Shown: one piece after another, positions 1 to 64,000 of the stretch
Position numbering within the stretch: position 1 is the stretch's first letter
Layout of the letters: each line of letters opens with the position of its first letter
Source: Pseudomonadota bacterium
GTDB taxonomy: Bacteria > Pseudomonadota > Gammaproteobacteria > Steroidobacterales > Woeseiaceae
Reading direction: 5' to 3'
NCBI GenBank assembly: GCA_022572185.1
Contig: JACZWL010000014.1
Span: 1 to 64,000, forward strand
Length of the DNA: 64,000 nucleotides
The notes under the pieces: generated by a model
Database searches by the model: none
Told to the model about the DNA's origin: nothing
What the model saw: only the letters and a program-made list of their open reading frames with translations
Position numbers and translations under genes: made by a program

Positions 1-1
1 C

Positions 2-202
2 GTAGAGTTCGACATTGTCGAGGTCGAGGTGATCGCCGATGACTGGGTGTTTGCGCGCACCAACTCATCCGGGACAACCAGCATCAACGCCACGGGCGAC
101 GAAGTCGCGGAAGGCAACCAGGAGTTGTTCGTTCTGCGAAAGATCGGCGGCGACTGGAAGATTGCGCGCTATGCCTTTTCCACCACCAACCCGCGGCGCT
201 AG
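2..202 (+). CDS. SnoaL/DUF4440-like protein, C-terminal part
   Basis: An open frame enters from the left edge and stops at TAG 200-202, giving 66 residues. It ends in a pattern typical of NTF2-fold SnoaL/DUF4440 proteins: a strand with FVLRKIGGDWKIARYAFS, where a Lys/Gly-Gly-Asp-Trp-Lys turn precedes the last beta strand. The family includes small isomerases, hydrolases and proteins of unknown role, so no reaction can be assigned. The start lies outside the window. DoxX follows 36 bases later on the same strand and may be cotranscribed. Confidence is moderate for the fold and low for function. Confidence 0.55.
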   Translation, partial: VEFDIVEVEVIADDWVFARTNSSGTTSINATGDEVAEGNQELFVLRKIGGDWKIARYAFSTTNPRR

Positions 203-238
203 TCCGTCGGCCTCACGTAGTCATTTAGGGAGAACACC

Positions 239-643
239 ATGAATAAACTCAATCCACTATTCAGCCTTGCCGGTCGCGTCATGATCGCGCTCATCTTTGT
301 CCTGGCAGGACTGAGTAAGATCTCTGCGATCGAAGGTACTCAAGGCTACATGGAAGCCATGGGATTGCCGGGCATCCTGATCTATCCGACGATCCTGTTT
401 GAAGTCGCCGCAGGTCTCGCGATTATCGCGGGTTTTAAGACGCGATATGTGGCGCTTGCGCTGGCAGGCTTTTCGCTGCTATCTGCATTTATCTTTCACA
501 ACCAGCTTGGTGATCAGATGCAGTTCATCCTGTTCATGAAGAACGTTGCCATAGCCGGTGGATTCCTGTTTCTCGCGCGTTACGGCGCCGGGGAGCTGAG
601 CATCGACAACCATCGTTCAGCGGCTGTTGCCTCTACGAGCTGA
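239..643 (+). CDS. DoxX family membrane protein
   Basis: The 134-residue protein has four hydrophobic segments (about 10-28, 45-66, 70-88 and 96-114), with the family pattern near the N-terminus, FVLAGLSKI, then a helix ending in AGLAIIAGF. This matches DoxX/YphA-type inner-membrane proteins, whose biochemical role is mostly unknown although some take part in thiosulfate:quinone oxidation or redox homeostasis. A GGGAG ribosome site lies just upstream of the ATG. The next gene, a quinone-oxidoreductase-like protein, starts only about 10 bases after the stop, so the two probably form an operon. Confidence 0.85.
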   Translation: MNKLNPLFSLAGRVMIALIFVLAGLSKISAIEGTQGYMEAMGLPGILIYPTILFEVAAGLAIIAGFKTRYVALALAGFSLLSAFIFHNQLGDQMQFILFMKNVAIAGGFLFLARYGAGELSIDNHRSAAVASTS

Positions 644-653
644 GGCCAAGGCG

Positions 654-1637
654 ATGCCCGCATTGACCATGAAAGCCGCCGTCATTCGTGAGCCAGGCGC
701 CCCCGAGGTGCTGGAGATCGAGGAACTGCCGGTTCCTCAGCCAGCACCCGGGTGGGTCCTGATTCGAGTGAAGGCATTCGGCCTGAATCGCTCAGAACTC
801 TTCACCCGCCAGGGCCTCTCGCCTGGCGTCCAATTTCCCCGGGTACTCGGTATCGAGGCCGTCGGCGTGGTGGAAAATGCGCCCGGTGGTGAATTCAAGC
901 CAGGCCAGACCGTGGCGACCGCCATGGGGGGCATGGGGCGAGCCTTCGATGGCAGCTATGCCGAATACACCTCAGTGCCGGCCAGGCAAGTGCAGGCGAT
1001 CACCACATCGTTAGATTGGGACACCCTGGGCGCACTGCCCGAGATGATGCAGACCGCGTGGGGCGCGCTCAATAGCGCGTTGCGCCTAAAGGCCGGACAG
1101 TCTCTGTTGATACGCGGCGGCACTACATCGGTCGGCTTGGCCGCGGCAGTCCTGGCGAAAAGACAAGGCGCCACCGTCGCAGCAACGACCCGAAAAGCGG
1201 ATCGCGAATCGATGTTAAAAGACAACGGCGCCGATCACGTGTTCATCGACAATGGAGAGATCGCAGGCGATGTCCGTCGGGTATTTCCGGATGGGGTGGA
1301 CAAAGTCCTCGAGCTCGTCGGCACGACAACGCTGCTCGACTCGCTGCAAAGTGCCGCCCGTTTCGGCTCGGTATGCATGACCGGTATGGTCGGCAATGCC
1401 TGGGAGTTCGACAATTTCAGCCCGATGGCTGCGATCCCGTCTACGGTGAACCTCACCACGTACTCGGGCGGCTCACAGGATTTTATCGATACACCGCTAC
1501 AGACGGTGGTGAACGAAGTTCAGGCGGGACGGATGACGCCCAGGATCGGGCGTGTATTTCAACTGGACGACATTGTTGAAGCACATCGCTGCATGCAAGA
1601 CAACGCAGCCGGCGGAAAGATCGTCGTCCTCACTTGA
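654..1637 (+). CDS. Zinc-independent MDR oxidoreductase (quinone oxidoreductase-like)
   Basis: A 327-residue medium-chain dehydrogenase/reductase. The N-terminal GroES-like domain carries GLNRSELFTRQG, where the zinc-binding Cys of alcohol dehydrogenases is absent. The Rossmann domain has the dinucleotide loop GGTTSVGLAAAVLAKRQGA near residue 155. This points to an NADPH-dependent quinone or enone reductase of the QOR group. ATG 654 is preferred over an upstream start inside doxX because GAGG lies 8 bases ahead of it. The substrate cannot be deduced. A double-bond reductase or quinone detoxifier fits the aromatic context but is inference. Confidence 0.82.
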   Translation: MPALTMKAAVIREPGAPEVLEIEELPVPQPAPGWVLIRVKAFGLNRSELFTRQGLSPGVQFPRVLGIEAVGVVENAPGGEFKPGQTVATAMGGMGRAFDGSYAEYTSVPARQVQAITTSLDWDTLGALPEMMQTAWGALNSALRLKAGQSLLIRGGTTSVGLAAAVLAKRQGATVAATTRKADRESMLKDNGADHVFIDNGEIAGDVRRVFPDGVDKVLELVGTTTLLDSLQSAARFGSVCMTGMVGNAWEFDNFSPMAAIPSTVNLTTYSGGSQDFIDTPLQTVVNEVQAGRMTPRIGRVFQLDDIVEAHRCMQDNAAGGKIVVLT

Positions 1638-1790
1638 GCAAATCGATCATCGTTATCAACATACGAGTGGCAGAATGGCCCATCAGCCGCGCCGTCAAGC
1701 TTGTGCAAAATACAATGGGCGTAAGATACTTATCATTGGCACTGCGTGAGCCTACTTATCAGCAAGGGCAGTGAGTCGAGGGAGAGCAAC

Positions 1791-2558
1791 ATGAATCCAG
1801 CCAACACCGGGACGCAACCCGTAATCGGGGATCGCCGGCTGTATGATCATTTTATGAACATCGCACGTAATCGAATTACCACCCGGCAATTCGACCCGGA
1901 ATACGAAGTGCCCAAAGAGCATTTTGAAATGATCCTGGAAGCGGCGCGTCATGCACCATCGGGTGCCAACTCCCAGCCCTGGCACTACATCGTGATCCGG
2001 GATCCGGAGGTCAAGCAGGAAATTGCCAATTACTTCGTCGCGGAGCAGCGCTTTCGCGCCACCCTCAAGATGAAGTTTCCGACACCCAACTATGCCGGCC
2101 TCGCGACTGCACCCGGATTGATTGTCGTCATCGCAGATTTTCGCTATGTAAAAGCATTTCCGATGCTTAAAGACGATGATTCCGATCTCAATAAAATGTA
2201 CATCGAAAACGCGGGGCGTATCCTCCTGCAAAGCGTTGCAGCGTCCACGATGTCGGCACACCTTGCTGCTGCTGCGCTCGGCTATAACGTCTGGTGGGTA
2301 ACCGCTATCGGCCAGCAGAAAGCGCAGGAAGCGATGCGGCCGCTTCTGCAGGTTCCGGACGAGCTTTCGATTCTCGACCTCATGTGTTTCGGGCCGCCAC
2401 TCAAGGAGCCTTACAAGCGGTGGAAAAAAGAGCCAGAGGAAATCATTCACTGGGACGTCTTCGATCAGAAAAAATTCATGACCGACGACGAGCTCGATGT
2501 CTGGATCAAAAAGAAACGCCACAAGGTCATGTACAAGGACGCCGCGAAGATTGATTAG
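1791..2558 (+). CDS. Nitroreductase-family flavoprotein
   Basis: The 255-residue protein begins with the FMN-binding signature of the family, RNRITTRQF, followed by an ARHAPSGANSQPWHYIV segment. The central helix LLQSVAASTMSAHLAAAALGY forms the dimer core. ATG 1791 is chosen over an in-frame start at 1746 because GGGAGAG sits at the right distance. The superfamily covers nitro- and enone reductases, BluB and iodotyrosine deiodinase; nothing read here settles the substrate. The C-terminus is lysine-rich. A reductive dehalogenase is encoded elsewhere in the window, so a role with halogenated or nitro aromatics is possible but unproven. Confidence 0.8.
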   Translation: MNPANTGTQPVIGDRRLYDHFMNIARNRITTRQFDPEYEVPKEHFEMILEAARHAPSGANSQPWHYIVIRDPEVKQEIANYFVAEQRFRATLKMKFPTPNYAGLATAPGLIVVIADFRYVKAFPMLKDDDSDLNKMYIENAGRILLQSVAASTMSAHLAAAALGYNVWWVTAIGQQKAQEAMRPLLQVPDELSILDLMCFGPPLKEPYKRWKKEPEEIIHWDVFDQKKFMTDDELDVWIKKKRHKVMYKDAAKID

Positions 2559-2655
2559 GTAGCAGGATGGAGGAAGGTACCGGCAGTAACTTTATGACCT
2601 TTCTGACGACGTCAGATCAACAGCAACCGTGATCGAGACGAATGCCGCGATCAGA

Positions 2656-2868
2656 TCAGGAGCTGAATTTCGGCACATATTTTTCGTGCCAGTTGACATC
2701 CGCAGCACCACCCCGCCGGTCGATAAGCACATCCAGCACAGTGGCCTGTCCGTTCTTCTCCGCAACAATCGCACGCTTTAGTGCGCCGGCCAGGTCTCCG
2801 GGCCGGCTGACTCGTTCGCCGTCCAGACCATAGGAGCGTGCAATAGCGACGTGATCGATTTGCGGTTG
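2656..2868 (-). pseudogene. C-terminal fragment of a ThDP-dependent enzyme
   Basis: On the minus strand an open stretch of about 70 codons ends at a TGA (2656-2658). It carries SYGLDGERV, then DLAGALKRA and a final VLDVLIDRR. This is the same C-terminal block as in the intact ThDP enzyme at 5613-7553, which has TYGLEGERV and DLAAALKR. A TAA immediately upstream closes the frame, and no ThDP-binding region remains, so this is a remnant. It faces the nitroreductase and lies on the other side of the TonB receptor from the intact copy. The ~100 bases between 2559 and 2655 show nothing else recognisable. Confidence 0.75.
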
Positions 2869-2902
2869 TTACGAGAGACCAGCAGCCACCGCATCATAGC
2901 CC

Positions 2903-2944
2903 TTGACAACAACTGGTGTTTTACGATAATGGTACTGTACAGTA
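2903..2944 (+). promoter_or_regulatory. Sigma-70 promoter with palindromic operator ahead of the TonB receptor
   Basis: TTGACA (2903-2908) and GATAAT (2925-2930) are separated by 16 bases, a near-consensus promoter. The perfect 12-base palindrome TACTGTACAGTA (2933-2944) follows the -10 at the expected transcription start, a classic repressor position. A related sequence, GTACTGTACCGTAC, lies at 13393 beside a TetR gene. The leader to the receptor ATG is about 180 bases. Promoter identity is read directly; the regulator is inferred. Confidence 0.65.
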
Positions 2945-3037
2945 TAGTTCACTTAATGCAGCATGCTGGTTCGCTGTGCAAGGAATTTATTACATTTTGC
3001 TGCTCAAGCCTGCTTGAAAACTATCTGGCTTTGCAGC

Positions 3038-3058
3038 AAAAAAGCCCCACATCGGGGC
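3038..3058 (-). terminator. Hairpin with T-run on the minus strand (possible terminator)
   Basis: On the minus strand GCCCC-GATGT-GGGGC is followed by six T's, an intrinsic-terminator shape. It sits inside the plus-strand leader of the TonB receptor, so it could stop antisense transcription toward the ThDP remnant or act as a leader hairpin in the sense transcript. The rest of 2869-3126 holds the promoter described above and no gene. Confidence 0.45.
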
Positions 3059-3126
3059 ATAATACCTTAGGTGGATGAGATGACTAATCCACGAATCTTC
3101 GGGATTTTCGAGCGGGGGTTTAACAA

Positions 3127-5529
3127 ATGAGAACCATTTCCATATCACTGAGTGTTGCCTGCATGTCGGCAATCGCATTTACGTCTTTATTGATGCCCTC
3201 TCGGTTCGCGACCGCTGCGGAACTTGAAGAAATTATTGTGACGGCACGTAAGGTTGAAGAATCGTTACAAGACGTCCCTATCTCCGTTCAAGCTGTTAGC
3301 GGGGAACAAATTGCCGAACAGGGACTTGTTGATCTCCAGCAACTCGCCCCCTATACCCCCAATTTCAGTTACATCCGGGCAGCTGGCGCATCTGACCTCT
3401 ATTTCATGCGGGGCCTGGGCACCTATGGCAGTGGTATTCATTTTGAGCCCAGCGTCGGTCAGGTTTTTAATGGCTTTTTCTCAACCCGAAGTCGCCTGGG
3501 TCGAAGCGCCCTGATCGATGTGGCGCAGGTGGAGATATTGAAAGGTCCCCAGGGAGCCATCATTGGTAAGAACACCTCGCTGGGTGCGATCAATATCACA
3601 TCACGTAAGCCTACGGAAGAATTCGAGGGATCACTCGCTACGCAATACAATTTTGAAGCGAGCGAAGGATTTGAGATTGAAGCTATGCTGTCGGGGCCCT
3701 TGAGCGATCGTATGCGTGGCCGGGCAGTGGTTAACTACCGTGATACGGATGGATGGGTTGATAACAGCGTCACCGGCGATGACCTTCAACAAAACGAAGA
3801 CCTGACGGTGCGGCTTATGCTCGATTTTGATCTTACCGATATTGTGACAGCTGAGCTGATGTATCAGCGCACCGATTTCGATCGGCAAGGTAAGGCCAGG
3901 ATAATTGCCGGGTGCCTGGAATATCAACCGCCAACGGGACCACCGCAGTCCATACCCAGAGCGGAGGGTTTGGGATTTATCTGTAGCGGTGTCGCTGACA
4001 GAAATTCAACCGCCGACCTCCGGCGTGCCACACCCACTGGTCCCCTGTTCAATTCTGGAGAACCCTTTACGATTGAGTCCGATTTGATCGGGTTGACCTT
4101 TGTGGGAGACTTCGAGAATTTCACCTTTACTTCCCTGTCCTCATTCACCAACTACGATATTAACGATATGTTCAGCGGCGATCAGTTGGACGCTGAACGG
4201 GTGAGTATTCAGAACACGGAAGAGTACGAGCAGTTCTATCAGGAGTTCCGTATCCATGGTGGTGCTAAGTCCGGTTCATTCGATTATATCGCTGGCGTGA
4301 TGTATTTCACTGGCGACCTGGATGCCACCCAATCTTTTCATGCGATTGCGGCGGTCATCGGTCCGCCAGTACCGGCGATTAATCCGGCGGTTTCCCGTAA
4401 TGAGTTCCAGGCGTCAGAAACCGATTCCATAGCTGCCTTCGGCCAGCTTGATTTTCACCTCAATGATCAGTTCACTCTCTCAATTGGTGGCCGGGTAACC
4501 AATGAAGATCGTGAGGGATCCAGGGCCCAGGTCGTTGGGGAGGTCTACACCAGCGACCTGGCCAATGCCCCGGTCGCTTGTAACGACCCGAACGTACCAT
4601 TATCGGAATGTACCATGGGCGACGACGGTATGACGCCCGGCGCACCCATAACAGGCGCTATTGATGACACCAATTTCTCCTATAACGTCGCACTGCAATA
4701 TTCATACAACGACAATAATAATTTCTATATCAGCACTGCGACGGGCTTCAAGTCCGGTGGCTTTGATCTCAGAGGCGGCGGAGATCCTACCACTTTTGTC
4801 TTTGGTGAAGAGGAATCCACGAATTATGAGATTGGCGGCAGACATACCTTGCTGGATGACTCCTTAAGATTTAACTGGACGATCTACCATACCGAGGTTG
4901 AGGACCTGCAGGTATCATCCAATGACCCGGTTGTAATTACACAAATCGTTTCCGCTGCTGATGCCACCAGTGATGGGGTTGAGGTTGACCTGTTATGGGC
5001 AACGCCCCTGGAAGGTCTGACGCTGAGTTTCATCGGCGCCTATACGGATGCCGAATACGATGAATTCGTCGGGCCCTGCTATCTAAGCCAGCCCGAAACC
5101 GGTACCGGATGCTTTGACGTGTTCATTTCAGCAGGACAAAGAACTGGCTTGCAGGACCTGAAGGGCCAACAACTTCCCCTGGCGCCCGAATGGTCGTCGG
5201 TGGTGGGCGTCGACTACAGCACGCCGGTGGGTAACAACATGGAGCTGACGCTTTCTGCCAAATACCTCCATACCGCTGACCAGGTTATGTCGATTGAGCG
5301 GGATCCGCTGGGATTTCAGACGGCCTCTGACCGCATCGATGCAAGCCTGGTGCTGGCGGGTTCGCTCGCAGGTAACCGCTCATGGACACTGGAGCTGATA
5401 GGCAGAAACCTGACCGATGAACTCATCCACACCTTCGTCAACTCGTCGGTTCTCTCCGGATCGGCGGTTATTACAACCAATCTCGAAGAGACCAAATCAA
5501 TCTCGTTGAGGGCTACGCTCGGCTTCTAA
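3127..5529 (+). CDS. TonB-dependent outer-membrane receptor
   Basis: An 800-residue protein with an N-terminal signal peptide (about 1-30), a TonB box-like EEIIVTAR at about 33-40, a plug domain (VEILKGPQGAIIGKNTSLGAINITSRKP) and a 22-strand-type barrel ending in the outer-membrane signature SLRATLGF with terminal Phe. It imports a large or scarce ligand using TonB energy. This subclass (VTARKVEESLQDVPISVQAVSG) is common in sphingomonads and marine gammaproteobacteria that take up plant-derived or aromatic compounds, but the ligand is unknown. A strong promoter with an operator lies upstream and a terminator follows, so it is probably a single-gene unit. It is bracketed by a broken and an intact ThDP enzyme gene. 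Confidence 0.93.
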   Translation: MRTISISLSVACMSAIAFTSLLMPSRFATAAELEEIIVTARKVEESLQDVPISVQAVSGEQIAEQGLVDLQQLAPYTPNFSYIRAAGASDLYFMRGLGTYGSGIHFEPSVGQVFNGFFSTRSRLGRSALIDVAQVEILKGPQGAIIGKNTSLGAINITSRKPTEEFEGSLATQYNFEASEGFEIEAMLSGPLSDRMRGRAVVNYRDTDGWVDNSVTGDDLQQNEDLTVRLMLDFDLTDIVTAELMYQRTDFDRQGKARIIAGCLEYQPPTGPPQSIPRAEGLGFICSGVADRNSTADLRRATPTGPLFNSGEPFTIESDLIGLTFVGDFENFTFTSLSSFTNYDINDMFSGDQLDAERVSIQNTEEYEQFYQEFRIHGGAKSGSFDYIAGVMYFTGDLDATQSFHAIAAVIGPPVPAINPAVSRNEFQASETDSIAAFGQLDFHLNDQFTLSIGGRVTNEDREGSRAQVVGEVYTSDLANAPVACNDPNVPLSECTMGDDGMTPGAPITGAIDDTNFSYNVALQYSYNDNNNFYISTATGFKSGGFDLRGGGDPTTFVFGEEESTNYEIGGRHTLLDDSLRFNWTIYHTEVEDLQVSSNDPVVITQIVSAADATSDGVEVDLLWATPLEGLTLSFIGAYTDAEYDEFVGPCYLSQPETGTGCFDVFISAGQRTGLQDLKGQQLPLAPEWSSVVGVDYSTPVGNNMELTLSAKYLHTADQVMSIERDPLGFQTASDRIDASLVLAGSLAGNRSWTLELIGRNLTDELIHTFVNSSVLSGSAVITTNLEETKSISLRATLGF

Positions 5530-5552
5530 CAAGTGTATTGTATTAATGAATA

Positions 5553-5579
5553 CGCCCGGTTAATTCCGGGCGTTTTTTT
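5553..5579 (+). terminator. Rho-independent terminator of the TonB receptor gene
   Basis: A 7-base-pair stem (CGCCCGG/CCGGGCG) with loop TTAATT is followed by seven T's, 24 bases after the receptor stop codon. This is a textbook intrinsic terminator. Confidence 0.9.
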
Positions 5580-5612
5580 GTGCGTGAAACAGTGACCAGT
5601 GGTCCAGCAAGG

Positions 5613-7553
5613 CTATTCGCGAGCTCCCTGGCTCTTGCGGTGTTCGTTCCGCGCAACCGAGAAGAAATCGTACCAGTCAGAGTCGCTGCCTGCTGCCCAG
5701 GTACCAATCCTGACGTCGACGAGATACGGCCGACCATCGCGCATGGCATGCTGGCAGCGCTTCAGCGCCGCAGCGAGATCATCGGGCTCATCGACGCGCT
5801 CGCCTTCTAATCCGTAAGTCTCCGCCATCTTGACGTAGGAAATATCCGGATGCCCGAGGTTCACCCCGATATATTTGCCGGTTTGCAGCATACGTCCCTT
5901 GTAGCGGTTCTGATTGAGCCGGTTGGCCTGATACTGGCCGTTGTTGAATACGATTATTCCGATTGGAACTTCGTAGCGGACCGCGGACCAGAGCGCCTGG
6001 CTGCCGAAGTTCAGCGAGCCATCACCGGTAAGACACCAGACTTCTTTCTCCGGATTGCCCATCTTGACGCCGATCGAGGCGGCAAGACCCCAACCCAGTA
6101 CGCCGGAGACCGTATCGAAGTTGCGACGCCGCTGCTCGAAAGGCCGCGTATGGTCGAACTTGATGTGCCGACGAATAAACTTGTCGTTGCTAACAATCTC
6201 ACTGACGATGTAAGCATCGGGCTCCATGCGCCGGTCGAGCTCCGACATCAATCTCGACGAAGCGATGGGCACGCTATTCCATTCCCCTTTCCCTGCTTCT
6301 TGCAGAGAACGGCGGCGTTTCGCCGAGTACTCGTGCACCCAGCGGTTGCGATCTCGAATTGCCGACGAGTTCGTATTGCGCCGTCGGAGTTCTTCGAGTA
6401 CGGCCGCCGAAGTCGATTTAATGCTGGCGATCGAGGCGACATCGACGGGGTAGTTTCTGCCAACTTCCGACTGCACCAGGCTGGTATGCATGACGGTCGC
6501 TGATCTCGATATCAATGGTTCACTCGGCCGCGCACCGGTCTTGAACATCGCTGCGCCAAGACTCCAGAACGCATCGATGTCCGGCATGATCGCCCTGTCG
6601 TCCTGAAACTGGCCCGCATAATTCGGATGAGTGTTCGGGAAAACCACGGGAATCTTGCCTGCCGTCATGACCATCGCGCCGATTTTCTCGGCGATGCCGG
6701 CGACCTCGCCACTGATGTCGTAACGGATCGCTTCGTTGCCGAGAAACAGCACCGGTAAAGTCGCCGCCAGCAGCGCGTCGGCAATTTTCTGCACATGCTC
6801 GTCCCTCGGCGCCACTTCCGTGGCTACCCGGGACCTCGAGCGCGGCAGAATCTCGGCGGACGGGACCCTGGCTTCCTGTAAATCCTTGGACATCGTGATG
6901 AAGGTCGGTCCGCCCGGCGGCGCTTCGGCCAGCAGGAAGGCCCGGCGCATGACCTCGGGTATCGTCTCCGCCGACATCAGGTCCCAGGTCCAGCGGGTGT
7001 ATTCCTGTGGCAGCTGATGAAGGTTGGCAGCCTCCAGGAATCCATCCTGACCGCGAAAATTTGCCGACTGGCGGCCTGCCATGACCACGACCGGGATATT
7101 GTCCCTGAAGCTGCCCGCAAGCTGGCCGAGCGCATAGGCCGCGCCCGCCACGGAATGCAGCTGCACGATTGTGGTTTGTCCGGTGGAGCGCGAATAGCCG
7201 TCGGCCATCGCCATGGCAGCGCTTTCGTGCAGGCAGGTTGCGTATTGCAGCTGGGTACGGTCGACCAGCGCGTCGAGGAACCCGACCTCCTCCGACCCGG
7301 CCAGGCCAAAGACATACGGCACCTGCCAATCGATCAGGAACTCCGCCATGAGTTCGCCGCCGGTATGATTTTCGAGCACCCGGCCGCTTTCGGGGGCGGT
7401 GCCTGTTCCCGCTGCGCCCGGTTTGTCGTTTGCGGCAAGGGCATCCGCGATGGAAGCAGCACCTGCGACCGATATGCCTGCCTGGGTCAGCCGGGTAATG
7501 AACGAGCGACGGTTGATCTTGTTATCGAGTAATAACCTGGAGACATCGAACAT
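5613..7553 (-). CDS. Tat-exported thiamine-diphosphate-dependent enzyme
   Basis: A 646-residue enzyme of the acetolactate synthase/benzoylformate decarboxylase superfamily. The order is an N-terminal pyrimidine-binding domain with a catalytic-Glu region (CLHESAAMAMADGYSR), a central domain (about 240-390) and a C-terminal domain with the ThDP/Mg motif GDGSLNF followed by NN about 25 residues later. Unusually, residues 12-45 form a twin-arginine signal (NRRSFITRLTQAG, then an Ala-rich hydrophobic stretch ending ADALA), predicting export of the folded holoenzyme to the periplasm. A good AGGAG site precedes ATG 7553. MarR and UbiD lie upstream on the same strand and may be cotranscribed. A 2-oxoacid or aroylformate decarboxylase or lyase is plausible; the substrate is unknown. 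Confidence 0.85.
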   Translation of the reverse strand: MFDVSRLLLDNKINRRSFITRLTQAGISVAGAASIADALAANDKPGAAGTGTAPESGRVLENHTGGELMAEFLIDWQVPYVFGLAGSEEVGFLDALVDRTQLQYATCLHESAAMAMADGYSRSTGQTTIVQLHSVAGAAYALGQLAGSFRDNIPVVVMAGRQSANFRGQDGFLEAANLHQLPQEYTRWTWDLMSAETIPEVMRRAFLLAEAPPGGPTFITMSKDLQEARVPSAEILPRSRSRVATEVAPRDEHVQKIADALLAATLPVLFLGNEAIRYDISGEVAGIAEKIGAMVMTAGKIPVVFPNTHPNYAGQFQDDRAIMPDIDAFWSLGAAMFKTGARPSEPLISRSATVMHTSLVQSEVGRNYPVDVASIASIKSTSAAVLEELRRRNTNSSAIRDRNRWVHEYSAKRRRSLQEAGKGEWNSVPIASSRLMSELDRRMEPDAYIVSEIVSNDKFIRRHIKFDHTRPFEQRRRNFDTVSGVLGWGLAASIGVKMGNPEKEVWCLTGDGSLNFGSQALWSAVRYEVPIGIIVFNNGQYQANRLNQNRYKGRMLQTGKYIGVNLGHPDISYVKMAETYGLEGERVDEPDDLAAALKRCQHAMRDGRPYLVDVRIGTWAAGSDSDWYDFFSVARNEHRKSQGARE

Positions 7554-7631
7554 CCTGCTCTCCTGAATTGACTAGCCCGATATCAGCATTATGGCCAAAA
7601 ATCCTGCACTCTATGCCGCTTTTTTCCATCC

Positions 7632-8090
7632 TCAGGCCACGAGTTTTCGCAAGATTCCGGCAAGCTTTTCCCGCTCCTGCCGCGTCAGCCGCTCAGCCAT
7701 GTGCGCATGCGCCTCGCCGAGGATGCGGGGATAGCATTGCCGAAACAGCGCCGTGCCCTTGCTGGTCAGACTCACTGTTACCTCCCGGTCCGACGTGTTG
7801 GACCTCCTTCTTTTCACAAGCTCGGCCGATTCCAGTTTTTTCACTGTACTGGTCGTGTTCGACGGCGAAATAAATGTCTCGTCAGCCACACGCCCCATGG
7901 AAATCGGCCCAAACTTGCCGAGTATGTCGAGGACATTCAGTTCGGCCGCATGCAGCCCCGCCCCGGCGGCAACCCTGGATGCTTTCTGGTGCATCAGGTG
8001 GCGTACATGCATTATGTTTCTGAATATATCGACGCAAATATCCTCATCTCGTTCGCTGAGATTTGTCTTCGTCTTGACGTGGTTTTTCAT
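7632..8090 (-). CDS. MarR-family transcriptional regulator
   Basis: A 152-residue protein with the MarR winged helix: ELNVLDILGKFGPISMGRVADETFISPSNTTSTVKKLE (about 50-88) and the wing VKRRRSNTSDREVTVSLTSKG. MarR proteins are dimeric repressors that often respond to aromatic acids. It starts 16 bases after the ubiD stop on the same strand, so it is probably cotranscribed and may control ubiD and the nearby ubiX. A candidate site with related half-sites (TATAGAACCG near 9666 and TATAGAGAACCG near 10529) is noted separately; that pairing is inference. Confidence 0.88.
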   Translation of the reverse strand: MKNHVKTKTNLSERDEDICVDIFRNIMHVRHLMHQKASRVAAGAGLHAAELNVLDILGKFGPISMGRVADETFISPSNTTSTVKKLESAELVKRRRSNTSDREVTVSLTSKGTALFRQCYPRILGEAHAHMAERLTRQEREKLAGILRKLVA

Positions 8091-8106
8091 GCTGTCATCG
8101 GAGCGA

Positions 8107-9618
8107 TCACTTGACAGTTTCTTGCCACAATTTATCGATTCTCGCCTCGACTTCCGGAACAGCGACCACCTTGTCCATCACTTTCAGGCCGAGGGGAACA
8201 GTGCAATCGACACCCATGAAGGAGCGAACGTTCAGTGGAATCTCCGGATAGCCGTCATATACGCCCAGCTTCGAATTCGAGCCCATGACCCCCTGCGCCA
8301 TCGGTTCGATATTCATTCCGAGCACGTTCGGCACGATCATCAGGTCACGGTCCGGCATGAAGCGATGCGCGAGCGCCCAGTCGCGATCCCTGGGATCGCG
8401 GATGTCGATATCGTCGTCGTAGACGAAGACATGCTTGCAGAACCCTGCCAGCGCCGTGTAAGCACGCATCATCGCCATTTTGGGTTCGCCGATACGCGCC
8501 TTCTTGATTGAAATATGCGCCGTGAAGCCACACCCGGCTGACGGGTCGACAAATACGTCGACGACGTTAGGCATTATCTCTTTTATCTGCACAAACATTC
8601 GCACTGAGCGGAAGAATGCCGCGATCGAGTTGCATTCGTTCAAGGGCCTGCCAATATGCACGTGCTGATATATCGGATTCTTGCGCATCGTTATTGCGGT
8701 GACGTCGAATACAGGACGACGCCTCGGGTCATCGTAAAAACCATTGAACGACGCGAACTGTCCCTGCATCGTCCAGTTGAACGGCTTGAACTCGCCTTCG
8801 ACGACGATCTCTGCGTTGGCAGGTACGTCGACATCCACGGTTTCGCATTTCACCATCTCCACCGGCGTATCCCTGAGCCCGCCAATGAATGCGAAGTCGT
8901 CACTCTCGTGCGGCAATGCCGAGTTTGCACCGGCAAGTATGAATTCCGGTGTCACACCGAACACGAAAGCCATCGGAAACGGCTTCGCATTCTCGTAGTC
9001 CCAGCTTGAGGACGGATCGTCTATCTTACTTCCCCAGAACTTCTCCATACTGAAGGCATCGCCGGTACCGCGGAAAATCCAGACGGAGCCCGTGTTCTTT
9101 CCTGTTATCTCGAAGCGATGGTATGACAGGTTGTGCGCATTCTCTGTTGGCTTCGATATGCAGAGACTCGTAAAGTAGCGGCCCTCGGTAAAATCAGGCG
9201 CTCCCTGGCCATCCTGCGGGTTCAGTCGCAGCGCGGGAAGTAGTGAAAGATCGGCATCCTCGCCTTGCAAAATCACTTCTTTGCAGGGCGCTTTCTTCGC
9301 GTCGACGTAGACCGGGGGCACACCGCCCGATTTCAGTACCTGCATCATCTTCATCGCCGTTCCCGGCAAGGCATTTTCTTCCGGCACCCCAAATGCATCG
9401 GCCATGCGCTTGTAGGTGTGTCCTACGGTATTCGCCAGCACCGGGATATCGAATCCCTTCGGTTTCTCGAAAAGTATCGGCTTGTGGTTATTTTTGTAGT
9501 CGGCGCGGGCGATAAATGCGCCTATCTCGTCAAGCGTGTCTATCTCGACCGGAACCCTGAACAGTTCGTCATTGCTGTCCAGATCTTCAAGAAAGGCACG
9601 AAAATCAAAAGCACCCAT
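8107..9618 (-). CDS. UbiD-family prenyl-FMN-dependent decarboxylase/carboxylase
   Basis: A 503-residue protein typical of UbiD enzymes, with the early block FDIPVLANTVGHTYKRMADAFG, a central substrate and prFMN-binding region and the C-terminal DVDCTVPL-like segment (GVDCTVPLGLKVMDK). UbiD family members reversibly decarboxylate aromatic or alpha,beta-unsaturated acids with prenylated FMN and K+/Mn2+; they include 4-hydroxybenzoate and protocatechuate decarboxylases, phenylphosphate carboxylase and phthaloyl-CoA decarboxylase. The divergent ubiX supplies the cofactor. A strong GGGGGA ribosome site precedes ATG 9618. The gene is an accessory catabolic paralogue by context, not the ubiquinone gene. 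Its exact substrate cannot be read from sequence. Confidence 0.88.
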   Translation of the reverse strand: MGAFDFRAFLEDLDSNDELFRVPVEIDTLDEIGAFIARADYKNNHKPILFEKPKGFDIPVLANTVGHTYKRMADAFGVPEENALPGTAMKMMQVLKSGGVPPVYVDAKKAPCKEVILQGEDADLSLLPALRLNPQDGQGAPDFTEGRYFTSLCISKPTENAHNLSYHRFEITGKNTGSVWIFRGTGDAFSMEKFWGSKIDDPSSSWDYENAKPFPMAFVFGVTPEFILAGANSALPHESDDFAFIGGLRDTPVEMVKCETVDVDVPANAEIVVEGEFKPFNWTMQGQFASFNGFYDDPRRRPVFDVTAITMRKNPIYQHVHIGRPLNECNSIAAFFRSVRMFVQIKEIMPNVVDVFVDPSAGCGFTAHISIKKARIGEPKMAMMRAYTALAGFCKHVFVYDDDIDIRDPRDRDWALAHRFMPDRDLMIVPNVLGMNIEPMAQGVMGSNSKLGVYDGYPEIPLNVRSFMGVDCTVPLGLKVMDKVVAVPEVEARIDKLWQETVK

Positions 9619-9665
9619 AGCTCATCCCCCGATAGCGGAATCCTGGCAGCAGCTTAACATTTTCG

Positions 9666-9684
9666 TATAGAACCGTTCCATATA
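9666..9684. promoter_or_regulatory. Inverted repeat upstream of ubiD (candidate operator)
   Basis: TATAGAAC-C-GTTCCATATA forms an imperfect palindrome about 50 bases upstream of the ubiD start. A related string, TATAGAGAACCGTCCA, occurs at about 10529-10544 upstream of the DUF2165 gene. The position suits control of ubiD by the adjacent MarR, which is an inference only. Confidence 0.35.
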
Positions 9685-9697
9685 GAAATGTTAAGCT

Positions 9698-9855
9698 GTG
9701 TCCTGCCCCGCGAATAAATTCTTGAATAGGGTTGGGCGTTGTTGCCGCTGGCAAGGCGCGACGACGAACAGCGGTAGGCTCCACGCAAGGAGAAGCAACG
9801 CCGCCAGCGGTAAGAAGGGGCAGCGTTTTATGAAGTTATTTGTGGGACAGGACAC
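9698..9855. repeat. Fold-back repeat/MITE with GTGTCCTG termini
   Basis: A 158-base element has 24-base terminal inverted repeats matching at 20 positions. The outer ends are GTGTCCTG and CAGGACAC. Inner arms such as TTGCCGCTGGC and GCCAGCGGTAA also pair, so the whole element can fold into a long hairpin. It contains no transposase. It ends only 6 bases before the ubiX start codon, and its right end supplies AGGA at 9849-9852, spaced 9 bases from ATG 9862. Elements with GTGTCCTG ends occur in gammaproteobacteria, to my recollection beside RAYT-type transposases; no partner is seen here. Confidence 0.6.
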
Positions 9856-9861
9856 GATTCT

Positions 9862-10431
9862 ATGCGTCTCATCATTGGAATATCCGGCGCAAGTGGCGCG
9901 ATCTATGGCGTTCGTCTGCTTGAGACTTTGCGAGAGCAGGACGACGTAGAAACCCATCTCGTGATGTCATCCACCGGCCGCATGAACATCCAGATCGAAA
10001 CGGACTGGAAGATCAAGGATGTGGAGAGCCTGGCGGACGTCGTTCATCGCAACAATGATGTCGGTGCAATGATTGCCAGTGGCTCGTTTCAAAGCGACGG
10101 TATGATCGTCGCACCGTGCTCGATGAAAACCCTCTCGGCAATCGTCAATTCGTATGCCGATACTCTTCTGTGCCGCGCCGCTGACGTCATGTTAAAAGAG
10201 CGCAAGCAGCTCATCCTGGTACCGAGGGAATCACCGCTGCATGCGGGCCATTGCCGGCTGTTATATCAGGCCGCCAGGATGGGCATCGCTATTGCGCCAC
10301 CCATGCCTGCTTTCTATAACCGGCCGCAATCGGTCGACGATATTGTCAATCACACGGTTGGCCGGCTGCTGGACCTCCTCGGGCTGGAATCGGGACTGGT
10401 TAAGCGCTGGAGTGGCGTGAGCGACGCCTGA
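9862..10431 (+). CDS. ubiX: UbiX-family flavin prenyltransferase
   Basis: The 189-residue protein starts RLIIGISGASGAIYGVRLLE, the FMN-binding signature of UbiX/Pad1. It later has MIVAPCSMKTLSAIVNSYADTLLCRAADVMLKERKQLILVPRESPLH, including the conserved Pro-Arg-Glu-x-Pro segment. UbiX transfers a dimethylallyl group from its phosphate to FMN, forming prFMN for UbiD enzymes. It is divergent from the ubiD-like gene, which strongly suggests that it serves that decarboxylase. Length matches the family. Its ribosome-binding site lies in the neighbouring fold-back repeat. Confidence 0.93.
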   Translation: MRLIIGISGASGAIYGVRLLETLREQDDVETHLVMSSTGRMNIQIETDWKIKDVESLADVVHRNNDVGAMIASGSFQSDGMIVAPCSMKTLSAIVNSYADTLLCRAADVMLKERKQLILVPRESPLHAGHCRLLYQAARMGIAIAPPMPAFYNRPQSVDDIVNHTVGRLLDLLGLESGLVKRWSGVSDA

Positions 10432-10655
10432 CTGCTACACCTGCGTCATTCCAACTGTAGTTCGTTCAGAAACCTCTGACCTGCTGTTTCGTGGCTGCCT
10501 CATACCGCCCAGCATAGGGGTTTCTACCTATAGAGAACCGTCCACTTCGCGCTACCGTTCTCGCCACGGCCCAATTCAGTTCCAAAGACCCGGTTGTTAT
10601 TGGATAAAGGCCAGGACAGCTGTTACCAAAATTCAAATAAGAAGGGAGAACAACA

Positions 10656-11144
10656 ATGGCCATCCGTTATCTCAAGATCGTTTTCGTCATGTTCATTTCT
10701 CTGTTGTGCCTGTTCTATGCCGGCCAGAACGTCGCCAACCTGGAAGCTTGTTACCAGGCGTTTGCCTACGTCATGAGTATGGCAGATCACCAGGCGTATC
10801 CGGACTCCTTTTTTCCGGCGCTTCAGAATCCTGCCCTGATATGGCTTACGCTTGTCCTGATCGTCACGCTTGAATTCGCAGCAGGCTTGCTCGCGGCTAA
10901 AGGGGCGTGGGACCTCTGGAATGCGAGGACATCACCTGCCGCCACGTTTAACGCAGCAAAGACATTCGCCCTTCTTGGCTGCGGTACGGGAATTGTGGTG
11001 TGGCTGGGCCTGTTCACGGTATTCGGCGGCGCCTTGTTCCAGATGTGGGACACGGCCGTCGGCAGGCAGTCTCTGGAGGGTGCGTTTCAGTTTTTCGGGG
11101 CATGCGCATTCATCTTTCTGATCGTCAACATGGCCGACGACTAA
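10656..11144 (+). CDS. DUF2165 small membrane protein
   Basis: A 162-residue protein with four predicted membrane helices (about 7-25, 66-86, 104-128 and 140-158) and a short soluble loop containing NVANLEACYQAFAYVMSMADHQAYPDS. This matches the DUF2165 family of predicted small integral membrane proteins of unknown function. A clear GGGAG ribosome site precedes the ATG. The upstream 224 bases (10432-10655) contain a candidate site, TATAGAGAACCGTCC, and no other feature. Confidence 0.72.
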   Translation: MAIRYLKIVFVMFISLLCLFYAGQNVANLEACYQAFAYVMSMADHQAYPDSFFPALQNPALIWLTLVLIVTLEFAAGLLAAKGAWDLWNARTSPAATFNAAKTFALLGCGTGIVVWLGLFTVFGGALFQMWDTAVGRQSLEGAFQFFGACAFIFLIVNMADD

Positions 11145-11203
11145 GGGACATCTGTAGAGAAGGGGTCGCCCATCAGGCCTCGAGGCCTCCTTGTAGCTCG
11201 AGG

Positions 11204-11767
11204 TCAGAGTTCGAGAGCGCGCAAAATCATCTGTTCGCGCCAGTCCGGAAACGCCGCCCGGATGATGTCAGAGAATTTACGTCGCACGTCTTCGCATACT
11301 TCAAAACCCGTATGCTCCGAGTAAAGTATCAGGTTAGCGACGATATCCTTCAGGATGTGATCCGGAGCGTCGTTCCGCGATTGATCGATTGACACCAGGG
11401 ACTCCAGCACCTGCTGTTGCATTTTTTCCGCTGCGAACTCAACGGATTTGATCTCTTCGCGGAGCTGCATGCAGGCGTCGGTTGGGACTGGATCCGTATC
11501 GCATCCGGTGTGCTTCATCCAGGTCCTTGCGGATCGTAACGGCACCACGACATGATCAGCCCACTGTGTCGAAAACGCGCTTGCTCTTGCGAACAGCTCA
11601 CCGTCGAACTGGCCGATGTAAGCACCGATCCAGCAGCAGTACAGCAGCATGTTCACATCCGCACCGTAGTCGTTCTGCAGGGACAAGCAGGCGTCCGGCA
11701 CACCATCCGTTCGATAGGTGCGAACGGAGAAATCCCAGAAGCCTTCGATTTCGAGGCCGGACGCCAT
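11204..11767 (-). CDS. TIGR02444/DUF2390 family protein
   Basis: The 187-residue protein has the family features: an N-terminal FWDFSVRTYRTDGVPDACLSLQNDYGADVNMLLYCCWIG block and a following WADHVVVPLRSARTWMK segment. Function is unknown; the family is largely gammaproteobacterial, which supports the taxonomic guess. It begins directly after the ferredoxin stop (TGAAAAATG), making it the third gene of a DUF3179-ferredoxin-TIGR02444 operon. It contains several cysteines near residues 26, 44-45 and 90 but no recognisable cluster motif. Confidence 0.75.
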   Translation of the reverse strand: MASGLEIEGFWDFSVRTYRTDGVPDACLSLQNDYGADVNMLLYCCWIGAYIGQFDGELFARASAFSTQWADHVVVPLRSARTWMKHTGCDTDPVPTDACMQLREEIKSVEFAAEKMQQQVLESLVSIDQSRNDAPDHILKDIVANLILYSEHTGFEVCEDVRRKFSDIIRAAFPDWREQMILRALEL

Positions 11768-11770
11768 TTT

Positions 11771-12088
11771 TCAGGCCTCAGGGGCAACAGTCAGGACAAT
11801 GCCGTCCAGGTCGTCCTGCCATTTTATCTGGCAGGCGAGCCTCGAGTTTGCCTGCAATTCGCTGCCCTCGCCCTCGAGCGTTGCGATCTCGAAATCCGTC
11901 TGCGGCTTGAGCTTGCTGAGCCAGGGCTCTTCGATAAGAACGTGGCAAGTAGCGCATTGACAGGAGCCGCTGCACAGCGCCTCTATCGACAGGCCGGCCT
12001 GCTTTAGAATCTCCATCAGGCTGGCTCGCTCGCGTGCCTCGAGTTCGTGCTTCGTGCCATCACGGTCGGTAGCGAAAATCTGTGCCAT
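11771..12088 (-). CDS. Adrenodoxin-type 2Fe-2S ferredoxin
   Basis: A 105-residue ferredoxin with the plant/vertebrate-type motif: C-S-G-S-C-Q-C-A-T-C around residue 40-50, then a distal Cys in SRLACQIKW. These four cysteines hold one [2Fe-2S] cluster. It would shuttle electrons to an oxygenase or hydroxylase. ATG 12088 is preferred because AGAGG lies six bases upstream, rather than a TTG directly abutting the preceding stop. No partner reductase or oxygenase of a matching type is adjacent, so the electron acceptor is unknown. Confidence 0.88.
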   Translation of the reverse strand: MAQIFATDRDGTKHELEARERASLMEILKQAGLSIEALCSGSCQCATCHVLIEEPWLSKLKPQTDFEIATLEGEGSELQANSRLACQIKWQDDLDGIVLTVAPEA

Positions 12089-12109
12089 CGTTGCCTCTGA
12101 CGCAGTCAA

Positions 12110-13348
12110 TCAGGCGGCGGACGCCTCAATGTTTTCGATATTTATCGCGGCACCGAAAATTTCGCCGCCGGGAAAGTAGTCGGACCATACGTACCAGAAT
12201 ATCTTGTTGTAATGCGGAATTGCAGAGAGCTGTCTGCCTTCGTATTTACCACTGGTACATGCCCCGGTGGCGGACCATTCGGAGCCGGTTTCCACATCGA
12301 CAAAACGCTCGTCCTTGTCCGATTTTTCGAAAGTCAGTATCCTGTCGCCGTTAACACGTCGATCGAAGGCCTGCATATAGTCATCGACGCAAAAGATCGC
12401 CAAGCGCGTATCCGCGATCTGGTCATTGATTACTTTCCTGTCCGCGACCACGTCGACCGGATAGGCTCGTGAAAGACGTCCGGAAAGCAGCCCCAGTACA
12501 AGAGATTTCATTGGCAGACGCTCGTCGAGCTGGTGTTGCAACGGATACACCATGACCGGGCTGGACGGGTCGATTACGTCGGCCCTGGCCAGAAGTTTCA
12601 GGTAAAAAACGTCGCGCCACTCGACCGGGCGCATCCATACAGGAGAGTCGGGGTAGAGATTCTTCCAGGTCTTCAGGCTGGTCATAACGGTTGGCACGGT
12701 AGACAGGGGATCATTCCTGCCCTCGAGCCGATTATGCATTTGCACAACGGTACAGCGGCTGTTTTTCTCATAGAAAACCATGTTATTGGCGAGTGCAGCA
12801 GTGATCGTGATATCCGGGTTACTGAAATTACCCTCGAGGGCATACGACATCGAACTGTGCGCCAGTATGCAGTGCGTCATGATGAACGGTGAATCGCCCT
12901 CGGTCTGATACACGATATGCGGGCGCCGCGCCAGGCGCGCGATGAACGCATACGGTTTGCCGTCGCCGTCGATAACCCCGACGACTTCCTCGTCCGGCCC
13001 GAATTTCCCCAGCGCTTCGTCGATTGATATGAATATCGGCTTGCGAACAGGCCGAAACAGCATCTTCGCGTGCATCAGGAAACCGTAGATCAGCAACAAC
13101 GCGACCGCGGCCGCGGATCCGATGACCGTAACCGAAAATGGCCCGGCGACGGCGTTCCGATACAGCGCATAAACGATCAGCGCCAGCGCCAGGACGATCA
13201 GCACGCCAGATTGCGAATAGATGTACCGGGCACCTGCAGGAGATGCGGCGATCCTGTTCGTCAGCATCAGTATCCCCAGCGTCCCGGGCAGAACCGCTAC
13301 AGCGAGCAACAAAACCGCGAATATGGCGACTACATCCAATGTGTTCAT
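12110..13348 (-). CDS. DUF3179 domain membrane protein
   Basis: A 412-residue protein with three N-terminal membrane helices (about 7-29, 43-63 and 75-93) and a large domain with DUF3179 hallmarks: IDGDGKPYAFIARLARRPHI, MTHCILAHSSM (a conserved Cys) and a C-terminal DVETGSEWSATGACTSGKYEGRQL ending in FWYVWSDYFPGGEIFG. The function of DUF3179 is unknown. It heads an operon with a 2Fe-2S ferredoxin and TIGR02444. A near-palindrome, GTACTGTACCGTAC, lies 45 bases upstream of its start. Confidence 0.78.
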   Translation of the reverse strand: MNTLDVVAIFAVLLLAVAVLPGTLGILMLTNRIAASPAGARYIYSQSGVLIVLALALIVYALYRNAVAGPFSVTVIGSAAAVALLLIYGFLMHAKMLFRPVRKPIFISIDEALGKFGPDEEVVGVIDGDGKPYAFIARLARRPHIVYQTEGDSPFIMTHCILAHSSMSYALEGNFSNPDITITAALANNMVFYEKNSRCTVVQMHNRLEGRNDPLSTVPTVMTSLKTWKNLYPDSPVWMRPVEWRDVFYLKLLARADVIDPSSPVMVYPLQHQLDERLPMKSLVLGLLSGRLSRAYPVDVVADRKVINDQIADTRLAIFCVDDYMQAFDRRVNGDRILTFEKSDKDERFVDVETGSEWSATGACTSGKYEGRQLSAIPHYNKIFWYVWSDYFPGGEIFGAAINIENIEASAA

Positions 13349-13392
13349 CAGCTATTCGCAAAGTCCAAACATTTAGACTACGGCACTATTCC

Positions 13393-13406
13393 GTACTGTA
13401 CCGTAC
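13393..13406. promoter_or_regulatory. Near-palindromic operator candidate GTACTGTACCGTAC
   Basis: Twelve of 14 bases are palindromic. It sits upstream of the DUF3179 operon (minus strand) and 54 bases past the end of a tetR gene. It shares TACTGTACnGTA with the perfect palindrome at 2933-2944 ahead of the TonB receptor, suggesting one regulator for both. That link is inference. Confidence 0.45.
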
Positions 13407-13459
13407 ATTATTGACCAAATCGCAGAAAATTTCCAGATCGGTTCGATCCAACAGCCTAT

Positions 13460-14233
13460 TTAGCTGCTGTCAGGCTGGTGATACGCCTCGAGGAAGCGGT
13501 CCACAACGTGGCGCGCCTTGACGCGGACCTCCTCAGCCGATGGCGCCGGGGCATCCAGGTAAAGCTGGTCGATATAGCGCTGGTGCATGAGCATGCCGCG
13601 AAAAAATTCGGATGCCTCTTCGGCGCTTCTGATATCGATCAGCCCCCTGTCAATCAGCGTCTCGAAGTAGTCTCGCAGCAGCGTGTGGCCGCGTAACGGG
13701 CCGCGCTCATAATACATGCGGGCGATATCCGGAAAACGATCACGCTCGGCGATGATCAATCCCATCAGCGCGCGGTGCTTGCGGGAAAACACAACCCGCA
13801 ACCGCTGTTCGGCAAAATTCACCAGCGTGTCACGAACATCGTCCAGCGACTTGAGTTCGGCACCCTCATGGCTCGTGACGATCGAGTCAACAACGGCACG
13901 GAACAAATCCGCTTTTGTCGGATAAAAACTGTACAGAGTTGCTTTGGAGCCGCCGGATTTTTGCACGATGGCATCGATTGACGTCTCACCGTAGCCCACT
14001 TTCAGGAACAGCTTCGTCGCAGCAGCAAGTATTTTGACCTTCCTCTGGCGGCCACGCGATGAAGCAGGAACAGACCTTTTGCTGGTTTTCTTGCCTGTCC
14101 TTTTACTTGTTTTCTTTTTTTTCGCCGCCAAGAATCCAGTCTCGCTCAGGAAAGTCGCACAGGTTTCGGGTGTTCCCTTGTCCCTGCCGTAACAGATAAC
14201 AATATCAGTTTCCGGATGCGCCTGAAACTGCAT
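13460..14233 (-). CDS. TetR/AcrR-family regulator with lysine-rich N-terminus
   Basis: A 257-residue protein. The TetR helix-turn-helix domain spans about 64-110 (ILAAATKLFLKVGYGETSIDAIVQKSGGSKATLYSFYPTKADLF), followed by an alpha-helical ligand domain. The first ~60 residues are unusual: a basic tail with KKKKTSKRTGKKTSKR that could add nonspecific DNA contact, although the true start might lie further in. The gene is divergent from the TAXI-TRAP operon, so it may regulate it, the DUF3179 operon downstream, or both. The effector is unknown. Confidence 0.85.
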   Translation of the reverse strand: MQFQAHPETDIVICYGRDKGTPETCATFLSETGFLAAKKKKTSKRTGKKTSKRSVPASSRGRQRKVKILAAATKLFLKVGYGETSIDAIVQKSGGSKATLYSFYPTKADLFRAVVDSIVTSHEGAELKSLDDVRDTLVNFAEQRLRVVFSRKHRALMGLIIAERDRFPDIARMYYERGPLRGHTLLRDYFETLIDRGLIDIRSAEEASEFFRGMLMHQRYIDQLYLDAPAPSAEEVRVKARHVVDRFLEAYHQPDSS

Positions 14234-14337
14234 CTGCCGGTCGACAGGTGTGAACCATGGTCATGCTGACCGCCGATATTCGTCACATGTTACCTTGTGC
14301 AGGTAGTGATTGGTGCCCACGGAAGGCAATACTGCCT

Positions 14338-15294
14338 ATGAGAAAGTTCTTGCTAGTCGCATTACTCGTGATGATGCAGGCCATCAGCGCCGATGAAGTT
14401 GTGAGCGTGGCCGTATCGGTCAAGGGCACGCTGTTTGACCTGGCCGGCACCGCAATCGCGAAGGTCGCAACGAATAATGGCAAGCTTGGGGCGACCGTGC
14501 GCAATTACACCAGCGCCAATGTCTTCATTCCCGCTATTGCGCGCGGCCAGGTCGACTTCGGTGTCGCCAATCAGTACGAAGTCATGTTGGCCGTGACCGG
14601 TGAGAGCTATTTCGAAGGCCGGCAACAAGCAAATCTTCGTGCAGTCGCAGTGCTGTTTCCGCTGCAGATTGCAATATTTGTTAAACAGGACTCGCCGGTC
14701 CAACGCATTGCAGATCTGAAGGGACACCGGTTGCCCGACGGCTACGTCGCCAATAAGATCATTTTGCCGCTGGTCGATGCGGCACTGGCCTCCGATGGCC
14801 TCACTCGCGATGACGTAGACTCATTGAACGTGCCCAGCGTTGCTGCTGGCGCCGACGCCTTCATCGCAGGACGAACCGAGGGCTTCCTGATGGCCTTGCG
14901 CGCACCGAAAGTTCGGGAAGCCAACGCGCGCCACGGCATCCGTGCCCTGCCCGTCGAAAATACTGCCGAAAACCTGGCAGGCATACGGCGCAAAATGCCG
15001 GTTGCATACCTTTCGCTCGAGGAACCGGGCTCGGCCAACCCGGGAATCATCGAGCCGACCTGGGTGATCACATACGACATATTGCTGTTCGCCAGTACCG
15101 AAACCAGCGACGATACCGTGTACCGAATGACCCGCGTCCTCTATGAAAACAAGCAAAAGCTGGTCGCCGCGTCGCCGGCTTTCAGGCGATTCAGCCACGA
15201 GGCAATGGCGAAGGATCTCGGCCTCCTCGAATACCACCCCGGCGCAATGCGCTTTTACAGGGAGCAGGAGCTTTGGCCACCGGCGAAACGCTGA
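14338..15294 (+). CDS. TAXI-type TRAP transporter substrate-binding protein
   Basis: A 318-residue periplasmic binding protein with a signal peptide (RKFLLVALLVMMQAISA). The fold pattern has TNNGKLGATVRNYTSANVFIPAIARGQVDFGVANQYE early and a second lobe with DLKGHRLPDGYVANKI. TAXI receptors bind carboxylates or amino acids for TRAP permeases. The start at ATG 14338 gives a proper signal peptide; an upstream in-frame start at 14257 would not. The fused permease overlaps its 3' end by 22 bases. An aromatic or related carboxylate ligand is likely from context. Confidence 0.87.
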   Translation: MRKFLLVALLVMMQAISADEVVSVAVSVKGTLFDLAGTAIAKVATNNGKLGATVRNYTSANVFIPAIARGQVDFGVANQYEVMLAVTGESYFEGRQQANLRAVAVLFPLQIAIFVKQDSPVQRIADLKGHRLPDGYVANKIILPLVDAALASDGLTRDDVDSLNVPSVAAGADAFIAGRTEGFLMALRAPKVREANARHGIRALPVENTAENLAGIRRKMPVAYLSLEEPGSANPGIIEPTWVITYDILLFASTETSDDTVYRMTRVLYENKQKLVAASPAFRRFSHEAMAKDLGLLEYHPGAMRFYREQELWPPAKR

Positions 15295-17228
15295 GTAATC
15301 GTGATGCCAGCCAGGACGCAGGCTTACGGTCACTCCTCTGCAGTGGGCTGGCCTCGCTGATTACGATCATCGCCCTAGCCTGGGCGATGGATTTGTTTCA
15401 AGCGCTTACGATCTATCTCTATCCGGCACAGATTGTCACCGTAGTGCTGGGCCTGGCGATCGCGCTCGCTTTCATTCATTTGCCGGCAAAACGGCATGCG
15501 GTAAAAAGCGATACACCATGGTACGACTGGCTCGCAGCGGGCGCGGGCCTGGTGACGGCCGGCTGGATGTCGGCCCGCTATCCCCAGCTCGTGGACATGA
15601 CCATCGATGCGCCGAGCGAAGTTGTCATCATCGGTCTGACGCAGATATTGCTGACGCTGGAAGCACTCCGCCGCGCATCCGGCCCGGCACTTCCATTGAT
15701 CGTTATCGCGTTCATCACGTACGCGGTTGCCGGGCACCTTATTCCCGGCCCGTTTGCGGCACAACAGACAAGCTGGGACGTGCTGGCTGGATTTCTCGCT
15801 TTCGACGCCAACGCCCTTCCCGGCGGACCGTTGCTGATCGTCTGCAACATCGTGATCAGTTTCGTGTTCTTCGGTAACCTGCTGCAGGTGACCGGTGGCG
15901 CGGAATTTTTCGCGAATCTTGCCCAGACTCTTATGGGCCGGTACCGCGGAGGTCCGGCCAAGGTTGCAGTTCTCGGCTCCGCCTTGTTTGGTTCGATATC
16001 GGGCAGCGCAGTCGCCAATGTCGCCGCAACCGGTGTCGTCACGATTCCGATGATCAGGAAGAGTGGCTACTCTCCGGAACGGGCGGCCGCGATCGAGGCC
16101 GTGTCGTCTACCGGTGGCCAGCTGCTGCCGCCGGTTATGGGTGCGGCTGCATTTCTGATGGCCGATTTCCTGCGGATCAGCTATGCCGATGTTGTGCTTG
16201 CCGCCCTGATTCCCGGCATCCTGTATTACCTCTCGCTGTTCATTCAGGTCGATTTGCTCGCCGGCCGCGATGGCCATACAGGCCTCGATGCGAAGGAGAC
16301 CAGCCAGGGCCATGAATTGGCGGGCGGCTGGTTTTTCCTTCTGCCATTCGTCGCGCTGGTCGTTGCATTGTTCGTCTTTAACATCTATCCGCAGAAGGCA
16401 GCGATCGTGGCAAGTGTGGTCCTCGTGACCGGCGCTGCGATATTTTCTTACAAGGGTTCGCGTCCAAACCTGGCCCAAATCGCCGCTGCCATACGTGCAA
16501 CCGGCCTGGTCGTATTCAACCTGGTCTTGATTTGTGCGGGCGCGGGCATCGTCATCGGCGTACTCGCCAACTCGGGACTCGGGTTCACGTTTACGAACTC
16601 GCTTTTCCTGCTCGGTTCCGGGAGCCCGATGCTGTTGTTGCTTCTTGCCGCTTGCGTGTGTGTCATTCTCGGCATGGGCTTGCCGACACTCGGCGTCTAT
16701 GTTTTGCTCGCAACGCTTGTCGCGCCGGGCCTGGTCGAGATCGGTATCGCACCAATCGCGGCTCACTTATTCGTCATGTATTTTGGAATGATGTCCATGA
16801 TCACACCGCCAGTGGCCATCGCGGCGTTCACAGCTGCTGGAATTGCCGGAGCGAACCCGATGCGAACTGCATTGACGTCAGTGAAAATCGGCTGGCTTGC
16901 GTACGTGATCCCGTTCGTCTTCGTTTTCTCGCCGGGACTCATGATGAATGGCAGCTTCGGCCTCGTAGCGATTGCCGTGACGACGCTGATTGCAGGAATT
17001 TTCCTGATATCGATTGCGCTGACTGGCTATTTCCTGCGACCTATCGGACCGCTGCACCGCGCGGTCGCGTTTCTCGCCGGGTGTATTCTTTGTGTCCCCA
17101 TCAATTCCTTTGCGCTGCCTGGCACGGTGTTTGCAGTTGCGGCGACATCGGGGCTATTGTTTCTCGCTTCCGAGATCGTAATGACGAGACGGGCAGCAGG
17201 ATTATCAGGAGGCAGTAACAATGCTTAA
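15273..17228 (+). CDS. TRAP transporter fused permease (DctQM type)
   Basis: A 651-residue membrane protein with about 16-18 hydrophobic segments, corresponding to a small DctQ-like unit followed by a DctM-like domain. A characteristic DctM segment is GSALFGSISGSAVANVAATGVVTIPMIRKSGY near residues 232-263, followed by AAAIEAVSSTGGQLLPPVMGAAAF. It drives sodium- or proton-coupled uptake of the TAXI receptor's ligand. The TTG start inside the receptor gene has GGAG at close spacing. The amidohydrolase gene overlaps its end by 8 bases, so transport and first catabolic step appear coupled. Confidence 0.9.
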   Translation: MATGETLSNRDASQDAGLRSLLCSGLASLITIIALAWAMDLFQALTIYLYPAQIVTVVLGLAIALAFIHLPAKRHAVKSDTPWYDWLAAGAGLVTAGWMSARYPQLVDMTIDAPSEVVIIGLTQILLTLEALRRASGPALPLIVIAFITYAVAGHLIPGPFAAQQTSWDVLAGFLAFDANALPGGPLLIVCNIVISFVFFGNLLQVTGGAEFFANLAQTLMGRYRGGPAKVAVLGSALFGSISGSAVANVAATGVVTIPMIRKSGYSPERAAAIEAVSSTGGQLLPPVMGAAAFLMADFLRISYADVVLAALIPGILYYLSLFIQVDLLAGRDGHTGLDAKETSQGHELAGGWFFLLPFVALVVALFVFNIYPQKAAIVASVVLVTGAAIFSYKGSRPNLAQIAAAIRATGLVVFNLVLICAGAGIVIGVLANSGLGFTFTNSLFLLGSGSPMLLLLLAACVCVILGMGLPTLGVYVLLATLVAPGLVEIGIAPIAAHLFVMYFGMMSMITPPVAIAAFTAAGIAGANPMRTALTSVKIGWLAYVIPFVFVFSPGLMMNGSFGLVAIAVTTLIAGIFLISIALTGYFLRPIGPLHRAVAFLAGCILCVPINSFALPGTVFAVAATSGLLFLASEIVMTRRAAGLSGGSNNA

Positions 17229-18240
17229 GGTCGACGCATACAACCACATCATGCCGAGCGGCTTCTTCGAAAGGCTTCAGGAAGTCTCGCCTAACCCGTC
17301 GAACATGCAGCACCGTGTACGCCAGGTACCGATGATGACCGATCTCGACGAGCGTTTCCGCATAATGGATACGTTCGACGAGTACTGTCAGATCTTGTCT
17401 CTGTCATCACCACCGATCGAGATCTCGGCCGACCCCAAATACGCGGTCGAACTAATGCAGATGGCAAATGACGAAATGGCCGAGTTATGCAACAAATATC
17501 CCGACCGATTTCCCGGATTCATCGCATCGCTGCCGTTTGTGAGCACCGAGGCAATGATGGACGAGACACACCGGGCCATGAAGGAACTTGCTGCGGTCGG
17601 TGTGCAGGCGTTTACCAACGACCGCGGCAAAGCCATGGATGCACCCGAATACATGCCGCTCTATGAAGCGATGGCCGAGTATGACCGGCCGATCTGGGTG
17701 CATCCGACGCGCGGGCCGAATTTTCCTGATTACCTGACCGAAGACCTGTCGCAATACGAGATCTGGTGGACCTTCGGCTGGCCCTATGAAACGAGTGCGT
17801 TCATGGCCCGCCTCGTGTTCTCCCGGTTGTTCGATCGACTGCCGAACCTCAAGATCATCACCCACCACGGCGGCGCCATGATTCCGTTTTTTGAAGGACG
17901 CGTCGGGCCAGGTTGGGATCAATTGGGTAAGCGAACATCAACCGAGGATTACACGATCCTTCTCAAGGAACTGAAGCGCCGGCCTCTCGACTATTTCAAG
18001 CTGTTTTATGCCGACACCGCAGTATTCGGATCTGCGTCAGCCACACGCTGCTGCCTCGATTTCTTTGGCGTCGATCATGTGCTTTTTGCATCGGACGCCC
18101 CGTTCGACCCGGAGGGCGGGACCATGTACATACGTGAAACCATAAGAATCATCGACGGCCTGGATCTCTCCGAGGAAGGCCGCCGCAGAATCTTTTCCGA
18201 CAATGCGGTGGAGATGCTGGGATTAACACTCAATGACTGA
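17221..18240 (+). CDS. ACMSD-like amidohydrolase family protein with altered metal motif
   Basis: A 339-residue TIM-barrel amidohydrolase resembling aminocarboxymuconate-semialdehyde decarboxylase. Later ligand regions are present: WVHPTRGP (His), ITHHGGAMIPFFEGR (His-His) and FASDAPFDPEGG (Asp). The first ligand motif, normally H-x-H in this group, reads DAYNHIMP, so the first His is replaced and only one remains. This may still bind one metal, as in decarboxylases that use other first ligands, but is worth testing. Overlap with the TRAP permease implies it acts on the imported carboxylate, by decarboxylation or hydrolysis. Confidence 0.82.
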   Translation: MLKVDAYNHIMPSGFFERLQEVSPNPSNMQHRVRQVPMMTDLDERFRIMDTFDEYCQILSLSSPPIEISADPKYAVELMQMANDEMAELCNKYPDRFPGFIASLPFVSTEAMMDETHRAMKELAAVGVQAFTNDRGKAMDAPEYMPLYEAMAEYDRPIWVHPTRGPNFPDYLTEDLSQYEIWWTFGWPYETSAFMARLVFSRLFDRLPNLKIITHHGGAMIPFFEGRVGPGWDQLGKRTSTEDYTILLKELKRRPLDYFKLFYADTAVFGSASATRCCLDFFGVDHVLFASDAPFDPEGGTMYIRETIRIIDGLDLSEEGRRRIFSDNAVEMLGLTLND

Positions 18241-18325
18241 GTGATAAAACGATGGCAGGTCCGTAATCGAGAAAAAAACTTTCCGAGTGATGCGTTGTAA
18301 AGCCAATGACATTGAGCCCTCGCCG

Positions 18326-18811
18326 TCAGAGGGGCAATGCAGTCTCAAACTTGATCTGCCGTAGTGCAAAATCGGAGTGAACCTGGGAGACACCCGGCGC
18401 GTTGAATATGACGTTTTCCAGAAAATGGTCATAGGCGGCGACACTCGGTATGGCCACACGCAGCATGATATCTGCAGCGCCGGTTGTGAAAAAACACTCC
18501 ATGACTTCCGGTTGCTTGCGCATCAAATCGGCAAATTCGTCGCTGGAGGCCTTGGAGTGGCGCGCCATCGAAACATGCGCGAACACAGTTTCACCGATGC
18601 CGACTTTTTTGGAATCCAGAACGGCCGTATAACGCAAAATAACACCAGCTTCTTCGAGCCCCTTTACCCGCCGCCAGCAGGCTGACGGCGACAGCCCGAC
18701 CTGTCGGGCCAGGTCCTGGTTTGTGAGGCGGCCGTCTGCCTGGAGGGCCTTCAATATGCTGCGCTCGTAGTGATCCAGCGGCACCGCTTCGGTCTGTGAT
18801 GGTGTTGGCAT
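18326..18811 (-). CDS. Lrp/AsnC-family transcriptional regulator
   Basis: A 161-residue regulator with an N-terminal helix-turn-helix (SILKALQADGRLTNQDLARQVGLSPSACWRRVKGLEEAGVI) and a C-terminal ligand-binding RAM domain. The family senses amino acids. It is divergent from the MIO-type aromatic amino-acid gene, with an AT-rich 140-base spacer, which suggests that phenylalanine, tyrosine or a product is the effector and that the MIO-aminotransferase-ligase operon is the target. Confidence 0.9.
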   Translation of the reverse strand: MPTPSQTEAVPLDHYERSILKALQADGRLTNQDLARQVGLSPSACWRRVKGLEEAGVILRYTAVLDSKKVGIGETVFAHVSMARHSKASSDEFADLMRKQPEVMECFFTTGAADIMLRVAIPSVAAYDHFLENVIFNAPGVSQVHSDFALRQIKFETALPL

Positions 18812-18954
18812 TCTGAATAATCCTATCGTAAAATAGACAGTTGGAGAAAGGCTATTCCGATTTTAGCCGATAAATCGAAAAAAAAGAAAGAATTTTGCGC
18901 GAAAATCGGCGTAAGCTGCTTCTTATCAATGACTTAATTCCGCCGAGACCAGCC

Positions 18955-20571
18955 ATGCTTCAAGATACCGTCAGCCCAGCAGCCTCGACCATCATTCCCG
19001 ATGGAGAGAGCCTCACCGTCGATTCGCTCTTGCGCATCGCACGCGACCCCGCGATCCAGGTTGAGCTTACGCCCGAGATTCGGAAGCGTGTAATCGCCTC
19101 ACGTAAATTGCTCGAGGAATTCGTGGATGCCGGCCGGGTCATTTATGGCGTAACGACGAGTGTTGGCGGGTTCGTTAACTGGTTGGTCCCGCCGTCTCAT
19201 GCCGAAGAGACGCAGAACAACATCATGCGTTCGGTCCAAACCAACGTCGGTCCGTATCTTGACGACCACTATGTGCGCGCTTCGATGCTCGCCCGAATAA
19301 ACTCACTGGGCCGCGGTTATTCGGCCATCTCGATAGAGAATCTCGATAAATATGTCGCAATGTACAACCGTGGCGTTTTGCCCTGCATTCCCGAAAAAGG
19401 TTCACTTGGCGCCAGCGGTGACCTCGGGCCGCTGGCGTGTATTGGCCTCGTCGGTACAGGCCAGTGGCGCGCGAAGTTCGATGGTGAAGTCATGCCCGGC
19501 GCAGAGGCAATGGAGAAAGCCGGCATAGAACCGATGAAACTCAGTTACAAGGAAGGCCTCGCGCTCATCAATGGCACGTCGGTGATGACCGCCATCGCCG
19601 CCTGCCTTGTTGCGGAAAGCAAGAGCCTGATCAAGGCTTACACACTGGCGACTTGTATGAGTCTGGAAGTGCACAAGGCCAAAATCATGCCATTTCACCC
19701 GGCGGCGCACCGGCAAAAACCGCACGTGGGGCAAAGACATATTGCGGAGTGCATTTACGACACGCTCGCCGACAGCAAGATGATCGTTCAGGACGAGGAA
19801 ACGGAAAAATGGCTGAGAAATCTTGCCACCGATGAACCCACCAGTCTCGACCAACAAATCGAAGACGTCTATTCAATCCGTGCGACACCGCAGATTCTTG
19901 GACCGGTGGTAGACACCACGGTGTTCGTGCAACAAACCGTCGAGATCGAAATCAACTCATCGAACGACAATCCCTTGGTGGTCGTCGAGGACGGCGAAGC
20001 AGTGCACAACGCAAACTTTCATGGCCAGTACATCGCCAATGCCATGGACCAGCTGGCAATCGTGCTGGTGAATATGTGCAATCTATCGGATCGCCGCAAC
20101 AACCGCTTGCTTCATCCGAGTCTCAACGGAAGCCTGCCGCCGTTCCTGGTCAAGGAGAACGCCGGAGTACGCATGGGGCTTATGGGTGGCCAGTTCCTGG
20201 CGACCTCGCTGACTGCCGAGAATCGCCAGATGTGCATGCCGATGTCCATTCAGACTCTGCCGTCGACCGGTGATTTTCAGGATCATGTCAGTTTCGGGAT
20301 GAATGCGGCCCGGCGGACACGGGATATCCTGGATAATACTCGTCATATCCTCGCGTATGAGTTGATTTGCACCTGCCAGGCGGCAGATCTTCGCGGCGTC
20401 GATCAACTCAGTGCGGCGACCCGCGCGCTGTATGACATGGTACGCGAACACGTGCCTTATCTTGATCACGACGAGCCCCTCACTGATCACCTTGAGACGC
20501 TTGCGGCCATGTATGCCAGTGGCGAGTTTCTTAAAGCAGTACCGCAGGAGGTCAAAGCCTACAACTGGTAA
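18955..20571 (+). CDS. MIO-dependent aromatic amino acid ammonia-lyase or 2,3-aminomutase
   Basis: A 539-residue member of the histidine/phenylalanine ammonia-lyase family. Ala153-Ser154-Gly155 (within GASGDLGPL) would cyclise to the MIO electrophile; Tyr64 lies in YGVTTSVGGF, the mobile inner loop; and SSNDNPLVV and FHGQYIANAMDQL are conserved. The residues after YGVTT differ from the histidase pattern and resemble the phenylalanine lyase/aminomutase group. An AsnC regulator faces it and a beta-phenylalanine-aminotransferase-like gene follows 10 bases later, which favours an aminomutase making beta-phenylalanine or beta-tyrosine. A plain lyase giving cinnamate or coumarate remains possible. 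ATG 18955 is chosen over an upstream TTG. Confidence 0.85.
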   Translation: MLQDTVSPAASTIIPDGESLTVDSLLRIARDPAIQVELTPEIRKRVIASRKLLEEFVDAGRVIYGVTTSVGGFVNWLVPPSHAEETQNNIMRSVQTNVGPYLDDHYVRASMLARINSLGRGYSAISIENLDKYVAMYNRGVLPCIPEKGSLGASGDLGPLACIGLVGTGQWRAKFDGEVMPGAEAMEKAGIEPMKLSYKEGLALINGTSVMTAIAACLVAESKSLIKAYTLATCMSLEVHKAKIMPFHPAAHRQKPHVGQRHIAECIYDTLADSKMIVQDEETEKWLRNLATDEPTSLDQQIEDVYSIRATPQILGPVVDTTVFVQQTVEIEINSSNDNPLVVVEDGEAVHNANFHGQYIANAMDQLAIVLVNMCNLSDRRNNRLLHPSLNGSLPPFLVKENAGVRMGLMGGQFLATSLTAENRQMCMPMSIQTLPSTGDFQDHVSFGMNAARRTRDILDNTRHILAYELICTCQAADLRGVDQLSAATRALYDMVREHVPYLDHDEPLTDHLETLAAMYASGEFLKAVPQEVKAYNW

Positions 20572-20581
20572 AGTGTCTGAC

Positions 20582-21841
20582 ATGACGTCTGCGATTCATG
20601 CAGCCTATCTTGAGCGTACCCGATCCAGCGCCGGTAACTACGCACGCGCGTGCGAATTCATGCCAGGTGGCACCTCGCGTCAGGCTGCGTTCTGGAAGCC
20701 CTATCCCCTGACGATCAAGCGTGGTGAAGGCGCGTACTTCTGGGACGTTGACGGCCACCAGCACCTTGATCTGATCAACAACTATACGGCGATGGTCCAC
20801 GGGCACGCTTATCCTCCCATTATCGAGGCAGTGCGAAAGCAGATCGGCGATGGGACCGGCTGGGCTGCCGCCAACGAACCGCAGTGCCGTCTCGCTGCAC
20901 TGATCATCGATCGTGTGCCTTCCATCGAGCAGGTCCGCTTTACCAATTCCGGATCCGAAGCCGGCGCTCTCGCTTTCACCATCGCCCGGATAATTACCGG
21001 CAGAACGAAATTGTTGATGGCACGCTATGGCTATCACGGTTCGCTGCTCGAGTTCGAAATCGGCTCCTTCGGCAACGAGGGGCCGCTCACGCATCTGGCA
21101 TCCTACAATGACCTGGCGGATTTCGAGGCCGTGCTTGACGAGCACGGCGACAACATCGCGGCCGTTTTTCTCGAGCCAGTGCTGGGCTCCGGCGGCATTA
21201 TCGAGGGCGAGGAAGAGTTTCTTCACGGAGTCAGGAAATCAGCACACGAGGCTGGCGCACTGTTCGTGCTCGACGAAGTGCTCACGCTGCGATTCGGCAT
21301 GGGTGGATGTCAGGCCGGTATCAATATTGAACCGGACCTGACGATGCTGGGCAAGATCATTGGCGGCGGGTTTCCCGTCGGTGCCGTGGGCGGCCACGCC
21401 GACATGCTGCGAATATTTGATCCCGATGATATGAAAGTCTTTCACACCGGCACGTTCAACGCGAACCCGGTAACGATGGTTGCGGGAGAAATATCATTGC
21501 GCGAGCTTACTGCGGAGCGCATCGAGCGAATGGACAAGCTGCGCGAATCGCTGCAGTCGGGTCTCGCCGATGCAGCGAAGAAGCATGGCCTGCCTTTGGC
21601 GACAAACCACCATGGCTCCTGCCTGAACATCTATTTCAGCGAAGCGGTTCCCGAGTCGTCTGTTGTCCGTGACGACGAGGAAGCGATAGGCCGGTTTCAT
21701 CTTGCCTGCATCAATCACGGATTGTTTATTGCGCCTCGGGGCATGATTGCGCTGTCTACGGTTATCGGGGAGGACCACATTGCCGAGGCGATCGAACACG
21801 CCGACGCCGCGATGGGTGACGTAGCGGGCGAGATCGGCTGA
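20582..21841 (+). CDS. Class III aminotransferase, beta-phenylalanine aminotransferase-like
   Basis: A 419-residue PLP enzyme of the glutamate-1-semialdehyde mutase-like branch, with LFVLDEVLTLR (PLP-ring Asp) and Lys258 in MLGKIIGGGFPVGAVGG as the Schiff-base lysine. Several blocks closely resemble what I recall of Variovorax beta-phenylalanine aminotransferase: MPGGTSRQ with Arg33 at the carboxylate-binding position, PYPLTIKRGEGAYFWDVDGH, and IEQVRFTNSGSEA. It would convert a beta-aryl-beta-amino acid to the beta-keto acid. It sits between the MIO enzyme and a CoA ligase, a layout that supports this substrate. Confidence 0.82.
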   Translation: MTSAIHAAYLERTRSSAGNYARACEFMPGGTSRQAAFWKPYPLTIKRGEGAYFWDVDGHQHLDLINNYTAMVHGHAYPPIIEAVRKQIGDGTGWAAANEPQCRLAALIIDRVPSIEQVRFTNSGSEAGALAFTIARIITGRTKLLMARYGYHGSLLEFEIGSFGNEGPLTHLASYNDLADFEAVLDEHGDNIAAVFLEPVLGSGGIIEGEEEFLHGVRKSAHEAGALFVLDEVLTLRFGMGGCQAGINIEPDLTMLGKIIGGGFPVGAVGGHADMLRIFDPDDMKVFHTGTFNANPVTMVAGEISLRELTAERIERMDKLRESLQSGLADAAKKHGLPLATNHHGSCLNIYFSEAVPESSVVRDDEEAIGRFHLACINHGLFIAPRGMIALSTVIGEDHIAEAIEHADAAMGDVAGEIG

Positions 21842-21846
21842 ACAGA

Positions 21847-23718
21847 ATGGCTGGGCGAGCGACACCGGAATTCGCGCCTGCGCGGGTTGATGTTGAACAA
21901 CTGCAAGGAGGCGGCCTCGTTCTGCGCTCGCCATTGAAACTCGAATCCTATGCCGCGAACATCTGCTCGTACCTGGTCGATTGGGCGGAACAGGCGCCGG
22001 AACGGACATTTCTTGCAGAACGTTCGGTAACGAGTGACTGGCGAAGCGTTACCTACGGCGAAGCTCTGGTGTCCGTTCGCGCACTGGCGCAGGCGCTATT
22101 GGCCCATGGCGTGAGCGAAGACCGGCCGCTCATGATTCTCTCTGACAACAGCATCGAGAATGGTCTGCTGCAACTTGCGGCGATGTTCACGGGCTTTCCC
22201 GTGTCGCCTGTTTCTCCGGCCTACTCGTTGATGTCGCGCGATTTCGGCAAGCTCAAGCACGTTTTTGACCTGGTCAGGCCGAAGCTCGTGTATGCCTCCA
22301 ATGGCGAACTGTTTAACGATGCATTGATGGCACTGGATCTCGATGGCATTACGCTGGTGGTGAAGGAGGGTGTTCCGGCCGGCATCGAGGCGGTGCCGAT
22401 AGACGAATTGCTGGCAACAAAACCGACTTCGGCCGTCGATGCGGCGTTCTCGCGGGTGGGCCCGGAAACAGTCGCGAAAATCCTGTTTACCTCCGGATCA
22501 ACCGGAATGCCGAAGGGTGTCATCAATACGCAGCGGATGATGTGTTCCAACCAGCAGGCAATCATTCAGATCTGGCCGTTCATCACTCGTCGCCCGCCGA
22601 TATTGGTCGACTGGCTGCCCTGGAATCACACTTTCGGCGGCAACCATAATTTCAATTTGATTTTGCGAAACGGCGGGACACTTCATATAGATGCCGGCAA
22701 ACCGGCACCGGGGATGTTTCAAACCACGGTAGATAACCTGCGCGAAATTTCGCCGACCATTTATTTCAACGTCCCCCGCGGCTTTCAGATGTTGGCGCCA
22801 TACCTGGAGCAGGATGCAGAGTTTCGTGATCACTTCTTTTCGAACCTCGACACGATATTTTATGCAGCCGCCGCGCTGCCGCAGGACCTCTGGGAGAGAT
22901 TCGAGAAACTGTCGCTGGCGGCACTTGGTAAGAAGATCGCCATGACCTCCGCCTGGGGACTGACTGAGTCCGCGCCGCTCGCCACAGGCGTTCACTTTCC
23001 CATCGCCCGCGCCGGCGTGATTGGCCTGCCCGTGCCGGGAACCGAACTCAAGATGCTACCGAGTGCCGGCAAGCTGGAACTGCGCTTGCGCGGACCCAAC
23101 ATTACGCCAGGATATTTCAGGCGTGATGATCTGACTCAGGAAGCCTTTGACGAAGATGGCTTCTACAGGACCGGCGATGCCGGAAAATTTGCCGATCCGG
23201 ACGATCCGTCACAGGGAATCTTGTTTGACGGTCGCGTCGCTGAAGACTTCAAGTTATTGACCGGCTCATGGGTCAGCACCGGCATGGTCAGGGTCGCCGC
23301 GATTTCCACGTGCACCGCGCTTATCCAGGACGCCGTGGTCACGGGTCATGATCGCGACGACATCGGCTTGCTGATTATTCCGAATGTTGCAGGAATAACG
23401 AAGATAGCCGGCCTCGGCCCCGACGCTTCCTTATCGGACCTGTTGGGCCATGAAAAGGTCAGGCAGACATTGCGCGACGACCTGGCCGCTCACAATGCCC
23501 GGCACCCGGCCTCCAGCACACGCATCGCCCGGGTTCTGTTATTGACTGAAGCTCTCGACATCGATGCCGGCGAAATCACGGACAAGGGTTACGTTAATCA
23601 ACGCGCCGTACTCGAGCGGCGGCACACCCTTGTGGAGCAGCTCTACAGTAACGATGCCGAAGTAATCCTGATCGATAGTGGTACTGACGGATGGTTGAAG
23701 ACAGCCGCAGACACCTGA
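21847..23718 (+). CDS. Feruloyl-CoA-synthase-like aryl/acyl-CoA ligase
   Basis: A 623-residue AMP-forming ligase with the P-loop LFTSGSTGMPKGV, the WLPWNHTFGGNHNFN block typical of feruloyl-CoA synthases, AWGLTESAPLA and YRTGDAGKF. It would activate an aryl-acrylate, aryl-propanoate or aryl-beta-ketoacid with CoA and ATP. It begins 5 bases after the aminotransferase stop, so it is in the same operon. Candidates are cinnamate or coumarate from lyase activity, or aroylacetate from the aminotransferase. The C-terminal catalytic-lysine region is degenerate compared with acetyl-CoA synthetases, as is usual in this subgroup. Confidence 0.85.
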   Translation: MAGRATPEFAPARVDVEQLQGGGLVLRSPLKLESYAANICSYLVDWAEQAPERTFLAERSVTSDWRSVTYGEALVSVRALAQALLAHGVSEDRPLMILSDNSIENGLLQLAAMFTGFPVSPVSPAYSLMSRDFGKLKHVFDLVRPKLVYASNGELFNDALMALDLDGITLVVKEGVPAGIEAVPIDELLATKPTSAVDAAFSRVGPETVAKILFTSGSTGMPKGVINTQRMMCSNQQAIIQIWPFITRRPPILVDWLPWNHTFGGNHNFNLILRNGGTLHIDAGKPAPGMFQTTVDNLREISPTIYFNVPRGFQMLAPYLEQDAEFRDHFFSNLDTIFYAAAALPQDLWERFEKLSLAALGKKIAMTSAWGLTESAPLATGVHFPIARAGVIGLPVPGTELKMLPSAGKLELRLRGPNITPGYFRRDDLTQEAFDEDGFYRTGDAGKFADPDDPSQGILFDGRVAEDFKLLTGSWVSTGMVRVAAISTCTALIQDAVVTGHDRDDIGLLIIPNVAGITKIAGLGPDASLSDLLGHEKVRQTLRDDLAAHNARHPASSTRIARVLLLTEALDIDAGEITDKGYVNQRAVLERRHTLVEQLYSNDAEVILIDSGTDGWLKTAADT

Positions 23719-23746
23719 TGTCCGGGCCCGCAGTGGAGAACAACAC

Positions 23747-24088
23747 ATGACTCAGGCAGGCGTTACCGATCGTGATCCACAGGATCTGGTGGAGCTGGCG
23801 CTGGAGTGGCGCCAATCGGGAAAATCCGTCGCGTTGGCCACGGTCGTTCAGACCTGGGGTTCGTCACCCCGGCCTGCAGGCAGTAACCTCGTGATCGCCG
23901 ACGATGGCTCTTTTGAAGGATCGGTCTCCGGCGGTTGCGTCGAGGGAGAAGTAATCCGCGCCGCGATGGAAGTCATCCGCGACGGCAGGCAACAGATGCT
24001 GGAGTTTGGTGTCACTGACGACGAAGCCTGGCAGGTTGGATTGGCCTGCGGCGGCCAGATCCAGATTCTGGTGGAGCCAGTCGAATGA
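23747..24088 (+). CDS. XdhC/CoxI N-terminal-domain protein
   Basis: A 113-residue protein equivalent to the first domain of XdhC: VALATVVQTWGSSPRPAGSNLVIADDG, then GSVSGGCVEGEV with the conserved Cys, and GLACGGQIQILVEP. XdhC/CoxI proteins bind and sulfurate molybdenum cofactor and hand it to molybdenum hydroxylases. Here the domain is a separate gene that overlaps the next by ATGA. The likely client is the molybdenum hydroxylase encoded at 54-58 kb. GGAG precedes the ATG. Confidence 0.87.
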   Translation: MTQAGVTDRDPQDLVELALEWRQSGKSVALATVVQTWGSSPRPAGSNLVIADDGSFEGSVSGGCVEGEVIRAAMEVIRDGRQQMLEFGVTDDEAWQVGLACGGQIQILVEPVE

Positions 24089-24786
24089 AACGCGAAATGC
24101 TCGAGAGGCTGGTCGCCGCACGTCGTAAGAATCAGTCTGTGGTGCTGCTGCGTGGACTGAGCAGCGGACGCCAGCTGCTGATCGATGACATGGGTACTTA
24201 TGGCGACACGGCCGATGTCCCCGATGAGCTTCTGCAACGCGCCAGAGAGGCATTGCGCCGTGATGGCGCCGTGACAGTCGAGATTGCAGAGGAGCGCTAC
24301 CTGCTGCAGATATTCTCGTCGCCGCCTCGCCTTATCATCATAGGCGCTGTGCACATAGCCCAGGCGCTGATCCCGATGGCCCGTATTGCCGGCTACAAAG
24401 TAACTTTGATCGACCCCCGCACAGCCTTCGCTTCCTCTGAGCGTTTTCCAGACACAGACATCAGCAACGAATGGCCTGAGAAAATAATGCCGGGTTTGTC
24501 ACTGGATTGCCGCACTGCCGTTATCACACTCAGTCACGACGCCAAGATCGATGAGCCGGCGCTGAGAGCCGCGCTGGAGTCCGAGGCATTTTATATCGGC
24601 GCCCTGGGCAGCAAGAAAAATCATGCCAAAAGATTAAAGCGGCTTGCCGAACACGGATTCAGCGACGCAACGCTGGCACGCATCGCCGGTCCGATCGGCT
24701 TGTCGCTGGGTGGGCGATCACCGGCTGAGATCGCCATCTCCATACTCGCGCAGATCATCCAGTCTCGCTATGGTCGTGAAGACTGA
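24085..24786 (+). CDS. XdhC C-terminal Rossmann-domain protein
   Basis: A 233-residue protein with the XdhC C-terminal pattern: RLIIIGAVHIAQALIPMARIAGYKVTLIDPR (Rossmann), VITLSHDAKIDEPALRAALESEAFYIGALGSKKNHAKRLKRL and the final GLSLGGRSPAEIAISILAQII. Together with the 4-base-overlapping upstream gene it makes one split XdhC, needed for molybdenum-cofactor insertion into xanthine-dehydrogenase-family enzymes. The first ~75 residues carry the remaining N-domain-like material. A REP array follows directly. Confidence 0.87.
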   Translation: MKREMLERLVAARRKNQSVVLLRGLSSGRQLLIDDMGTYGDTADVPDELLQRAREALRRDGAVTVEIAEERYLLQIFSSPPRLIIIGAVHIAQALIPMARIAGYKVTLIDPRTAFASSERFPDTDISNEWPEKIMPGLSLDCRTAVITLSHDAKIDEPALRAALESEAFYIGALGSKKNHAKRLKRLAEHGFSDATLARIAGPIGLSLGGRSPAEIAISILAQIIQSRYGRED

Positions 24787-24806
24787 AGAAATATTCGGCA
24801 TCGGAT

Positions 24807-25003
24807 CGCGGCTGAAGCCGCTCCTACCAATATCAATGAGAGACCCGGTATTTCGCGGCTGAAGCCGCTCCTACCAATATCAATGAGAGACCCGGTATTT
24901 CGCGGCTGAAGCCGCTCCTACCAATATCAATGAGAGACCGGTATTTCGCGGCTGAAGCCGCTCCCACGAATGCTAATAAGAAACCGTAGCGGCTTCAGCC
25001 GCG
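24807..25003. repeat. Tandem REP array: four direct copies plus one inverted copy
   Basis: The core CGCGGCTGAAGCCGCTCC begins at 24807, 24854, 24901 and 24947 (periods 47, 47 and 46); the 29-base spacer between copies is itself nearly identical, so the unit is a 47-base tandem repeat. An inverted copy at 24987-25003 pairs with the fourth copy to form a 16-base-pair hairpin with a ~24-base loop. It lies between two convergent genes (xdhC and hemerythrin) and may act as a bidirectional terminator. The inverted copy lies inside the hemerythrin reading frame. Confidence 0.85.
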
Positions 25004-25548
25004 AAATAACACTTTAGCTTAGCCACGAGTGCCTGATACCTGGCACACTCGCCGCTTTTTTCGTCCTCAGCAAGGATTCGCTCAAATTCCCGTGACACCT
25101 GCTGCATTTCGTCGGCAGCCAGCACCTGATCAGCCATGGGGAACAGCACATTGTCTTCCTTGACGATGTGTTCACGCAGAAGATTGATGTAGTCGAATAC
25201 GTTACGGATGACGTCCACCGATGCGCCTGTATCGCCGGTCTTCATCTGTTCTGCTGCAGCCCGGAATCCGGCTGTAAGTCGCCGGCCCTCCTCGTGCTCG
25301 AGCAACATGACTGCGACCGGACCCGAATCCGCAGGCATATCCTTCGCAGTCATCGCTACAAACAGGATGTCTTCCTCTTTCCTGTGGTGGCTGCCGTCTG
25401 CAAATCCTGCCACGAATTCCGCCGCGTCGATGAAAAAGTCGGGGTTGATTTCTTCGCCGTCTTCGAGCCGACCGGCAGCCGCTTCCAGACAATCCAGAAC
25501 CTGTTCGATCAGGCGATGCTCCTGCATGAGTACTTCTGTCGCTTTCAC
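24973..25548 (-). CDS. Hemerythrin-domain protein
   Basis: A 191-residue all-helical protein with the hemerythrin HHE pattern: His in LMQEHRLIEQVLDCL, SHHRKEEDILF, LLEHEEGRRL and LLREHIVKEDNVLFPMAD. These ligands form a diiron site that binds O2 or NO. The start overlaps the bcrD stop by 4 bases, so it is translated as the last gene of bcrCBAD. A role in scavenging or sensing oxygen for the extremely oxygen-sensitive benzoyl-CoA reductase is a strong inference. The C-terminal residues FAAEAA are encoded by an inverted REP copy, so the original 3' end was altered by repeat insertion. Confidence 0.88.
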   Translation of the reverse strand: MKATEVLMQEHRLIEQVLDCLEAAAGRLEDGEEINPDFFIDAAEFVAGFADGSHHRKEEDILFVAMTAKDMPADSGPVAVMLLEHEEGRRLTAGFRAAAEQMKTGDTGASVDVIRNVFDYINLLREHIVKEDNVLFPMADQVLAADEMQQVSREFERILAEDEKSGECARYQALVAKLKCYFAAEAATVSY

Positions 25549-26540
25549 GTCTTCTTATCCGCTGAATCGGATCGCAAAACCTGGTCCGCGGGGCAGGTAC
25601 TGCTTTGCGGCTCGACCACGCTGGTCAGCGGGCATGCAACGGATTCCTCGCCCATATCGACCGCCAGGGCGGGCCGAGCGGCATCATATTCATGCAGGTC
25701 CTTCGACGGCACACCATGCTCTACCTGCAACAGTTTGTCGTGGCGGAACGCACCCCAGAGCGCGGCGCCGATTGCTCCGGCATATATCGAGTCCGGATGA
25801 CTGACTATTTTGACTTTCAGTTTCTGTTCGACAACCTGTTCCTGCATCGCCTCAATCAGACCTTCATCAACCGCAAGCCCGCCGGTCAGCAACGCGATCC
25901 CTTCCCGGGCTTTGATCGACTTCAGCAGTTTGACGAGCCGGCTTGCCATTGCGATGTGAATGCCTTTCAGGATGTTCGCCGTGCTGATGCCCCGTGAAAT
26001 CATGTTGATCACATCCGTCTCGGCCAGGACGGCACAGATGCTGCTCACGGTTTCGGGGTTATCGGCGGTCTTTGAAATCTCGCCGACCTCCTCCAGCGCC
26101 ACGCCCAGGTACCGGGCGATGTTTTCGAGAAACTGACCCGACCCTGACGCACATTGACTGGTCATTTTGTAGGTCAGCACTTTGCCGCGATCGTCGGTCG
26201 CGATGGCTCTTCCATGCAGAGCCCCGATATCGATAACGGCACTGATACCGGGACGGAGATAGGTGGCGCCCTTGGCATGGGTCGTCATCGAGTAGAAATG
26301 GCCGGTGCGAAACGAGATATTTTCTCCATCGCCCGTGGTCGCCACATAGTCGACCAGTTCAGGATCCAGGTCGAGGCCAGCGAGGATCCGCTCGTAACCT
26401 TGCTTCGCCAGGACCAAAGGATCGCGTCTGCGAATGCGCTCGGTACTCCTTGCGAGCCATTTCGTTTCGCCATCGGATACGTCGAACAAAACGGCCTTGA
26501 CTGCACCGGTCCCCAGATCAATCCCTGCTGCGAGTGTCAT
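25545..26540 (-). CDS. bcrD: Benzoyl-CoA reductase subunit D (ATPase/activator)
   Basis: A 331-residue ASKHA-fold ATPase. GIDLGTGAVKAVLFD is the phosphate-1 motif, AVIDIGALHGRAI the phosphate-2 motif and LLTGGLAVDEGLIEAM the adenosine motif. Cysteines in TSQCASGSGQFLENIARYLG and SSICAVLAETDV match ligands of the [4Fe-4S] cluster shared with BcrA. It transfers electrons from ferredoxin to BcrBC with ATP hydrolysis. Recognisable homology ends near residue 270; the remaining ~60 residues, with two Cys and many acidic and Ser residues, exceed the usual ~280-residue length. It is fourth in bcrCBAD-hemerythrin. Confidence 0.92.
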   Translation of the reverse strand: MTLAAGIDLGTGAVKAVLFDVSDGETKWLARSTERIRRRDPLVLAKQGYERILAGLDLDPELVDYVATTGDGENISFRTGHFYSMTTHAKGATYLRPGISAVIDIGALHGRAIATDDRGKVLTYKMTSQCASGSGQFLENIARYLGVALEEVGEISKTADNPETVSSICAVLAETDVINMISRGISTANILKGIHIAMASRLVKLLKSIKAREGIALLTGGLAVDEGLIEAMQEQVVEQKLKVKIVSHPDSIYAGAIGAALWGAFRHDKLLQVEHGVPSKDLHEYDAARPALAVDMGEESVACPLTSVVEPQSSTCPADQVLRSDSADKKT

Positions 26541-26554
26541 GTCAGGTCCCTCGT

Positions 26555-27868
26555 TCAGCGCGCAATAGTGCGCTGCGCAAATGTGGCGGCACCCAGTGCG
26601 CCTGTATAAATCGAATCCGGGTTTACATTCATCGTGACTTCACCATAGTTCTCGTAAGCGAGCTCCTTGAGCACAGCTACCGCGGCTTCGTTCTTTGCTA
26701 CGCCGCCTGTGAATGTGAACTGATCACGTATGCCGCCGGACCGCGACAGAATCGACATCGCGCGAAGAATGATCGCCCGGTGCAGACCGGAGACGATGTC
26801 TTCCCGCTTCTCGCCCATCGATAGCCGGTCACGCAGCTCGGCGCCGGCAAAAACGGTACAGGTCGAGTTAATCCGAACTTTTCTTGTGGACTTCATCGCC
26901 ATCGGCCCGAGTTCATGCAAGCCGAGATTCATTTCATCCGCGATGTAACCGAGATAACGGCCGCAGCCCGCTGCGCAGCGATCGTTCATCTGAAAGCTCT
27001 CAACGATGCCATGCGGATCGACCTGTATCGCCTTCGTATCCTGCCCGCCGATATCCAGAACTGTGGCAGTTTTGGGATGCATGATGTGCGCGCCAAGGCC
27101 ATGGCAAAGAATCTCGGAGCGGATATGCTCCTTCGAAAAAGGCAGGGTCGCCCGGCCATATCCGGTGCCGCAGACGTATGTCTCTTCGAGTTCAGTGTCG
27201 AGTACGGTCTTCAATGGCGCACGAAGTTCGTTTGTCAGCTTACTGAATTTATTTGACCGTTTGCAGGTACGGTCGAGTGCACTCATGAACTTTGTCTCAT
27301 CCGCGTCGTCGCCGACACGGTTTTCAACGTCGATGATAGACCGGTCATAGATGTTCAGCATGGCTTCAAAGCTGATTTTGCTGTCCTCGACGACGGACTT
27401 CGAAATATTCGCGTACTGTGAGCCCGCGATATCGCGAAAAAAATCGGATTTTCGGCTGGATCCCGGCCCGAAGAGTTTTGGCGCCTCCTCGTACAACTGG
27501 CGAAATAATTCAGCCAGCAATTCGCGGCTTTCCGGGCCGTCCCTGCCCAGGCGATCGTCTCCCGCGTTTTCGATGCAGGTCCTTTCGAGGTCGCCGAGCT
27601 GGTCAAGGTACTGTTGCAGGCGAAAGTCCTGCTCGAGGCTTGCGAGGAATTCGTCAAGCAGCCCGCCGAGGGCCGGCAGATCCTGCAGGAGTCTACGAAA
27701 CAGAAAAAACCGCGCGTCGAGAATCGCTTCCCGCTTGGCAATATCTGTTGCGATCCCGTAATTCGAGCGCGAGTTTGTGATGCCGCGTCCCAGCACCGTC
27801 TGCTCGCTGTCCATCACGATTGCTTTGGTAGTGGTAGAGCCGAGATCAATGCCGATAAAAGTCTTCAT
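26555..27868 (-). CDS. bcrA: Benzoyl-CoA reductase subunit A (ATPase/activator)
   Basis: A 437-residue ASKHA ATPase partnering BcrD. It begins [32 protein letters not shown], has [16 protein letters not shown] (phosphate-2) and [12 protein letters not shown] (adenosine motif). [19 protein letters not shown] and [14 protein letters not shown] carry the Cys ligands of the bridging cluster. The ~170-residue helical insertion after the first motif is a known BcrA/BadF feature and explains the length. The start overlaps the bcrB stop by ATGA. It forms the class I (ATP-dependent) reductase activator module. Confidence 0.94.
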
Positions 27869-29172
27869 GCCGCCGATCTGTCTTCCGGGCGCAGTCTCTT
27901 CTGCTCGATCATTTGAAAATAACTTTCGAGCCGGTTCTTCACGTTGGCCGGCGAGAAATAGCGCGGATCGACCAGGTCGGTCTCGATGAATCCAGCCGGC
28001 TTGCCCGTGCGCTCTTCGATTTCGCGAAGCATGAGCAACTGCCCGGCCGAAAAACTGTTGCAGCTCTTAATTGAGTTGACGAGAAAACCGTCCGCCTCGT
28101 ACTCATCCATATAATTACAAAGCATGTCTACGCGGGACGGCAGGCTGTGGTTCGTGTAACAGCCAAGGCAGTAATCGGCAAGGGTCTCGAGGGGATGCTC
28201 CGGGTCATGCCGGAAGCCGAAGTCGTAGACGCCGCCAACCTTGGTGTAGGAGCTTGCAACGACGACCACGCCTTCATCATAGAACATCTTCCAGAAGTCA
28301 CGGAAATGAGTCCAGTTGGGCGGTCCCTCGACAACGAGGCGAATACGCTCTTCGTCGAGGAGGCCTTCCGGGGTCACCGGTCCCAGGCCTTTTTCAATTC
28401 TGTCTTCAACTTCACGGCGCAGCGCTTTGTAGTATGCAGTCGTTTCCTTGCTGCCGCGGAACGCCGAGAATATCGGGCCGCAGTAATAGATGGCGCCGAA
28501 ATAGGCGTCGATCGGCGATGGCTTGTTCTTCGCCGACTGCAAAACCCAGACCAGATTGTCCTCGGCTTTGGCCGACTCCCCGAGGTACTCCCTCAGGCGG
28601 TCAATATCGAATTTGATGCCGCTGACGCGCTCGAGTGTCGGTATGACATGCTCTTTCAGTTGCATCACGACGAACTGCCGCATGTTGTCCGTTATTTTTC
28701 CGTCGGCCTGGTAGGGAACATGCAGCATCGCAGTTTCACAACCGTACTCATCGCGAACGAGTTCGAACCATTTCATGAAGGTAAAGCAACCGGTGTACGA
28801 AAGAAGCAAAACATCCGGTGTTGGCAATGGCTTGCCGTTCGGTCCGACCTGACCTTTCGACATCATGCCCAGATCGGTTTTTACATAGGTGCATACGTCC
28901 TCTGAATGGCCCGAACGTTCCGCCTCCATGATGTAAGCACCACTCTTTTTCCTCATGCCGGCTTGCAGCGCGTTGATCTCGGGAAGGTTGCGGACGAAGT
29001 CGAAACACATCAACAGTTCATTCAGATTCCCGGGCACGAAGGTTGACGATATTTTATTGCCGTCCTCGTGCGCAGTGGACAGCGCATCGTAGTTGGCATT
29101 GATCATGGCTTTCTGCAGCAGCATCGATTCCTCTTTCTGCACGTCTCCTGGGTTGGTCCCTGCGGTATTCAT
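27865..29172 (-). CDS. bcrB: Benzoyl-CoA reductase subunit B
   Basis: A 435-residue HgdB/2-hydroxyacyl-CoA-dehydratase-type subunit that, with BcrC, holds the active-site iron-sulfur clusters and binds benzoyl-CoA. Cysteine-bearing blocks include [37 protein letters not shown] and [16 protein letters not shown]. The usual length is ~435. The start is set at 29172 because it overlaps the bcrC stop as ATGA and has GGAG six bases upstream; a 29184 start is also open. BcrBC reduces benzoyl-CoA to cyclohexa-1,5-diene-1-carbonyl-CoA in the cytoplasm without oxygen. Confidence 0.94.
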
Positions 29173-30335
29173 GCGGCGCTCCATAATTTGATTGAATCTG
29201 CAAAGGTTCCCGCCTGTTCCCGAATCGGTTGCATCTGCCCCGAATTCTCGGCGTACTTGAATGCGGTGTAGGGAATACCCTGAGCCGTCAGGGCCTTTTG
29301 CAACATCGGCCTGTCCAGCAGTGCCGGATCGCAGAAACTGGGTGAGGCAAATATGACGCCTTCCGCCCGGTTCCTGCGGACCGATTCAATGAGGAACTTG
29401 CCCTTGTCCTCCCTGACCGGCACGTACTTGCATGAGGTTTCCACGGAGTAGGTGATGAACGCGTCGCTGAGGTTCTTGAGCGGATCGCCTTCCGTCGGTA
29501 CGTCTTCGAGCAGCCATCGTGCCACGAGCATGAAGTCGTCATCGACCACATAACATCCGGCCATCTCGATCGATTTAAGAAGGCCCAATGGCGGTTGCTC
29601 ACAAAAAAGGCCCGTCACAACCACCCGACAGTTGTCCCTCACGGGACGTTTTACGGCTTTCGCAGCCGCGATGTAGTCATGTATGAGCCGGGTGTGTTCG
29701 TCGACAGGCAGAATCATGCCCGCGCGCATCAACAGGTACACTTCCGGCGTCGGTACTTGCCCTGGCTGGGCCGAGCGGTAAGCGTAGAGTGCCTCTATCG
29801 CCCGACGGTTCTCGTTATATAAGGCGATCGACGCACGCAGATCGTCGTCGGTAATTTCACGGCCACCGAGTTCGGCAAGCTGATCGCGGAGAAGTTGTAA
29901 CTCGCGCGTGTAGAAGACCCCGCCGACGTCCAGATCAAAGTTTTGCGGCACATCGAAGTAACGGACCAGCTTGTCGGGGAACTTGAGCTGCCACATTCCC
30001 GAGAGATTGCGAATAACGTCACAGGTACTGGGAAAGAGCATCCCGTCGAGTTCATCGAGACGACCGGTAACGGCGAGTTCGATCGTGGAACGGGGGATTC
30101 TGCAGATGTAGCTCTGGTAGTAGGCGTCGCCGTGGATCACATCCAGCTGGTCACCACCACCGAGAATGCCGACCGGCAACATGCCAGCGGCATGAACGAT
30201 TTCCCGCGGCACATAGACCGGCATATGACCGATCGCCTTGCGGCCGCTCCCGGCGGCTTTCCACTGCTTTATGTACTTGAAATCGAGGTCGTCATACAGA
30301 TCCTGACAACGCTCGACAATCTCATCCAAAGCCAT
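29169..30335 (-). CDS. bcrC: Benzoyl-CoA reductase subunit C
   Basis: A 388-residue partner of BcrB, first gene of the operon. Motifs: GHMPVYVPREIVHAAGMLPVGILGGGDQLDVIHGDAYYQSYICRI, FPSTCDVIRNLSGMW and VVTGLFCEQPPLGLLKSIE, each with a conserved Cys. The order C-B-A-D equals that of Thauera. Start 30335 (MALDEIVER) is preferred over an upstream frame opening at 30395, which would overlap the promoter. The upstream region carries TTGACG-N17-TACCAT and a TAATGGTA direct repeat. Confidence 0.93.
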   Translation of the reverse strand: MALDEIVERCQDLYDDLDFKYIKQWKAAGSGRKAIGHMPVYVPREIVHAAGMLPVGILGGGDQLDVIHGDAYYQSYICRIPRSTIELAVTGRLDELDGMLFPSTCDVIRNLSGMWQLKFPDKLVRYFDVPQNFDLDVGGVFYTRELQLLRDQLAELGGREITDDDLRASIALYNENRRAIEALYAYRSAQPGQVPTPEVYLLMRAGMILPVDEHTRLIHDYIAAAKAVKRPVRDNCRVVVTGLFCEQPPLGLLKSIEMAGCYVVDDDFMLVARWLLEDVPTEGDPLKNLSDAFITYSVETSCKYVPVREDKGKFLIESVRRNRAEGVIFASPSFCDPALLDRPMLQKALTAQGIPYTAFKYAENSGQMQPIREQAGTFADSIKLWSAA

Positions 30336-30356
30336 GATCAGGGGCTCTTTGTTGAA

Positions 30357-30395
30357 TAATGGTATAATGGTACCGAAATACGTGTTTAGCGTCAA
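30357..30395 (-). promoter_or_regulatory. bcrC promoter with TAATGGTA direct repeat
   Basis: On the minus strand TTGACG (complement of 30390-30395) and TACCAT (complement of 30367-30372) are 17 bases apart. Over and just past the -10 lies a tandem direct repeat, TAATGGTA-TAATGGTA (30357-30372, plus-strand reading), continuing to GGTACC. A similar TAATGGTA-N4-GGTAC string lies in the oah/kor intergenic region at 32928-32944, so a common regulator is likely, with the Rrf2 protein encoded between them the best candidate. Confidence 0.6.
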
Positions 30396-30478
30396 TTCGG
30401 GGTTCGAATCCGGCCGGAAGCCAATACCGACAATGGCTGCGGTGGCCGGCGACCATGCGACCGGGGTGTTAGGATAGG

Positions 30479-30970
30479 GTGTCCGGCATTAAAATTGATA
30501 CGGCGAAGATGAAAAACAAGAAGATCGCGATCGACATTCGGCAGGTCAGCAAAGCCGACAACGCAGCTATCGTGGCCCTGGATGCCGAGATAACCGGGGC
30601 CAATAAATCCGCATACTGGACCGACATTCTCGATCGTTTTGCGGGACCGGGTCGGCGAACGGAGCGGTACTTCCTGGTAGCCACATCTGCGGATGACGAA
30701 CTGCTGGGCTTTATTGTCGGAGAGATACGTGCCTGGGAATTCGGTTCCCCGCCATGTGGCTGGGTACTGGCGTTGAACGTGTCGCCGGGTCATCGTGAAC
30801 GCGGCATCGGGGAATCGTTGCTGGACGCTTTGTGTACGGAGTTCAGGAATGCCGACATAACGACTCTGCGCACGATGGTTCTGGGGAACGATAAAGTGAA
30901 TCTGTCCTTTTTCCGCGGCGAAGGTCTTGCCGCAGGTCCCTATATTGAACTCGAAAAGCATCTGGACTAA
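30479..30970 (+). CDS. GNAT-family N-acetyltransferase
   Basis: A 163-residue single GNAT domain: DNAAIVALDAEITGANKSAYW, then LGFIVGEIRAW, the acetyl-CoA-binding GWVLALNVSPGHRERGIGESLLDAL (about 95-120) and FFRGEGLAAGPYIELEK. It is upstream of an Rrf2 regulator in the same orientation. In Rhodopseudomonas palustris a GNAT (BadL) and an Rrf2-type repressor (BadM) sit in the benzoate cluster, so an analogous role acetylating an aromatic amine or a pathway protein is a reasonable inference. The start is uncertain: GTG 30479 or ATG 30509. Confidence 0.83.
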   Translation: MSGIKIDTAKMKNKKIAIDIRQVSKADNAAIVALDAEITGANKSAYWTDILDRFAGPGRRTERYFLVATSADDELLGFIVGEIRAWEFGSPPCGWVLALNVSPGHRERGIGESLLDALCTEFRNADITTLRTMVLGNDKVNLSFFRGEGLAAGPYIELEKHLD

Positions 30971-31011
30971 GGAATCCACGTGACCATTCAGCTCACGCCA
31001 GGAAGCAATTC

Positions 31012-31434
31012 ATGAAGCTGCAAAAAGCGAGCCGCTATGCGCTCTATGCGGTCTTGCATCTGGCCAGCGCCCCGGACAAACAGCACTCCACCGCGGAGAT
31101 CGCCGAAGAGTACGGAATCTCCATTCACCATCTGGCCAAGGTAATGCGCACTCTCGTTCGCAGTGGGCTGATCGAGTCAGTCAGGGGCGTCGGCGGCGGT
31201 TATCATTTTGCCGGAAACGTGCGACGAACAACGCTGTGGGATGTCATACACGAATTCGAATCACTCGAGTCGGATATAGATTCTCCCGATGAACTATCGG
31301 GAAACGCGCAGATCGTGATTAGTGGCCTGGACAGTGTGAACAGCGAAATAGACGGACTCATTCGCTCGACGCTGGATTCCATCACGCTGAAGACGCTGCT
31401 CAGATACGGCGTCGAAAACCTCGACAGAGCATAG
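31012..31434 (+). CDS. Rrf2-family regulator without cysteines (BadM-like)
   Basis: A 140-residue winged-helix protein with the Rrf2 pattern: MKLQKASRYALYAVLHLA, STAEIAEEYGISIHHLAKVMRTLVRSGLIESVRGVGGGYHFAG. IscR and NsrR carry three cysteines for a cluster between about residues 90 and 110; this protein has no cysteine at all, so it cannot bind an iron-sulfur cluster in that way. R. palustris BadM, an Rrf2 protein that represses benzoyl-CoA reductase genes, is the closest functional precedent. AGGAAG precedes the ATG. The predicted targets are the bcr and oah/kor promoters. Confidence 0.88.
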   Translation: MKLQKASRYALYAVLHLASAPDKQHSTAEIAEEYGISIHHLAKVMRTLVRSGLIESVRGVGGGYHFAGNVRRTTLWDVIHEFESLESDIDSPDELSGNAQIVISGLDSVNSEIDGLIRSTLDSITLKTLLRYGVENLDRA

Positions 31435-31442
31435 GAGTCTGC

Positions 31443-31691
31443 TCAGCCGTTCAGCATCTCGTATTTCTGCTGCAGTTCTTCCTGTGTCTCTTCGAAGTCC
31501 GGGTTAGGAACGATGCAATCCTCTTCGGGACAGACGAGCTGGCACTGCGGTTCGTCTTCAGCGCCGACGCACTCGGTACACTTGAAGGCATCGATGACGT
31601 AGATCGGCTCCCCAACACTGATAGCTTCGTTAGGGCAGACCGGTTCGCAGACGTCGCAAGCCGTGCATACACTGTTTATCATCAGGGCCAT
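31443..31691 (-). CDS. 2[4Fe-4S] ferredoxin, Allochromatium type
   Basis: An 82-residue ferredoxin. Cluster motifs are Cys9-x2-Cys12-x2-Cys15-x3-Cys19-Pro and Cys38-x2-Cys41-x8-Cys50-x3-Cys54-Pro, with an extra Cys59 and a C-terminal helical tail. The eight-residue insertion is the Alvin-type signature found in the ferredoxin that feeds class I benzoyl-CoA reductase. It lies 13 bases downstream of oah in the same operon and between the two Kor/Bcr units, so it is the probable electron carrier from KorAB to BcrAD. Confidence 0.93.
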   Translation of the reverse strand: MALMINSVCTACDVCEPVCPNEAISVGEPIYVIDAFKCTECVGAEDEPQCQLVCPEEDCIVPNPDFEETQEELQQKYEMLNG

Positions 31692-31704
31692 CGAAGTCTC
31701 CTGT

Positions 31705-32835
31705 CTATTTCGCCAGTCTTGCCGCGGGCAACAGGCTTTCGGTCAGTTCGTCGGTCCAGGAATCACCGGCTGCCAGTGCAAGTCGCAGGCCGATGAAATC
31801 AATCTCGCGTTCGCCGCCAGCAGGTTCGTTGAAAGCCCGAAACCCGGCACGCGCCTCGGTCATCATGTTCAGAGCCAGCCATGCCCGCGAGTTTTCCTTG
31901 TTGGCGTTCCAGGCGTTGAGTTTCGGTTTTCTGAGCTCCTCGAGCGTCTTTGTCAGGCAGTCCGGGAACATGTAAACGAATTTGGTACAAAGGGTGTCGA
32001 CAGCCTGGTCCAGCAGGCTCAGATCAACCGTGCCTTTAGCCAGCAATTCTTTTCCGGCTTTCAGTTCATCTGCCGTTTTCGATTCGCCGTGAATGATCCG
32101 GCCGTATTCGTCCAGGTATCGCGACGTTTCCACCAGAGGATTCGGTACAAACTCACCGTCAACCTTGAGGGCGGGAACAAGATCCGAAATGATTCCCAGG
32201 CGATAGGCCTTGTGCGCCGACCAGGGTTCGCAGAGTATCCCGGAGACCATGGCCTGTTCGCAGCCGATCATCAGCGGCAGAAAATCCGTGGCGCCCCCAA
32301 TTGGCGCCGATCCGTGTTTCGGGCCGGCCTGACCAAAGCGCGCCAGATCCTGGGCGATAGAGAAATCGCAGGCCATGCCGATCTCCTGCCCCCCACCGAC
32401 ACGCATGCCGTTAACACGGCAGACCACGGGTTTGTCGCAGGACAGGATTGCCGAGACCATGTCATTGAACAGTCTCATGTACTGGCGATATTCCTGTGGA
32501 TTGCCAGCATAGTATTCCGCGTACTCCTTGGTATTGCCGCCGGAGCAAAATGCCTTATCGCCCGTGCCAGTGAAAACAACGGCGACGACATCGCGCATGG
32601 CGCTCGCCTGGCGGAATGCCAGGATGACGCCTTTCACCATCTCGGTCGTGTAGGAGTTGTACTGTTTCGGATTATCGAGCGTAATCCATGCGTTATAGAG
32701 TCCGTCCAGAGCATGCCCGCCAAAGCATCGGGCCGGGCGTTTCTCGAGCTTCACTCCCGGGACGATCACCTCGCGGGCCAGGTCATAATCGACGAGTTTC
32801 CTGCCGTTTCCTGTTTTTGCGGCTTGAGCATTCAT
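31705..32835 (-). CDS. oah: 6-oxocyclohex-1-ene-1-carbonyl-CoA hydrolase
   Basis: A 376-residue crotonase-superfamily enzyme with YNAWITLDNPKQYNSYTTEMV, FTGTGDKAFCSGGNTKEYAEYY (CoA oxyanion hole) and CRVNGMRVGGGQEIGMACDFSIA. Length and the CSGGNTKEYAEYYAGNPQEYRQYMRLFNDM region fit Oah/BzdY rather than ordinary enoyl-CoA hydratase (~260). It hydrolytically opens the ring of 6-oxocyclohexene-carbonyl-CoA to 3-hydroxypimelyl-CoA, the last step of the Thauera-type pathway. It heads an operon with ferredoxin under a near-consensus promoter. Confidence 0.93.
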   Translation of the reverse strand: MNAQAAKTGNGRKLVDYDLAREVIVPGVKLEKRPARCFGGHALDGLYNAWITLDNPKQYNSYTTEMVKGVILAFRQASAMRDVVAVVFTGTGDKAFCSGGNTKEYAEYYAGNPQEYRQYMRLFNDMVSAILSCDKPVVCRVNGMRVGGGQEIGMACDFSIAQDLARFGQAGPKHGSAPIGGATDFLPLMIGCEQAMVSGILCEPWSAHKAYRLGIISDLVPALKVDGEFVPNPLVETSRYLDEYGRIIHGESKTADELKAGKELLAKGTVDLSLLDQAVDTLCTKFVYMFPDCLTKTLEELRKPKLNAWNANKENSRAWLALNMMTEARAGFRAFNEPAGGEREIDFIGLRLALAAGDSWTDELTESLLPAARLAK

Positions 32836-32915
32836 TTGTCCGGCCCTCCCAGAGTCCCCGTCGCACGAGCCTTGCCGGCAACGAGACTGTTGCAGTGCTT
32901 GCTTTTGATCGTATA

Positions 32916-32950
32916 ACGGTATTATAGTACCGTATTACCATTATAGTCAA
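32916..32950 (-). promoter_or_regulatory. oah promoter with ACGGTA-N6-TACCGT operator
   Basis: On the minus strand TTGACT (complement of 32945-32950) and a perfect TATAAT (complement of 32921-32926) are 18 bases apart. The inverted repeat ACGGTA (32916-32921) and TACCGT (32928-32933) covers the -10, a repressor position. The TAATGGTA-N4-GGTAC string shared with the bcrC promoter lies in the spacer. The plus-strand korA promoter must be in the same 140-base gap, but no clear -10/-35 pair was found for it. Confidence 0.65.
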
Positions 32951-32975
32951 TGAAGGGCCACACCGGGGGTCGGGA

Positions 32976-34724
32976 ATGTCAGATCAGGCCGGCAACAAGG
33001 ACTCGATTTCCATCGCCCTCGTTGGCAAGGGCGGTGCCGGTGTAATTACCGCTGGCCAAATACTGCTGACTGCCGCCGCGCGCTGCGGACGGTACGGCCT
33101 GATGATTCCTGCGGTCGGACCGCAAATACGCGGTGGCGAGTCAGCGGCGTTGCTGCGGCTTGGCAAGTCTCCGATCAATTGTCTCGATGACCGTTTCGAT
33201 GTGTTGGTTGGCATCAACTGGCAACATGCGGAGCGTTTTCGCTCTGATATTCCACTTGATGCCGACAGCATCATCGTGACTGATCCGTCCGGCGGGGCTG
33301 TGCCGGATTTTATCGCCGACCTGGGCGCGGACATTCAGGAACTGGAGATGCAAGCTCTGGCCGAAACCGTCAGTGGCGGGCGTCCGAGCATGGTTGCGCT
33401 CGGCTATGTAGCGAGACTTGCCGGTATTACAGATTCCGCTGTGCTGCAGGCGATCGAAAAAACACTCGGTCGAAAGGGCCGCGATGTGCTTAGCGTCAGT
33501 AATGAGTGCGTGCGCCTCGGGTATGGCCGGGCCGCTTTGCTAAACGAGGCTGAGCCCGAAGCGGCAGGTGGCGCGACAGGCGATGCAAGCAATAGCCGTT
33601 GGTTGATAAGCGGTAACCACGCTGCCGGACTTGGCGCATTGCGGGGCGGCATCCGGTTTGCGGCTGCGTATCCCATTACACCGGCCACCGAGATCCTCGA
33701 GTGGCTCGCGCCAAGGCTGAGTGACGCGGGCGGCACGCTGTTGCAGGCGGAAGATGAGCTTGCCTCCATAAACATGGCAATAGGCGCGTCATACGGTGGC
33801 ATACCGTCCCTGACTGCTACTTCGGGCCCGGGCTTGTCGTTGATGATCGAGGGTCTCGGCCTCGCTGTCGGCGCCGAGATTCCGGTCGTTGTCATCAATG
33901 TCATGCGCGGAGGTCCGTCGACCGGTATCCCGACCAAACCCGAACAATCGGATTTCGATGCCGCTGTATACGGCCTGCACGGGGATGCACCACATCTCGT
34001 TGTCGCAGCAAATTCGGTAACGGACTGTGTGTACACGACACAATGGGCCGTGCATCTCGCAGAAGCCACACAAGCGCCGATCATCGTACTGTCGGATCAG
34101 TTCATCGGTCAGGCAAGTGCTGTGGTTGATCCGATACCGGCTATCAATTTCCTTGCCAAAAGAAAACTTGCCGAGATCATGAATGAGGATTTCGAGCGCT
34201 ATGCCATAACGGCCGACGGAATTTCTCCGATGCCGCTGCCGGGTATGCCGGGCGGTCAGTATACGGCGGACGGTCTCGAGCACAGCGCGAAGGCTAAGCC
34301 GTCCGGGCTGGCCGATGATCATGTTGCGCAGCTCGATAAACGAGCGAGAAAAATCGCCGAATTTGACTACGGCCAGCATTGGGCGGAGATCCAGGGCGAC
34401 GGCGAACTGGCAGTCCTCACGTGGGGTTCAACGACGAGTACGGTAAGAGAAGCCATTGGCAGATTGCCTGCCGAACTGAGCGCAAACCTGAAGTTGATCT
34501 CCCTGCGACTGCTGCTACCGGCACAGCCGCGCAAAATGGCGGACGCCCTCGGGGGGGTCGAGCGCCTCATGGTCATCGAGCAGAATCACAGCGGTCAGCT
34601 CTACCGTTTCCTGCGTGCCTGGTATGACCTGCCGGCGGACGTGGAATCACTGCATCGACCGGGACCTTCGGTTTTTCGCCCCGGCGAGATCGCCGCGGCG
34701 CTGCGCGACTGGGCCCATCAATGA
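32976..34724 (+). CDS. korA: 2-oxoacid:ferredoxin oxidoreductase, fused gamma-alpha subunit
   Basis: A 582-residue protein: a gamma domain (about 1-190, with GKGGAGVITAGQILLTAAARCGRYGLMIPAVGPQIRGGESAALLR) fused to an alpha domain (from about 208, GNHAAGLGALRGGIRFAAAYPITPATEILEWLA; RGGPSTGIPTKPEQSD). In Thauera the equivalent KorAB regenerates reduced ferredoxin for benzoyl-CoA reductase by oxidising 2-oxoglutarate. It is the first gene of a plus-strand operon, kor-kor-rubrerythrin-dch-had-GNAT, with overlapping stop/start codons. A second, distinct KorA is encoded at 59257-61155. Confidence 0.9.
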   Translation: MSDQAGNKDSISIALVGKGGAGVITAGQILLTAAARCGRYGLMIPAVGPQIRGGESAALLRLGKSPINCLDDRFDVLVGINWQHAERFRSDIPLDADSIIVTDPSGGAVPDFIADLGADIQELEMQALAETVSGGRPSMVALGYVARLAGITDSAVLQAIEKTLGRKGRDVLSVSNECVRLGYGRAALLNEAEPEAAGGATGDASNSRWLISGNHAAGLGALRGGIRFAAAYPITPATEILEWLAPRLSDAGGTLLQAEDELASINMAIGASYGGIPSLTATSGPGLSLMIEGLGLAVGAEIPVVVINVMRGGPSTGIPTKPEQSDFDAAVYGLHGDAPHLVVAANSVTDCVYTTQWAVHLAEATQAPIIVLSDQFIGQASAVVDPIPAINFLAKRKLAEIMNEDFERYAITADGISPMPLPGMPGGQYTADGLEHSAKAKPSGLADDHVAQLDKRARKIAEFDYGQHWAEIQGDGELAVLTWGSTTSTVREAIGRLPAELSANLKLISLRLLLPAQPRKMADALGGVERLMVIEQNHSGQLYRFLRAWYDLPADVESLHRPGPSVFRPGEIAAALRDWAHQ

Positions 34725-35554
34725 GTGCGCGAGTCCCCAGCAAGCTCAAGGCAAGCGACTACAAGTCGGACACCCGCCCTGTCTGGTGCCCGGGTTGCGG
34801 CGACTTTCATGTGCTTCACAGCCTGACCAGGGCGGTTGCACAAATTGCCTTGCGGCCGGAGGAAATCGCCGTGATTTCAGGCATCGGCTGTTCTTCGCGA
34901 ATCCCGGCTTATCTGAACTGCTACGGGTTTCACGGGCTGCACGGTCGTGCGCTGCCGCTGGCCACCGGCGTCAAAGTAGCTCGTCCGGATCTGACGGTTA
35001 TCTGCGCCGGCGGCGATGGCGACGGATTCTCGATCGGCGGCAACCACTTGCTACACGCTTGCAGACGCAACATCGATATTACTTATATCGTCATGGATAA
35101 CGAGGTTTACGGCATGACCAAGGGTCAGCCCTCGCCCACCACGGCGCCTGACTGGGACAGCAAGATCGCGCCCGGCGGCCCGGGCATTTCACCTTTCTAC
35201 CCACTGGTGATCGCACTCGCATCCGGGGCGAATTTCGTCGCCCGCGCATTCTCCGGAGATCCGAATGGCACGGCACAGATCCTGGTCGATGCGATCGAGC
35301 ACCCCGGCTTTTCATTCGTGCAAATATTAAGCCCCTGTGTAACTTTTCGACCGGACCAAAGGGAATGGAAGAAACAGGTTCATCCCGCACCCGTGACACC
35401 AACGTCAGACGCGGCCCAGGCAGCAAGACGGGTTATGACCGATGACGGCTTCAACATCGGCGTCTTGTACAAAGGCTCGCGCGAACCGTACCGGCAGACC
35501 GTCGGACAGGAGATCAGGTTTGATCGCAACATCGATGAGGAGTTTCTGATTTGA
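34721..35554 (+). CDS. korB: 2-oxoacid:ferredoxin oxidoreductase, beta subunit
   Basis: A 277-residue ThDP-binding subunit. CPGCGDFHVLHSL and GIGCSSRIPAYLNCYGFH provide cluster cysteines, GGDGDGFSIGGNHLLHACRRN is the ThDP/Mg motif, and MDNEVYGMTKGQPSPTT follows. It pairs with the upstream alpha-gamma subunit (ATGA overlap). It transfers electrons from 2-oxoacid oxidation through its cluster to ferredoxin. It is shorter than the second KorB (328 residues). Confidence 0.92.
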   Translation: MSARVPSKLKASDYKSDTRPVWCPGCGDFHVLHSLTRAVAQIALRPEEIAVISGIGCSSRIPAYLNCYGFHGLHGRALPLATGVKVARPDLTVICAGGDGDGFSIGGNHLLHACRRNIDITYIVMDNEVYGMTKGQPSPTTAPDWDSKIAPGGPGISPFYPLVIALASGANFVARAFSGDPNGTAQILVDAIEHPGFSFVQILSPCVTFRPDQREWKKQVHPAPVTPTSDAAQAARRVMTDDGFNIGVLYKGSREPYRQTVGQEIRFDRNIDEEFLI

Positions 35555-36084
35555 GCAGAGCCCCCGATACTTTCTCACAGTCTTTTTTCATGGCAGAGCT
35601 TCTGGTCCATGCGCTGGTCATCGAGCTGGAAGCGGTACAGAGCTACAAGGATCTCGCTGTACAGATGCAACAGTGCGGCAACGATGAGGTCGCAGAACTG
35701 TTCGAAAAAATGTCGGAGCTGGAGGCCGGGCACGCAGCGAAAATACGGGAGAAAGCCGGCGATATCGAACTCCCGGATCTGGCGCCATGGGAGTATCGCT
35801 GGCCCGATCTCGAGCCTCCGGAGAACATCGACCTTGCCGGCATTCACTATCTTATGACGCCGCATCATGCGCTCAAGCTTGCGCTTGAAAATGAAATGCA
35901 TGCGATGGCGTTCTTCGAAGCCGCGGCGAATGACTGCACGGACGAACGCATACGCTCGCTGGCAATCGAGTTCGCCGGCGACGAACGCCAGCATGTCGCC
36001 TGGATGGAGGACTGGCTGGCCAAATACCCTGAGCCGGATGCCGACTGGGACTATGACCCCGATCCGCCGGCGGCAATCGATTAG
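35551..36084 (+). CDS. Rubrerythrin-like ferritin-superfamily diiron protein
   Basis: A 177-residue four-helix protein with diiron ligands: Glu in LVIELEAVQSY, ELEAGHA (E-x2-H), LALENEMHAMAFFE and GDERQHVAWM (E-x2-H). No rubredoxin-type CxxC is present, so this is an erythrin domain alone. Such proteins reduce peroxide or bind O2. A TTG start overlapping the korB stop has GAGGAG about 9 bases upstream; ATG 35590 is the alternative. Its place between korB and dch suggests it protects the ferredoxin and Bcr enzymes from oxygen or peroxide. Confidence 0.83.
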   Translation: MSRAPDTFSQSFFMAELLVHALVIELEAVQSYKDLAVQMQQCGNDEVAELFEKMSELEAGHAAKIREKAGDIELPDLAPWEYRWPDLEPPENIDLAGIHYLMTPHHALKLALENEMHAMAFFEAAANDCTDERIRSLAIEFAGDERQHVAWMEDWLAKYPEPDADWDYDPDPPAAID

Positions 36085-36113
36085 CCCGGAAACTGCAGCA
36101 AGAGGAAATTCAC

Positions 36114-36902
36114 ATGACAGACGGCCCCCTGAAATCCTGGCTTGAGCGCGATAAGCAAGTCCTGCGATTGCAACTGGCGCAGCCAAAGGCAAACATCATC
36201 GACGCCGCAATGATCGATGCTCTGACGACCGCGCTCGCGAAACATGTTGCCAATTCACGCCTGATGGCGGTCGTGCTGGACGCCGAGGGTCCGAATTTCA
36301 GCTTCGGCGCCAGCGTCGAGGAACATCTGCCCGGGCAGTGCGCCGGAATGGTAAGAAAACTGCATGCACTGATCACGCAGATGATCGTATACCCGGTCCC
36401 GATCGTCGCCGCCGTGCACGGTCAGTGTCTCGGCGGAGGGCTGGAAGTCGCCTGCGCCGCCAATCTCATCATCGCCGCCCCGGATACCAGGCTTGGCCAG
36501 CCCGAGATTTCGCTCGCGGTCTTCGCGCCTGCAGCCTCCTGCCTGTTGCCGGAGCGCATCGGGCAGTCACAGGCGGAAATGCTGCTGCTGTCTGGTCAGA
36601 GCGTCGATGCGGACAAGGCCAGACAAATAGGCCTGGTCGACGAGGTCAGCGATGAGCCCGCGCAAGCAGCGCTGGCATGGATCGACGCAAACATTATTGG
36701 CAAGAGCGCGAGTTCACTGCGGATCGCAGTGACTGCTGCACGCCATGATTACATTGCACGGGTCAAGGAAAAACTTCAGGCCGTCGAGGCAATGTATCTC
36801 GATGAACTCATGAAAACCAACGACGCGGTCGAAGGTCTCAATGCGTTTCTCGAGAAGCGCAAGCCTGTCTGGGATAATACTGTGCCGGGAGCTGATCAAT
36901 GA
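36114..36902 (+). CDS. dch: Cyclohexa-1,5-diene-1-carbonyl-CoA hydratase
   Basis: A 262-residue crotonase-fold enzyme with [19 protein letters not shown], the Dch-type signature in place of the usual oxyanion block, and [23 protein letters not shown]. It adds water to the dienoyl-CoA made by benzoyl-CoA reductase, giving 6-hydroxycyclohex-1-ene-1-carbonyl-CoA. GAGG precedes the ATG, and the had start overlaps its stop by ATGA. Its neighbours (had, oah, bcr) make the assignment firm. Confidence 0.92.
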
Positions 36903-37966
36903 ATGCGTACCGCTGGGTGATGGAGGAACCGGGCAAGCCGTTATCCAGGGTGAGATTCGAGCCCGATGAGCCTGACACGAACGAGGTTGTGGTTGCGATT
37001 GCCGGTTGCGGCGTCTGTCACACCGACCTCGGCTTCTATTATGACGGTATCAGGACGAAGCACCCGTTACCGCTGACCCTGGGTCACGAAATCAGCGGAC
37101 GCGTAATCAGCACCGGCCGTGACGGCGCGCAGTGGCAAGACAAATCGGTCGTCATCCCGGCCGTCATCCCCTGTGGTTCCTGTGATCTTTGCGATCGCGG
37201 CCGCGGCACCATCTGCAGAAACCAGAAGTCACCGGGCATCGATATGCACGGCGGCTTCGCAACGCATATCACCGTGCCATCGGCAGGGCTCTGTGAGATC
37301 GACACGGCGCGACTGGCCGAAATCGATATGGAACTGGCAGACGCGAGCGTCGTCGCTGACGCGCTGACGACTCCGTATCAGGCAGTCGTGCAGGCAGAAG
37401 TAGAACCGGGAGACCTGGCTGTTGTCATCGGCGTCGGCGGTGTTGGCGGCTACGCCGTACAACTTGCGCATGCCAAAGGGGCGACCGTAGTCGCAGTCGA
37501 CGTTGATCAGGGAAAGCTTGATCGGCTCAAGGACTTCGGCGCGAGCATGGTGATCAATGCGCGTGAAGTACAGGGAAGGGATCTAAGAGACGCGGTCCGG
37601 CAATTCGCGAAAGATCAGGACTTGCGACAGACGGAGTGGAAGATCTTCGAGTGCTCAGGCACCGCGGCCGGTCAGGCGAGCGCTTTTGGCCTGCTGACCT
37701 ACGGAGCATGCCTGTCCGTCGTGGGCTTCACGATGGAGAAACTCGAGGTCCGCTTATCCAAGCTGATGGCGTTTCATGCTCGCGCCCTGGGCAACTGGGG
37801 TTGCTTGCCGGAATACTATCCCGACGCACTCGAATTGGTGCTGACCGGCAAAGTATCCATGCTGCCGTTCATCGAGCGGCACCCCCTGTCCGAGATCAAC
37901 GAGATATTTGCCAGGGCGCATGACGGCAAGCTGGCCGGGCGCGCCATCCTCGTGCCGGATGAATAG
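36899..37966 (+). CDS. had: 6-hydroxycyclohex-1-ene-1-carbonyl-CoA dehydrogenase
   Basis: A 355-residue zinc alcohol dehydrogenase. [15 protein letters not shown] and [11 protein letters not shown] give catalytic zinc ligands, [17 protein letters not shown] the structural zinc cysteines, and [20 protein letters not shown] the NAD site. In the pathway it oxidises the 6-hydroxy group to the 6-oxo compound that Oah hydrolyses. It follows dch with a 4-base overlap. A GNAT gene overlaps its 3' end. Confidence 0.93.
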
Positions 37967-38972
37967 TTTGAAGCGCTCAATGGAAAACTTTCAGGCCCGT
38001 CCGCTGATCGCAGGCGATCTGGAGCGGGTGATTGAAATCGACTGCGAATATACCGGTCGCCGCCGGGATGGCTTTTACCGGAAACGACTGGAAGCCGCCC
38101 TGGCTGAGCCGCGAAATTTTGTTTACCTGGGGTGTGAAAGTAACGCTGTGCTGCAGGGTTTTCTGCTGGCGCGTCTGCAGGAAGGCGAATACGGTACGGA
38201 GGAACCTTCAGCATCGCTGGATGCGATCGGCGTCGATCCCGGTGCAGCCACAAGAGGCATGGGCCGGTCACTCCTGGCGGCGCTCGACGCGATCCTGCAG
38301 CACAAAGGCATCTGTGCGATTCATACCCAGGCCGACTGGCGTAACTTGTCGATGCTGCGGTTCTTCGCGGGCACCGGATTTTCGCTAGCGCCAAGGCACA
38401 TCCTGGAGAGGGCCGCTGATTATCTTGACGATTTGCAATTTGTCGATGATCTGATCGAGGAAGCCGGCAGGCTGGGTGACGCAAACGACTATAGCGATGC
38501 CGAAAGCGATCATCGTGGCGCACTGGCGCGAGACATCATACCGTGTCGTTCAATGCGTGATTCTGACTTAGCGGCAATCGTAAAAATCGACCGCAAGATC
38601 TCGGGCAGAAAACATCAGGCCTACTTCGAGCAAAAACTGGCGGAAGCGCTTGACGAATCCGGACTCCGGGTGTCTCTCGTTGCCGAGCAGGACGACCATG
38701 TCGTCGGTTTCGTCATGGCCAGAGTGGACTTCGGAGAATTCGACCGCATTGAGCCGGCCGCAGTGCTGGACAGTATTGCGGTAGACCCCGGCTACACGCA
38801 CCATCTGGTCGGTACCGCATTGTTGTCTCAATTGCTGGCGAATCTTTCAGCGCTGCAAATAGAAGTTATTCGCTCGGAGACCGACGCAGCGCACTTCGAT
38901 GTCCTTAAGTTTCTACAGCGCAATGGATTTGCTATCTCCCAGCGTCTCGCTTTCGTCCGCGAGGTCAACTAA
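37959..38972 (+). CDS. Tandem double GNAT-domain acetyltransferase
   Basis: A 337-residue protein of two homologous GNAT domains: the first about 10-160 ([38 protein letters not shown]), the second about 190-337 ([61 protein letters not shown]). The second acetyl-CoA loop is degenerate (no Q/R-x-x-G-x-G/A pattern), so it may be noncatalytic. It ends the kor-dch-had operon. With the single GNAT at 30479 it makes three GNAT domains in one benzoyl-CoA cluster. The start could also be ATG 37980. Confidence 0.8.
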
Positions 38973-39765
38973 GACCCATTTTCGAGATGCCACCGTAGAT
39001 AATTGCACCGCGCTCTGCTGGAATGGTCGTACCGTTGATCCATTCATAGCTTGGATCAAGCAATAACCTAGCGATCTTTGCGATGTCCTCAGCGCTTGAG
39101 GCACCGATAGCCCGCATGCGCTCCGCAGACTCTTCGCCGAAAGCCTTAAGAAAATCGTCCAGTATCGGCGTGGTGACAGCTCCGGGCGCAACCGCGTTCA
39201 TGCGCACTCCGGTCTCTTTCCAGATTGGATATGCTGTGGCAGTCCACACGATCAGCAGTTGCTTGCTGAGCGGGTAAGCTGCCTGGTTGCCGATACCATC
39301 ATTGTGAATCTGATGCCGGCTGACGAATTCATCGATTGAATCCCAGTCGTCGATCGCGAGCGCTTCCCGGAGCAGGGGAATATTTTGCGGCCATCCCAAC
39401 CCTGCCCCTGATGACATGTTGACGATCGCACCTCCTTGCGAAATTTTTCCCAGCAATTTCCGCGTAAACGCGCGTAATCCGTAGAAATTGGTCTTTAGCA
39501 CCATAGCCGGTGGAGATTTCGAACTCGGCGCCACACCGGCAATATTCATCAGACCGTCAAGTCCGTCGGGAAGCCTGGCTACAGCCGCGTCGATCGACGC
39601 AGGATCACTCTGGTCCATCGACACAAATTGATCGACACTTCCGGCGGCAGGTTCCGTAATGTCGATGCCGATAACGGTTTCCCCGTCCTCCCTGAGTAGC
39701 CTCGCGGCGGCCGCTCCAATGCCGGATGCTGCACCGGTTACAACAATTACTCTCGAATTTGTCAT
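38965..39765 (-). CDS. Short-chain dehydrogenase/reductase
   Basis: A 266-residue classical SDR: VVTGAASGIGAAAARLL (NAD(P) loop), NIAGVAPS, SSGAGLG with catalytic Ser, and AAYPLSK with catalytic Tyr and Lys. The overall pattern resembles 3-alpha-hydroxysteroid dehydrogenase/carbonyl reductase. It is convergent with the double GNAT, overlapping 8 bases. It lies downstream of an aldehyde dehydrogenase and an esterase on the same strand. The substrate is unknown; an aromatic or alicyclic alcohol is a fair guess. Confidence 0.85.
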   Translation of the reverse strand: MTNSRVIVVTGAASGIGAAAARLLREDGETVIGIDITEPAAGSVDQFVSMDQSDPASIDAAVARLPDGLDGLMNIAGVAPSSKSPPAMVLKTNFYGLRAFTRKLLGKISQGGAIVNMSSGAGLGWPQNIPLLREALAIDDWDSIDEFVSRHQIHNDGIGNQAAYPLSKQLLIVWTATAYPIWKETGVRMNAVAPGAVTTPILDDFLKAFGEESAERMRAIGASSAEDIAKIARLLLDPSYEWINGTTIPAERGAIIYGGISKMGLS

Positions 39766-39807
39766 TACTTCCTCCGCTGCCGGACGATGAGCGCGATTCC
39801 GGTGATT

Positions 39808-40758
39808 TTATTCAGCTCGTGCGTCGCCGGACATTCCGCTGGCGAAAACACTCTGATAAAACTGGAAAAAATCGCCCTCCCAATTCTGCATCAGGATCTC
39901 CAGATCATGCGGGCTGTTCGGCACGACACCCCATTCGTGTTCAATGCCGAGCTTATCGAGCAGCGTATGATAATTTCTGTTCCACTCGAGCAGGCCGTCA
40001 TCGGCCCCCACGAATATCCGAATCTTGATTTTGCCGCGGACCTCGTTGGCGTCTCTTTCGATAATTTTCCAGGGTGAACGCTCCGCTGCATATTCGGTGT
40101 CGCCGGCAAACACGTTGTCGAAGATGGCACGGCGGCGTTCGCGAAAAGTCTCAGGCGTGTGCAGCGCGCCAGCCAGGACGGACACGGATGAGAACAAGTG
40201 CCTGTACTTTATTCCCAGGTAGGCCGAGCCGTAACCGCCCATGGAGAATCCTTCGATAGCCCGGCCGCGCCGATCTGCGATGGTGCGATAGTTGGCATCG
40301 ACGTGGGGAATCAACTCCTCGATGATCAGCGTTTCCATTGGCAAACGACCGTCTTTCGAGTTGGTCCACATGCTCAGGCCGGTCGGATCCAGGCAACTGA
40401 CGACGATCATTTTCGGGGCTTTTGCTGCGTGAATGGCTGCATCCAGGCGCTGCACGATCGGGGTGGCGCTGTACGGGCGACCATACGCGCCATGCAGCCA
40501 GTACACGACAGGGTAGCGCTCGTTGCCCGTTTCGTAACCGGGCGGCAAGTAGATATAAAAACTGACATCGGCGCCAACTGCAGCGCTCTCGAATTGCTCT
40601 ATCCGCCAGATATCCGTCCATGAACCGATTTCCCACTTCAGGTCCATGACCAGCTCCGGGTCATGCACGGTCTCTTCGCCGAGTACCGGCGGCGTCACAC
40701 AAAACATCAGGGACGTAAGCATTCCGGATACCAATAGCAATCTAATCAACACAATCAC
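39808..40758 (-). CDS. Secreted alpha/beta-hydrolase esterase
   Basis: A 316-residue hydrolase with an N-terminal signal peptide (about 1-27, ending VLG). VVYWLHGAYG provides the oxyanion region and GFSMGGYGSAYLGIKY the nucleophile elbow (Ser); the Asp (VGADDGL) and His (SPHDLEI) follow in order. It resembles the esterase D/mycolyltransferase/feruloyl-esterase group. Export suggests that it releases aromatic acids or other esters outside the cytoplasm. The substrate is not readable. A REP hairpin separates it from the upstream aldehyde dehydrogenase. Confidence 0.85.
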   Translation of the reverse strand: MIVLIRLLLVSGMLTSLMFCVTPPVLGEETVHDPELVMDLKWEIGSWTDIWRIEQFESAAVGADVSFYIYLPPGYETGNERYPVVYWLHGAYGRPYSATPIVQRLDAAIHAAKAPKMIVVSCLDPTGLSMWTNSKDGRLPMETLIIEELIPHVDANYRTIADRRGRAIEGFSMGGYGSAYLGIKYRHLFSSVSVLAGALHTPETFRERRRAIFDNVFAGDTEYAAERSPWKIIERDANEVRGKIKIRIFVGADDGLLEWNRNYHTLLDKLGIEHEWGVVPNSPHDLEILMQNWEGDFFQFYQSVFASGMSGDARAE

Positions 40759-40798
40759 CGCTGCCGGGCAACAGCCGATTATTGCCCGATTATCCGTT

Positions 40799-40852
40799 CG
40801 CGGCTAAAGCCGCTCCTGCGAAAAAAGAATTGCAGGAGCGGCTTTAGCCGCG
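40799..40852. repeat. REP hairpin, 21-bp perfect inverted repeat
   Basis: The arms at 40799-40819 and 40832-40852 are perfect reverse complements of the GCGGCTTTAGCCGC class, separated by a 12-base A-rich loop. It lies between the ALDH and esterase genes and is a full REP pair, probably affecting transcript ends. It is closely related to the arrays at 24807 and 49328. Confidence 0.88.
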
Positions 40853-40862
40853 AACATTCACG

Positions 40863-42347
40863 TTAAAACAACCATCCATCGGGAGCAGAAATACTGTGAT
40901 ATTCCTGAAATTCCAGGATACCTTCGAACCCCAGGTTTCTGCCTATGCCACTCGCCTTGAATCCGCCGAAAGGCCCACGGTTGTCCTGAGCCAGTGGCCC
41001 ATGCCCGTTCAGATAGGTGTAACCGGCCTCGAGCTGTCGCGCCAGCCGAACGGCGCTTTCCCTGTCTTGTGTCCACACCGATGAACAAAGGCCATATTGG
41101 GAATCGTTGGCCAGGCTGATGGCCTCTTCTTCCGTATCGAACGGGATAATTGGCAGCGCCGGACCGAATTGCTCTTCCTTCACAATATCGAGGGCAGGGT
41201 CCGGGTCGAATACCAGCGCTGGTTTCTGGAAGTAACCTGCCTTGTACAGGCCCTCATCCGGCACCTGGCCATACTCCTGCACATCTGCGCCTTGCTCCCG
41301 TGCCTGGCTGAGCATGCCGGTAACCACGGCATGCTGACTTTTGTTATTGAGCGGACCCATGCTTGTCTCGGGCAATAGCGGATCACCGATCACCTGGCGT
41401 GAAGCTGCCGCAATAAGGCCGGTGCATAGTTCGTCATATCTGGACCGGTGCACATACAGGCGTTTCAGCGCCATGCATATCTGTCCTGAGGTCATGAACG
41501 CTGCAAGATACATGCGCATGAATGCCGCATCATCGAGAACCGCGTCCTCCAGGAATATTCCGGCATCATTACCACCCAGCTCAAGCGTCACGGGTGTGAG
41601 CTTATCGGCAGCGACACGCATGACATGTTTACCGACTGGAATGCTACCGGTGAAATTGATTTTTCTGACCAGCGGATGTGACAACAACGGGTCACCGATT
41701 ACAGATGCGGATCCCGTTACTACATTCAGGACGCCCGCCGGCAATACCTCGGCGATTTTCCTGATGGTCATGGTCGGCGCCATTGCCGAGTTCTGAGACG
41801 GCTTGACGACACAGGTGTTCCCGGCCACGAGGGCCTGTGGCAACTTGGCGCCGAGGATCGAGAGCGGCCAGTTCCACGGAACGATCAACGCAGCCACACC
41901 ACGCGGTTGACGCGTAATAATGGTATCGAATGGCGGCCCTTTCAGTTCGTCATCAACAGCAAGTCGTTCCGCCATAGCCGCACAGAGTGTGAAGCGATCG
42001 CCGAGGCGCGTCATCTCAATGGTGGATTCCTTGAGTATCTTGCCGTGCTCGCGTGTAAACAATTTGATTCTGGAATTCAGTTCTGCCTCGTCTGCAGTAA
42101 GATGCCTGGCAATCTTCGTCAGATAGTCAGCGCGCTCTGCATACGACAATGCCGCCCATGCCGGGAACGCCGCATGCGCTGCTTTGCAGGCAACATCGAT
42201 GTCGTCAGCCGTGGCGCTGGCAGCTTCTCCTACAAACTCGTCAGGGCGCGCAGGATTATGTAATTGATAATATTCCTTGCCAGCTGGTGGGCGCACCTCA
42301 CCATCAATAAAGAGTTCCGTCCTGATCGTTGAGTCTTTGCCAGCCAT
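40863..42347 (-). CDS. Aldehyde dehydrogenase (NAD(P)-dependent)
   Basis: A 494-residue ALDH. IVPWNWPLSILGAKLPQALVAGNTCVVKPS is the cofactor region, NFTGSIPVGK, then TLELGGNDAGIFL with the general-base Glu and SGQICMALKRLYVHR with the catalytic Cys. The C-terminus has GPFGGFKASGIGRNLG. Likely substrates in this context are benzaldehyde-type or aliphatic semialdehyde intermediates. GGAG precedes the ATG. A TACGGTACA half-site (42376-42384) in its upstream region matches the operators noted near 13393 and 32928. Confidence 0.9.
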   Translation of the reverse strand: MAGKDSTIRTELFIDGEVRPPAGKEYYQLHNPARPDEFVGEAASATADDIDVACKAAHAAFPAWAALSYAERADYLTKIARHLTADEAELNSRIKLFTREHGKILKESTIEMTRLGDRFTLCAAMAERLAVDDELKGPPFDTIITRQPRGVAALIVPWNWPLSILGAKLPQALVAGNTCVVKPSQNSAMAPTMTIRKIAEVLPAGVLNVVTGSASVIGDPLLSHPLVRKINFTGSIPVGKHVMRVAADKLTPVTLELGGNDAGIFLEDAVLDDAAFMRMYLAAFMTSGQICMALKRLYVHRSRYDELCTGLIAAASRQVIGDPLLPETSMGPLNNKSQHAVVTGMLSQAREQGADVQEYGQVPDEGLYKAGYFQKPALVFDPDPALDIVKEEQFGPALPIIPFDTEEEAISLANDSQYGLCSSVWTQDRESAVRLARQLEAGYTYLNGHGPLAQDNRGPFGGFKASGIGRNLGFEGILEFQEYHSISAPDGWLF

Positions 42348-42544
42348 ATCGATACTCCAGCCTTTGTTGGGTCGATACGGTACAACATGAGGTCAATGTT
42401 TTCATGCGCAGCAACTACCTGCAGAAGAACACCGGATAAATCGGTATGCATTTTATTTCCACTTGAACGCCGTCAAACAGTAGGTGAATGTGATTGAGAC
42501 TGTGTCTGAAGAGGAAACCTTACCTCACCGTTTTGGTCGCTGGT

Positions 42545-42576
42545 TTGACACACGCGCCGTTCTGCATGCATATAGT
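42545..42576 (+). promoter_or_regulatory. Possible promoter of the MFS-boxD unit
   Basis: TTGACA (42545-42550) is followed after a long 20-base spacer by TATAGT (42571-42576), or after 17-18 bases by weaker GCATAT/CATATA. It lies 27 bases upstream of the MFS start in the divergent gap with the aldehyde dehydrogenase. The spacing makes it tentative. Confidence 0.35.
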
Positions 42577-42602
42577 GCCTACCCGCTACTGGAGGAAACG
42601 AT

Positions 42603-43940
42603 ATGTCTGATTCTGCGGCCCCGGCATTAAGCAGTAATGTCGTTGCCGAAGTCATCGACAATGGCCAGATCAGCGGCCAGCAAATCCTCGTTGTCGGGCT
42701 CTGCATGTTTTTCAATATGCTCGATGGTTTCGACATCACAGCGATGGCGATTGTTGCCACTGCCGTGTCACAGGAGTTGCAACTTACCGCTGACAGACTG
42801 GGCCTGATCTTCAGTTTTGCGCTTGCCGGCATGATGACCGGCGCGATGTTCCTCGCGCCGGTGTCCGATATTATCGGCCGCCGCAAACTGATTATTCTCA
42901 GCGTAACATTGGTTGGCGTATCCGTACTATTAACGGCCAACGCCACGACACTGACTGAATTTGTTATCCTGCGCTTCGTCAGTGGTCTTGGCGCGGGCGC
43001 CATGCTCGCGTGTCAGGCCACCCTGGCGGCAGAATACAGCCCCGAAAAATATCGTTCTTTATCTGTCGCCGCAACGACCGCAGGTTATCCGTTCGGCGCA
43101 ATGATGACGGCAGTTGTCGCCGGATTCATCATGCCGGAGTACGGCTGGCGCGGCATGTTCTGGTTCGGTGGCGGCGTCACGCTTACGATGGGCTTCGTCG
43201 CCTGGGCATTCATTCCGGAGTCACTCAAATATCTGCTGGAGCGCCGGCCGGCAAATGCATTGCAACGCATCAACAAGATTCTGCTTAAGTTGAAGAAGGA
43301 CACGCTTGACAAGTTGCCGGTGGTCGCGCGAGAGGCTGTCGGAAAAGCAAGAGGACTTGTCGGCACTATGACGAGTCTCCTCGCCAGGGAGCACCGGGTA
43401 GTAACGTTGATATTGTGGGCAAGCTTCTTCCTGTGTTTCGCAACGCTCTATTTTCTGATGAGCTGGATTCCGAAGCTGATGGAGCAGAGCGGCTATTCGG
43501 CTGAAACTGGCCATTTCGCGTTCTTTCTGTTCAACCTGGGTGGCGTCATCGGAATATTTACGCTGGGGGCGCTGTCGACTCGCTGGAAACTGACGAACCT
43601 GGTTTTTGTGTTCCTGTTTTCATCAGCCGTTTGCATGGTGATTTTTGCTTCCGCGCCGAATCAACTGACCTTTTTGCTGACCGTTATTTTCTTCATGGGC
43701 ATTCTTCAACAAGGCGGATTCACGGGCCTGTACGCAGTCGCGGCAAAGGTGTATCCCACGGAAATTCGCAGCACCGGAATCGGCTGGGCGATCGGCCTGG
43801 GCAGATCTGGTGCAGTGGTCGGCCCGGCCGCGGCCGGATTCCTGATCGCCGCGGGATTCAGCATGTCAGCCAACTATTATGTCTTCGCGGTGCCGATGGC
43901 CCTCGGCGGAATGATTTCCTACTGGCTGAAAGTGAAATAG
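42603..43940 (+). CDS. MFS transporter, aromatic acid:H+ symporter type
   Basis: A 445-residue, 12-helix protein. NMLDGFDITAMAIVATAV at the first helix carries the DGFD motif of the AAHS family (BenK/PcaK). The loop 2-3 motif is PVSDIIGRRKLIILS, and RFVSGLGAGAMLACQATLAAEYSPEKYRS follows. It imports benzoate, 4-hydroxybenzoate or relatives. GGAGG precedes the ATG. boxD starts just after its stop, so uptake and ring-cleavage steps are cotranscribed. Confidence 0.9.
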   Translation: MSDSAAPALSSNVVAEVIDNGQISGQQILVVGLCMFFNMLDGFDITAMAIVATAVSQELQLTADRLGLIFSFALAGMMTGAMFLAPVSDIIGRRKLIILSVTLVGVSVLLTANATTLTEFVILRFVSGLGAGAMLACQATLAAEYSPEKYRSLSVAATTAGYPFGAMMTAVVAGFIMPEYGWRGMFWFGGGVTLTMGFVAWAFIPESLKYLLERRPANALQRINKILLKLKKDTLDKLPVVAREAVGKARGLVGTMTSLLAREHRVVTLILWASFFLCFATLYFLMSWIPKLMEQSGYSAETGHFAFFLFNLGGVIGIFTLGALSTRWKLTNLVFVFLFSSAVCMVIFASAPNQLTFLLTVIFFMGILQQGGFTGLYAVAAKVYPTEIRSTGIGWAIGLGRSGAVVGPAAAGFLIAAGFSMSANYYVFAVPMALGGMISYWLKVK

Positions 43941-43956
43941 TTTGAGTCTGTCGTTG

Positions 43957-45513
43957 ATGCCTGTGAAATTAAAAAGCTTTGTCGGTGGCCGGTGGCACCA
44001 GGGGAGTGGCAAGACGGTCACCTTGCTCAACCCCGCGACCGAGGAACCGCTGGCCGAGACCAGTACCGGGGGTATCGATTTTAGGGCGGCGCTCACGCAT
44101 GCCCGATCCGTCGGCGGACCGGCGTTGCGCTCGATGACTTTCGCCGAGCGGGCGGAAAAGTTGCAAGAGCTCTATGAGGTGCTCTTCGCGAACAGGGAGG
44201 AGTTCATCGAGCTGTCGATCGAGAATGGCGGTAACACGAGAAACGACGCCAAGTTCGATGTCGATGGCGCGACTGCGACCCTGCTGGCATATGTCGATGT
44301 CGGCAAACAACTCGGCGACCGGCACCTGATCAATGACGGCGAGTCCACACAGATCGGCCGGACTCCCCGATACGCGGGGAAACATATCCTTACGCCGCTG
44401 CACGGTGCCGCTGTGCATGTAAACGCTTTCAATTTTCCGGCCTGGGGGATGATCGAGAAAGCGGCGGTCGCGTGGCTTGCGGGAATGCCGGTTGTCAGCA
44501 AACCGGCAACCAGTACGGCGCTGCTGGCACACCGCATGACTGAGATCATCATCGACTCTGCTGTGCTCCCCGAGGGCGCGTTCTCTTTCATCGCCGGATC
44601 TGTTGGTGACTTGCTCGAGCATCTGGGTCCTCAGGACGTGCTTGCTTTCACGGGCTCGGGAGACACCGCCGCGGTGTTGCGCCGTCTTGACGCGCATACC
44701 AAACAATCTGTGCGCGTCAATGTCGAGGCTGACAGCCTCAACGCTGCGGTGATGGGTCCCGATGTCGAGGCCGGCAGCGAGACATGGCAGATGATGCTCA
44801 ACGAGGTCGTAACAGATGTGCGACAGAAAGCCGGACAGAAATGTACGGCGATTCGCCGCGTGTTCGTGCCACCTGCAAAACTGGAGTCCTTTAGCGATGC
44901 CCTTGGGGAAAGGCTGGAGGATATCGTGATCGGCAATCCGGCCGAGGCCAGCGTTCGCATGGGACCTCTTGTCAGCGCAAATCAGCTCGACGATGTCAGG
45001 GCAGCCATCGAGGTGCTCCAGGGACAGACAACTAAAGTAACGGGCAGTCTGGAACCGGAAGAGCTGCTCGGTATTCAAGTGGGCAAGGGATACTTTCTGA
45101 CACCGCATCTGTTCCGCGTGGATGATGCCGCATCGGCTCCAATCGTGCATGAACGAGAGATCTTCGGCCCCGTCGTCTCGGTTTTGCCCTACGAGGACAC
45201 CGGGACACTTATTAATAGCTGTGCTGCAGGCGGTGGCTCACTCGTCTCATCGGTGTACTCGGACGACCGCAATTTCTCCCGCGAACTGCTGATCGGACTC
45301 GCCCCGTTCAACGGCAGGCTGACGCACGGCAGCAGCAGAGTCGCCGGCATCTCGCCGGGTCCCGGCACGGTGATGCCAATGCTCGTGCACGGCGGACCCG
45401 GCCGGGCGGGTGGTGGCGAAGAGCTCGGTGGTTTGAGGGGCCTGTCCTTTTACATGCAGCGCACAGCGGTGCAGGGATACAGTGCCCTGTTGGACAAGTT
45501 CTTTCCGGACTGA
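43957..45513 (+). CDS. boxD: 3,4-didehydroadipyl-CoA semialdehyde dehydrogenase
   Basis: A 518-residue ALDH of the PaaZ/BoxD type: FVGGRWHQGSGKTVTLLNPATEEPLAE at the N-terminus, HVNAFNFPAWGMIEKAAVAWLAGMPVVSKPAT, FTGSGDTA, EADSLNAAVMGPD, and RQKAGQKCTAIRRVFVP with the catalytic Cys. Length and this Cys context match BoxD, which oxidises the semialdehyde formed by BoxC in the aerobic benzoyl-CoA pathway using NADP. It is cotranscribed with an aromatic-acid transporter but separated from boxBC by ~16 kb. ATG 43957 is used; a TTG at 43942 is the alternative. Confidence 0.9.
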   Translation: MPVKLKSFVGGRWHQGSGKTVTLLNPATEEPLAETSTGGIDFRAALTHARSVGGPALRSMTFAERAEKLQELYEVLFANREEFIELSIENGGNTRNDAKFDVDGATATLLAYVDVGKQLGDRHLINDGESTQIGRTPRYAGKHILTPLHGAAVHVNAFNFPAWGMIEKAAVAWLAGMPVVSKPATSTALLAHRMTEIIIDSAVLPEGAFSFIAGSVGDLLEHLGPQDVLAFTGSGDTAAVLRRLDAHTKQSVRVNVEADSLNAAVMGPDVEAGSETWQMMLNEVVTDVRQKAGQKCTAIRRVFVPPAKLESFSDALGERLEDIVIGNPAEASVRMGPLVSANQLDDVRAAIEVLQGQTTKVTGSLEPEELLGIQVGKGYFLTPHLFRVDDAASAPIVHEREIFGPVVSVLPYEDTGTLINSCAAGGGSLVSSVYSDDRNFSRELLIGLAPFNGRLTHGSSRVAGISPGPGTVMPMLVHGGPGRAGGGEELGGLRGLSFYMQRTAVQGYSALLDKFFPD

Positions 45514-45595
45514 GCCTCGGGAGTCTCTAATCTGTTAATTCACGGCTGCACCGCGGCCCTGTTATTCAAGGTGTTTATTTTTCCGATACGCTTTT

Positions 45596-46807
45596 TTATT
45601 TGAGGTTCGCCAAATCTGAACCCGCCGGTTTCTGGTACAGGCGCAGCCCGAATTCCGGCACGATTGCCAGCAGGTGATCGAAGATGTCCGACTGGATATC
45701 TTCGTAGGCAGCCCATTCTGTCGTGTTCGTGAAGCAGTAAATCTCCAAAGGCAGTCCCTCGGGCCCCGGGGCGAGCTGACGAACCATCAGCGTCATGTCC
45801 TTGTGGATTCTCGGATGATTCTTCAGGTAGTTGTACGCGTACGCGCGAAATGTGCCGACGTTCGTCAGCCGCCGTCTGTTCACTTCCGCGTCCACTTCGG
45901 TCGCGAGTCCCGCATTGTAATCGGCCAGCTCCTGTTCCTTGTTCTTGACGTAGTCTTTCAGCAACGCGAAACGTGTGAAATGATCAACTTCGTCTTGCGT
46001 CTGGAAACGGATCGACGACACGTCGATAAAAATCGCGCGCTTGATCCGCCGGCCGCCTGATTGCGACATGCCCCGCCAGTTCTTGAACGAGTCCGTGATT
46101 AACCGGTGCGTCGGGATCGTGGTGATCGTCTTGTCCCAGTTTTGCACCTTGACGGTATGGAGCTGCACATCGACCACGTCGCCATCCGCGCCGAACTGCG
46201 GCATCTCGATCCAGTCGCCCACGCGGACCATGTCCTGCGCGGTGAGCTGCACGCTGGCGACCAGTGACAGGATCGTGTCCTTGAACACCAGCAGCAGGAT
46301 AGCGGTCATCGCACCGAAGCCGCTGAGTAGCAACAGCGGAGAGCGGTCCAGTACCGTCGCTACGATCAGCACGCCGCCGAGAATCCAGACGACGATCTGC
46401 ACGAGTTGCACGAAGCCCTTTAGCGGACGTGCCTTTGCCAGCGGCGAGGCCGCGTAGATCGTGCTCGCCGCGCTCAGCATCGCGGTCAGCGCCAGCGTCA
46501 ACATCAATACCATGTAGCCCGTCGCAACGTTGCGCAGGACCTGCGCGCCACCTGCGGGCAGACCGGGCACGAGCGGCACGCCGACAAATACGATCAGCGC
46601 CGGCACGACCTGCGCCAGGCGACCGAAGACGTTGTGCGTGACCAGGGTGTCGTCCCAGCTGATCCTGGATCGTTTGGCGAAGGCGCGGACTGTGGCGACT
46701 AAAACGCGCTTGACGATCAGGTCGATGATGACCGCGCCCGCCAGCAGCGCCAGCAGGCCCACGCCGGGCGGCAGGAGGGGGTGAATCGTACCGAGTTGTT
46801 CGAACAT
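45596..46807 (-). CDS. MscS-family mechanosensitive channel
   Basis: A 403-residue membrane protein with five hydrophobic segments (about 15-36, 70-85, 92-115, 135-152 and 156-180) followed by the MscS beta-domain: VRVGDWIEMPQFGADGDVVDVQLHTVKVQNWDKTITTIPTHRLI, a classic YnaI/YbdG-like signature. It releases solutes on osmotic downshift and is unrelated to the catabolic genes. A ~100-residue C-terminal region with charged helices follows. No partner gene is apparent. Confidence 0.88.
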   Translation of the reverse strand: MFEQLGTIHPLLPPGVGLLALLAGAVIIDLIVKRVLVATVRAFAKRSRISWDDTLVTHNVFGRLAQVVPALIVFVGVPLVPGLPAGGAQVLRNVATGYMVLMLTLALTAMLSAASTIYAASPLAKARPLKGFVQLVQIVVWILGGVLIVATVLDRSPLLLLSGFGAMTAILLLVFKDTILSLVASVQLTAQDMVRVGDWIEMPQFGADGDVVDVQLHTVKVQNWDKTITTIPTHRLITDSFKNWRGMSQSGGRRIKRAIFIDVSSIRFQTQDEVDHFTRFALLKDYVKNKEQELADYNAGLATEVDAEVNRRRLTNVGTFRAYAYNYLKNHPRIHKDMTLMVRQLAPGPEGLPLEIYCFTNTTEWAAYEDIQSDIFDHLLAIVPEFGLRLYQKPAGSDLANLK

Positions 46808-47098
46808 TGTTCTGGGGTCCGGAGCGAGCGAGCGGAAATGGTATCACCCACTTGCCGTCGTCATTCAATTATGGTGTTTGCGAACTGCGACCGGGATTTC
46901 GTGGCGCCGGCGGTCAGGGGCGGCGGCGGCGAGGCCGGCCGGCTCCGTGCCGGCCGCGCAGCCTATCAAATCCCCACTGTTATACCTTGGGTCTGTCGAG
47001 TCACGGCAACGCCGTTATCGGGATTATCCACAACCCGTCCTCTCCCTGATGCCGGACAATGTTAGAATAGAAGTGTACTGACAATTACACATCCAGAG

Positions 47099-49315
47099 AT
47101 GATATTTTTTTCCAATAAATCAAGGCTTTATCATCTTGGTCCCTACCCGCTGGAACGTCTCGCCCGGGATCCGGACATCCTGGGCCAGGAAATCGATTTG
47201 CCGAAGAGCATCCGGCCGACCGTCGATACGAAACAAGTGGACGGATTCAGCGAATCGATTGCAAAGTATCACCAGATTTTTCATTCGCTGCGGGACGACG
47301 ATCCTGTAGCGGCAAGAGCGCCCGTTCCAGACGATCTGCACAGACGCATGATCGACATCAAGGGTTCGGCCTATTTCCTCAATGCCAGTCAGGTGGCGAT
47401 CTGTTCGCTGGCAGATTCATGCTGGCTGGATGATGCGACACCGCAGGATCATGGCCTTGCGGTTGTCGTGCTGGTGGAACACAGCCGAGTACCCGAGAAC
47501 GGGTCCTTAGCACAGTCCTGGGTAGCGGACTCCGTGGCCGAAGCTGCCGAGTTCCGCGCGTATGAAATCGCCATCAGCATCGCAAACCATATTCAGCTGA
47601 TGGGTTACTCGGCCGTCGCACACGACGGCCAACACGGTGACGTTGATCTCGAACGCCTGACTGTCATGGCGGGACTTGGCGTGCGCTCCGGCGACAGAAT
47701 CCTGAATCCATATCTGGACGACCGGTATTCGATTTGTGCAGTGACGACGGATTACGAGCTTGCAACGGATAAGCCGCTTGATCCACATGCGGCCTCAAAG
47801 GCAAAAGGCATCGCTTACTGGTTCGGCGTCGGCGGTTCGACATCCGGTCTGGAGCGCTGGCGGCAATCGAGCAGACCGACTCACCTCAGCAAATTCGCCA
47901 TGGAAACGGTAGATCGTGTGGACAAACCAACGACGCTGATCATCGATGATGAAGTCCCGCGGGTGCCGAAGCGCGCGTCATTTTTCGATCGTGCGATTCA
48001 TGGCGACCTCGGCGAAAAGACGCAACGCGAACGCAGCCGATTTGCATTCAAGCATCCGTTTGCAACTGCGATGCTCAAGCAGATCGGCGCCATGGTGCCG
48101 CAGCAGGATGGACCGGTTGCGGAGCAAGTTGCCGCATCCTGCAGCGACGCGGAGGAAAACACGAGAGCACTGAAGTCACTGTCTTATTTCCTGGGTGCGG
48201 AGCTTACCGGGATTTGTGAAATTCCGAATTACGCCTGGTACTCGCATGGCGACGGCGGCGTACCAATCGAATGTCATCACAAGTACGCGGTCGTCATGTT
48301 GATCGATCAGGAGTACGACACGATGGAAGGTGCATCGGGTGATGATTACATCTCCGGCGCCCAGTCGATGCGCGCCTACATGCGAGGTGCAGTCGTCGCC
48401 GGTGTCATGGCGGATCATCTGCGATCACTTGGCTTTTCCGCCCGGGCCCAGACGAACGCCGATTCCGAGGTCCTGCACATACCTTTGATTCTGCTGGCCG
48501 GACTCGGCGAGCTGAGCCGCATCGGCGAACTGGTGCTGAATCCCTTCGTCGGCCCGCGTTTCAAGTCCGTCGTGATGACGACCGACATGCCGCTGGTAGC
48601 AGACAAGCCGATCGATTTCGGCCTGCAGTATTTTTGTTCCAATTGCCGGAAGTGCGCGCGCGAATGCCCTGTCGATGCGATCACCTGGGGCGACAAGGTC
48701 ATGTTCAACGGCTACGAAATGTGGAAGCTCGATGCTGAACGGTGCGCGCGGTACAGGCTTACCAATCAGCGCGGACTTGCCTGCGGTCGCTGCATGAAAG
48801 CCTGTCCACTGAATAAGGTCGTGACCTGGGATGGACCGATCGCGACCCAGGTCGCAAGCTGGCTCGGAATCAATGCACGATGGCTGAAGCCGCTGCTGGT
48901 GCCGATTGCTACCCGGCTTGACGACTTGCTCGGACACGGTATTCGTAATCCGGCAAAAAAATGGTGGCTCGACCTGGAAATCGTGGACGGTGTGTGCGTG
49001 CTGCCGCCGCATGGTGTCAACAAACGGGACCTCAATCTGACGCGTTATGTCGATCCCGAGAAACAGAAAATTGCATACTACAATGCCGATCTCATGCCGC
49101 CACCCAACAGTCACGGTATTCCTTACATACCGAACCGCAAAGAGGCAATCGCCGCCGCGAAACTACTGGAAACGCCGGCAGAAGCATTGGCTCGCGTTAA
49201 ATCCGGCGGCCCGACGCCAAAACACTATGTGCCGACGCCGCTCATCCCGGAATCCGAATTGCGGCAAGCGGATAACACATTGTTTGATCCGTACAAAAAA
49301 ACAGGTTCCAGGTAG
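47099..49315 (+). CDS. Cytoplasmic (catabolic-type) reductive dehalogenase, duplicated-domain
   Basis: A 738-residue protein with no Tat signal. A first RdhA-like domain (about 60-270) lacks cluster motifs and seems vestigial; a second (about 330-510) has matching blocks, e.g. SMRAYMRGAVVAGVMADHLRSLGFSARAQ, GLGELSRIGELVLNPFVGPRFKS and MTTDMPLVADKPIDFG. Two [4Fe-4S] motifs follow: Cys513-x2-Cys516-x2-Cys519-x3-Cys523-Pro and Cys549-x12-Cys562-x2-Cys565-x3-Cys569-Pro. This is the layout of cobalamin-dependent NpRdhA/BhbA-type dehalogenases, which act on halophenols and halo-hydroxybenzoates. No fused C-terminal reductase is present, so a separate donor is needed. Lack of a membrane anchor argues against a respiratory role. 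Confidence 0.85.
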   Translation: MIFFSNKSRLYHLGPYPLERLARDPDILGQEIDLPKSIRPTVDTKQVDGFSESIAKYHQIFHSLRDDDPVAARAPVPDDLHRRMIDIKGSAYFLNASQVAICSLADSCWLDDATPQDHGLAVVVLVEHSRVPENGSLAQSWVADSVAEAAEFRAYEIAISIANHIQLMGYSAVAHDGQHGDVDLERLTVMAGLGVRSGDRILNPYLDDRYSICAVTTDYELATDKPLDPHAASKAKGIAYWFGVGGSTSGLERWRQSSRPTHLSKFAMETVDRVDKPTTLIIDDEVPRVPKRASFFDRAIHGDLGEKTQRERSRFAFKHPFATAMLKQIGAMVPQQDGPVAEQVAASCSDAEENTRALKSLSYFLGAELTGICEIPNYAWYSHGDGGVPIECHHKYAVVMLIDQEYDTMEGASGDDYISGAQSMRAYMRGAVVAGVMADHLRSLGFSARAQTNADSEVLHIPLILLAGLGELSRIGELVLNPFVGPRFKSVVMTTDMPLVADKPIDFGLQYFCSNCRKCARECPVDAITWGDKVMFNGYEMWKLDAERCARYRLTNQRGLACGRCMKACPLNKVVTWDGPIATQVASWLGINARWLKPLLVPIATRLDDLLGHGIRNPAKKWWLDLEIVDGVCVLPPHGVNKRDLNLTRYVDPEKQKIAYYNADLMPPPNSHGIPYIPNRKEAIAAAKLLETPAEALARVKSGGPTPKHYVPTPLIPESELRQADNTLFDPYKKTGSR

Positions 49316-49327
49316 CTGAACAGCAGC

Positions 49328-49385
49328 GATCGCGGCTGAAGCCGCGATCTTGATTTTGCGATGTGCGGGAGCGGCTTTAGCCGCG
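49328..49385. repeat. REP element pair after the dehalogenase gene
   Basis: GATCGCGGCT-GA-AGCCGCGATC (49328-49349) is a perfect 10-base stem followed by TTGATTTT, so it can act as a terminator for the dehalogenase. A second, oppositely oriented copy, GGAGCGGCTTTAGCCGCG, ends at 49385. This is the same family as at 24807 and 40799. Confidence 0.8.
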
Positions 49386-49449
49386 AACCGATAATGGTGC
49401 GATTTCCGGGCTATCATTGATTTCTTATGTTTTCGCAATTCTCATAGCC

Positions 49450-50265
49450 ATGGAGCGGAACAATTCTGATTCGGTAAAGGCGCGGCCGTCGGCGACCGTC
49501 GTTCTGGTGCGCGAAGGCGAGTCTGATCCCGAGATCCTGATGGTCAGGCGTAAGGCCGGAGATGCGTTCGGGGACAGTTACGCATTTCCGGGCGGTGTCG
49601 TGGACGATGATGAATCTCAGGCGCTGGCCTTTTGCCGGGGCACAACGACGGAACAGGCAGACGCGGCGCTGGGGCTGCCGAGGGGCGGGCTGGATTTCTA
49701 CAGCGCTGCCGTCAGAGAGCTGTTTGAGGAGACCGGTGTTTTGCTGGCACGAGATTCGCAAGGTGACTGGGCTTTTTCGGGCGATCAGGATGCCGAATCA
49801 TCGCTCCGTGAACTGCGCGGGCAGCTCGACAGCGGTGTCCTGTCGTGGGCAGAGATATTGCGGACGCACGATCTTCGTATCGCCTGCGATGCCCTGCATT
49901 ACTTCAGCTTCTGGGAGACGCCGTTACGGCTGCCCAAACGATGGGCAGCGCGTTTTTTCCTCGCGGAAATGCCACCCGGTCAGGATGCACAACACGATGG
50001 CAGCGAAATAACAGACAGCTGCTGGATGACGGCTGCGGAGATATTGTCAGTTGGCAAAGAAGCTGGAATGAAGCTGCCATTCCCGACGCTGAGCAATCTA
50101 AGGAAAATTTCGGAGTTCAGAACCGTCGATGAGCTGCTGCGCTGGGCGAGCGCTCAGGCGGCAGAAGGTATCGCAAAAATTCGGCCAGTCATCCTCCAGG
50201 ACAACGGCAAGACGCGATTCGTAATCCCGGGAGATCCGGGTTATCCGGAAGGCGAAGATCAATGA
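49450..50265 (+). CDS. Nudix hydrolase, NUDT19-like with split motif
   Basis: A 271-residue hydrolase. RPSATVVLVREG begins the fold, GDSYAFPGGVVDDDE starts the Nudix box, and AVRELFEETGVLLA completes it after an insertion of about 35 residues. A similar insertion within the Nudix box is known from NUDT19/RP2p proteins that hydrolyse CoA and acyl-CoA. This could trim aryl-CoA or CoA, but that is inference. ATG 49450 is used; a TTG at 49417 would add a hydrophobic leader. Confidence 0.8.
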   Translation: MERNNSDSVKARPSATVVLVREGESDPEILMVRRKAGDAFGDSYAFPGGVVDDDESQALAFCRGTTTEQADAALGLPRGGLDFYSAAVRELFEETGVLLARDSQGDWAFSGDQDAESSLRELRGQLDSGVLSWAEILRTHDLRIACDALHYFSFWETPLRLPKRWAARFFLAEMPPGQDAQHDGSEITDSCWMTAAEILSVGKEAGMKLPFPTLSNLRKISEFRTVDELLRWASAQAAEGIAKIRPVILQDNGKTRFVIPGDPGYPEGEDQ

Positions 50266-50325
50266 GGTCTGCGTCGCAACGAAGAACTGCACACACATCA
50301 ACTATTCATAGGCGGATGAAACAGA

Positions 50326-50745
50326 ATGAAAAGTAAATTTGTTGTGACAGTGGAATTTGGCGAAACCGATCCCGCAGCCATTGTCTTTTATCCGAATTTT
50401 TTCCGTTGGTTTGATGCAAGTGCTTGGCGCCTGTTTGCCAAAGCAGGGTTGACATTCGATGTTTTTCGGGAAGAGTTCGGGCTTATCGGTGCGCCGATTG
50501 TCGAGGCAAGATCAAAATTTATCAAACCTTTACGTTTTGAAGACTCGATCGAGATAACCAGTTACGTGGCATCATGGAAACAGAAGACTTTCAACCTCGT
50601 ACATGAAGTACGCAAAGATGGCGAAGTGTGTGCAGAGGGGCTGGAAATACGCGTCTGCGCAGAACGCCTGAAAGACGGATCCCAGGGCATTCGCGCAGTA
50701 CCTATCCCGGACGAAATAAGAAAGCGCCTGTCTGCAGACGACTGA
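50326..50745 (+). CDS. 4-hydroxybenzoyl-CoA-thioesterase-like hotdog protein
   Basis: A 139-residue single hotdog domain. VEFGETDPAAIVFYPNFFRWFDASAWRLF aligns with the Pseudomonas CBS3 4-hydroxybenzoyl-CoA thioesterase, including the catalytic Asp in ETDP and the helix ending RWFDAS. Later blocks IGAPIVEARSKFIKPLRFEDSIEI and WKQKTFNLVHEV also match. That enzyme completes hydrolytic dechlorination of 4-chlorobenzoate. Here it lies near a reductive dehalogenase and could release 4-hydroxybenzoate or recycle CoA. Other aryl-CoA substrates are possible. Confidence 0.85.
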   Translation: MKSKFVVTVEFGETDPAAIVFYPNFFRWFDASAWRLFAKAGLTFDVFREEFGLIGAPIVEARSKFIKPLRFEDSIEITSYVASWKQKTFNLVHEVRKDGEVCAEGLEIRVCAERLKDGSQGIRAVPIPDEIRKRLSADD

Positions 50746-50909
50746 TCCTGCCTTGGAAATCTCGGATCTATTTTTTGCGGCTGCACCGGAAGCAGCCAGT
50801 CAGATGATAAAATTCAGACAGGCGGAAAACGAAGCAAAGCGAGCGTGACCCAGTTGAGCCGTTTAGGCTACCGTTTCATTGACACTGCTTTCGAATAAGG
50901 GGGTACATT

Positions 50910-51704
50910 GTGAAACATGGAATGGCGCTTGCGTTGTTAGCTCCGCTACTCGTTTTCGGTTGTGTCCAGTCCGACCGCCACACGGAGTCAGCCTTACCCA
51001 AGCCTGATGAAATAGTTGATCTCGGCGCCCTTGTGACGGAGGACCTGCCCGAGCGCGTATGGGGCAAGGGCTTCATGACGCAAATGGGATTTACGGAGTC
51101 CAACACCTTCGACGTTATTTCCTGGGATTTCGGTCCAATATCCGGCTCCAACGCTTACTACAGGATCTTCAATCATGGGGGGCCGCACGTTGACGCTCCG
51201 AATCATGTCGGCATGGGTCTCGGCATCGACAGTTACCCGATCGAATCTTTTATTGGGCCCGCCAGAGTCATCGACATGAGCCACCTGCCGGCGGGTCGCA
51301 GCGTTACCAAAGAAATGCTCGAAGATCAGGACATTGACGCGGGTGACATCGTACTCATGTACACGGACTATGTGCCCCCTCAGACAGAGTCTGCCTTGCC
51401 GGAATCGATAACTCTGAATTTCGAAGCATCTGAATACCTGGCAAGTATCCCAATCCGTGCTTTTGGCACCGACGCATTCGCTGTTGACAGCCTGACGGAC
51501 GAGAGCCCGGTGGTTGCCGATTCGGCGGCAGCGAGAACGATGCCGGCGCATTACTCCTTTCTGACTCGGAGCATTCCTGCCTATGAGCAATTGATGAATA
51601 TGGATCGCCTGTTAGGCAAGCGAGATCTCTATTTTGTCGGGGTGCCACTAAACATAGCGAACGGGGATGGCATGATTGTCCGCCCAGTGGTGTTCATCTT
51701 TTGA
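50910..51704 (+). CDS. Lipoprotein with cyclase/kynurenine-formamidase fold
   Basis: A 264-residue protein. A short signal (residues 1-17) ends in a Gly-Cys suggesting a lipoprotein. The cyclase-family metal motif is HGGPHVDAPNHVG (H-x3-H-x-D-x3-H), followed by RVIDMSH and DIVLMYTDY. The family includes metal-dependent hydrolases such as kynurenine formamidase and isatin hydrolase. Extracytoplasmic placement is unusual for kynurenine metabolism. A GTG start has AAGGGGG upstream. An NCS1 permease gene overlaps its end region, implying transport of substrate or product. Confidence 0.78.
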   Translation: MKHGMALALLAPLLVFGCVQSDRHTESALPKPDEIVDLGALVTEDLPERVWGKGFMTQMGFTESNTFDVISWDFGPISGSNAYYRIFNHGGPHVDAPNHVGMGLGIDSYPIESFIGPARVIDMSHLPAGRSVTKEMLEDQDIDAGDIVLMYTDYVPPQTESALPESITLNFEASEYLASIPIRAFGTDAFAVDSLTDESPVVADSAAARTMPAHYSFLTRSIPAYEQLMNMDRLLGKRDLYFVGVPLNIANGDGMIVRPVVFIF

Positions 51705-51784
51705 CGGCGCCCGGGCTTGAGCCCTTTGGAATATGGGAAAATGGTGCAATATGGGCTCGCCCATTAGCCACGGAGGTGTTGATC

Positions 51785-53188
51785 ATGGAATCCAACGAAC
51801 TAAATAGAAAAATGGAAGATCACGCTTTGGAGCCGGTTCCTGACTCCGAACGTCAGAACTGGTTGAGCTTGTCCTGGAATACTGCCGGAATCGTAACCAC
51901 GCTGATCCAGTTGTTTCTCGGTGCGTTGGTTGCGTTTGTTGCAGGATTGAAAATTGCAGTCATTGCGGGCGTATTCGTGGTCATCGTGGGTTTCCTGATG
52001 GGCTGGGGAGTCGGCCACATCGGCTATCGCAAGGGCTGCTCCAGTACCCTGATATCCCGCACGTATGGCCTTGGCAACAAAGGCTCGATACTGGCATCCG
52101 CAATTTTCGGATTCATGATTATCGGATTCCTGGCGATAGAAAATGCTTTGCTTTACAAAGGCTTTCTTTTCTTTTTCGAGATACAGGACACCTTAAGCAG
52201 TCAAATAATTATTTATGGACTGATGACAGCGGCGTGGATTCTGTTGACGGCCTTCGGTTTCCAGTTGGTTGTCAAGGTCTCATCTGTCACGTTGATCGCT
52301 TTCCTGCTCGTGCTCCTCTGGATGGTCGTCGATATTATTTCGCAATCTGAGCAGTCATTTTTGCAGGCGATGACTTTTGGCACTCAATTGCCAGCCGAAG
52401 CGATTGCAGCCATGGGGCTTCATGACGATACCGACAAGTTCATTTTCTGCGTAAATGTACTGATTGGATCTGCCGGCGCATTGGCGCTCGTCGATGGTGA
52501 TTTTGGACGCTACGCCAGGCGTTCCAGGGACATTGGCATAGCTGCATTGGCCGGTAACATTTCCATGTCTATCGTGATGTTGACTATTGGCGGAATGGTC
52601 ATGTTTGCAGGTATGGCCTCTATTGTTGACTACTTTGTTTCAGTTCGAGGCATGGAAGTAGCTGCAGCACAGCAACTGGCCTTGCAAAGTCCCGACAGTA
52701 TCGCGTCGGCTTTCATTATTTTCGGCGGCGTGATTGGCGCTGTGTTGATGGTATTGGCGCAATCCAAAGCCCAGGTATTGAATACCTATAGCGGGTCTTT
52801 GGCGCTGACGAACCTTTTTGATGTGGCATTCGATTGGCGTCCGGGACGGATCGTCTTCGTCGTCCTGGCCAACGTAATTGGGCTGGTGATGTTGTATGGC
52901 AAAATTCTTGTCTTGGTGAATGCGTGGATAACGATTCTCGGCGTCATGACCACGGCATTAGCGATGGTAATGATATCTGATTACTTCATTGTTCGACCGA
53001 TACTCGGTCAGTCGGATATCAGCGAGCATCAGGAGGATACCGTCAATTGGTCGGGCGTAATCTCGTTAATTGCAGCCACGATACTGGCCCATTATGTATT
53101 GAACAAGGTTCAGCCAGTTGAGTTCTTTACGTCAGCGATTACGGTGTTGATTTTATATCCGACGCTTCGGCTGATTACGAAACGATAG
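51785..53188 (+). CDS. NCS1/cytosine-permease-family transporter
   Basis: A 467-residue protein with 12 hydrophobic helices. The NTAGIVTTLIQLFLGALVAF first helix, MGWGVGHIGYRKGCSSTLISRTYGLGNKGS loop and central helices match the cytosine/purine/allantoin permease group (NCS1), which carries nucleobases, hydantoins or related heterocycles. ATG 51785 is chosen because GGAGGT lies seven bases upstream. The preceding lipoprotein cyclase probably acts on the same pathway. The substrate is unknown. Confidence 0.85.
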   Translation: MESNELNRKMEDHALEPVPDSERQNWLSLSWNTAGIVTTLIQLFLGALVAFVAGLKIAVIAGVFVVIVGFLMGWGVGHIGYRKGCSSTLISRTYGLGNKGSILASAIFGFMIIGFLAIENALLYKGFLFFFEIQDTLSSQIIIYGLMTAAWILLTAFGFQLVVKVSSVTLIAFLLVLLWMVVDIISQSEQSFLQAMTFGTQLPAEAIAAMGLHDDTDKFIFCVNVLIGSAGALALVDGDFGRYARRSRDIGIAALAGNISMSIVMLTIGGMVMFAGMASIVDYFVSVRGMEVAAAQQLALQSPDSIASAFIIFGGVIGAVLMVLAQSKAQVLNTYSGSLALTNLFDVAFDWRPGRIVFVVLANVIGLVMLYGKILVLVNAWITILGVMTTALAMVMISDYFIVRPILGQSDISEHQEDTVNWSGVISLIAATILAHYVLNKVQPVEFFTSAITVLILYPTLRLITKR

Positions 53189-53244
53189 TTGCATCCAAGT
53201 ATTCCGTCATCTGACCGCGCTGCTGTACTGCTGACATACAAGCC

Positions 53245-54036
53245 CTACTCTTTCGGTTCACCTATGTGCAGACCGTTCAATGCCGTGCTGGTATCGATGG
53301 TGAGACTATGTTCGCCGGTGACATCGGTATAGCTTAGCTCGACCATGCCGGGCGACGGCGCAAGTGGGAAAAAGACATTGAGCGGCAGTTCCTCACCTGC
53401 CGACAACTCAAGCGGTAATACCGTCTGCCGCTGCTCGATCTGCTTACTGACGGCACTGTTGCGGACGCCACGCACTATGCCACCAACGGCGAGCGCCGGG
53501 CCCAGCAACAACAGGCCACCGGCCGCTGCCCCTGCACTGCCTGCGACAGTCGCACCAGACACTGCCACAACGCTTGCTGCGCCTACCCCAATCACCGTCA
53601 CCGCAGCACCGGCAACGAGCATCGTCCCCGCACCCCGGCCTGCTTTCACCTTTATACCGGAGTCCTTGTAACGCCGGGCAGTCTGCTTGCTGCCTTTGAC
53701 AAGTTGCTTCCGCTTGGGCTGCGACTCAATCCGCGTGTCGAGCGAGTCGACGACGATGACCCGTATTACCTGTATCGGCTGGTCGGACAGATTTCTGATT
53801 CTCAGCAGGTATTCATCCCAGTCCGCATTCTTTGCCCAGGTTCCCGGGCCGTCGCGCACGATGACCCAGTCGAGTATCGCGGTGACCTGCTGATCGGATA
53901 CGGTAGCGAGCGGCTGCGTGGTCTGTATCGGTTGCGCTTCTTTCAGCACCTTGGTGCCGCCGCAACCGGAGAGCACAAACATACAAACCAGGGCACAGGT
54001 GAAAACGAGCTGTCGTCCGACTGACTGACTACTCAT
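53245..54036 (-). CDS. Uncharacterised lipoprotein with Gly/Ala-rich core
   Basis: A 263-residue protein with a clear lipobox (LSGC, Cys24) and a signal helix. A basic stretch around residues 112-125 (KRKQLVKGSKQTARR) precedes a long Gly/Ala/Val-rich hydrophobic region (about 140-185), which could be membrane-associated. The C-terminal part is beta-rich (LPLNVFFPLAPSPGMVELSYTD). I do not recognise a family. It lies downstream of the molybdenum-enzyme operon on the same strand, 75 bases away, and may be unrelated. Confidence 0.65.
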   Translation of the reverse strand: MSSQSVGRQLVFTCALVCMFVLSGCGGTKVLKEAQPIQTTQPLATVSDQQVTAILDWVIVRDGPGTWAKNADWDEYLLRIRNLSDQPIQVIRVIVVDSLDTRIESQPKRKQLVKGSKQTARRYKDSGIKVKAGRGAGTMLVAGAAVTVIGVGAASVVAVSGATVAGSAGAAAGGLLLLGPALAVGGIVRGVRNSAVSKQIEQRQTVLPLELSAGEELPLNVFFPLAPSPGMVELSYTDVTGEHSLTIDTSTALNGLHIGEPKE

Positions 54037-54111
54037 GCTTCCTTCCTTGTTGTCGAGCGCCGCCCACGGATTTCGTAAGCACGACCCGGGATACTGATAC
54101 CTTAAGTCACA

Positions 54112-55146
54112 TTACACGACTTTAAGCCTATGACGCGGCCGCATTCGAAGTTGTGGCAGGCCGGCGATTTCCCTGAGTACGGCGGTCACATATTGCACGG
54201 TCATCTTGCCGCGCCACGACGCGGCAAAATCCGTGTTGTCCATGGGCCGCGCGATCTTGTGCGCGACATGTGCGATTTCTGCAATTCCGTCCTCAGACAT
54301 TTTGTTGCCGACAAGAACGGTATCAATCTCGGCAACAGGCATCGGGGCAGACCCGACCGCACCCAAATACATTGAAGCGCGAGTCACAACATCGTTGTCG
54401 TCGGTCCACACGGCAGCCGCTACAGACAGCGTGGAGAAATCGATGGAACCGCGCCTTCTCAACTTCCAGAACGCGGATCGACAATGATCGCTGTCGCTGC
54501 TACCGGGAACGAGCACTTCGGTCAGGATCTCATCAGGCTGCTTGGCAAGATAGTCGATGCCATCATCCACATACATATCGGCCAGCGGCAGTTCCCGCCT
54601 GGCCGACGCAGAGACCAGTCTTACTTTTGCATCGAGTGCGCAAAGAATCGGTGCTGAATCGCTGGCAGTGTGCGCCCAGCATTTCGGTGACTTGGTTGCC
54701 ACCCAGCAGATCTTGCCGTCTTCCTTGAGACAATAGTCTATCGAACGACGCCATTCTTCGGTCTGGTTGTAATAGGTGCAACGGGTATCCACGCAGAGAT
54801 TGCCGCCGATGGTGCCCATGTTTCGCAGTGGTGGAGAAGATATCGAGGCGACGGCGACGGCAAACGCAGGAAAGCGTGCCCGCAGCTTGTCGTCGCGGAT
54901 GATATTCGCAAGCGTTGCGGTGGCACCGATCCGCATGTTCGCGTTCGCCGAATCAATCGAATCGAGATCCGGAATGGACATCAGGCTGACGACGGTATCG
55001 GCCTTTTGATGACGGCGCTTCATATTCGGCCACAGATCGGTCCCGCCGGCAACCAGGCGAGCGTTGTCGTCGGACGTCGCAATCGCCTTCGCCGCAGCCT
55101 GCACGGTGGTCGGCGCGACGAGCTTAATCGGTGGTAAGCGTAGCAC
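54112..55146 (-). CDS. hcrB: 4-hydroxybenzoyl-CoA-reductase-like FAD/4Fe-4S subunit
   Basis: A 344-residue FAD-binding subunit of the CO-dehydrogenase/xanthine dehydrogenase medium-chain type: RLVAGGTDLWPNMKRR and RNMGTIGGNLCVDTRCTYYNQ (FAD site). Cys123, Cys139, Cys147 and Cys156 lie in an inserted loop; their spacing (16-8-9) equals what I recall for the [4Fe-4S] ligands of Thauera HcrB (122, 138, 146 and 155). This insertion is diagnostic of 4-hydroxybenzoyl-CoA reductase, where it takes electrons from ferredoxin. The GTG start lies within the hcrA-like gene (23-base overlap) with GGAG upstream. Confidence 0.87.
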   Translation of the reverse strand: MLRLPPIKLVAPTTVQAAAKAIATSDDNARLVAGGTDLWPNMKRRHQKADTVVSLMSIPDLDSIDSANANMRIGATATLANIIRDDKLRARFPAFAVAVASISSPPLRNMGTIGGNLCVDTRCTYYNQTEEWRRSIDYCLKEDGKICWVATKSPKCWAHTASDSAPILCALDAKVRLVSASARRELPLADMYVDDGIDYLAKQPDEILTEVLVPGSSDSDHCRSAFWKLRRRGSIDFSTLSVAAAVWTDDNDVVTRASMYLGAVGSAPMPVAEIDTVLVGNKMSEDGIAEIAHVAHKIARPMDNTDFAASWRGKMTVQYVTAVLREIAGLPQLRMRPRHRLKVV

Positions 55147-57682
55147 TGCTGTGCTCCTTCAACGCGTCTTCGCGTTTTTTCATCGTGCCGGACGCAGAGC
55201 GCAATCCTTTTTTGCTGGCCTTCGGGTCGTTCGCCGCGCGGCCGTCGCCACCCTGTGCGGGCGTGTGTACAATGAGCGGTTCCCCGTAGTCGACGTCTGG
55301 AAAACTCGTGGGGCCGACGCGAGGATCGCGTCCGTTTTTCTTCGCCTGCAATCCTTTCAGTATGAAGTCCGGGTGAATCGGCACCTGGTCCACGCGTACG
55401 CCGACGGCATCGAATATCGCATTCGCCAGCGCCGGCATGATAGGCAACAACGGACCCTGACCCGCTTCCTTGGCACCGTACGGGCCCTGTTCATCGTCTG
55501 TCTCGATCATGTAGCAGGTCATTTCCGGCATGTCATGAAAGCCGGGGCTCTTGTATTCGAGCATCGAAGGCATTTTGTGCACGAGTGCACCAGACAGGCG
55601 CTTCGGCAGACGGCGGAAGGCCTGTTCTTCCATGACGGCCTCGCCCAGGCCCATGTAAATGCTGCCTTCGATCTGCCCAAGCGCAAGGACGGGATTCAGC
55701 GCGCGGCCGATGTCGTGTGCCATCCAAACCTTGATGACCTCGTATAAGCCAGTCTCCGGATCGACCTCGACTTCCAGCACGCTGGCGGAGTAAGAGTAGG
55801 TGGGTGATGGCCCGACGCCGGCGCCGCGATAGCGGCCGGGCGCGCGTGGCGGAATATACGAACCGGTCGTGCCAAGTGTGCCGAAACGGGATTCCGCAAT
55901 AACGACCGCCTCACTGAATTCGATGGCGTTCTCCGGCTCATCGGCTGGAAATACCGTCCGGTTCGCAAAAACCAGGGAATCCTTCGGCACTTCCATATGC
56001 TCCGCGACTGCCTCGGCGATTTTGTCGCGCGCTCTCTCCGCGGCTTGTTTTGCTGCGTGGCCGACCATGAGCGTCACGCGCGAAGAATAGCTGCCGAGGT
56101 CTACCGGTGTCAGGTCGGTGTCGCCGACACACAAGCGTATATCTTTCAGATCGATGCCCAGGACCTCGGCGACCACAACGGCAAGTATGCTGTCCGAGCC
56201 CTGTCCGATCTCAGTCTCGCCGCAAAAGACCGCAACGTTGCCGCTGCGATCCAGTTTAATCTGGACGCCCGACTGCGGCATGTGATTCCAATAAATGGGC
56301 AGGCCGGCACCCGTCATGTAAGCGCTGCATGCAAGCCCGAGTCCACGGCCTTCCGGCAACTTCCCGTAACGCTCTTTCCAGCCGCTTCCCCGGACGACGG
56401 CCTCGATACACTCTTTCAGTCCGATCGTCCCGATCTGCAACCAGTTTGCCGTGATCGTATTCGGTTCCAGGAGGTTCCGCAGGCGCAGCTCTGCCGGGTC
56501 GATTCCCAGTCTGTGAGCCGCCTTGTCCAGTTGAACCTCGAAGCCGAATCGCGGTTGCGGCGTTCCATGACCTCGCTTGGGTCCGCACGGCGGTTTGTTG
56601 GTAAAAGCGCGTGCGCCCTCGAACCAGTAATTAGGCAGTTTATAGGTCGTCGTCTGCAGTGCACCCGTGTAGTAAGTGCTGGCGACGCCATAACTGCCGT
56701 ATGCGCCACCATCGAGTGTCGTTCTCAGATGCTGCGCGGTCATCGTGCCGTCTTTCCTGAATCCGGTCTTCAGATGCATCTGCACCGGATGGCGGCCGCG
56801 GTGGCAGTAGAACACTTCCTCCCGGGTCAACGTGATCTTGGCGGGCCGGCCCAGCTTGAGCGCCAATTTGGCAACCACGATTTCATGATTAAACGGATCG
56901 CTCTTGCCGCCGAATGCGCCACCGTTCGAACAGGCTATTACCCGGATGCGCGAAGCTGGTATGTCGAGCGTCTTGGTCAGGGCACGATGCACGTAATGCG
57001 GACATTGCGTCGATGAATACAAGGTGACGCGATCATCATCTTCTGCAAAGGCAATGGCCGAATGCTGTTCCAACGCCAGGTGGTTGCTGCCTTCATAGAA
57101 GAAGTTGTCTTCCAGGATGATATCTGCCTGCTCCATGCCTGCTTCGACGTCACCGAATTTCAGTGAGACCTTCTTATGTATGTTGCCGTCATCGGCATAT
57201 TCATGAATCTGTGGTTCGGGCGTGCAGAGCGCTTCCTCCACACTGGAAATAGTCAGCAGAGGTTCATATTCGACTTCGACTGCCAGAGCTGCGGCGTGCG
57301 CGATGTCCTCGGACACCGCTGCAACTGCGGCCAATGCGTCGCCAACGAATCGAACCGTATCGACTGCCAGCGCATGTTCATCTTCCGATACCGGCAAGAT
57401 GCCGAACTTGTCCGGTAACTCTTCGCCGATAAGCGTGCCCAGTACTCCTTCCATTGCGAGCGCGGCCGAGAAATCAATGTTCTTGATCCTGGCATGCGGC
57501 ACGGTACTTCGAACAAGCTTGACGTAGGCCGTGCGCGGGAACTGCACGTCATCCGCGAATTGCGTCTGGCCGGTTACCTTGGCACGACCATCGACACGTC
57601 GAAACGGCTTGCCGATGATCTTGAGTTGGCTTTCGGTAGCGTCGGCCAACTCATCGTTTAATTTCGAAATTGCTTTGACCAT
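55124..57682 (-). CDS. hcrA: 4-hydroxybenzoyl-CoA-reductase-like molybdopterin subunit
   Basis: An 852-residue large subunit: an N-terminal aldehyde oxidase a/b hammerhead (IGKPFRRVDGRAKVTGQTQFADDV), then Mo-binding domains with FGGKSDPFNHEIVVAKLALKLGRPAKITLTREE, GGAYGSYGVA and GEAVMEEQAFRRL. It is longer than Thauera HcrA (~770), mainly at the C-terminus. It would remove the para-hydroxyl from 4-hydroxybenzoyl-CoA, giving benzoyl-CoA. AGG precedes the ATG. Related Mo-hydroxylases exist, so identity rests chiefly on the adjacent HcrB-type cluster loop. Confidence 0.85.
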   Translation of the reverse strand: MVKAISKLNDELADATESQLKIIGKPFRRVDGRAKVTGQTQFADDVQFPRTAYVKLVRSTVPHARIKNIDFSAALAMEGVLGTLIGEELPDKFGILPVSEDEHALAVDTVRFVGDALAAVAAVSEDIAHAAALAVEVEYEPLLTISSVEEALCTPEPQIHEYADDGNIHKKVSLKFGDVEAGMEQADIILEDNFFYEGSNHLALEQHSAIAFAEDDDRVTLYSSTQCPHYVHRALTKTLDIPASRIRVIACSNGGAFGGKSDPFNHEIVVAKLALKLGRPAKITLTREEVFYCHRGRHPVQMHLKTGFRKDGTMTAQHLRTTLDGGAYGSYGVASTYYTGALQTTTYKLPNYWFEGARAFTNKPPCGPKRGHGTPQPRFGFEVQLDKAAHRLGIDPAELRLRNLLEPNTITANWLQIGTIGLKECIEAVVRGSGWKERYGKLPEGRGLGLACSAYMTGAGLPIYWNHMPQSGVQIKLDRSGNVAVFCGETEIGQGSDSILAVVVAEVLGIDLKDIRLCVGDTDLTPVDLGSYSSRVTLMVGHAAKQAAERARDKIAEAVAEHMEVPKDSLVFANRTVFPADEPENAIEFSEAVVIAESRFGTLGTTGSYIPPRAPGRYRGAGVGPSPTYSYSASVLEVEVDPETGLYEVIKVWMAHDIGRALNPVLALGQIEGSIYMGLGEAVMEEQAFRRLPKRLSGALVHKMPSMLEYKSPGFHDMPEMTCYMIETDDEQGPYGAKEAGQGPLLPIMPALANAIFDAVGVRVDQVPIHPDFILKGLQAKKNGRDPRVGPTSFPDVDYGEPLIVHTPAQGGDGRAANDPKASKKGLRSASGTMKKREDALKEHSSATLTTD

Positions 57683-57690
57683 GACAAGAC

Positions 57691-58272
57691 CTAGTCGGGA
57701 ATCTCGCTTCCCATGAAAAGCGCTTCAGCGGGTCGCCAGTCGTCACCTCTCTGTTTTGCCGCCGCCCACTTGACTGCTTCGATGATGCGGTGGTAACCGG
57801 TGCAGCGACAGATATTCCCGGACAGCGCTTCCGCGATCTGCTCGTTATCCGGCTCGGGCTCGTTCTCGAGCAGTGCCTCCGCCACCATCAGGATGCCGGG
57901 TGTGCAGTAGCCGCACTGCGCGGCGCCAAGATCGGCAAATGTCTCCTGCAACGGATGCAGGTCATTGCCCTTTTGCAGCCCCTCAACCGTCCGAATCGAC
58001 TTGCCGATGACATCCGTCGTTATCTGCAGGCAGGACAGGACCGGCTTTCCATCTACCAGCACAGCACAGGCACCGCACTCGCCCAGCTCACAGCCGTGTT
58101 TGGTGCCGGTGAGCTGACATTCCTCGCGCAGGACTTCGAGCAAAGTATGATGGCTCGGGAATACAACCGGATACTCCTCGCCGTTGACCTTCAGTACCGC
58201 CGCGGACATCCCATCGGGAATGCCTGGCGGCATTCCGGTTCCCTTCCCTCTGGCCTTATGGGTTGACGGCAT
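57691..58272 (-). CDS. hcrC: 4-hydroxybenzoyl-CoA-reductase-like 2[2Fe-2S] subunit
   Basis: A 193-residue small subunit. The plant-type cluster motif is CELGECGACAVLVDGKPVLSC; the second is QCGYCTPG followed by GNICRCTGYHRI. These hold two [2Fe-2S] clusters passing electrons between FAD and Mo sites. It has ~30 extra N-terminal residues compared with the usual ~160. It starts just after the korB stop, in the same operon, so ferredoxin-dependent supply of electrons to this enzyme is a natural inference. Confidence 0.88.
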   Translation of the reverse strand: MPSTHKARGKGTGMPPGIPDGMSAAVLKVNGEEYPVVFPSHHTLLEVLREECQLTGTKHGCELGECGACAVLVDGKPVLSCLQITTDVIGKSIRTVEGLQKGNDLHPLQETFADLGAAQCGYCTPGILMVAEALLENEPEPDNEQIAEALSGNICRCTGYHRIIEAVKWAAAKQRGDDWRPAEALFMGSEIPD

Positions 58273-58273
58273 T

Positions 58274-59260
58274 TCAGGTCACCGTCCAGGTATTCGTACT
58301 ACGCAGTGCATCGGCTACGCTGCTGCTTCGCTTCAGTCCGCTCTTGCGTGCGGCGTACCAGGACTTCTCGAAACTGTCACCCGGGCACTTGTAAATCACG
58401 CCGAGCGCGACCGGCTTGGCAAGTTCAACAAGCAAATGCGCGACCACTTTGTTCCTTTCATCGTGTCGTAACACCTGCTCGGGAACGGATCTGGCATCGA
58501 TCACCTCCAGCGAAAAATCATCCGGGTTGAAGCGAATGCCTTTTTCGTTGTCTGCGCCAAACAACATTGGCTTGCCGTGCTTCAGTCGCAGCTGTTTTTC
58601 AGCCGCATTTTTCCGATCCGTGAAGTCTGCAAATACATCTTCATTGTAGACGATGCAGTTCTGGAAAATCTCTACCAATGCAGCACCCTCAAATGCATGT
58701 GCCTCTTTCAGTACGTCCCCGAGACCTGCCTTGTCCGTATCGATCGCTCGCGCAAAAAACTTCGCGCCGGCGCCCAGCGCAAATTCTCCTGGTGACAACG
58801 GCGCATCGACCGACCCGCCCGGGCTCGACGGCGACCTTGTTCCCCGCCGGGAAGTAGGCGAGTACTGGCCCTTGGTCAGTCCGTAGATCTCGTTATTGAA
58901 AAGCAGGATTTTCAGGCCGACGTTGCGACGCAGCGCATGCAGCAAATGATTGCCGCCGATCGACAGGCCATCGCCATCACCCGTAACTACCCAGACATCG
59001 ATGTCGGGATTCGCCAGCTTGAGCCCTGTCGCGATCGCCGGAGCTCGCCCGTGAATGGTGTGAAAGCCGTAGGTTTCGACGTAATAGGGAAAGCGCGATG
59101 CACAACCGATGCCGGAAATAAATGCAGTTGACTCAGGTCTTGCACCAAGCTCGGCCAGCGTTTTTGTCATGGTTTTCAGGATTGCATAGTCCCCGCAGCC
59201 CGGGCACCATCGCACCTCCTGCGAAGTTGCGAAGTCTTTGGCTGACAGCACGGTACTCAT
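58274..59260 (-). CDS. korB: Second 2-oxoacid:ferredoxin oxidoreductase, beta subunit
   Basis: A 328-residue subunit with WCPGCGDYAILKTM, SGIGCASRFPYYVETYGFH and GDGDGLSIGGNHLLHALRRN (ThDP), then NNEIYGLTKGQYSPTSRRG. It is longer than the first KorB and has an added C-terminal segment. Length and layout resemble the two-subunit KorAB of aerobes such as mycobacteria, which tolerate oxygen better than clostridial types. It overlaps korA by ATGA, downstream of box genes and upstream of the hcr-like genes. Confidence 0.9.
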   Translation of the reverse strand: MSTVLSAKDFATSQEVRWCPGCGDYAILKTMTKTLAELGARPESTAFISGIGCASRFPYYVETYGFHTIHGRAPAIATGLKLANPDIDVWVVTGDGDGLSIGGNHLLHALRRNVGLKILLFNNEIYGLTKGQYSPTSRRGTRSPSSPGGSVDAPLSPGEFALGAGAKFFARAIDTDKAGLGDVLKEAHAFEGAALVEIFQNCIVYNEDVFADFTDRKNAAEKQLRLKHGKPMLFGADNEKGIRFNPDDFSLEVIDARSVPEQVLRHDERNKVVAHLLVELAKPVALGVIYKCPGDSFEKSWYAARKSGLKRSSSVADALRSTNTWTVT

Positions 59261-61155
59261 CGAGCTTCGCCTTTCGCTACCGGCTTACAGGCTGCCACCA
59301 CGACTGGCGGCAGCATCGATTCCATCTTTTCCGCCAACTCCGAGATCAGGAACGGCTGGCCGGTTACCTTGCAAAACGGCGTCGGATCAGCGCCAAGCTG
59401 GTCGCGCAACACCGTCGACAGTTGTCCCATATTCATTTCGGGCACGAGCAGCTGATTGAAGTTGCCGAGAAGCCCGCCCAGATTTTCCGGCAGCGGAAAC
59501 AAATGCCGCAAGTGTGTGTAGCTGACGTCTGAATGTGTTTTGCGAATCTTCCGTACGGCCTGGAAGATCGATCCGTATGTGGATCCCCAGCCGATCACAA
59601 GCAGCTCGCCTTCCTGCGGCCCGAGTTCCATGGTTTGCGGCGGAATGAATCTGGCGACCGACTCGACTTTGGCGGCACGCATGTCGGTCATGCGTTGATG
59701 GTTGGCGGCGTCGTAGGAGATGTGGCCGGTATCGATATCTTTTTCGAGTCCGCCCAATCGATGCATGAGCTCAGGCATTCCCGGAGTTATCCACGGCCGA
59801 CCCTGTGTTTCCGCGTTGCGCTCGAAGGCCAGGCTCTGAGCATCTCGAGTATCGTCCGGCCCCGGCGCGGCATTGACCTCGATCGGCTCGATGTCATCCA
59901 TGTCCGGAATTCGCCACGGCTCTGCCGCGTTGGACAAGTAACCATCGCTCAGCAACAGGACCGGTGTCATATGCCGCAAGGCAATACGCACAGCTTCGAT
60001 TGCCACGAAGAAGCAATCACCCGGCGAGCGTGCCGCGATGACAGGTATCGGCGTATCGGCATTCCTGCCGTAAACAGCCTGGTAAAGATCGGACTGTTCC
60101 GTCTTCGTCGGCAGGCCGGTCGACGGACCACCGCGCTGGGAATTGACGATCACAAGCGGTAGCTCGGCATTGACGGCAAGGCCCATCGCTTCGGTCTTCA
60201 GCGCGATGCCGGGACCCGAGCTCGAGGTAACCCCAATGACACCACCGTAAGACGCGCCAATTGCCGCGCAAATGGCCGCAATTTCGTCCTCTGCCTGAAA
60301 CGTGCCGACACCAAGTTCACCGAGACGCGAAAGACGATGTAATAATGGCGATGCCGGCGTTATCGGGTAGGAGCAGAAGAGCACCGGCCGATCGGCCAGC
60401 TCGCCTGCCGCGGCGAGGCCCAGCGACAAGGCTTCCGCACCGGTAATGCCCCGGTATTCGCCGGCCGGCAGATCGGCTGTCCTGATTTTGAATCGGGGTA
60501 TCGCTTCCGATAGTTCGGCCGTTTCCCCAAAGGCGTGACCGGAATGCAGCGCCGCAAGATTAGCGTCGCGTACTACTTCCTTCCTGGCAAACTTTTGCCG
60601 GATCCAGTCTTCGATAGGCAGAAGGTCGCAGTCGAACATCCACATCAGCAGACCGAGCGCCCAGAAATTCTTGCAGCGACCGCCGTCACTCTTGGAGAGC
60701 CCGAACGGCTTTACTGCCTCGAGATTGAGCCGGCCGATATCAGCAGGTACAAGCTGGTAGCTATCCAGTTCCCCGGTATCCCGCGGGTCCTCAGCATAGC
60801 CCGCTTTGGTCAGATTGCGTGCCGTGAAGCTGTCGTTGTTGACGATCAGGAGCGCCCCGCTCGACAGTAATGGCAGACTGACTTTGAGCGCGGCCGGATT
60901 AAAGGCAACCAGGACGTCGGGTGCGTCGCCGGCCGTGGTAATCGGGCTCACGCCGATATTCATCTGATAGGCGGACACGCCAAAAGTAGTGCCGACGGGT
61001 GCGCGGATCTCGGCAGGGAAATCCGGAAATGTTGCAAAGTCCTTGCCGCTCAGTGCGGTGGAGGCGATGAACTGCGATCCCATGAGCTGCACGCCGTCGC
61101 CAGAATCACCGGCAAGGCGCACGACAATCGAATCCATTGATATCTGATCAGACAT
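59257..61155 (-). CDS. korA: Second 2-oxoacid:ferredoxin oxidoreductase, alpha-gamma subunit
   Basis: A 632-residue gamma-alpha fusion: VVRLAGDSGDGVQLMGSQF, AEIRAPVGTTFGVSAYQMNIG in the gamma domain and GEYRGITGAEALSLGLAAAGELADRPVLFCSYPITPASPLLH plus RGGPSTGLPTKTEQSDLYQA in the alpha domain. It clearly differs from the 582-residue KorA at 32976, so the two are not recent duplicates. It would oxidise 2-oxoglutarate or a similar acid and reduce ferredoxin for the hcr-like enzyme, for BoxB, or both. Confidence 0.9.
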   Translation of the reverse strand: MSDQISMDSIVVRLAGDSGDGVQLMGSQFIASTALSGKDFATFPDFPAEIRAPVGTTFGVSAYQMNIGVSPITTAGDAPDVLVAFNPAALKVSLPLLSSGALLIVNNDSFTARNLTKAGYAEDPRDTGELDSYQLVPADIGRLNLEAVKPFGLSKSDGGRCKNFWALGLLMWMFDCDLLPIEDWIRQKFARKEVVRDANLAALHSGHAFGETAELSEAIPRFKIRTADLPAGEYRGITGAEALSLGLAAAGELADRPVLFCSYPITPASPLLHRLSRLGELGVGTFQAEDEIAAICAAIGASYGGVIGVTSSSGPGIALKTEAMGLAVNAELPLVIVNSQRGGPSTGLPTKTEQSDLYQAVYGRNADTPIPVIAARSPGDCFFVAIEAVRIALRHMTPVLLLSDGYLSNAAEPWRIPDMDDIEPIEVNAAPGPDDTRDAQSLAFERNAETQGRPWITPGMPELMHRLGGLEKDIDTGHISYDAANHQRMTDMRAAKVESVARFIPPQTMELGPQEGELLVIGWGSTYGSIFQAVRKIRKTHSDVSYTHLRHLFPLPENLGGLLGNFNQLLVPEMNMGQLSTVLRDQLGADPTPFCKVTGQPFLISELAEKMESMLPPVVVAACKPVAKGEAR

Positions 61156-61168
61156 AGAAACTGCTGCG

Positions 61169-61645
61169 TCAGGCTGCGGTCCGGGTGAAGTCGATCTCCC
61201 CTGCAGGAAGCAGGTAAAGAATGATGGCCTTGCCGTCGGTCACAGTCGGGTAATGTTCCGAGTCAGCTTCGTAGACGGTCCAGCCCTGACCCTGACCGTC
61301 GAACTTGGCGCCTGCCGATTCCGGAATGATCATGTCGATCTCACCGTTAGGGTGGCCATGATACGGCCCGGCGATATCTTCCATCTCCACGACATCGACG
61401 GAAAAGCCGTTCGTCTCCGGACCCGGTTTTATGATTCGTCCAAACTTGATGCCGCCATGCTCACGATCGCAGAGCCAGCCTTCGTCGATGCCTTCCCGGC
61501 ACAGGGTGGCGAGCTCGTCAAACGCCTCGCCGCCCGGCGGAAAGTTTTCATTCAGGAAAGACTGCAGATCGCCGTCAAGGCTCCTCCCGGCGATGCGGGC
61601 GGTTATTGTTGCGACAGCGTCGACAAAAGACTGTTGGTCACTCAT
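61169..61645 (-). CDS. DUF4863 family protein
   Basis: A 158-residue cupin-like protein. GGIKFGRIIKPGPETNGFSVDVVEMEDIAGPYHGHPNGEIDMIIPE and FDGQGQGWTVYEADSEHYPTV match DUF4863. A family member, PnbB, is a 4-hydroxylaminobenzoate lyase, and related genes are found beside box operons. It could act on an aromatic intermediate or in protection, but the role here is unknown. It sits between boxB and korA in the same operon. ATG 61645 has AGGA upstream; a GTG one codon earlier is also possible. Confidence 0.78.
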   Translation of the reverse strand: MSDQQSFVDAVATITARIAGRSLDGDLQSFLNENFPPGGEAFDELATLCREGIDEGWLCDREHGGIKFGRIIKPGPETNGFSVDVVEMEDIAGPYHGHPNGEIDMIIPESAGAKFDGQGQGWTVYEADSEHYPTVTDGKAIILYLLPAGEIDFTRTAA

Positions 61646-61655
61646 CACTGAATCC

Positions 61656-63095
61656 TCATGCCGCTAGTTTGACGTATTCGAAATCGCCGGGCTGACCGTT
61701 GATCCCTGCTCTCGGTGCTGCAATCCAGCTTGCATATTTTCCGGGACTCGTTTCCGACTGCATCAGCGAGAGGATGTACTCGAGATCGGCATCGGACGCC
61801 AGCCACTCATCCTTGCGCTCGTGCCATTCGGTCTCGGACACGATCTCTCCGGCGACCGTAGCGTACACATCCGAAAACTCACCGACTGCGCGACGGAACG
61901 CGCGATGCGGCAAGGATAAAGAGTAATCGAGGCCGTGTGTCTGCAGTACACGGTTCCAGCGCTTCATGACCTTTTCGCAATCATCCATGTAGTCATCGCA
62001 GAGCCGCGCATTGATGGCGCTCAGGGCCGGCGTATCTACTATCTGCACTTCGCCGTCGACCACCCGAGCCACCGGATATGTGTCATTTTCCAGCTGATGA
62101 TCATCATCTATTCTTACCTCGCGAAATCGGCCCTTCAATCCCGCGTTGAACGAATTTGCCGCGTTGGTCGAGATTTCCGCGCCGAAAAGATCGAGTGTTA
62201 CCGAGTAATGAAAGTTGATTTTCTTCTGCATGGTTGCGAGGTCGATGGCGCCATGTTTTCGCACGGCTTCCTTGTCGGTGGGATCTGTGATGCCGTTCTC
62301 GGTCATGACTTCGCAGGTTTGCTGGATCACGCGCTCGACGCCGGTCCGACCGACGAACATGTGGTGGCCTTCCTCGGTCAGCATGAAGCGCGTCGTTCTT
62401 GCGAGCGGATCGAAACCGGAGCTCGCCAGCGATTCGAGTTGCATCTTGCCGTCGCGATCGGTAAAGGTCGTGAACATGAAGAACGACAACCAGTCAGGCG
62501 TTGCCTCGTTGAACGCGCCCAGAATTCGTGGCTTGTCGGCGTCGCCGGAAGTTCTCTTAAGCAGATCTTCGGCCTCTTCCCGACCATCACGGCCGAAGTA
62601 TTTCTGCAGCAGATAGACCATCGCCCAGAGATGGCGTCCCTCTTCGACGTTGACCTGGAAGAGATTACGCATGTCATAAAGTGATGGCGCGGTCTGCCCG
62701 AGAAAGCGTTGTTGTTCAACTGAGGCGGGTTCGGTGTCGCCCTGAATGACCACAAGGCGGCGCAGCATCGCGCGATACTCACCGGGAACGTCCTGCCAGA
62801 CCGGCTCGCCTTTATGCTGGCCGAACGCGATGGTCCTGCCTGCCTCCTGCGGCGCCAGCAGGATGCCCCAGCGATACTCGGGCATCTTCACGTAGCCGAA
62901 TTTTGCCCAGCCTTCGGCATCAACGCCGACGGCGGTGCGCAGGTAAACCTCGCTGTCCTGAAATCCGACCGGTCCCTTGCTCTTCCACCAGTCGATGTAC
63001 TTCGGATACCAGGCCTCCAACGCACGCTTAAGCTGTGCGTCCGACGCCAGATCAACGTTGTTCGGAATCAATGCTGTGTAGTCAACCTCTGACAT
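61656..63095 (-). CDS. boxB: Benzoyl-CoA 2,3-epoxidase, oxygenase component
   Basis: A 479-residue diiron oxygenase of ferritin-like fold. Key parts: YVKMPEYRWGILLAPQEAGRTIAFGQH, SLYDMRNLFQVNVEEGRHLWAMVYLLQKYFG (E-E-x2-H iron ligands) and RFMLTEEGHHMFVGRTGVERV (E-x2-H). It inserts one oxygen into benzoyl-CoA to give the 2,3-epoxide in the aerobic hybrid pathway. GGGAG lies upstream of the ATG. It follows boxC by 2 bases. No boxA (its NADPH-ferredoxin reductase) is present in the window. Confidence 0.94.
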   Translation of the reverse strand: MSEVDYTALIPNNVDLASDAQLKRALEAWYPKYIDWWKSKGPVGFQDSEVYLRTAVGVDAEGWAKFGYVKMPEYRWGILLAPQEAGRTIAFGQHKGEPVWQDVPGEYRAMLRRLVVIQGDTEPASVEQQRFLGQTAPSLYDMRNLFQVNVEEGRHLWAMVYLLQKYFGRDGREEAEDLLKRTSGDADKPRILGAFNEATPDWLSFFMFTTFTDRDGKMQLESLASSGFDPLARTTRFMLTEEGHHMFVGRTGVERVIQQTCEVMTENGITDPTDKEAVRKHGAIDLATMQKKINFHYSVTLDLFGAEISTNAANSFNAGLKGRFREVRIDDDHQLENDTYPVARVVDGEVQIVDTPALSAINARLCDDYMDDCEKVMKRWNRVLQTHGLDYSLSLPHRAFRRAVGEFSDVYATVAGEIVSETEWHERKDEWLASDADLEYILSLMQSETSPGKYASWIAAPRAGINGQPGDFEYVKLAA

Positions 63096-63097
63096 AA

Positions 63098-64000
63098 CTA
63101 AACTCTCCCACGGTCGTATTTGGCACGCTTGCCCGTGCCGTAAAGTTTTAAAGCGCCCGATTCACCGGCAGCGTTCGGGCGTTGAAATATCCAGTTCTGC
63201 CAAGCACTCAGGCGGCCGAAAATCTTGGTCTCCAGGGTCTCCGGCCCGGCAAAGCGCAGGTTCGCTTCCATGCCGGTCAGCGCATCGGGTGAAAAGCTTG
63301 CTCGTTCCTCCAGCAACAAGCGGATTTCATCCTCCCAATCGATATCGTCAGGCGCATAAGTAATCAGGCCGGCGTCGAGTGCAGCCTGCGCATCGAGGTC
63401 CTGGCTGACCAACTCTTGTGCGTTTTCCAGGCTGGCGCTGTCGCCGAGAAATCGCGTCTCGAGACGCGTCAGTCCGTTTGACATACGCAACGCACCAAAA
63501 TTGAGTTCGGTCAGGCAAATTGTCGGCGCAGACCGGTCGTCGAGCTGCCCGTCCAGCATGTAACTGCGATCGACGGCAAACAGCAGGTCCGCCAGCATGC
63601 CGACAAAGCAACTGCCCGGCTCGACGAATGCAAAGGTCGTTCTCGACGTGACGTCGAGGCGTTTATATGTTCTCTGTATGTACAGCAGTATTTCCCGGAC
63701 GAGCCAGTTGTCCCGGTTCTCGTTAAGCAGCGCATCGTATGCGGCAACTCGGTTTCCGTCACCCGATGTCTTGATGATCAGGGTACCGAGCATCGGTTCA
63801 TTGAACCTGAGATGCAGCAATGCGTCATCGATCGCCCTGATGACGGCAAGCGGCCAGAAACTAACGCCCAGTTCTTTCACCGCCTCGGCATCGCCCGGCG
63901 CCTCACTATCCGGCCCCTGGATGTCGAGCGTCGCATTCCGCCCGTCGCGATCGAGCGTTACGGTGACGAACGGGTAACGGATCTCGTTCTCTTCTTCGCT
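63098..64000 (-). CDS. boxC: Benzoyl-CoA-dihydrodiol lyase/2,3-epoxide hydrolase, C-terminal part
   Basis: An open frame runs from the right edge to the stop at 63098, giving 300 residues of a ~550-residue protein; the N-terminal ~250 lie outside the window. It reads PFVTVTLDRDG near the edge and then FVEPGSCFVGMLADLLFAVDRSYML, a crotonase-like domain typical of BoxC, followed by a C-terminal YGTGKRAKYDRGRV. BoxC opens the epoxide ring to 3,4-didehydroadipyl-CoA semialdehyde and formate. A GTG at about 63880 is internal, not the true start. Confidence 0.9.
   Translation of the reverse strand, partial: SEEENEIRYPFVTVTLDRDGRNATLDIQGPDSEAPGDAEAVKELGVSFWPLAVIRAIDDALLHLRFNEPMLGTLIIKTSGDGNRVAAYDALLNENRDNWLVREILLYIQRTYKRLDVTSRTTFAFVEPGSCFVGMLADLLFAVDRSYMLDGQLDDRSAPTICLTELNFGALRMSNGLTRLETRFLGDSASLENAQELVSQDLDAQAALDAGLITYAPDDIDWEDEIRLLLEERASFSPDALTGMEANLRFAGPETLETKIFGRLSAWQNWIFQRPNAAGESGALKLYGTGKRAKYDRGRV

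Follow-up and report, generated by a model that had tools for sequence, protein, structure and literature searches.

The window analysed here, a 64,000-nucleotide stretch of a marine Woeseiaceae genome, carries a gene (rdhA) for a predicted reductive dehalogenase amid genes of aryl-CoA metabolism, and raises the question of what kind of dehalogenase this is, on which substrate it would act and from where its electrons and cobalamin would come. NpRdhA-type enzymes are B12-dependent, have been crystallised and dehalogenate phenolic acids that carry bromine, iodine or chlorine. We consider the locus as a whole probably best explained by an unfused NpRdhA-type dehalogenase that would feed an aryl-CoA route, using a ferredoxin in trans and imported B12. 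On grounds of homology, confidence in the chemistry is strong; confidence in the pathway is moderate, and that in Kor as the electron donor is weak.

Table 1. Positions of the dehalogenase, its domains and neighbouring genes in the window (residue numbers refer to RdhA)
Feature	Position	Strand	Remark
BcrCBAD, ATP-dependent benzoyl-CoA reductase	25545..30395	-	
YfhL-type 2[4Fe-4S] ferredoxin, 82 aa	31443..31691	-	candidate electron carrier
KorA1/KorB1	32976..35554	+	
Dch + Had: dienoyl-CoA hydratase, 6-hydroxycyclohex-1-ene-1-carbonyl-CoA dehydrogenase	36114..37966	+	
MFS transporter, aromatic acid/H+ symport-like	42603..43940	+	candidate importer
BoxD-like 3,4-dehydroadipyl-CoA semialdehyde dehydrogenase	43942..45513	+	directly upstream of rdhA in L005
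MscS-type channel	45596..46807	-	between boxD and rdhA
RdhA, unfused catabolic reductive dehalogenase (predicted), 738 aa	47099..49315	+	ORF scan, TIGR02486, 4RAS match
RdhA vestigial repeat of cobalamin core	residues about 75-230		
RdhA functional cobalamin domain	residues about 341-510		
RdhA 2x[4Fe-4S] region	residues 513-573		
NUDIX hydrolase	49417..50265	+	3' of RdhA in 8 relatives
4HBT-family thioesterase	50326..50745	+	same position in L005, 76% identical
HBCR-like beta subunit	54112..55146	-	Cys-bearing insertion of 1RM6_B
HBCR-like alpha subunit	55124..57682	-	750.7 bits vs cut-off 994.6
HBCR-like gamma subunit	57691..58272	-	164.5 bits vs cut-off 257.8
KorB2, 2-oxoacid:acceptor oxidoreductase beta	58274..59260	-	
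KorA2, 2-oxoacid:acceptor oxidoreductase alpha	59257..61155	-	
BoxB, benzoyl-CoA 2,3-epoxidase	61656..63095	-	
BoxC	63098..64000	-	runs past window end

Family, fold and active site of the dehalogenase

The rdhA gene starts with ATG and its reading frame is uninterrupted. The product scored 196.2 bits against the NCBIfam model TIGR02486 (cut-off 160.35). Its best match among solved structures was NpRdhA of Nitratireductor pacificus pht-3B (4RAS; further entries 6ZXU, 6ZXX, 6ZY0 and 6ZY1), aligned at full length over residues 3–706 (620 bits, E=5e-185, 44% identity), and PceA-type structures were the next matches, restricted to the core. An AlphaFold model, built from 37 family members (mean pLDDT 82.7, pTM 0.89), has the same fold as 4RAS (TM 0.88/0.93), whereas TM scores were about 0.33/0.52 against PceA and about 0.20 (query-normalised) against QueG. 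No twin-arginine (TAT) motif was present, in that residues 1–60 contain no RR. A first-pass annotation had proposed a cytoplasmic catabolic enzyme of the NpRdhA/BhbA type, and the TIGR02486 score, the full-length 4RAS match and the absent TAT motif all agree with it. RdhA is thus predicted to be a soluble, cytoplasmic, corrinoid-dependent dehalogenase, with corrinoid binding predicted from the conserved fold and pocket residues.

Profile comparison with hhalign showed that the N-terminal half of the protein repeats its C-terminal half (residues 75–340 against 341–600; probability 99.8%, 29% identity, 151 columns). Together with the 4RAS fold match, this bears out the earlier description of a vestigial and a functional cobalamin-binding-like domain. 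Both of the [4Fe-4S] motifs that had been proposed were located after the cobalamin domain (C513/C516/C519/C523 and C549/C562/C565/C569). The N-terminal half is devoid of Fe-S cysteine motifs, and cysteines and catalytic set occur in the C-terminal copy only. The catalytic set S423, M424, Y427, K489 and R553 corresponds to S422, M423, Y426, K488 and R552 of NpRdhA, whose catalytic roles have been described (PMC7565698, PMC10463259). These five residues and the eight cysteines were invariant in 81 of 81 aligned two-domain proteins (the window RdhA and 80 homologues), in an alignment with 17% invariant positions overall. Compared with relatives at 78–82% identity, dN/dS was about 0.05 with dS saturated, indicating that rdhA is under purifying selection.

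That RdhA is QueG-like, or a corrinoid protein that has diverged and does not dehalogenate, is a very improbable reading of these data. It has the shared superfamily in its favour and nothing beyond, and the QueG values (TM about 0.20; 22.7 bits against an NCBIfam cut-off of 200), on which QueG identity was rejected, fall far below those obtained with NpRdhA. Moreover, the same genome has a separate QueG-like gene (L003), and the dehalogenase active site is invariant among the homologues.

No C-terminal PDOR reductase was found in RdhA, the C-terminus of which lies about 35 aa past the NpRdhA end point. Loss of a reductase fusion through assembly error or frameshift was rejected, since the homologues keep the unfused length and the gene adjacency recurs in other genomes.

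Placement among known dehalogenases

Relatives of RdhA were collected from GTDB genomes (217 found), and the best 80 of the 217 were used. In the tree used for placement, the unfused proteins formed one clade (100/100 support) with NpRdhA outside it, those with a fused PDOR (BhbA plus four more) formed a separate clade, and the window RdhA fell in a Woeseiaceae subclade of the unfused clade. The fused/unfused split was read from this careful tree, an earlier broad tree having had long outgroup branches. A phylogeny had been suggested as a check in the first-pass annotation; it sets the protein apart from both NpRdhA and the BhbA clade, with QueG excluded by scores and fold. Catabolic RdhAs fall into two published subfamilies, one of them unfused and including NpRdhA (PMC10463259). 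The window RdhA is a further member of the unfused one, in a clade for which the literature searched yielded no assays. The absence of a fused reductase, which had been regarded as an oddity, is real; it is no anomaly, because NpRdhA is unfused too (PMC10463259) and the unfused proteins form a published subfamily.

With NpRdhA, the window protein also shares the domain order including the vestigial repeat, the catalytic residues, N452 and the cluster cysteines. It differs in its clade, in the pocket changes K307R, P311A and A419G (common to most of the clade), in the lack of an adjoining ferredoxin/ferredoxin reductase gene pair and in the position of its gene amid aryl-CoA genes. The self-sufficient BhbA/JtRdhA type has the same core domains and catalytic residues and acts in aerobic catabolism, encoded next to genes for aromatic degradation, as is predicted here, but carries a fused PDOR (1069–1074 aa in the five examined), and core identity is only 38–40%. 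Respiratory RdhAs (PceA, CprA) have in common with it the functional cobalamin and 2x[4Fe-4S] core; unlike them, the window RdhA has the vestigial domain and no twin-arginine motif, and its similarity to PceA is low by TM score. The small TAT-less marine RDases (Ros_A3X954, PMC13101508) resemble it in being cytoplasmic, marine and non-respiratory, as predicted for RdhA, but are single-domain.

A protein of similar size to the small marine RDases is encoded in the same genome outside the window, on contig C70 (L112:7833-8813). This 326-aa single-domain RDase-like protein scored 95.7 bits against TIGR02486, under the cut-off, and its gene is flanked by an HPPD-family gene and a SNF-type sodium symporter gene; the locus suggests a relation to halotyrosine. 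Similar small RDase genes adjoin rdhA in L013, L025 (abutting), L042 and L049 and lie near it in L033.

The aryl-CoA island and the substrate

Ring-opening genes for 4-hydroxybenzoyl-CoA and benzoyl-CoA had been described close to rdhA. The aryl-CoA genes are real (Table 1), but those for 4-hydroxybenzoyl-CoA are not ring-opening, as HBCR dehydroxylates. The three subunits were named HBCR-like because all scored under the curated NCBIfam cut-offs (beta subunit 263.5 bits vs 404.6); an alignment of the beta subunit to chain 1RM6_B, from the solved structure of 4-hydroxybenzoyl-CoA reductase (1RM6), shows that it has retained the Cys-bearing insertion. Since the MscS-type gene intervenes, no co-transcription of boxD and rdhA is claimed for the window. 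The Rfam scan of the window returned zero matches. BoxB and BoxC are present, but genome-wide no BoxA candidate exceeded the cut-off, the top scorer (75.8 bits) being a CysJ-type protein. A different reductase may serve BoxB.

Several other genes were recorded in and around the island. A hemerythrin-domain gene (24973–25548) follows bcrD and a rubrerythrin-like gene (35551–36084) follows korB1, possibly for oxygen protection of the benzoyl-CoA reductase branch. A PnbB-like 4-hydroxylaminobenzoate lyase gene (61169–61648) is situated between korA2 and boxB, and adjoins boxB in L098 and L105 too. A gene of the phenylalanine/tyrosine ammonia-lyase or aminomutase family (18895–20571) has a TRAP transporter and a CoA ligase in its vicinity and could supply the island with phenylpropanoids. 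Just outside the window lies an FdxA ferredoxin gene (contig C80 67954-68277).

Linkage of rdhA to aryl-CoA genes was observed in two further Woeseiaceae genomes. In G091 (L005), boxD directly precedes rdhA, and NUDIX, 4HBT and HBCR-beta genes come next; in G004 (L012), rdhA and boxB are 7.5 kb apart and share their orientation. Across 107 family genomes, RdhA was found in 14, BoxB in 7 and both in 5 (P=0.0003, with relatedness and draft incompleteness ignored); in G049 the two are on separate contigs. RdhA was present in 3 of the 7 HBCR genomes and 3 of the 8 BcrB genomes, which is borderline with a P that ignores relatedness. Nine of the 14 RdhA-bearing genomes are without BoxB, so RdhA is not dependent on the Box pathway. 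G074 and G076 (L090–L093) provide a natural with/without comparison, as they carry the Bcr-Kor-Dch-Had / HBCR-Box island without RdhA, and in G074 the NUDIX gene is immediately next to HBCR-beta; the RdhA segment can therefore be read as a module accessory to the aryl-CoA island. The earlier proposal of a benzoyl-CoA island link accordingly stands for the window lineage, but not as a required or general one.

Most relatives carry RdhA outside the island; the rdhA genes of other Woeseiaceae are found amid FadB/FadJ-like, NUDIX and MBL genes. No recurrent operon partner was detected in the wider clade, where 56 operon-like neighbours represented 75 Pfam families, the commonest occurring in four. 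It is possible, though we hold it to be the less probable reading, that RdhA serves another aromatic or phenolic pool, such as halotyrosine-derived phenols or halophenylacetates, and that its position in the benzoyl-CoA island is incidental. The beta-oxidation-type setting of most Woeseiaceae rdhA genes, away from box and HBCR, and the very varied neighbours beyond the family would fit this, as would JtRdhA, which also acts on bromophenols and enables growth with 3-bromo-4-hydroxyphenylacetate (PMC10463259). The boxD-rdhA-NUDIX-4HBT-HBCR order in the second genome, boxB nearby in the third and the co-occurrence of RdhA with boxB argue against it.

The pocket offers a further indication. K307 of NpRdhA contacts the carboxylate in one bound form of 3-bromo-4-hydroxybenzoate, and 73 of the 81 aligned proteins have R at this position, which retains the positive charge and hints at carboxylated substrates for the window RdhA. 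By analogy with NpRdhA, ortho-halogenated phenolic acids would be the most likely substrate.

Electrons, cobalamin and the proposed route

A dedicated ferredoxin/FNR pair adjoining rdhA, as in the NpRdhA cluster, was rejected: when the 10 kb around the gene were searched in 79 relatives, by motif and with the BhbA PDOR domain, neither a ferredoxin nor a PDOR-like reductase proved to be conserved. The sole reductase match near relatives was weak (25% identity, L072), with no convincing ferredoxin outside the window.

The first-pass annotation had raised a Kor-reduced ferredoxin as donor, and the window does hold a 2[4Fe-4S] ferredoxin gene and two KorAB pairs. Over the 107 family genomes, however, RdhA and KorA2 showed no association (5/14 vs 29/107, p=0.52) and nine of the 14 RdhA carriers had no KorA2-like match, so Kor was rejected as a general RdhA partner. 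We regard it as unlikely that the donor is a dedicated KorAB-reduced 2[4Fe-4S] ferredoxin of the island. Such a donor would be consistent with the seven BoxB genomes, in which RdhA and KorA2 go together (5 both, 2 neither; 1 in 21 by chance), with Thauera, where KorAB charges ferredoxin for benzoyl-CoA reductase (PMC9973337), and with the finding that a foreign ferredoxin can supply electrons to NpRdhA (PMC10463259). The Thauera system equally explains the KorAB pairs without RdhA, since BCR and HBCR are both encoded in the window and suffice to account for them. Most simply, the donor would be a general low-potential ferredoxin, with KorAB one possible charger in the window genome; the Kor proposal is possible but not favoured.

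Neither CobS nor CobN was found in the genome, which is 96% complete. A cobalamin riboswitch (76.8 bits vs 31.5) was detected on contig C17 directly upstream of two genes, one for a btuB-like receptor (349 bits, which is under the model cut-off) and one for a PduO-type adenosyltransferase. Corrinoid transport or synthesis genes had been named earlier as a point to check; those present are salvage genes and, judging from them and from the missing CobS and CobN, the organism probably imports B12 rather than making it.

In the route that we propose, which is modelled on NpRdhA, an ortho-halogenated phenolic acid (e.g. 3,5-dibromo-4-hydroxybenzoate) would bind through its halogen to the cobalt of base-off cobalamin, which would be imported, not synthesised, while the phenolate would be held by K489, R553 and S423 and a proton supplied by Y427. 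Electrons would pass from the general ferredoxin in trans to the two [4Fe-4S] clusters, and the halogen would be released as halide. The product, probably 4-hydroxybenzoate, would be converted to its CoA ester and dehydroxylated to benzoyl-CoA by the HBCR-like enzyme, and the ring would then be opened by the Box or Bcr enzymes.

A broader interpretation, which we consider doubtful, is that the island forms a full low-potential route for halogenated 4-hydroxybenzoates, in which an O2-tolerant RdhA, HBCR and BCR would share one KorAB-charged ferredoxin pool and benzoyl-CoA could be opened either by Box, using O2, or by Bcr, which needs none. If true, a 2-oxoacid:ferredoxin oxidoreductase would supply the electrons for dehalogenation, as a physiological donor unreported for catabolic RdhAs in the literature searched.

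A dehalogenase gene next to product-degrading genes is a sensible arrangement and not a new kind of system. NpRdhA is the sole experimentally studied unfused catabolic dehalogenase in the literature searched, and no natural electron donor is reported for it (PMC10463259). More than 200 relatives of the unfused clade occur in public genomes, and many are marine. An rdhA that adjoins a full set of aryl-CoA genes, together with a ferredoxin gene and two enzymes that reduce ferredoxin, provides concrete, testable candidates for the natural substrate and donor. Common sediment bacteria may thereby be possible consumers of natural bromophenolic acids.
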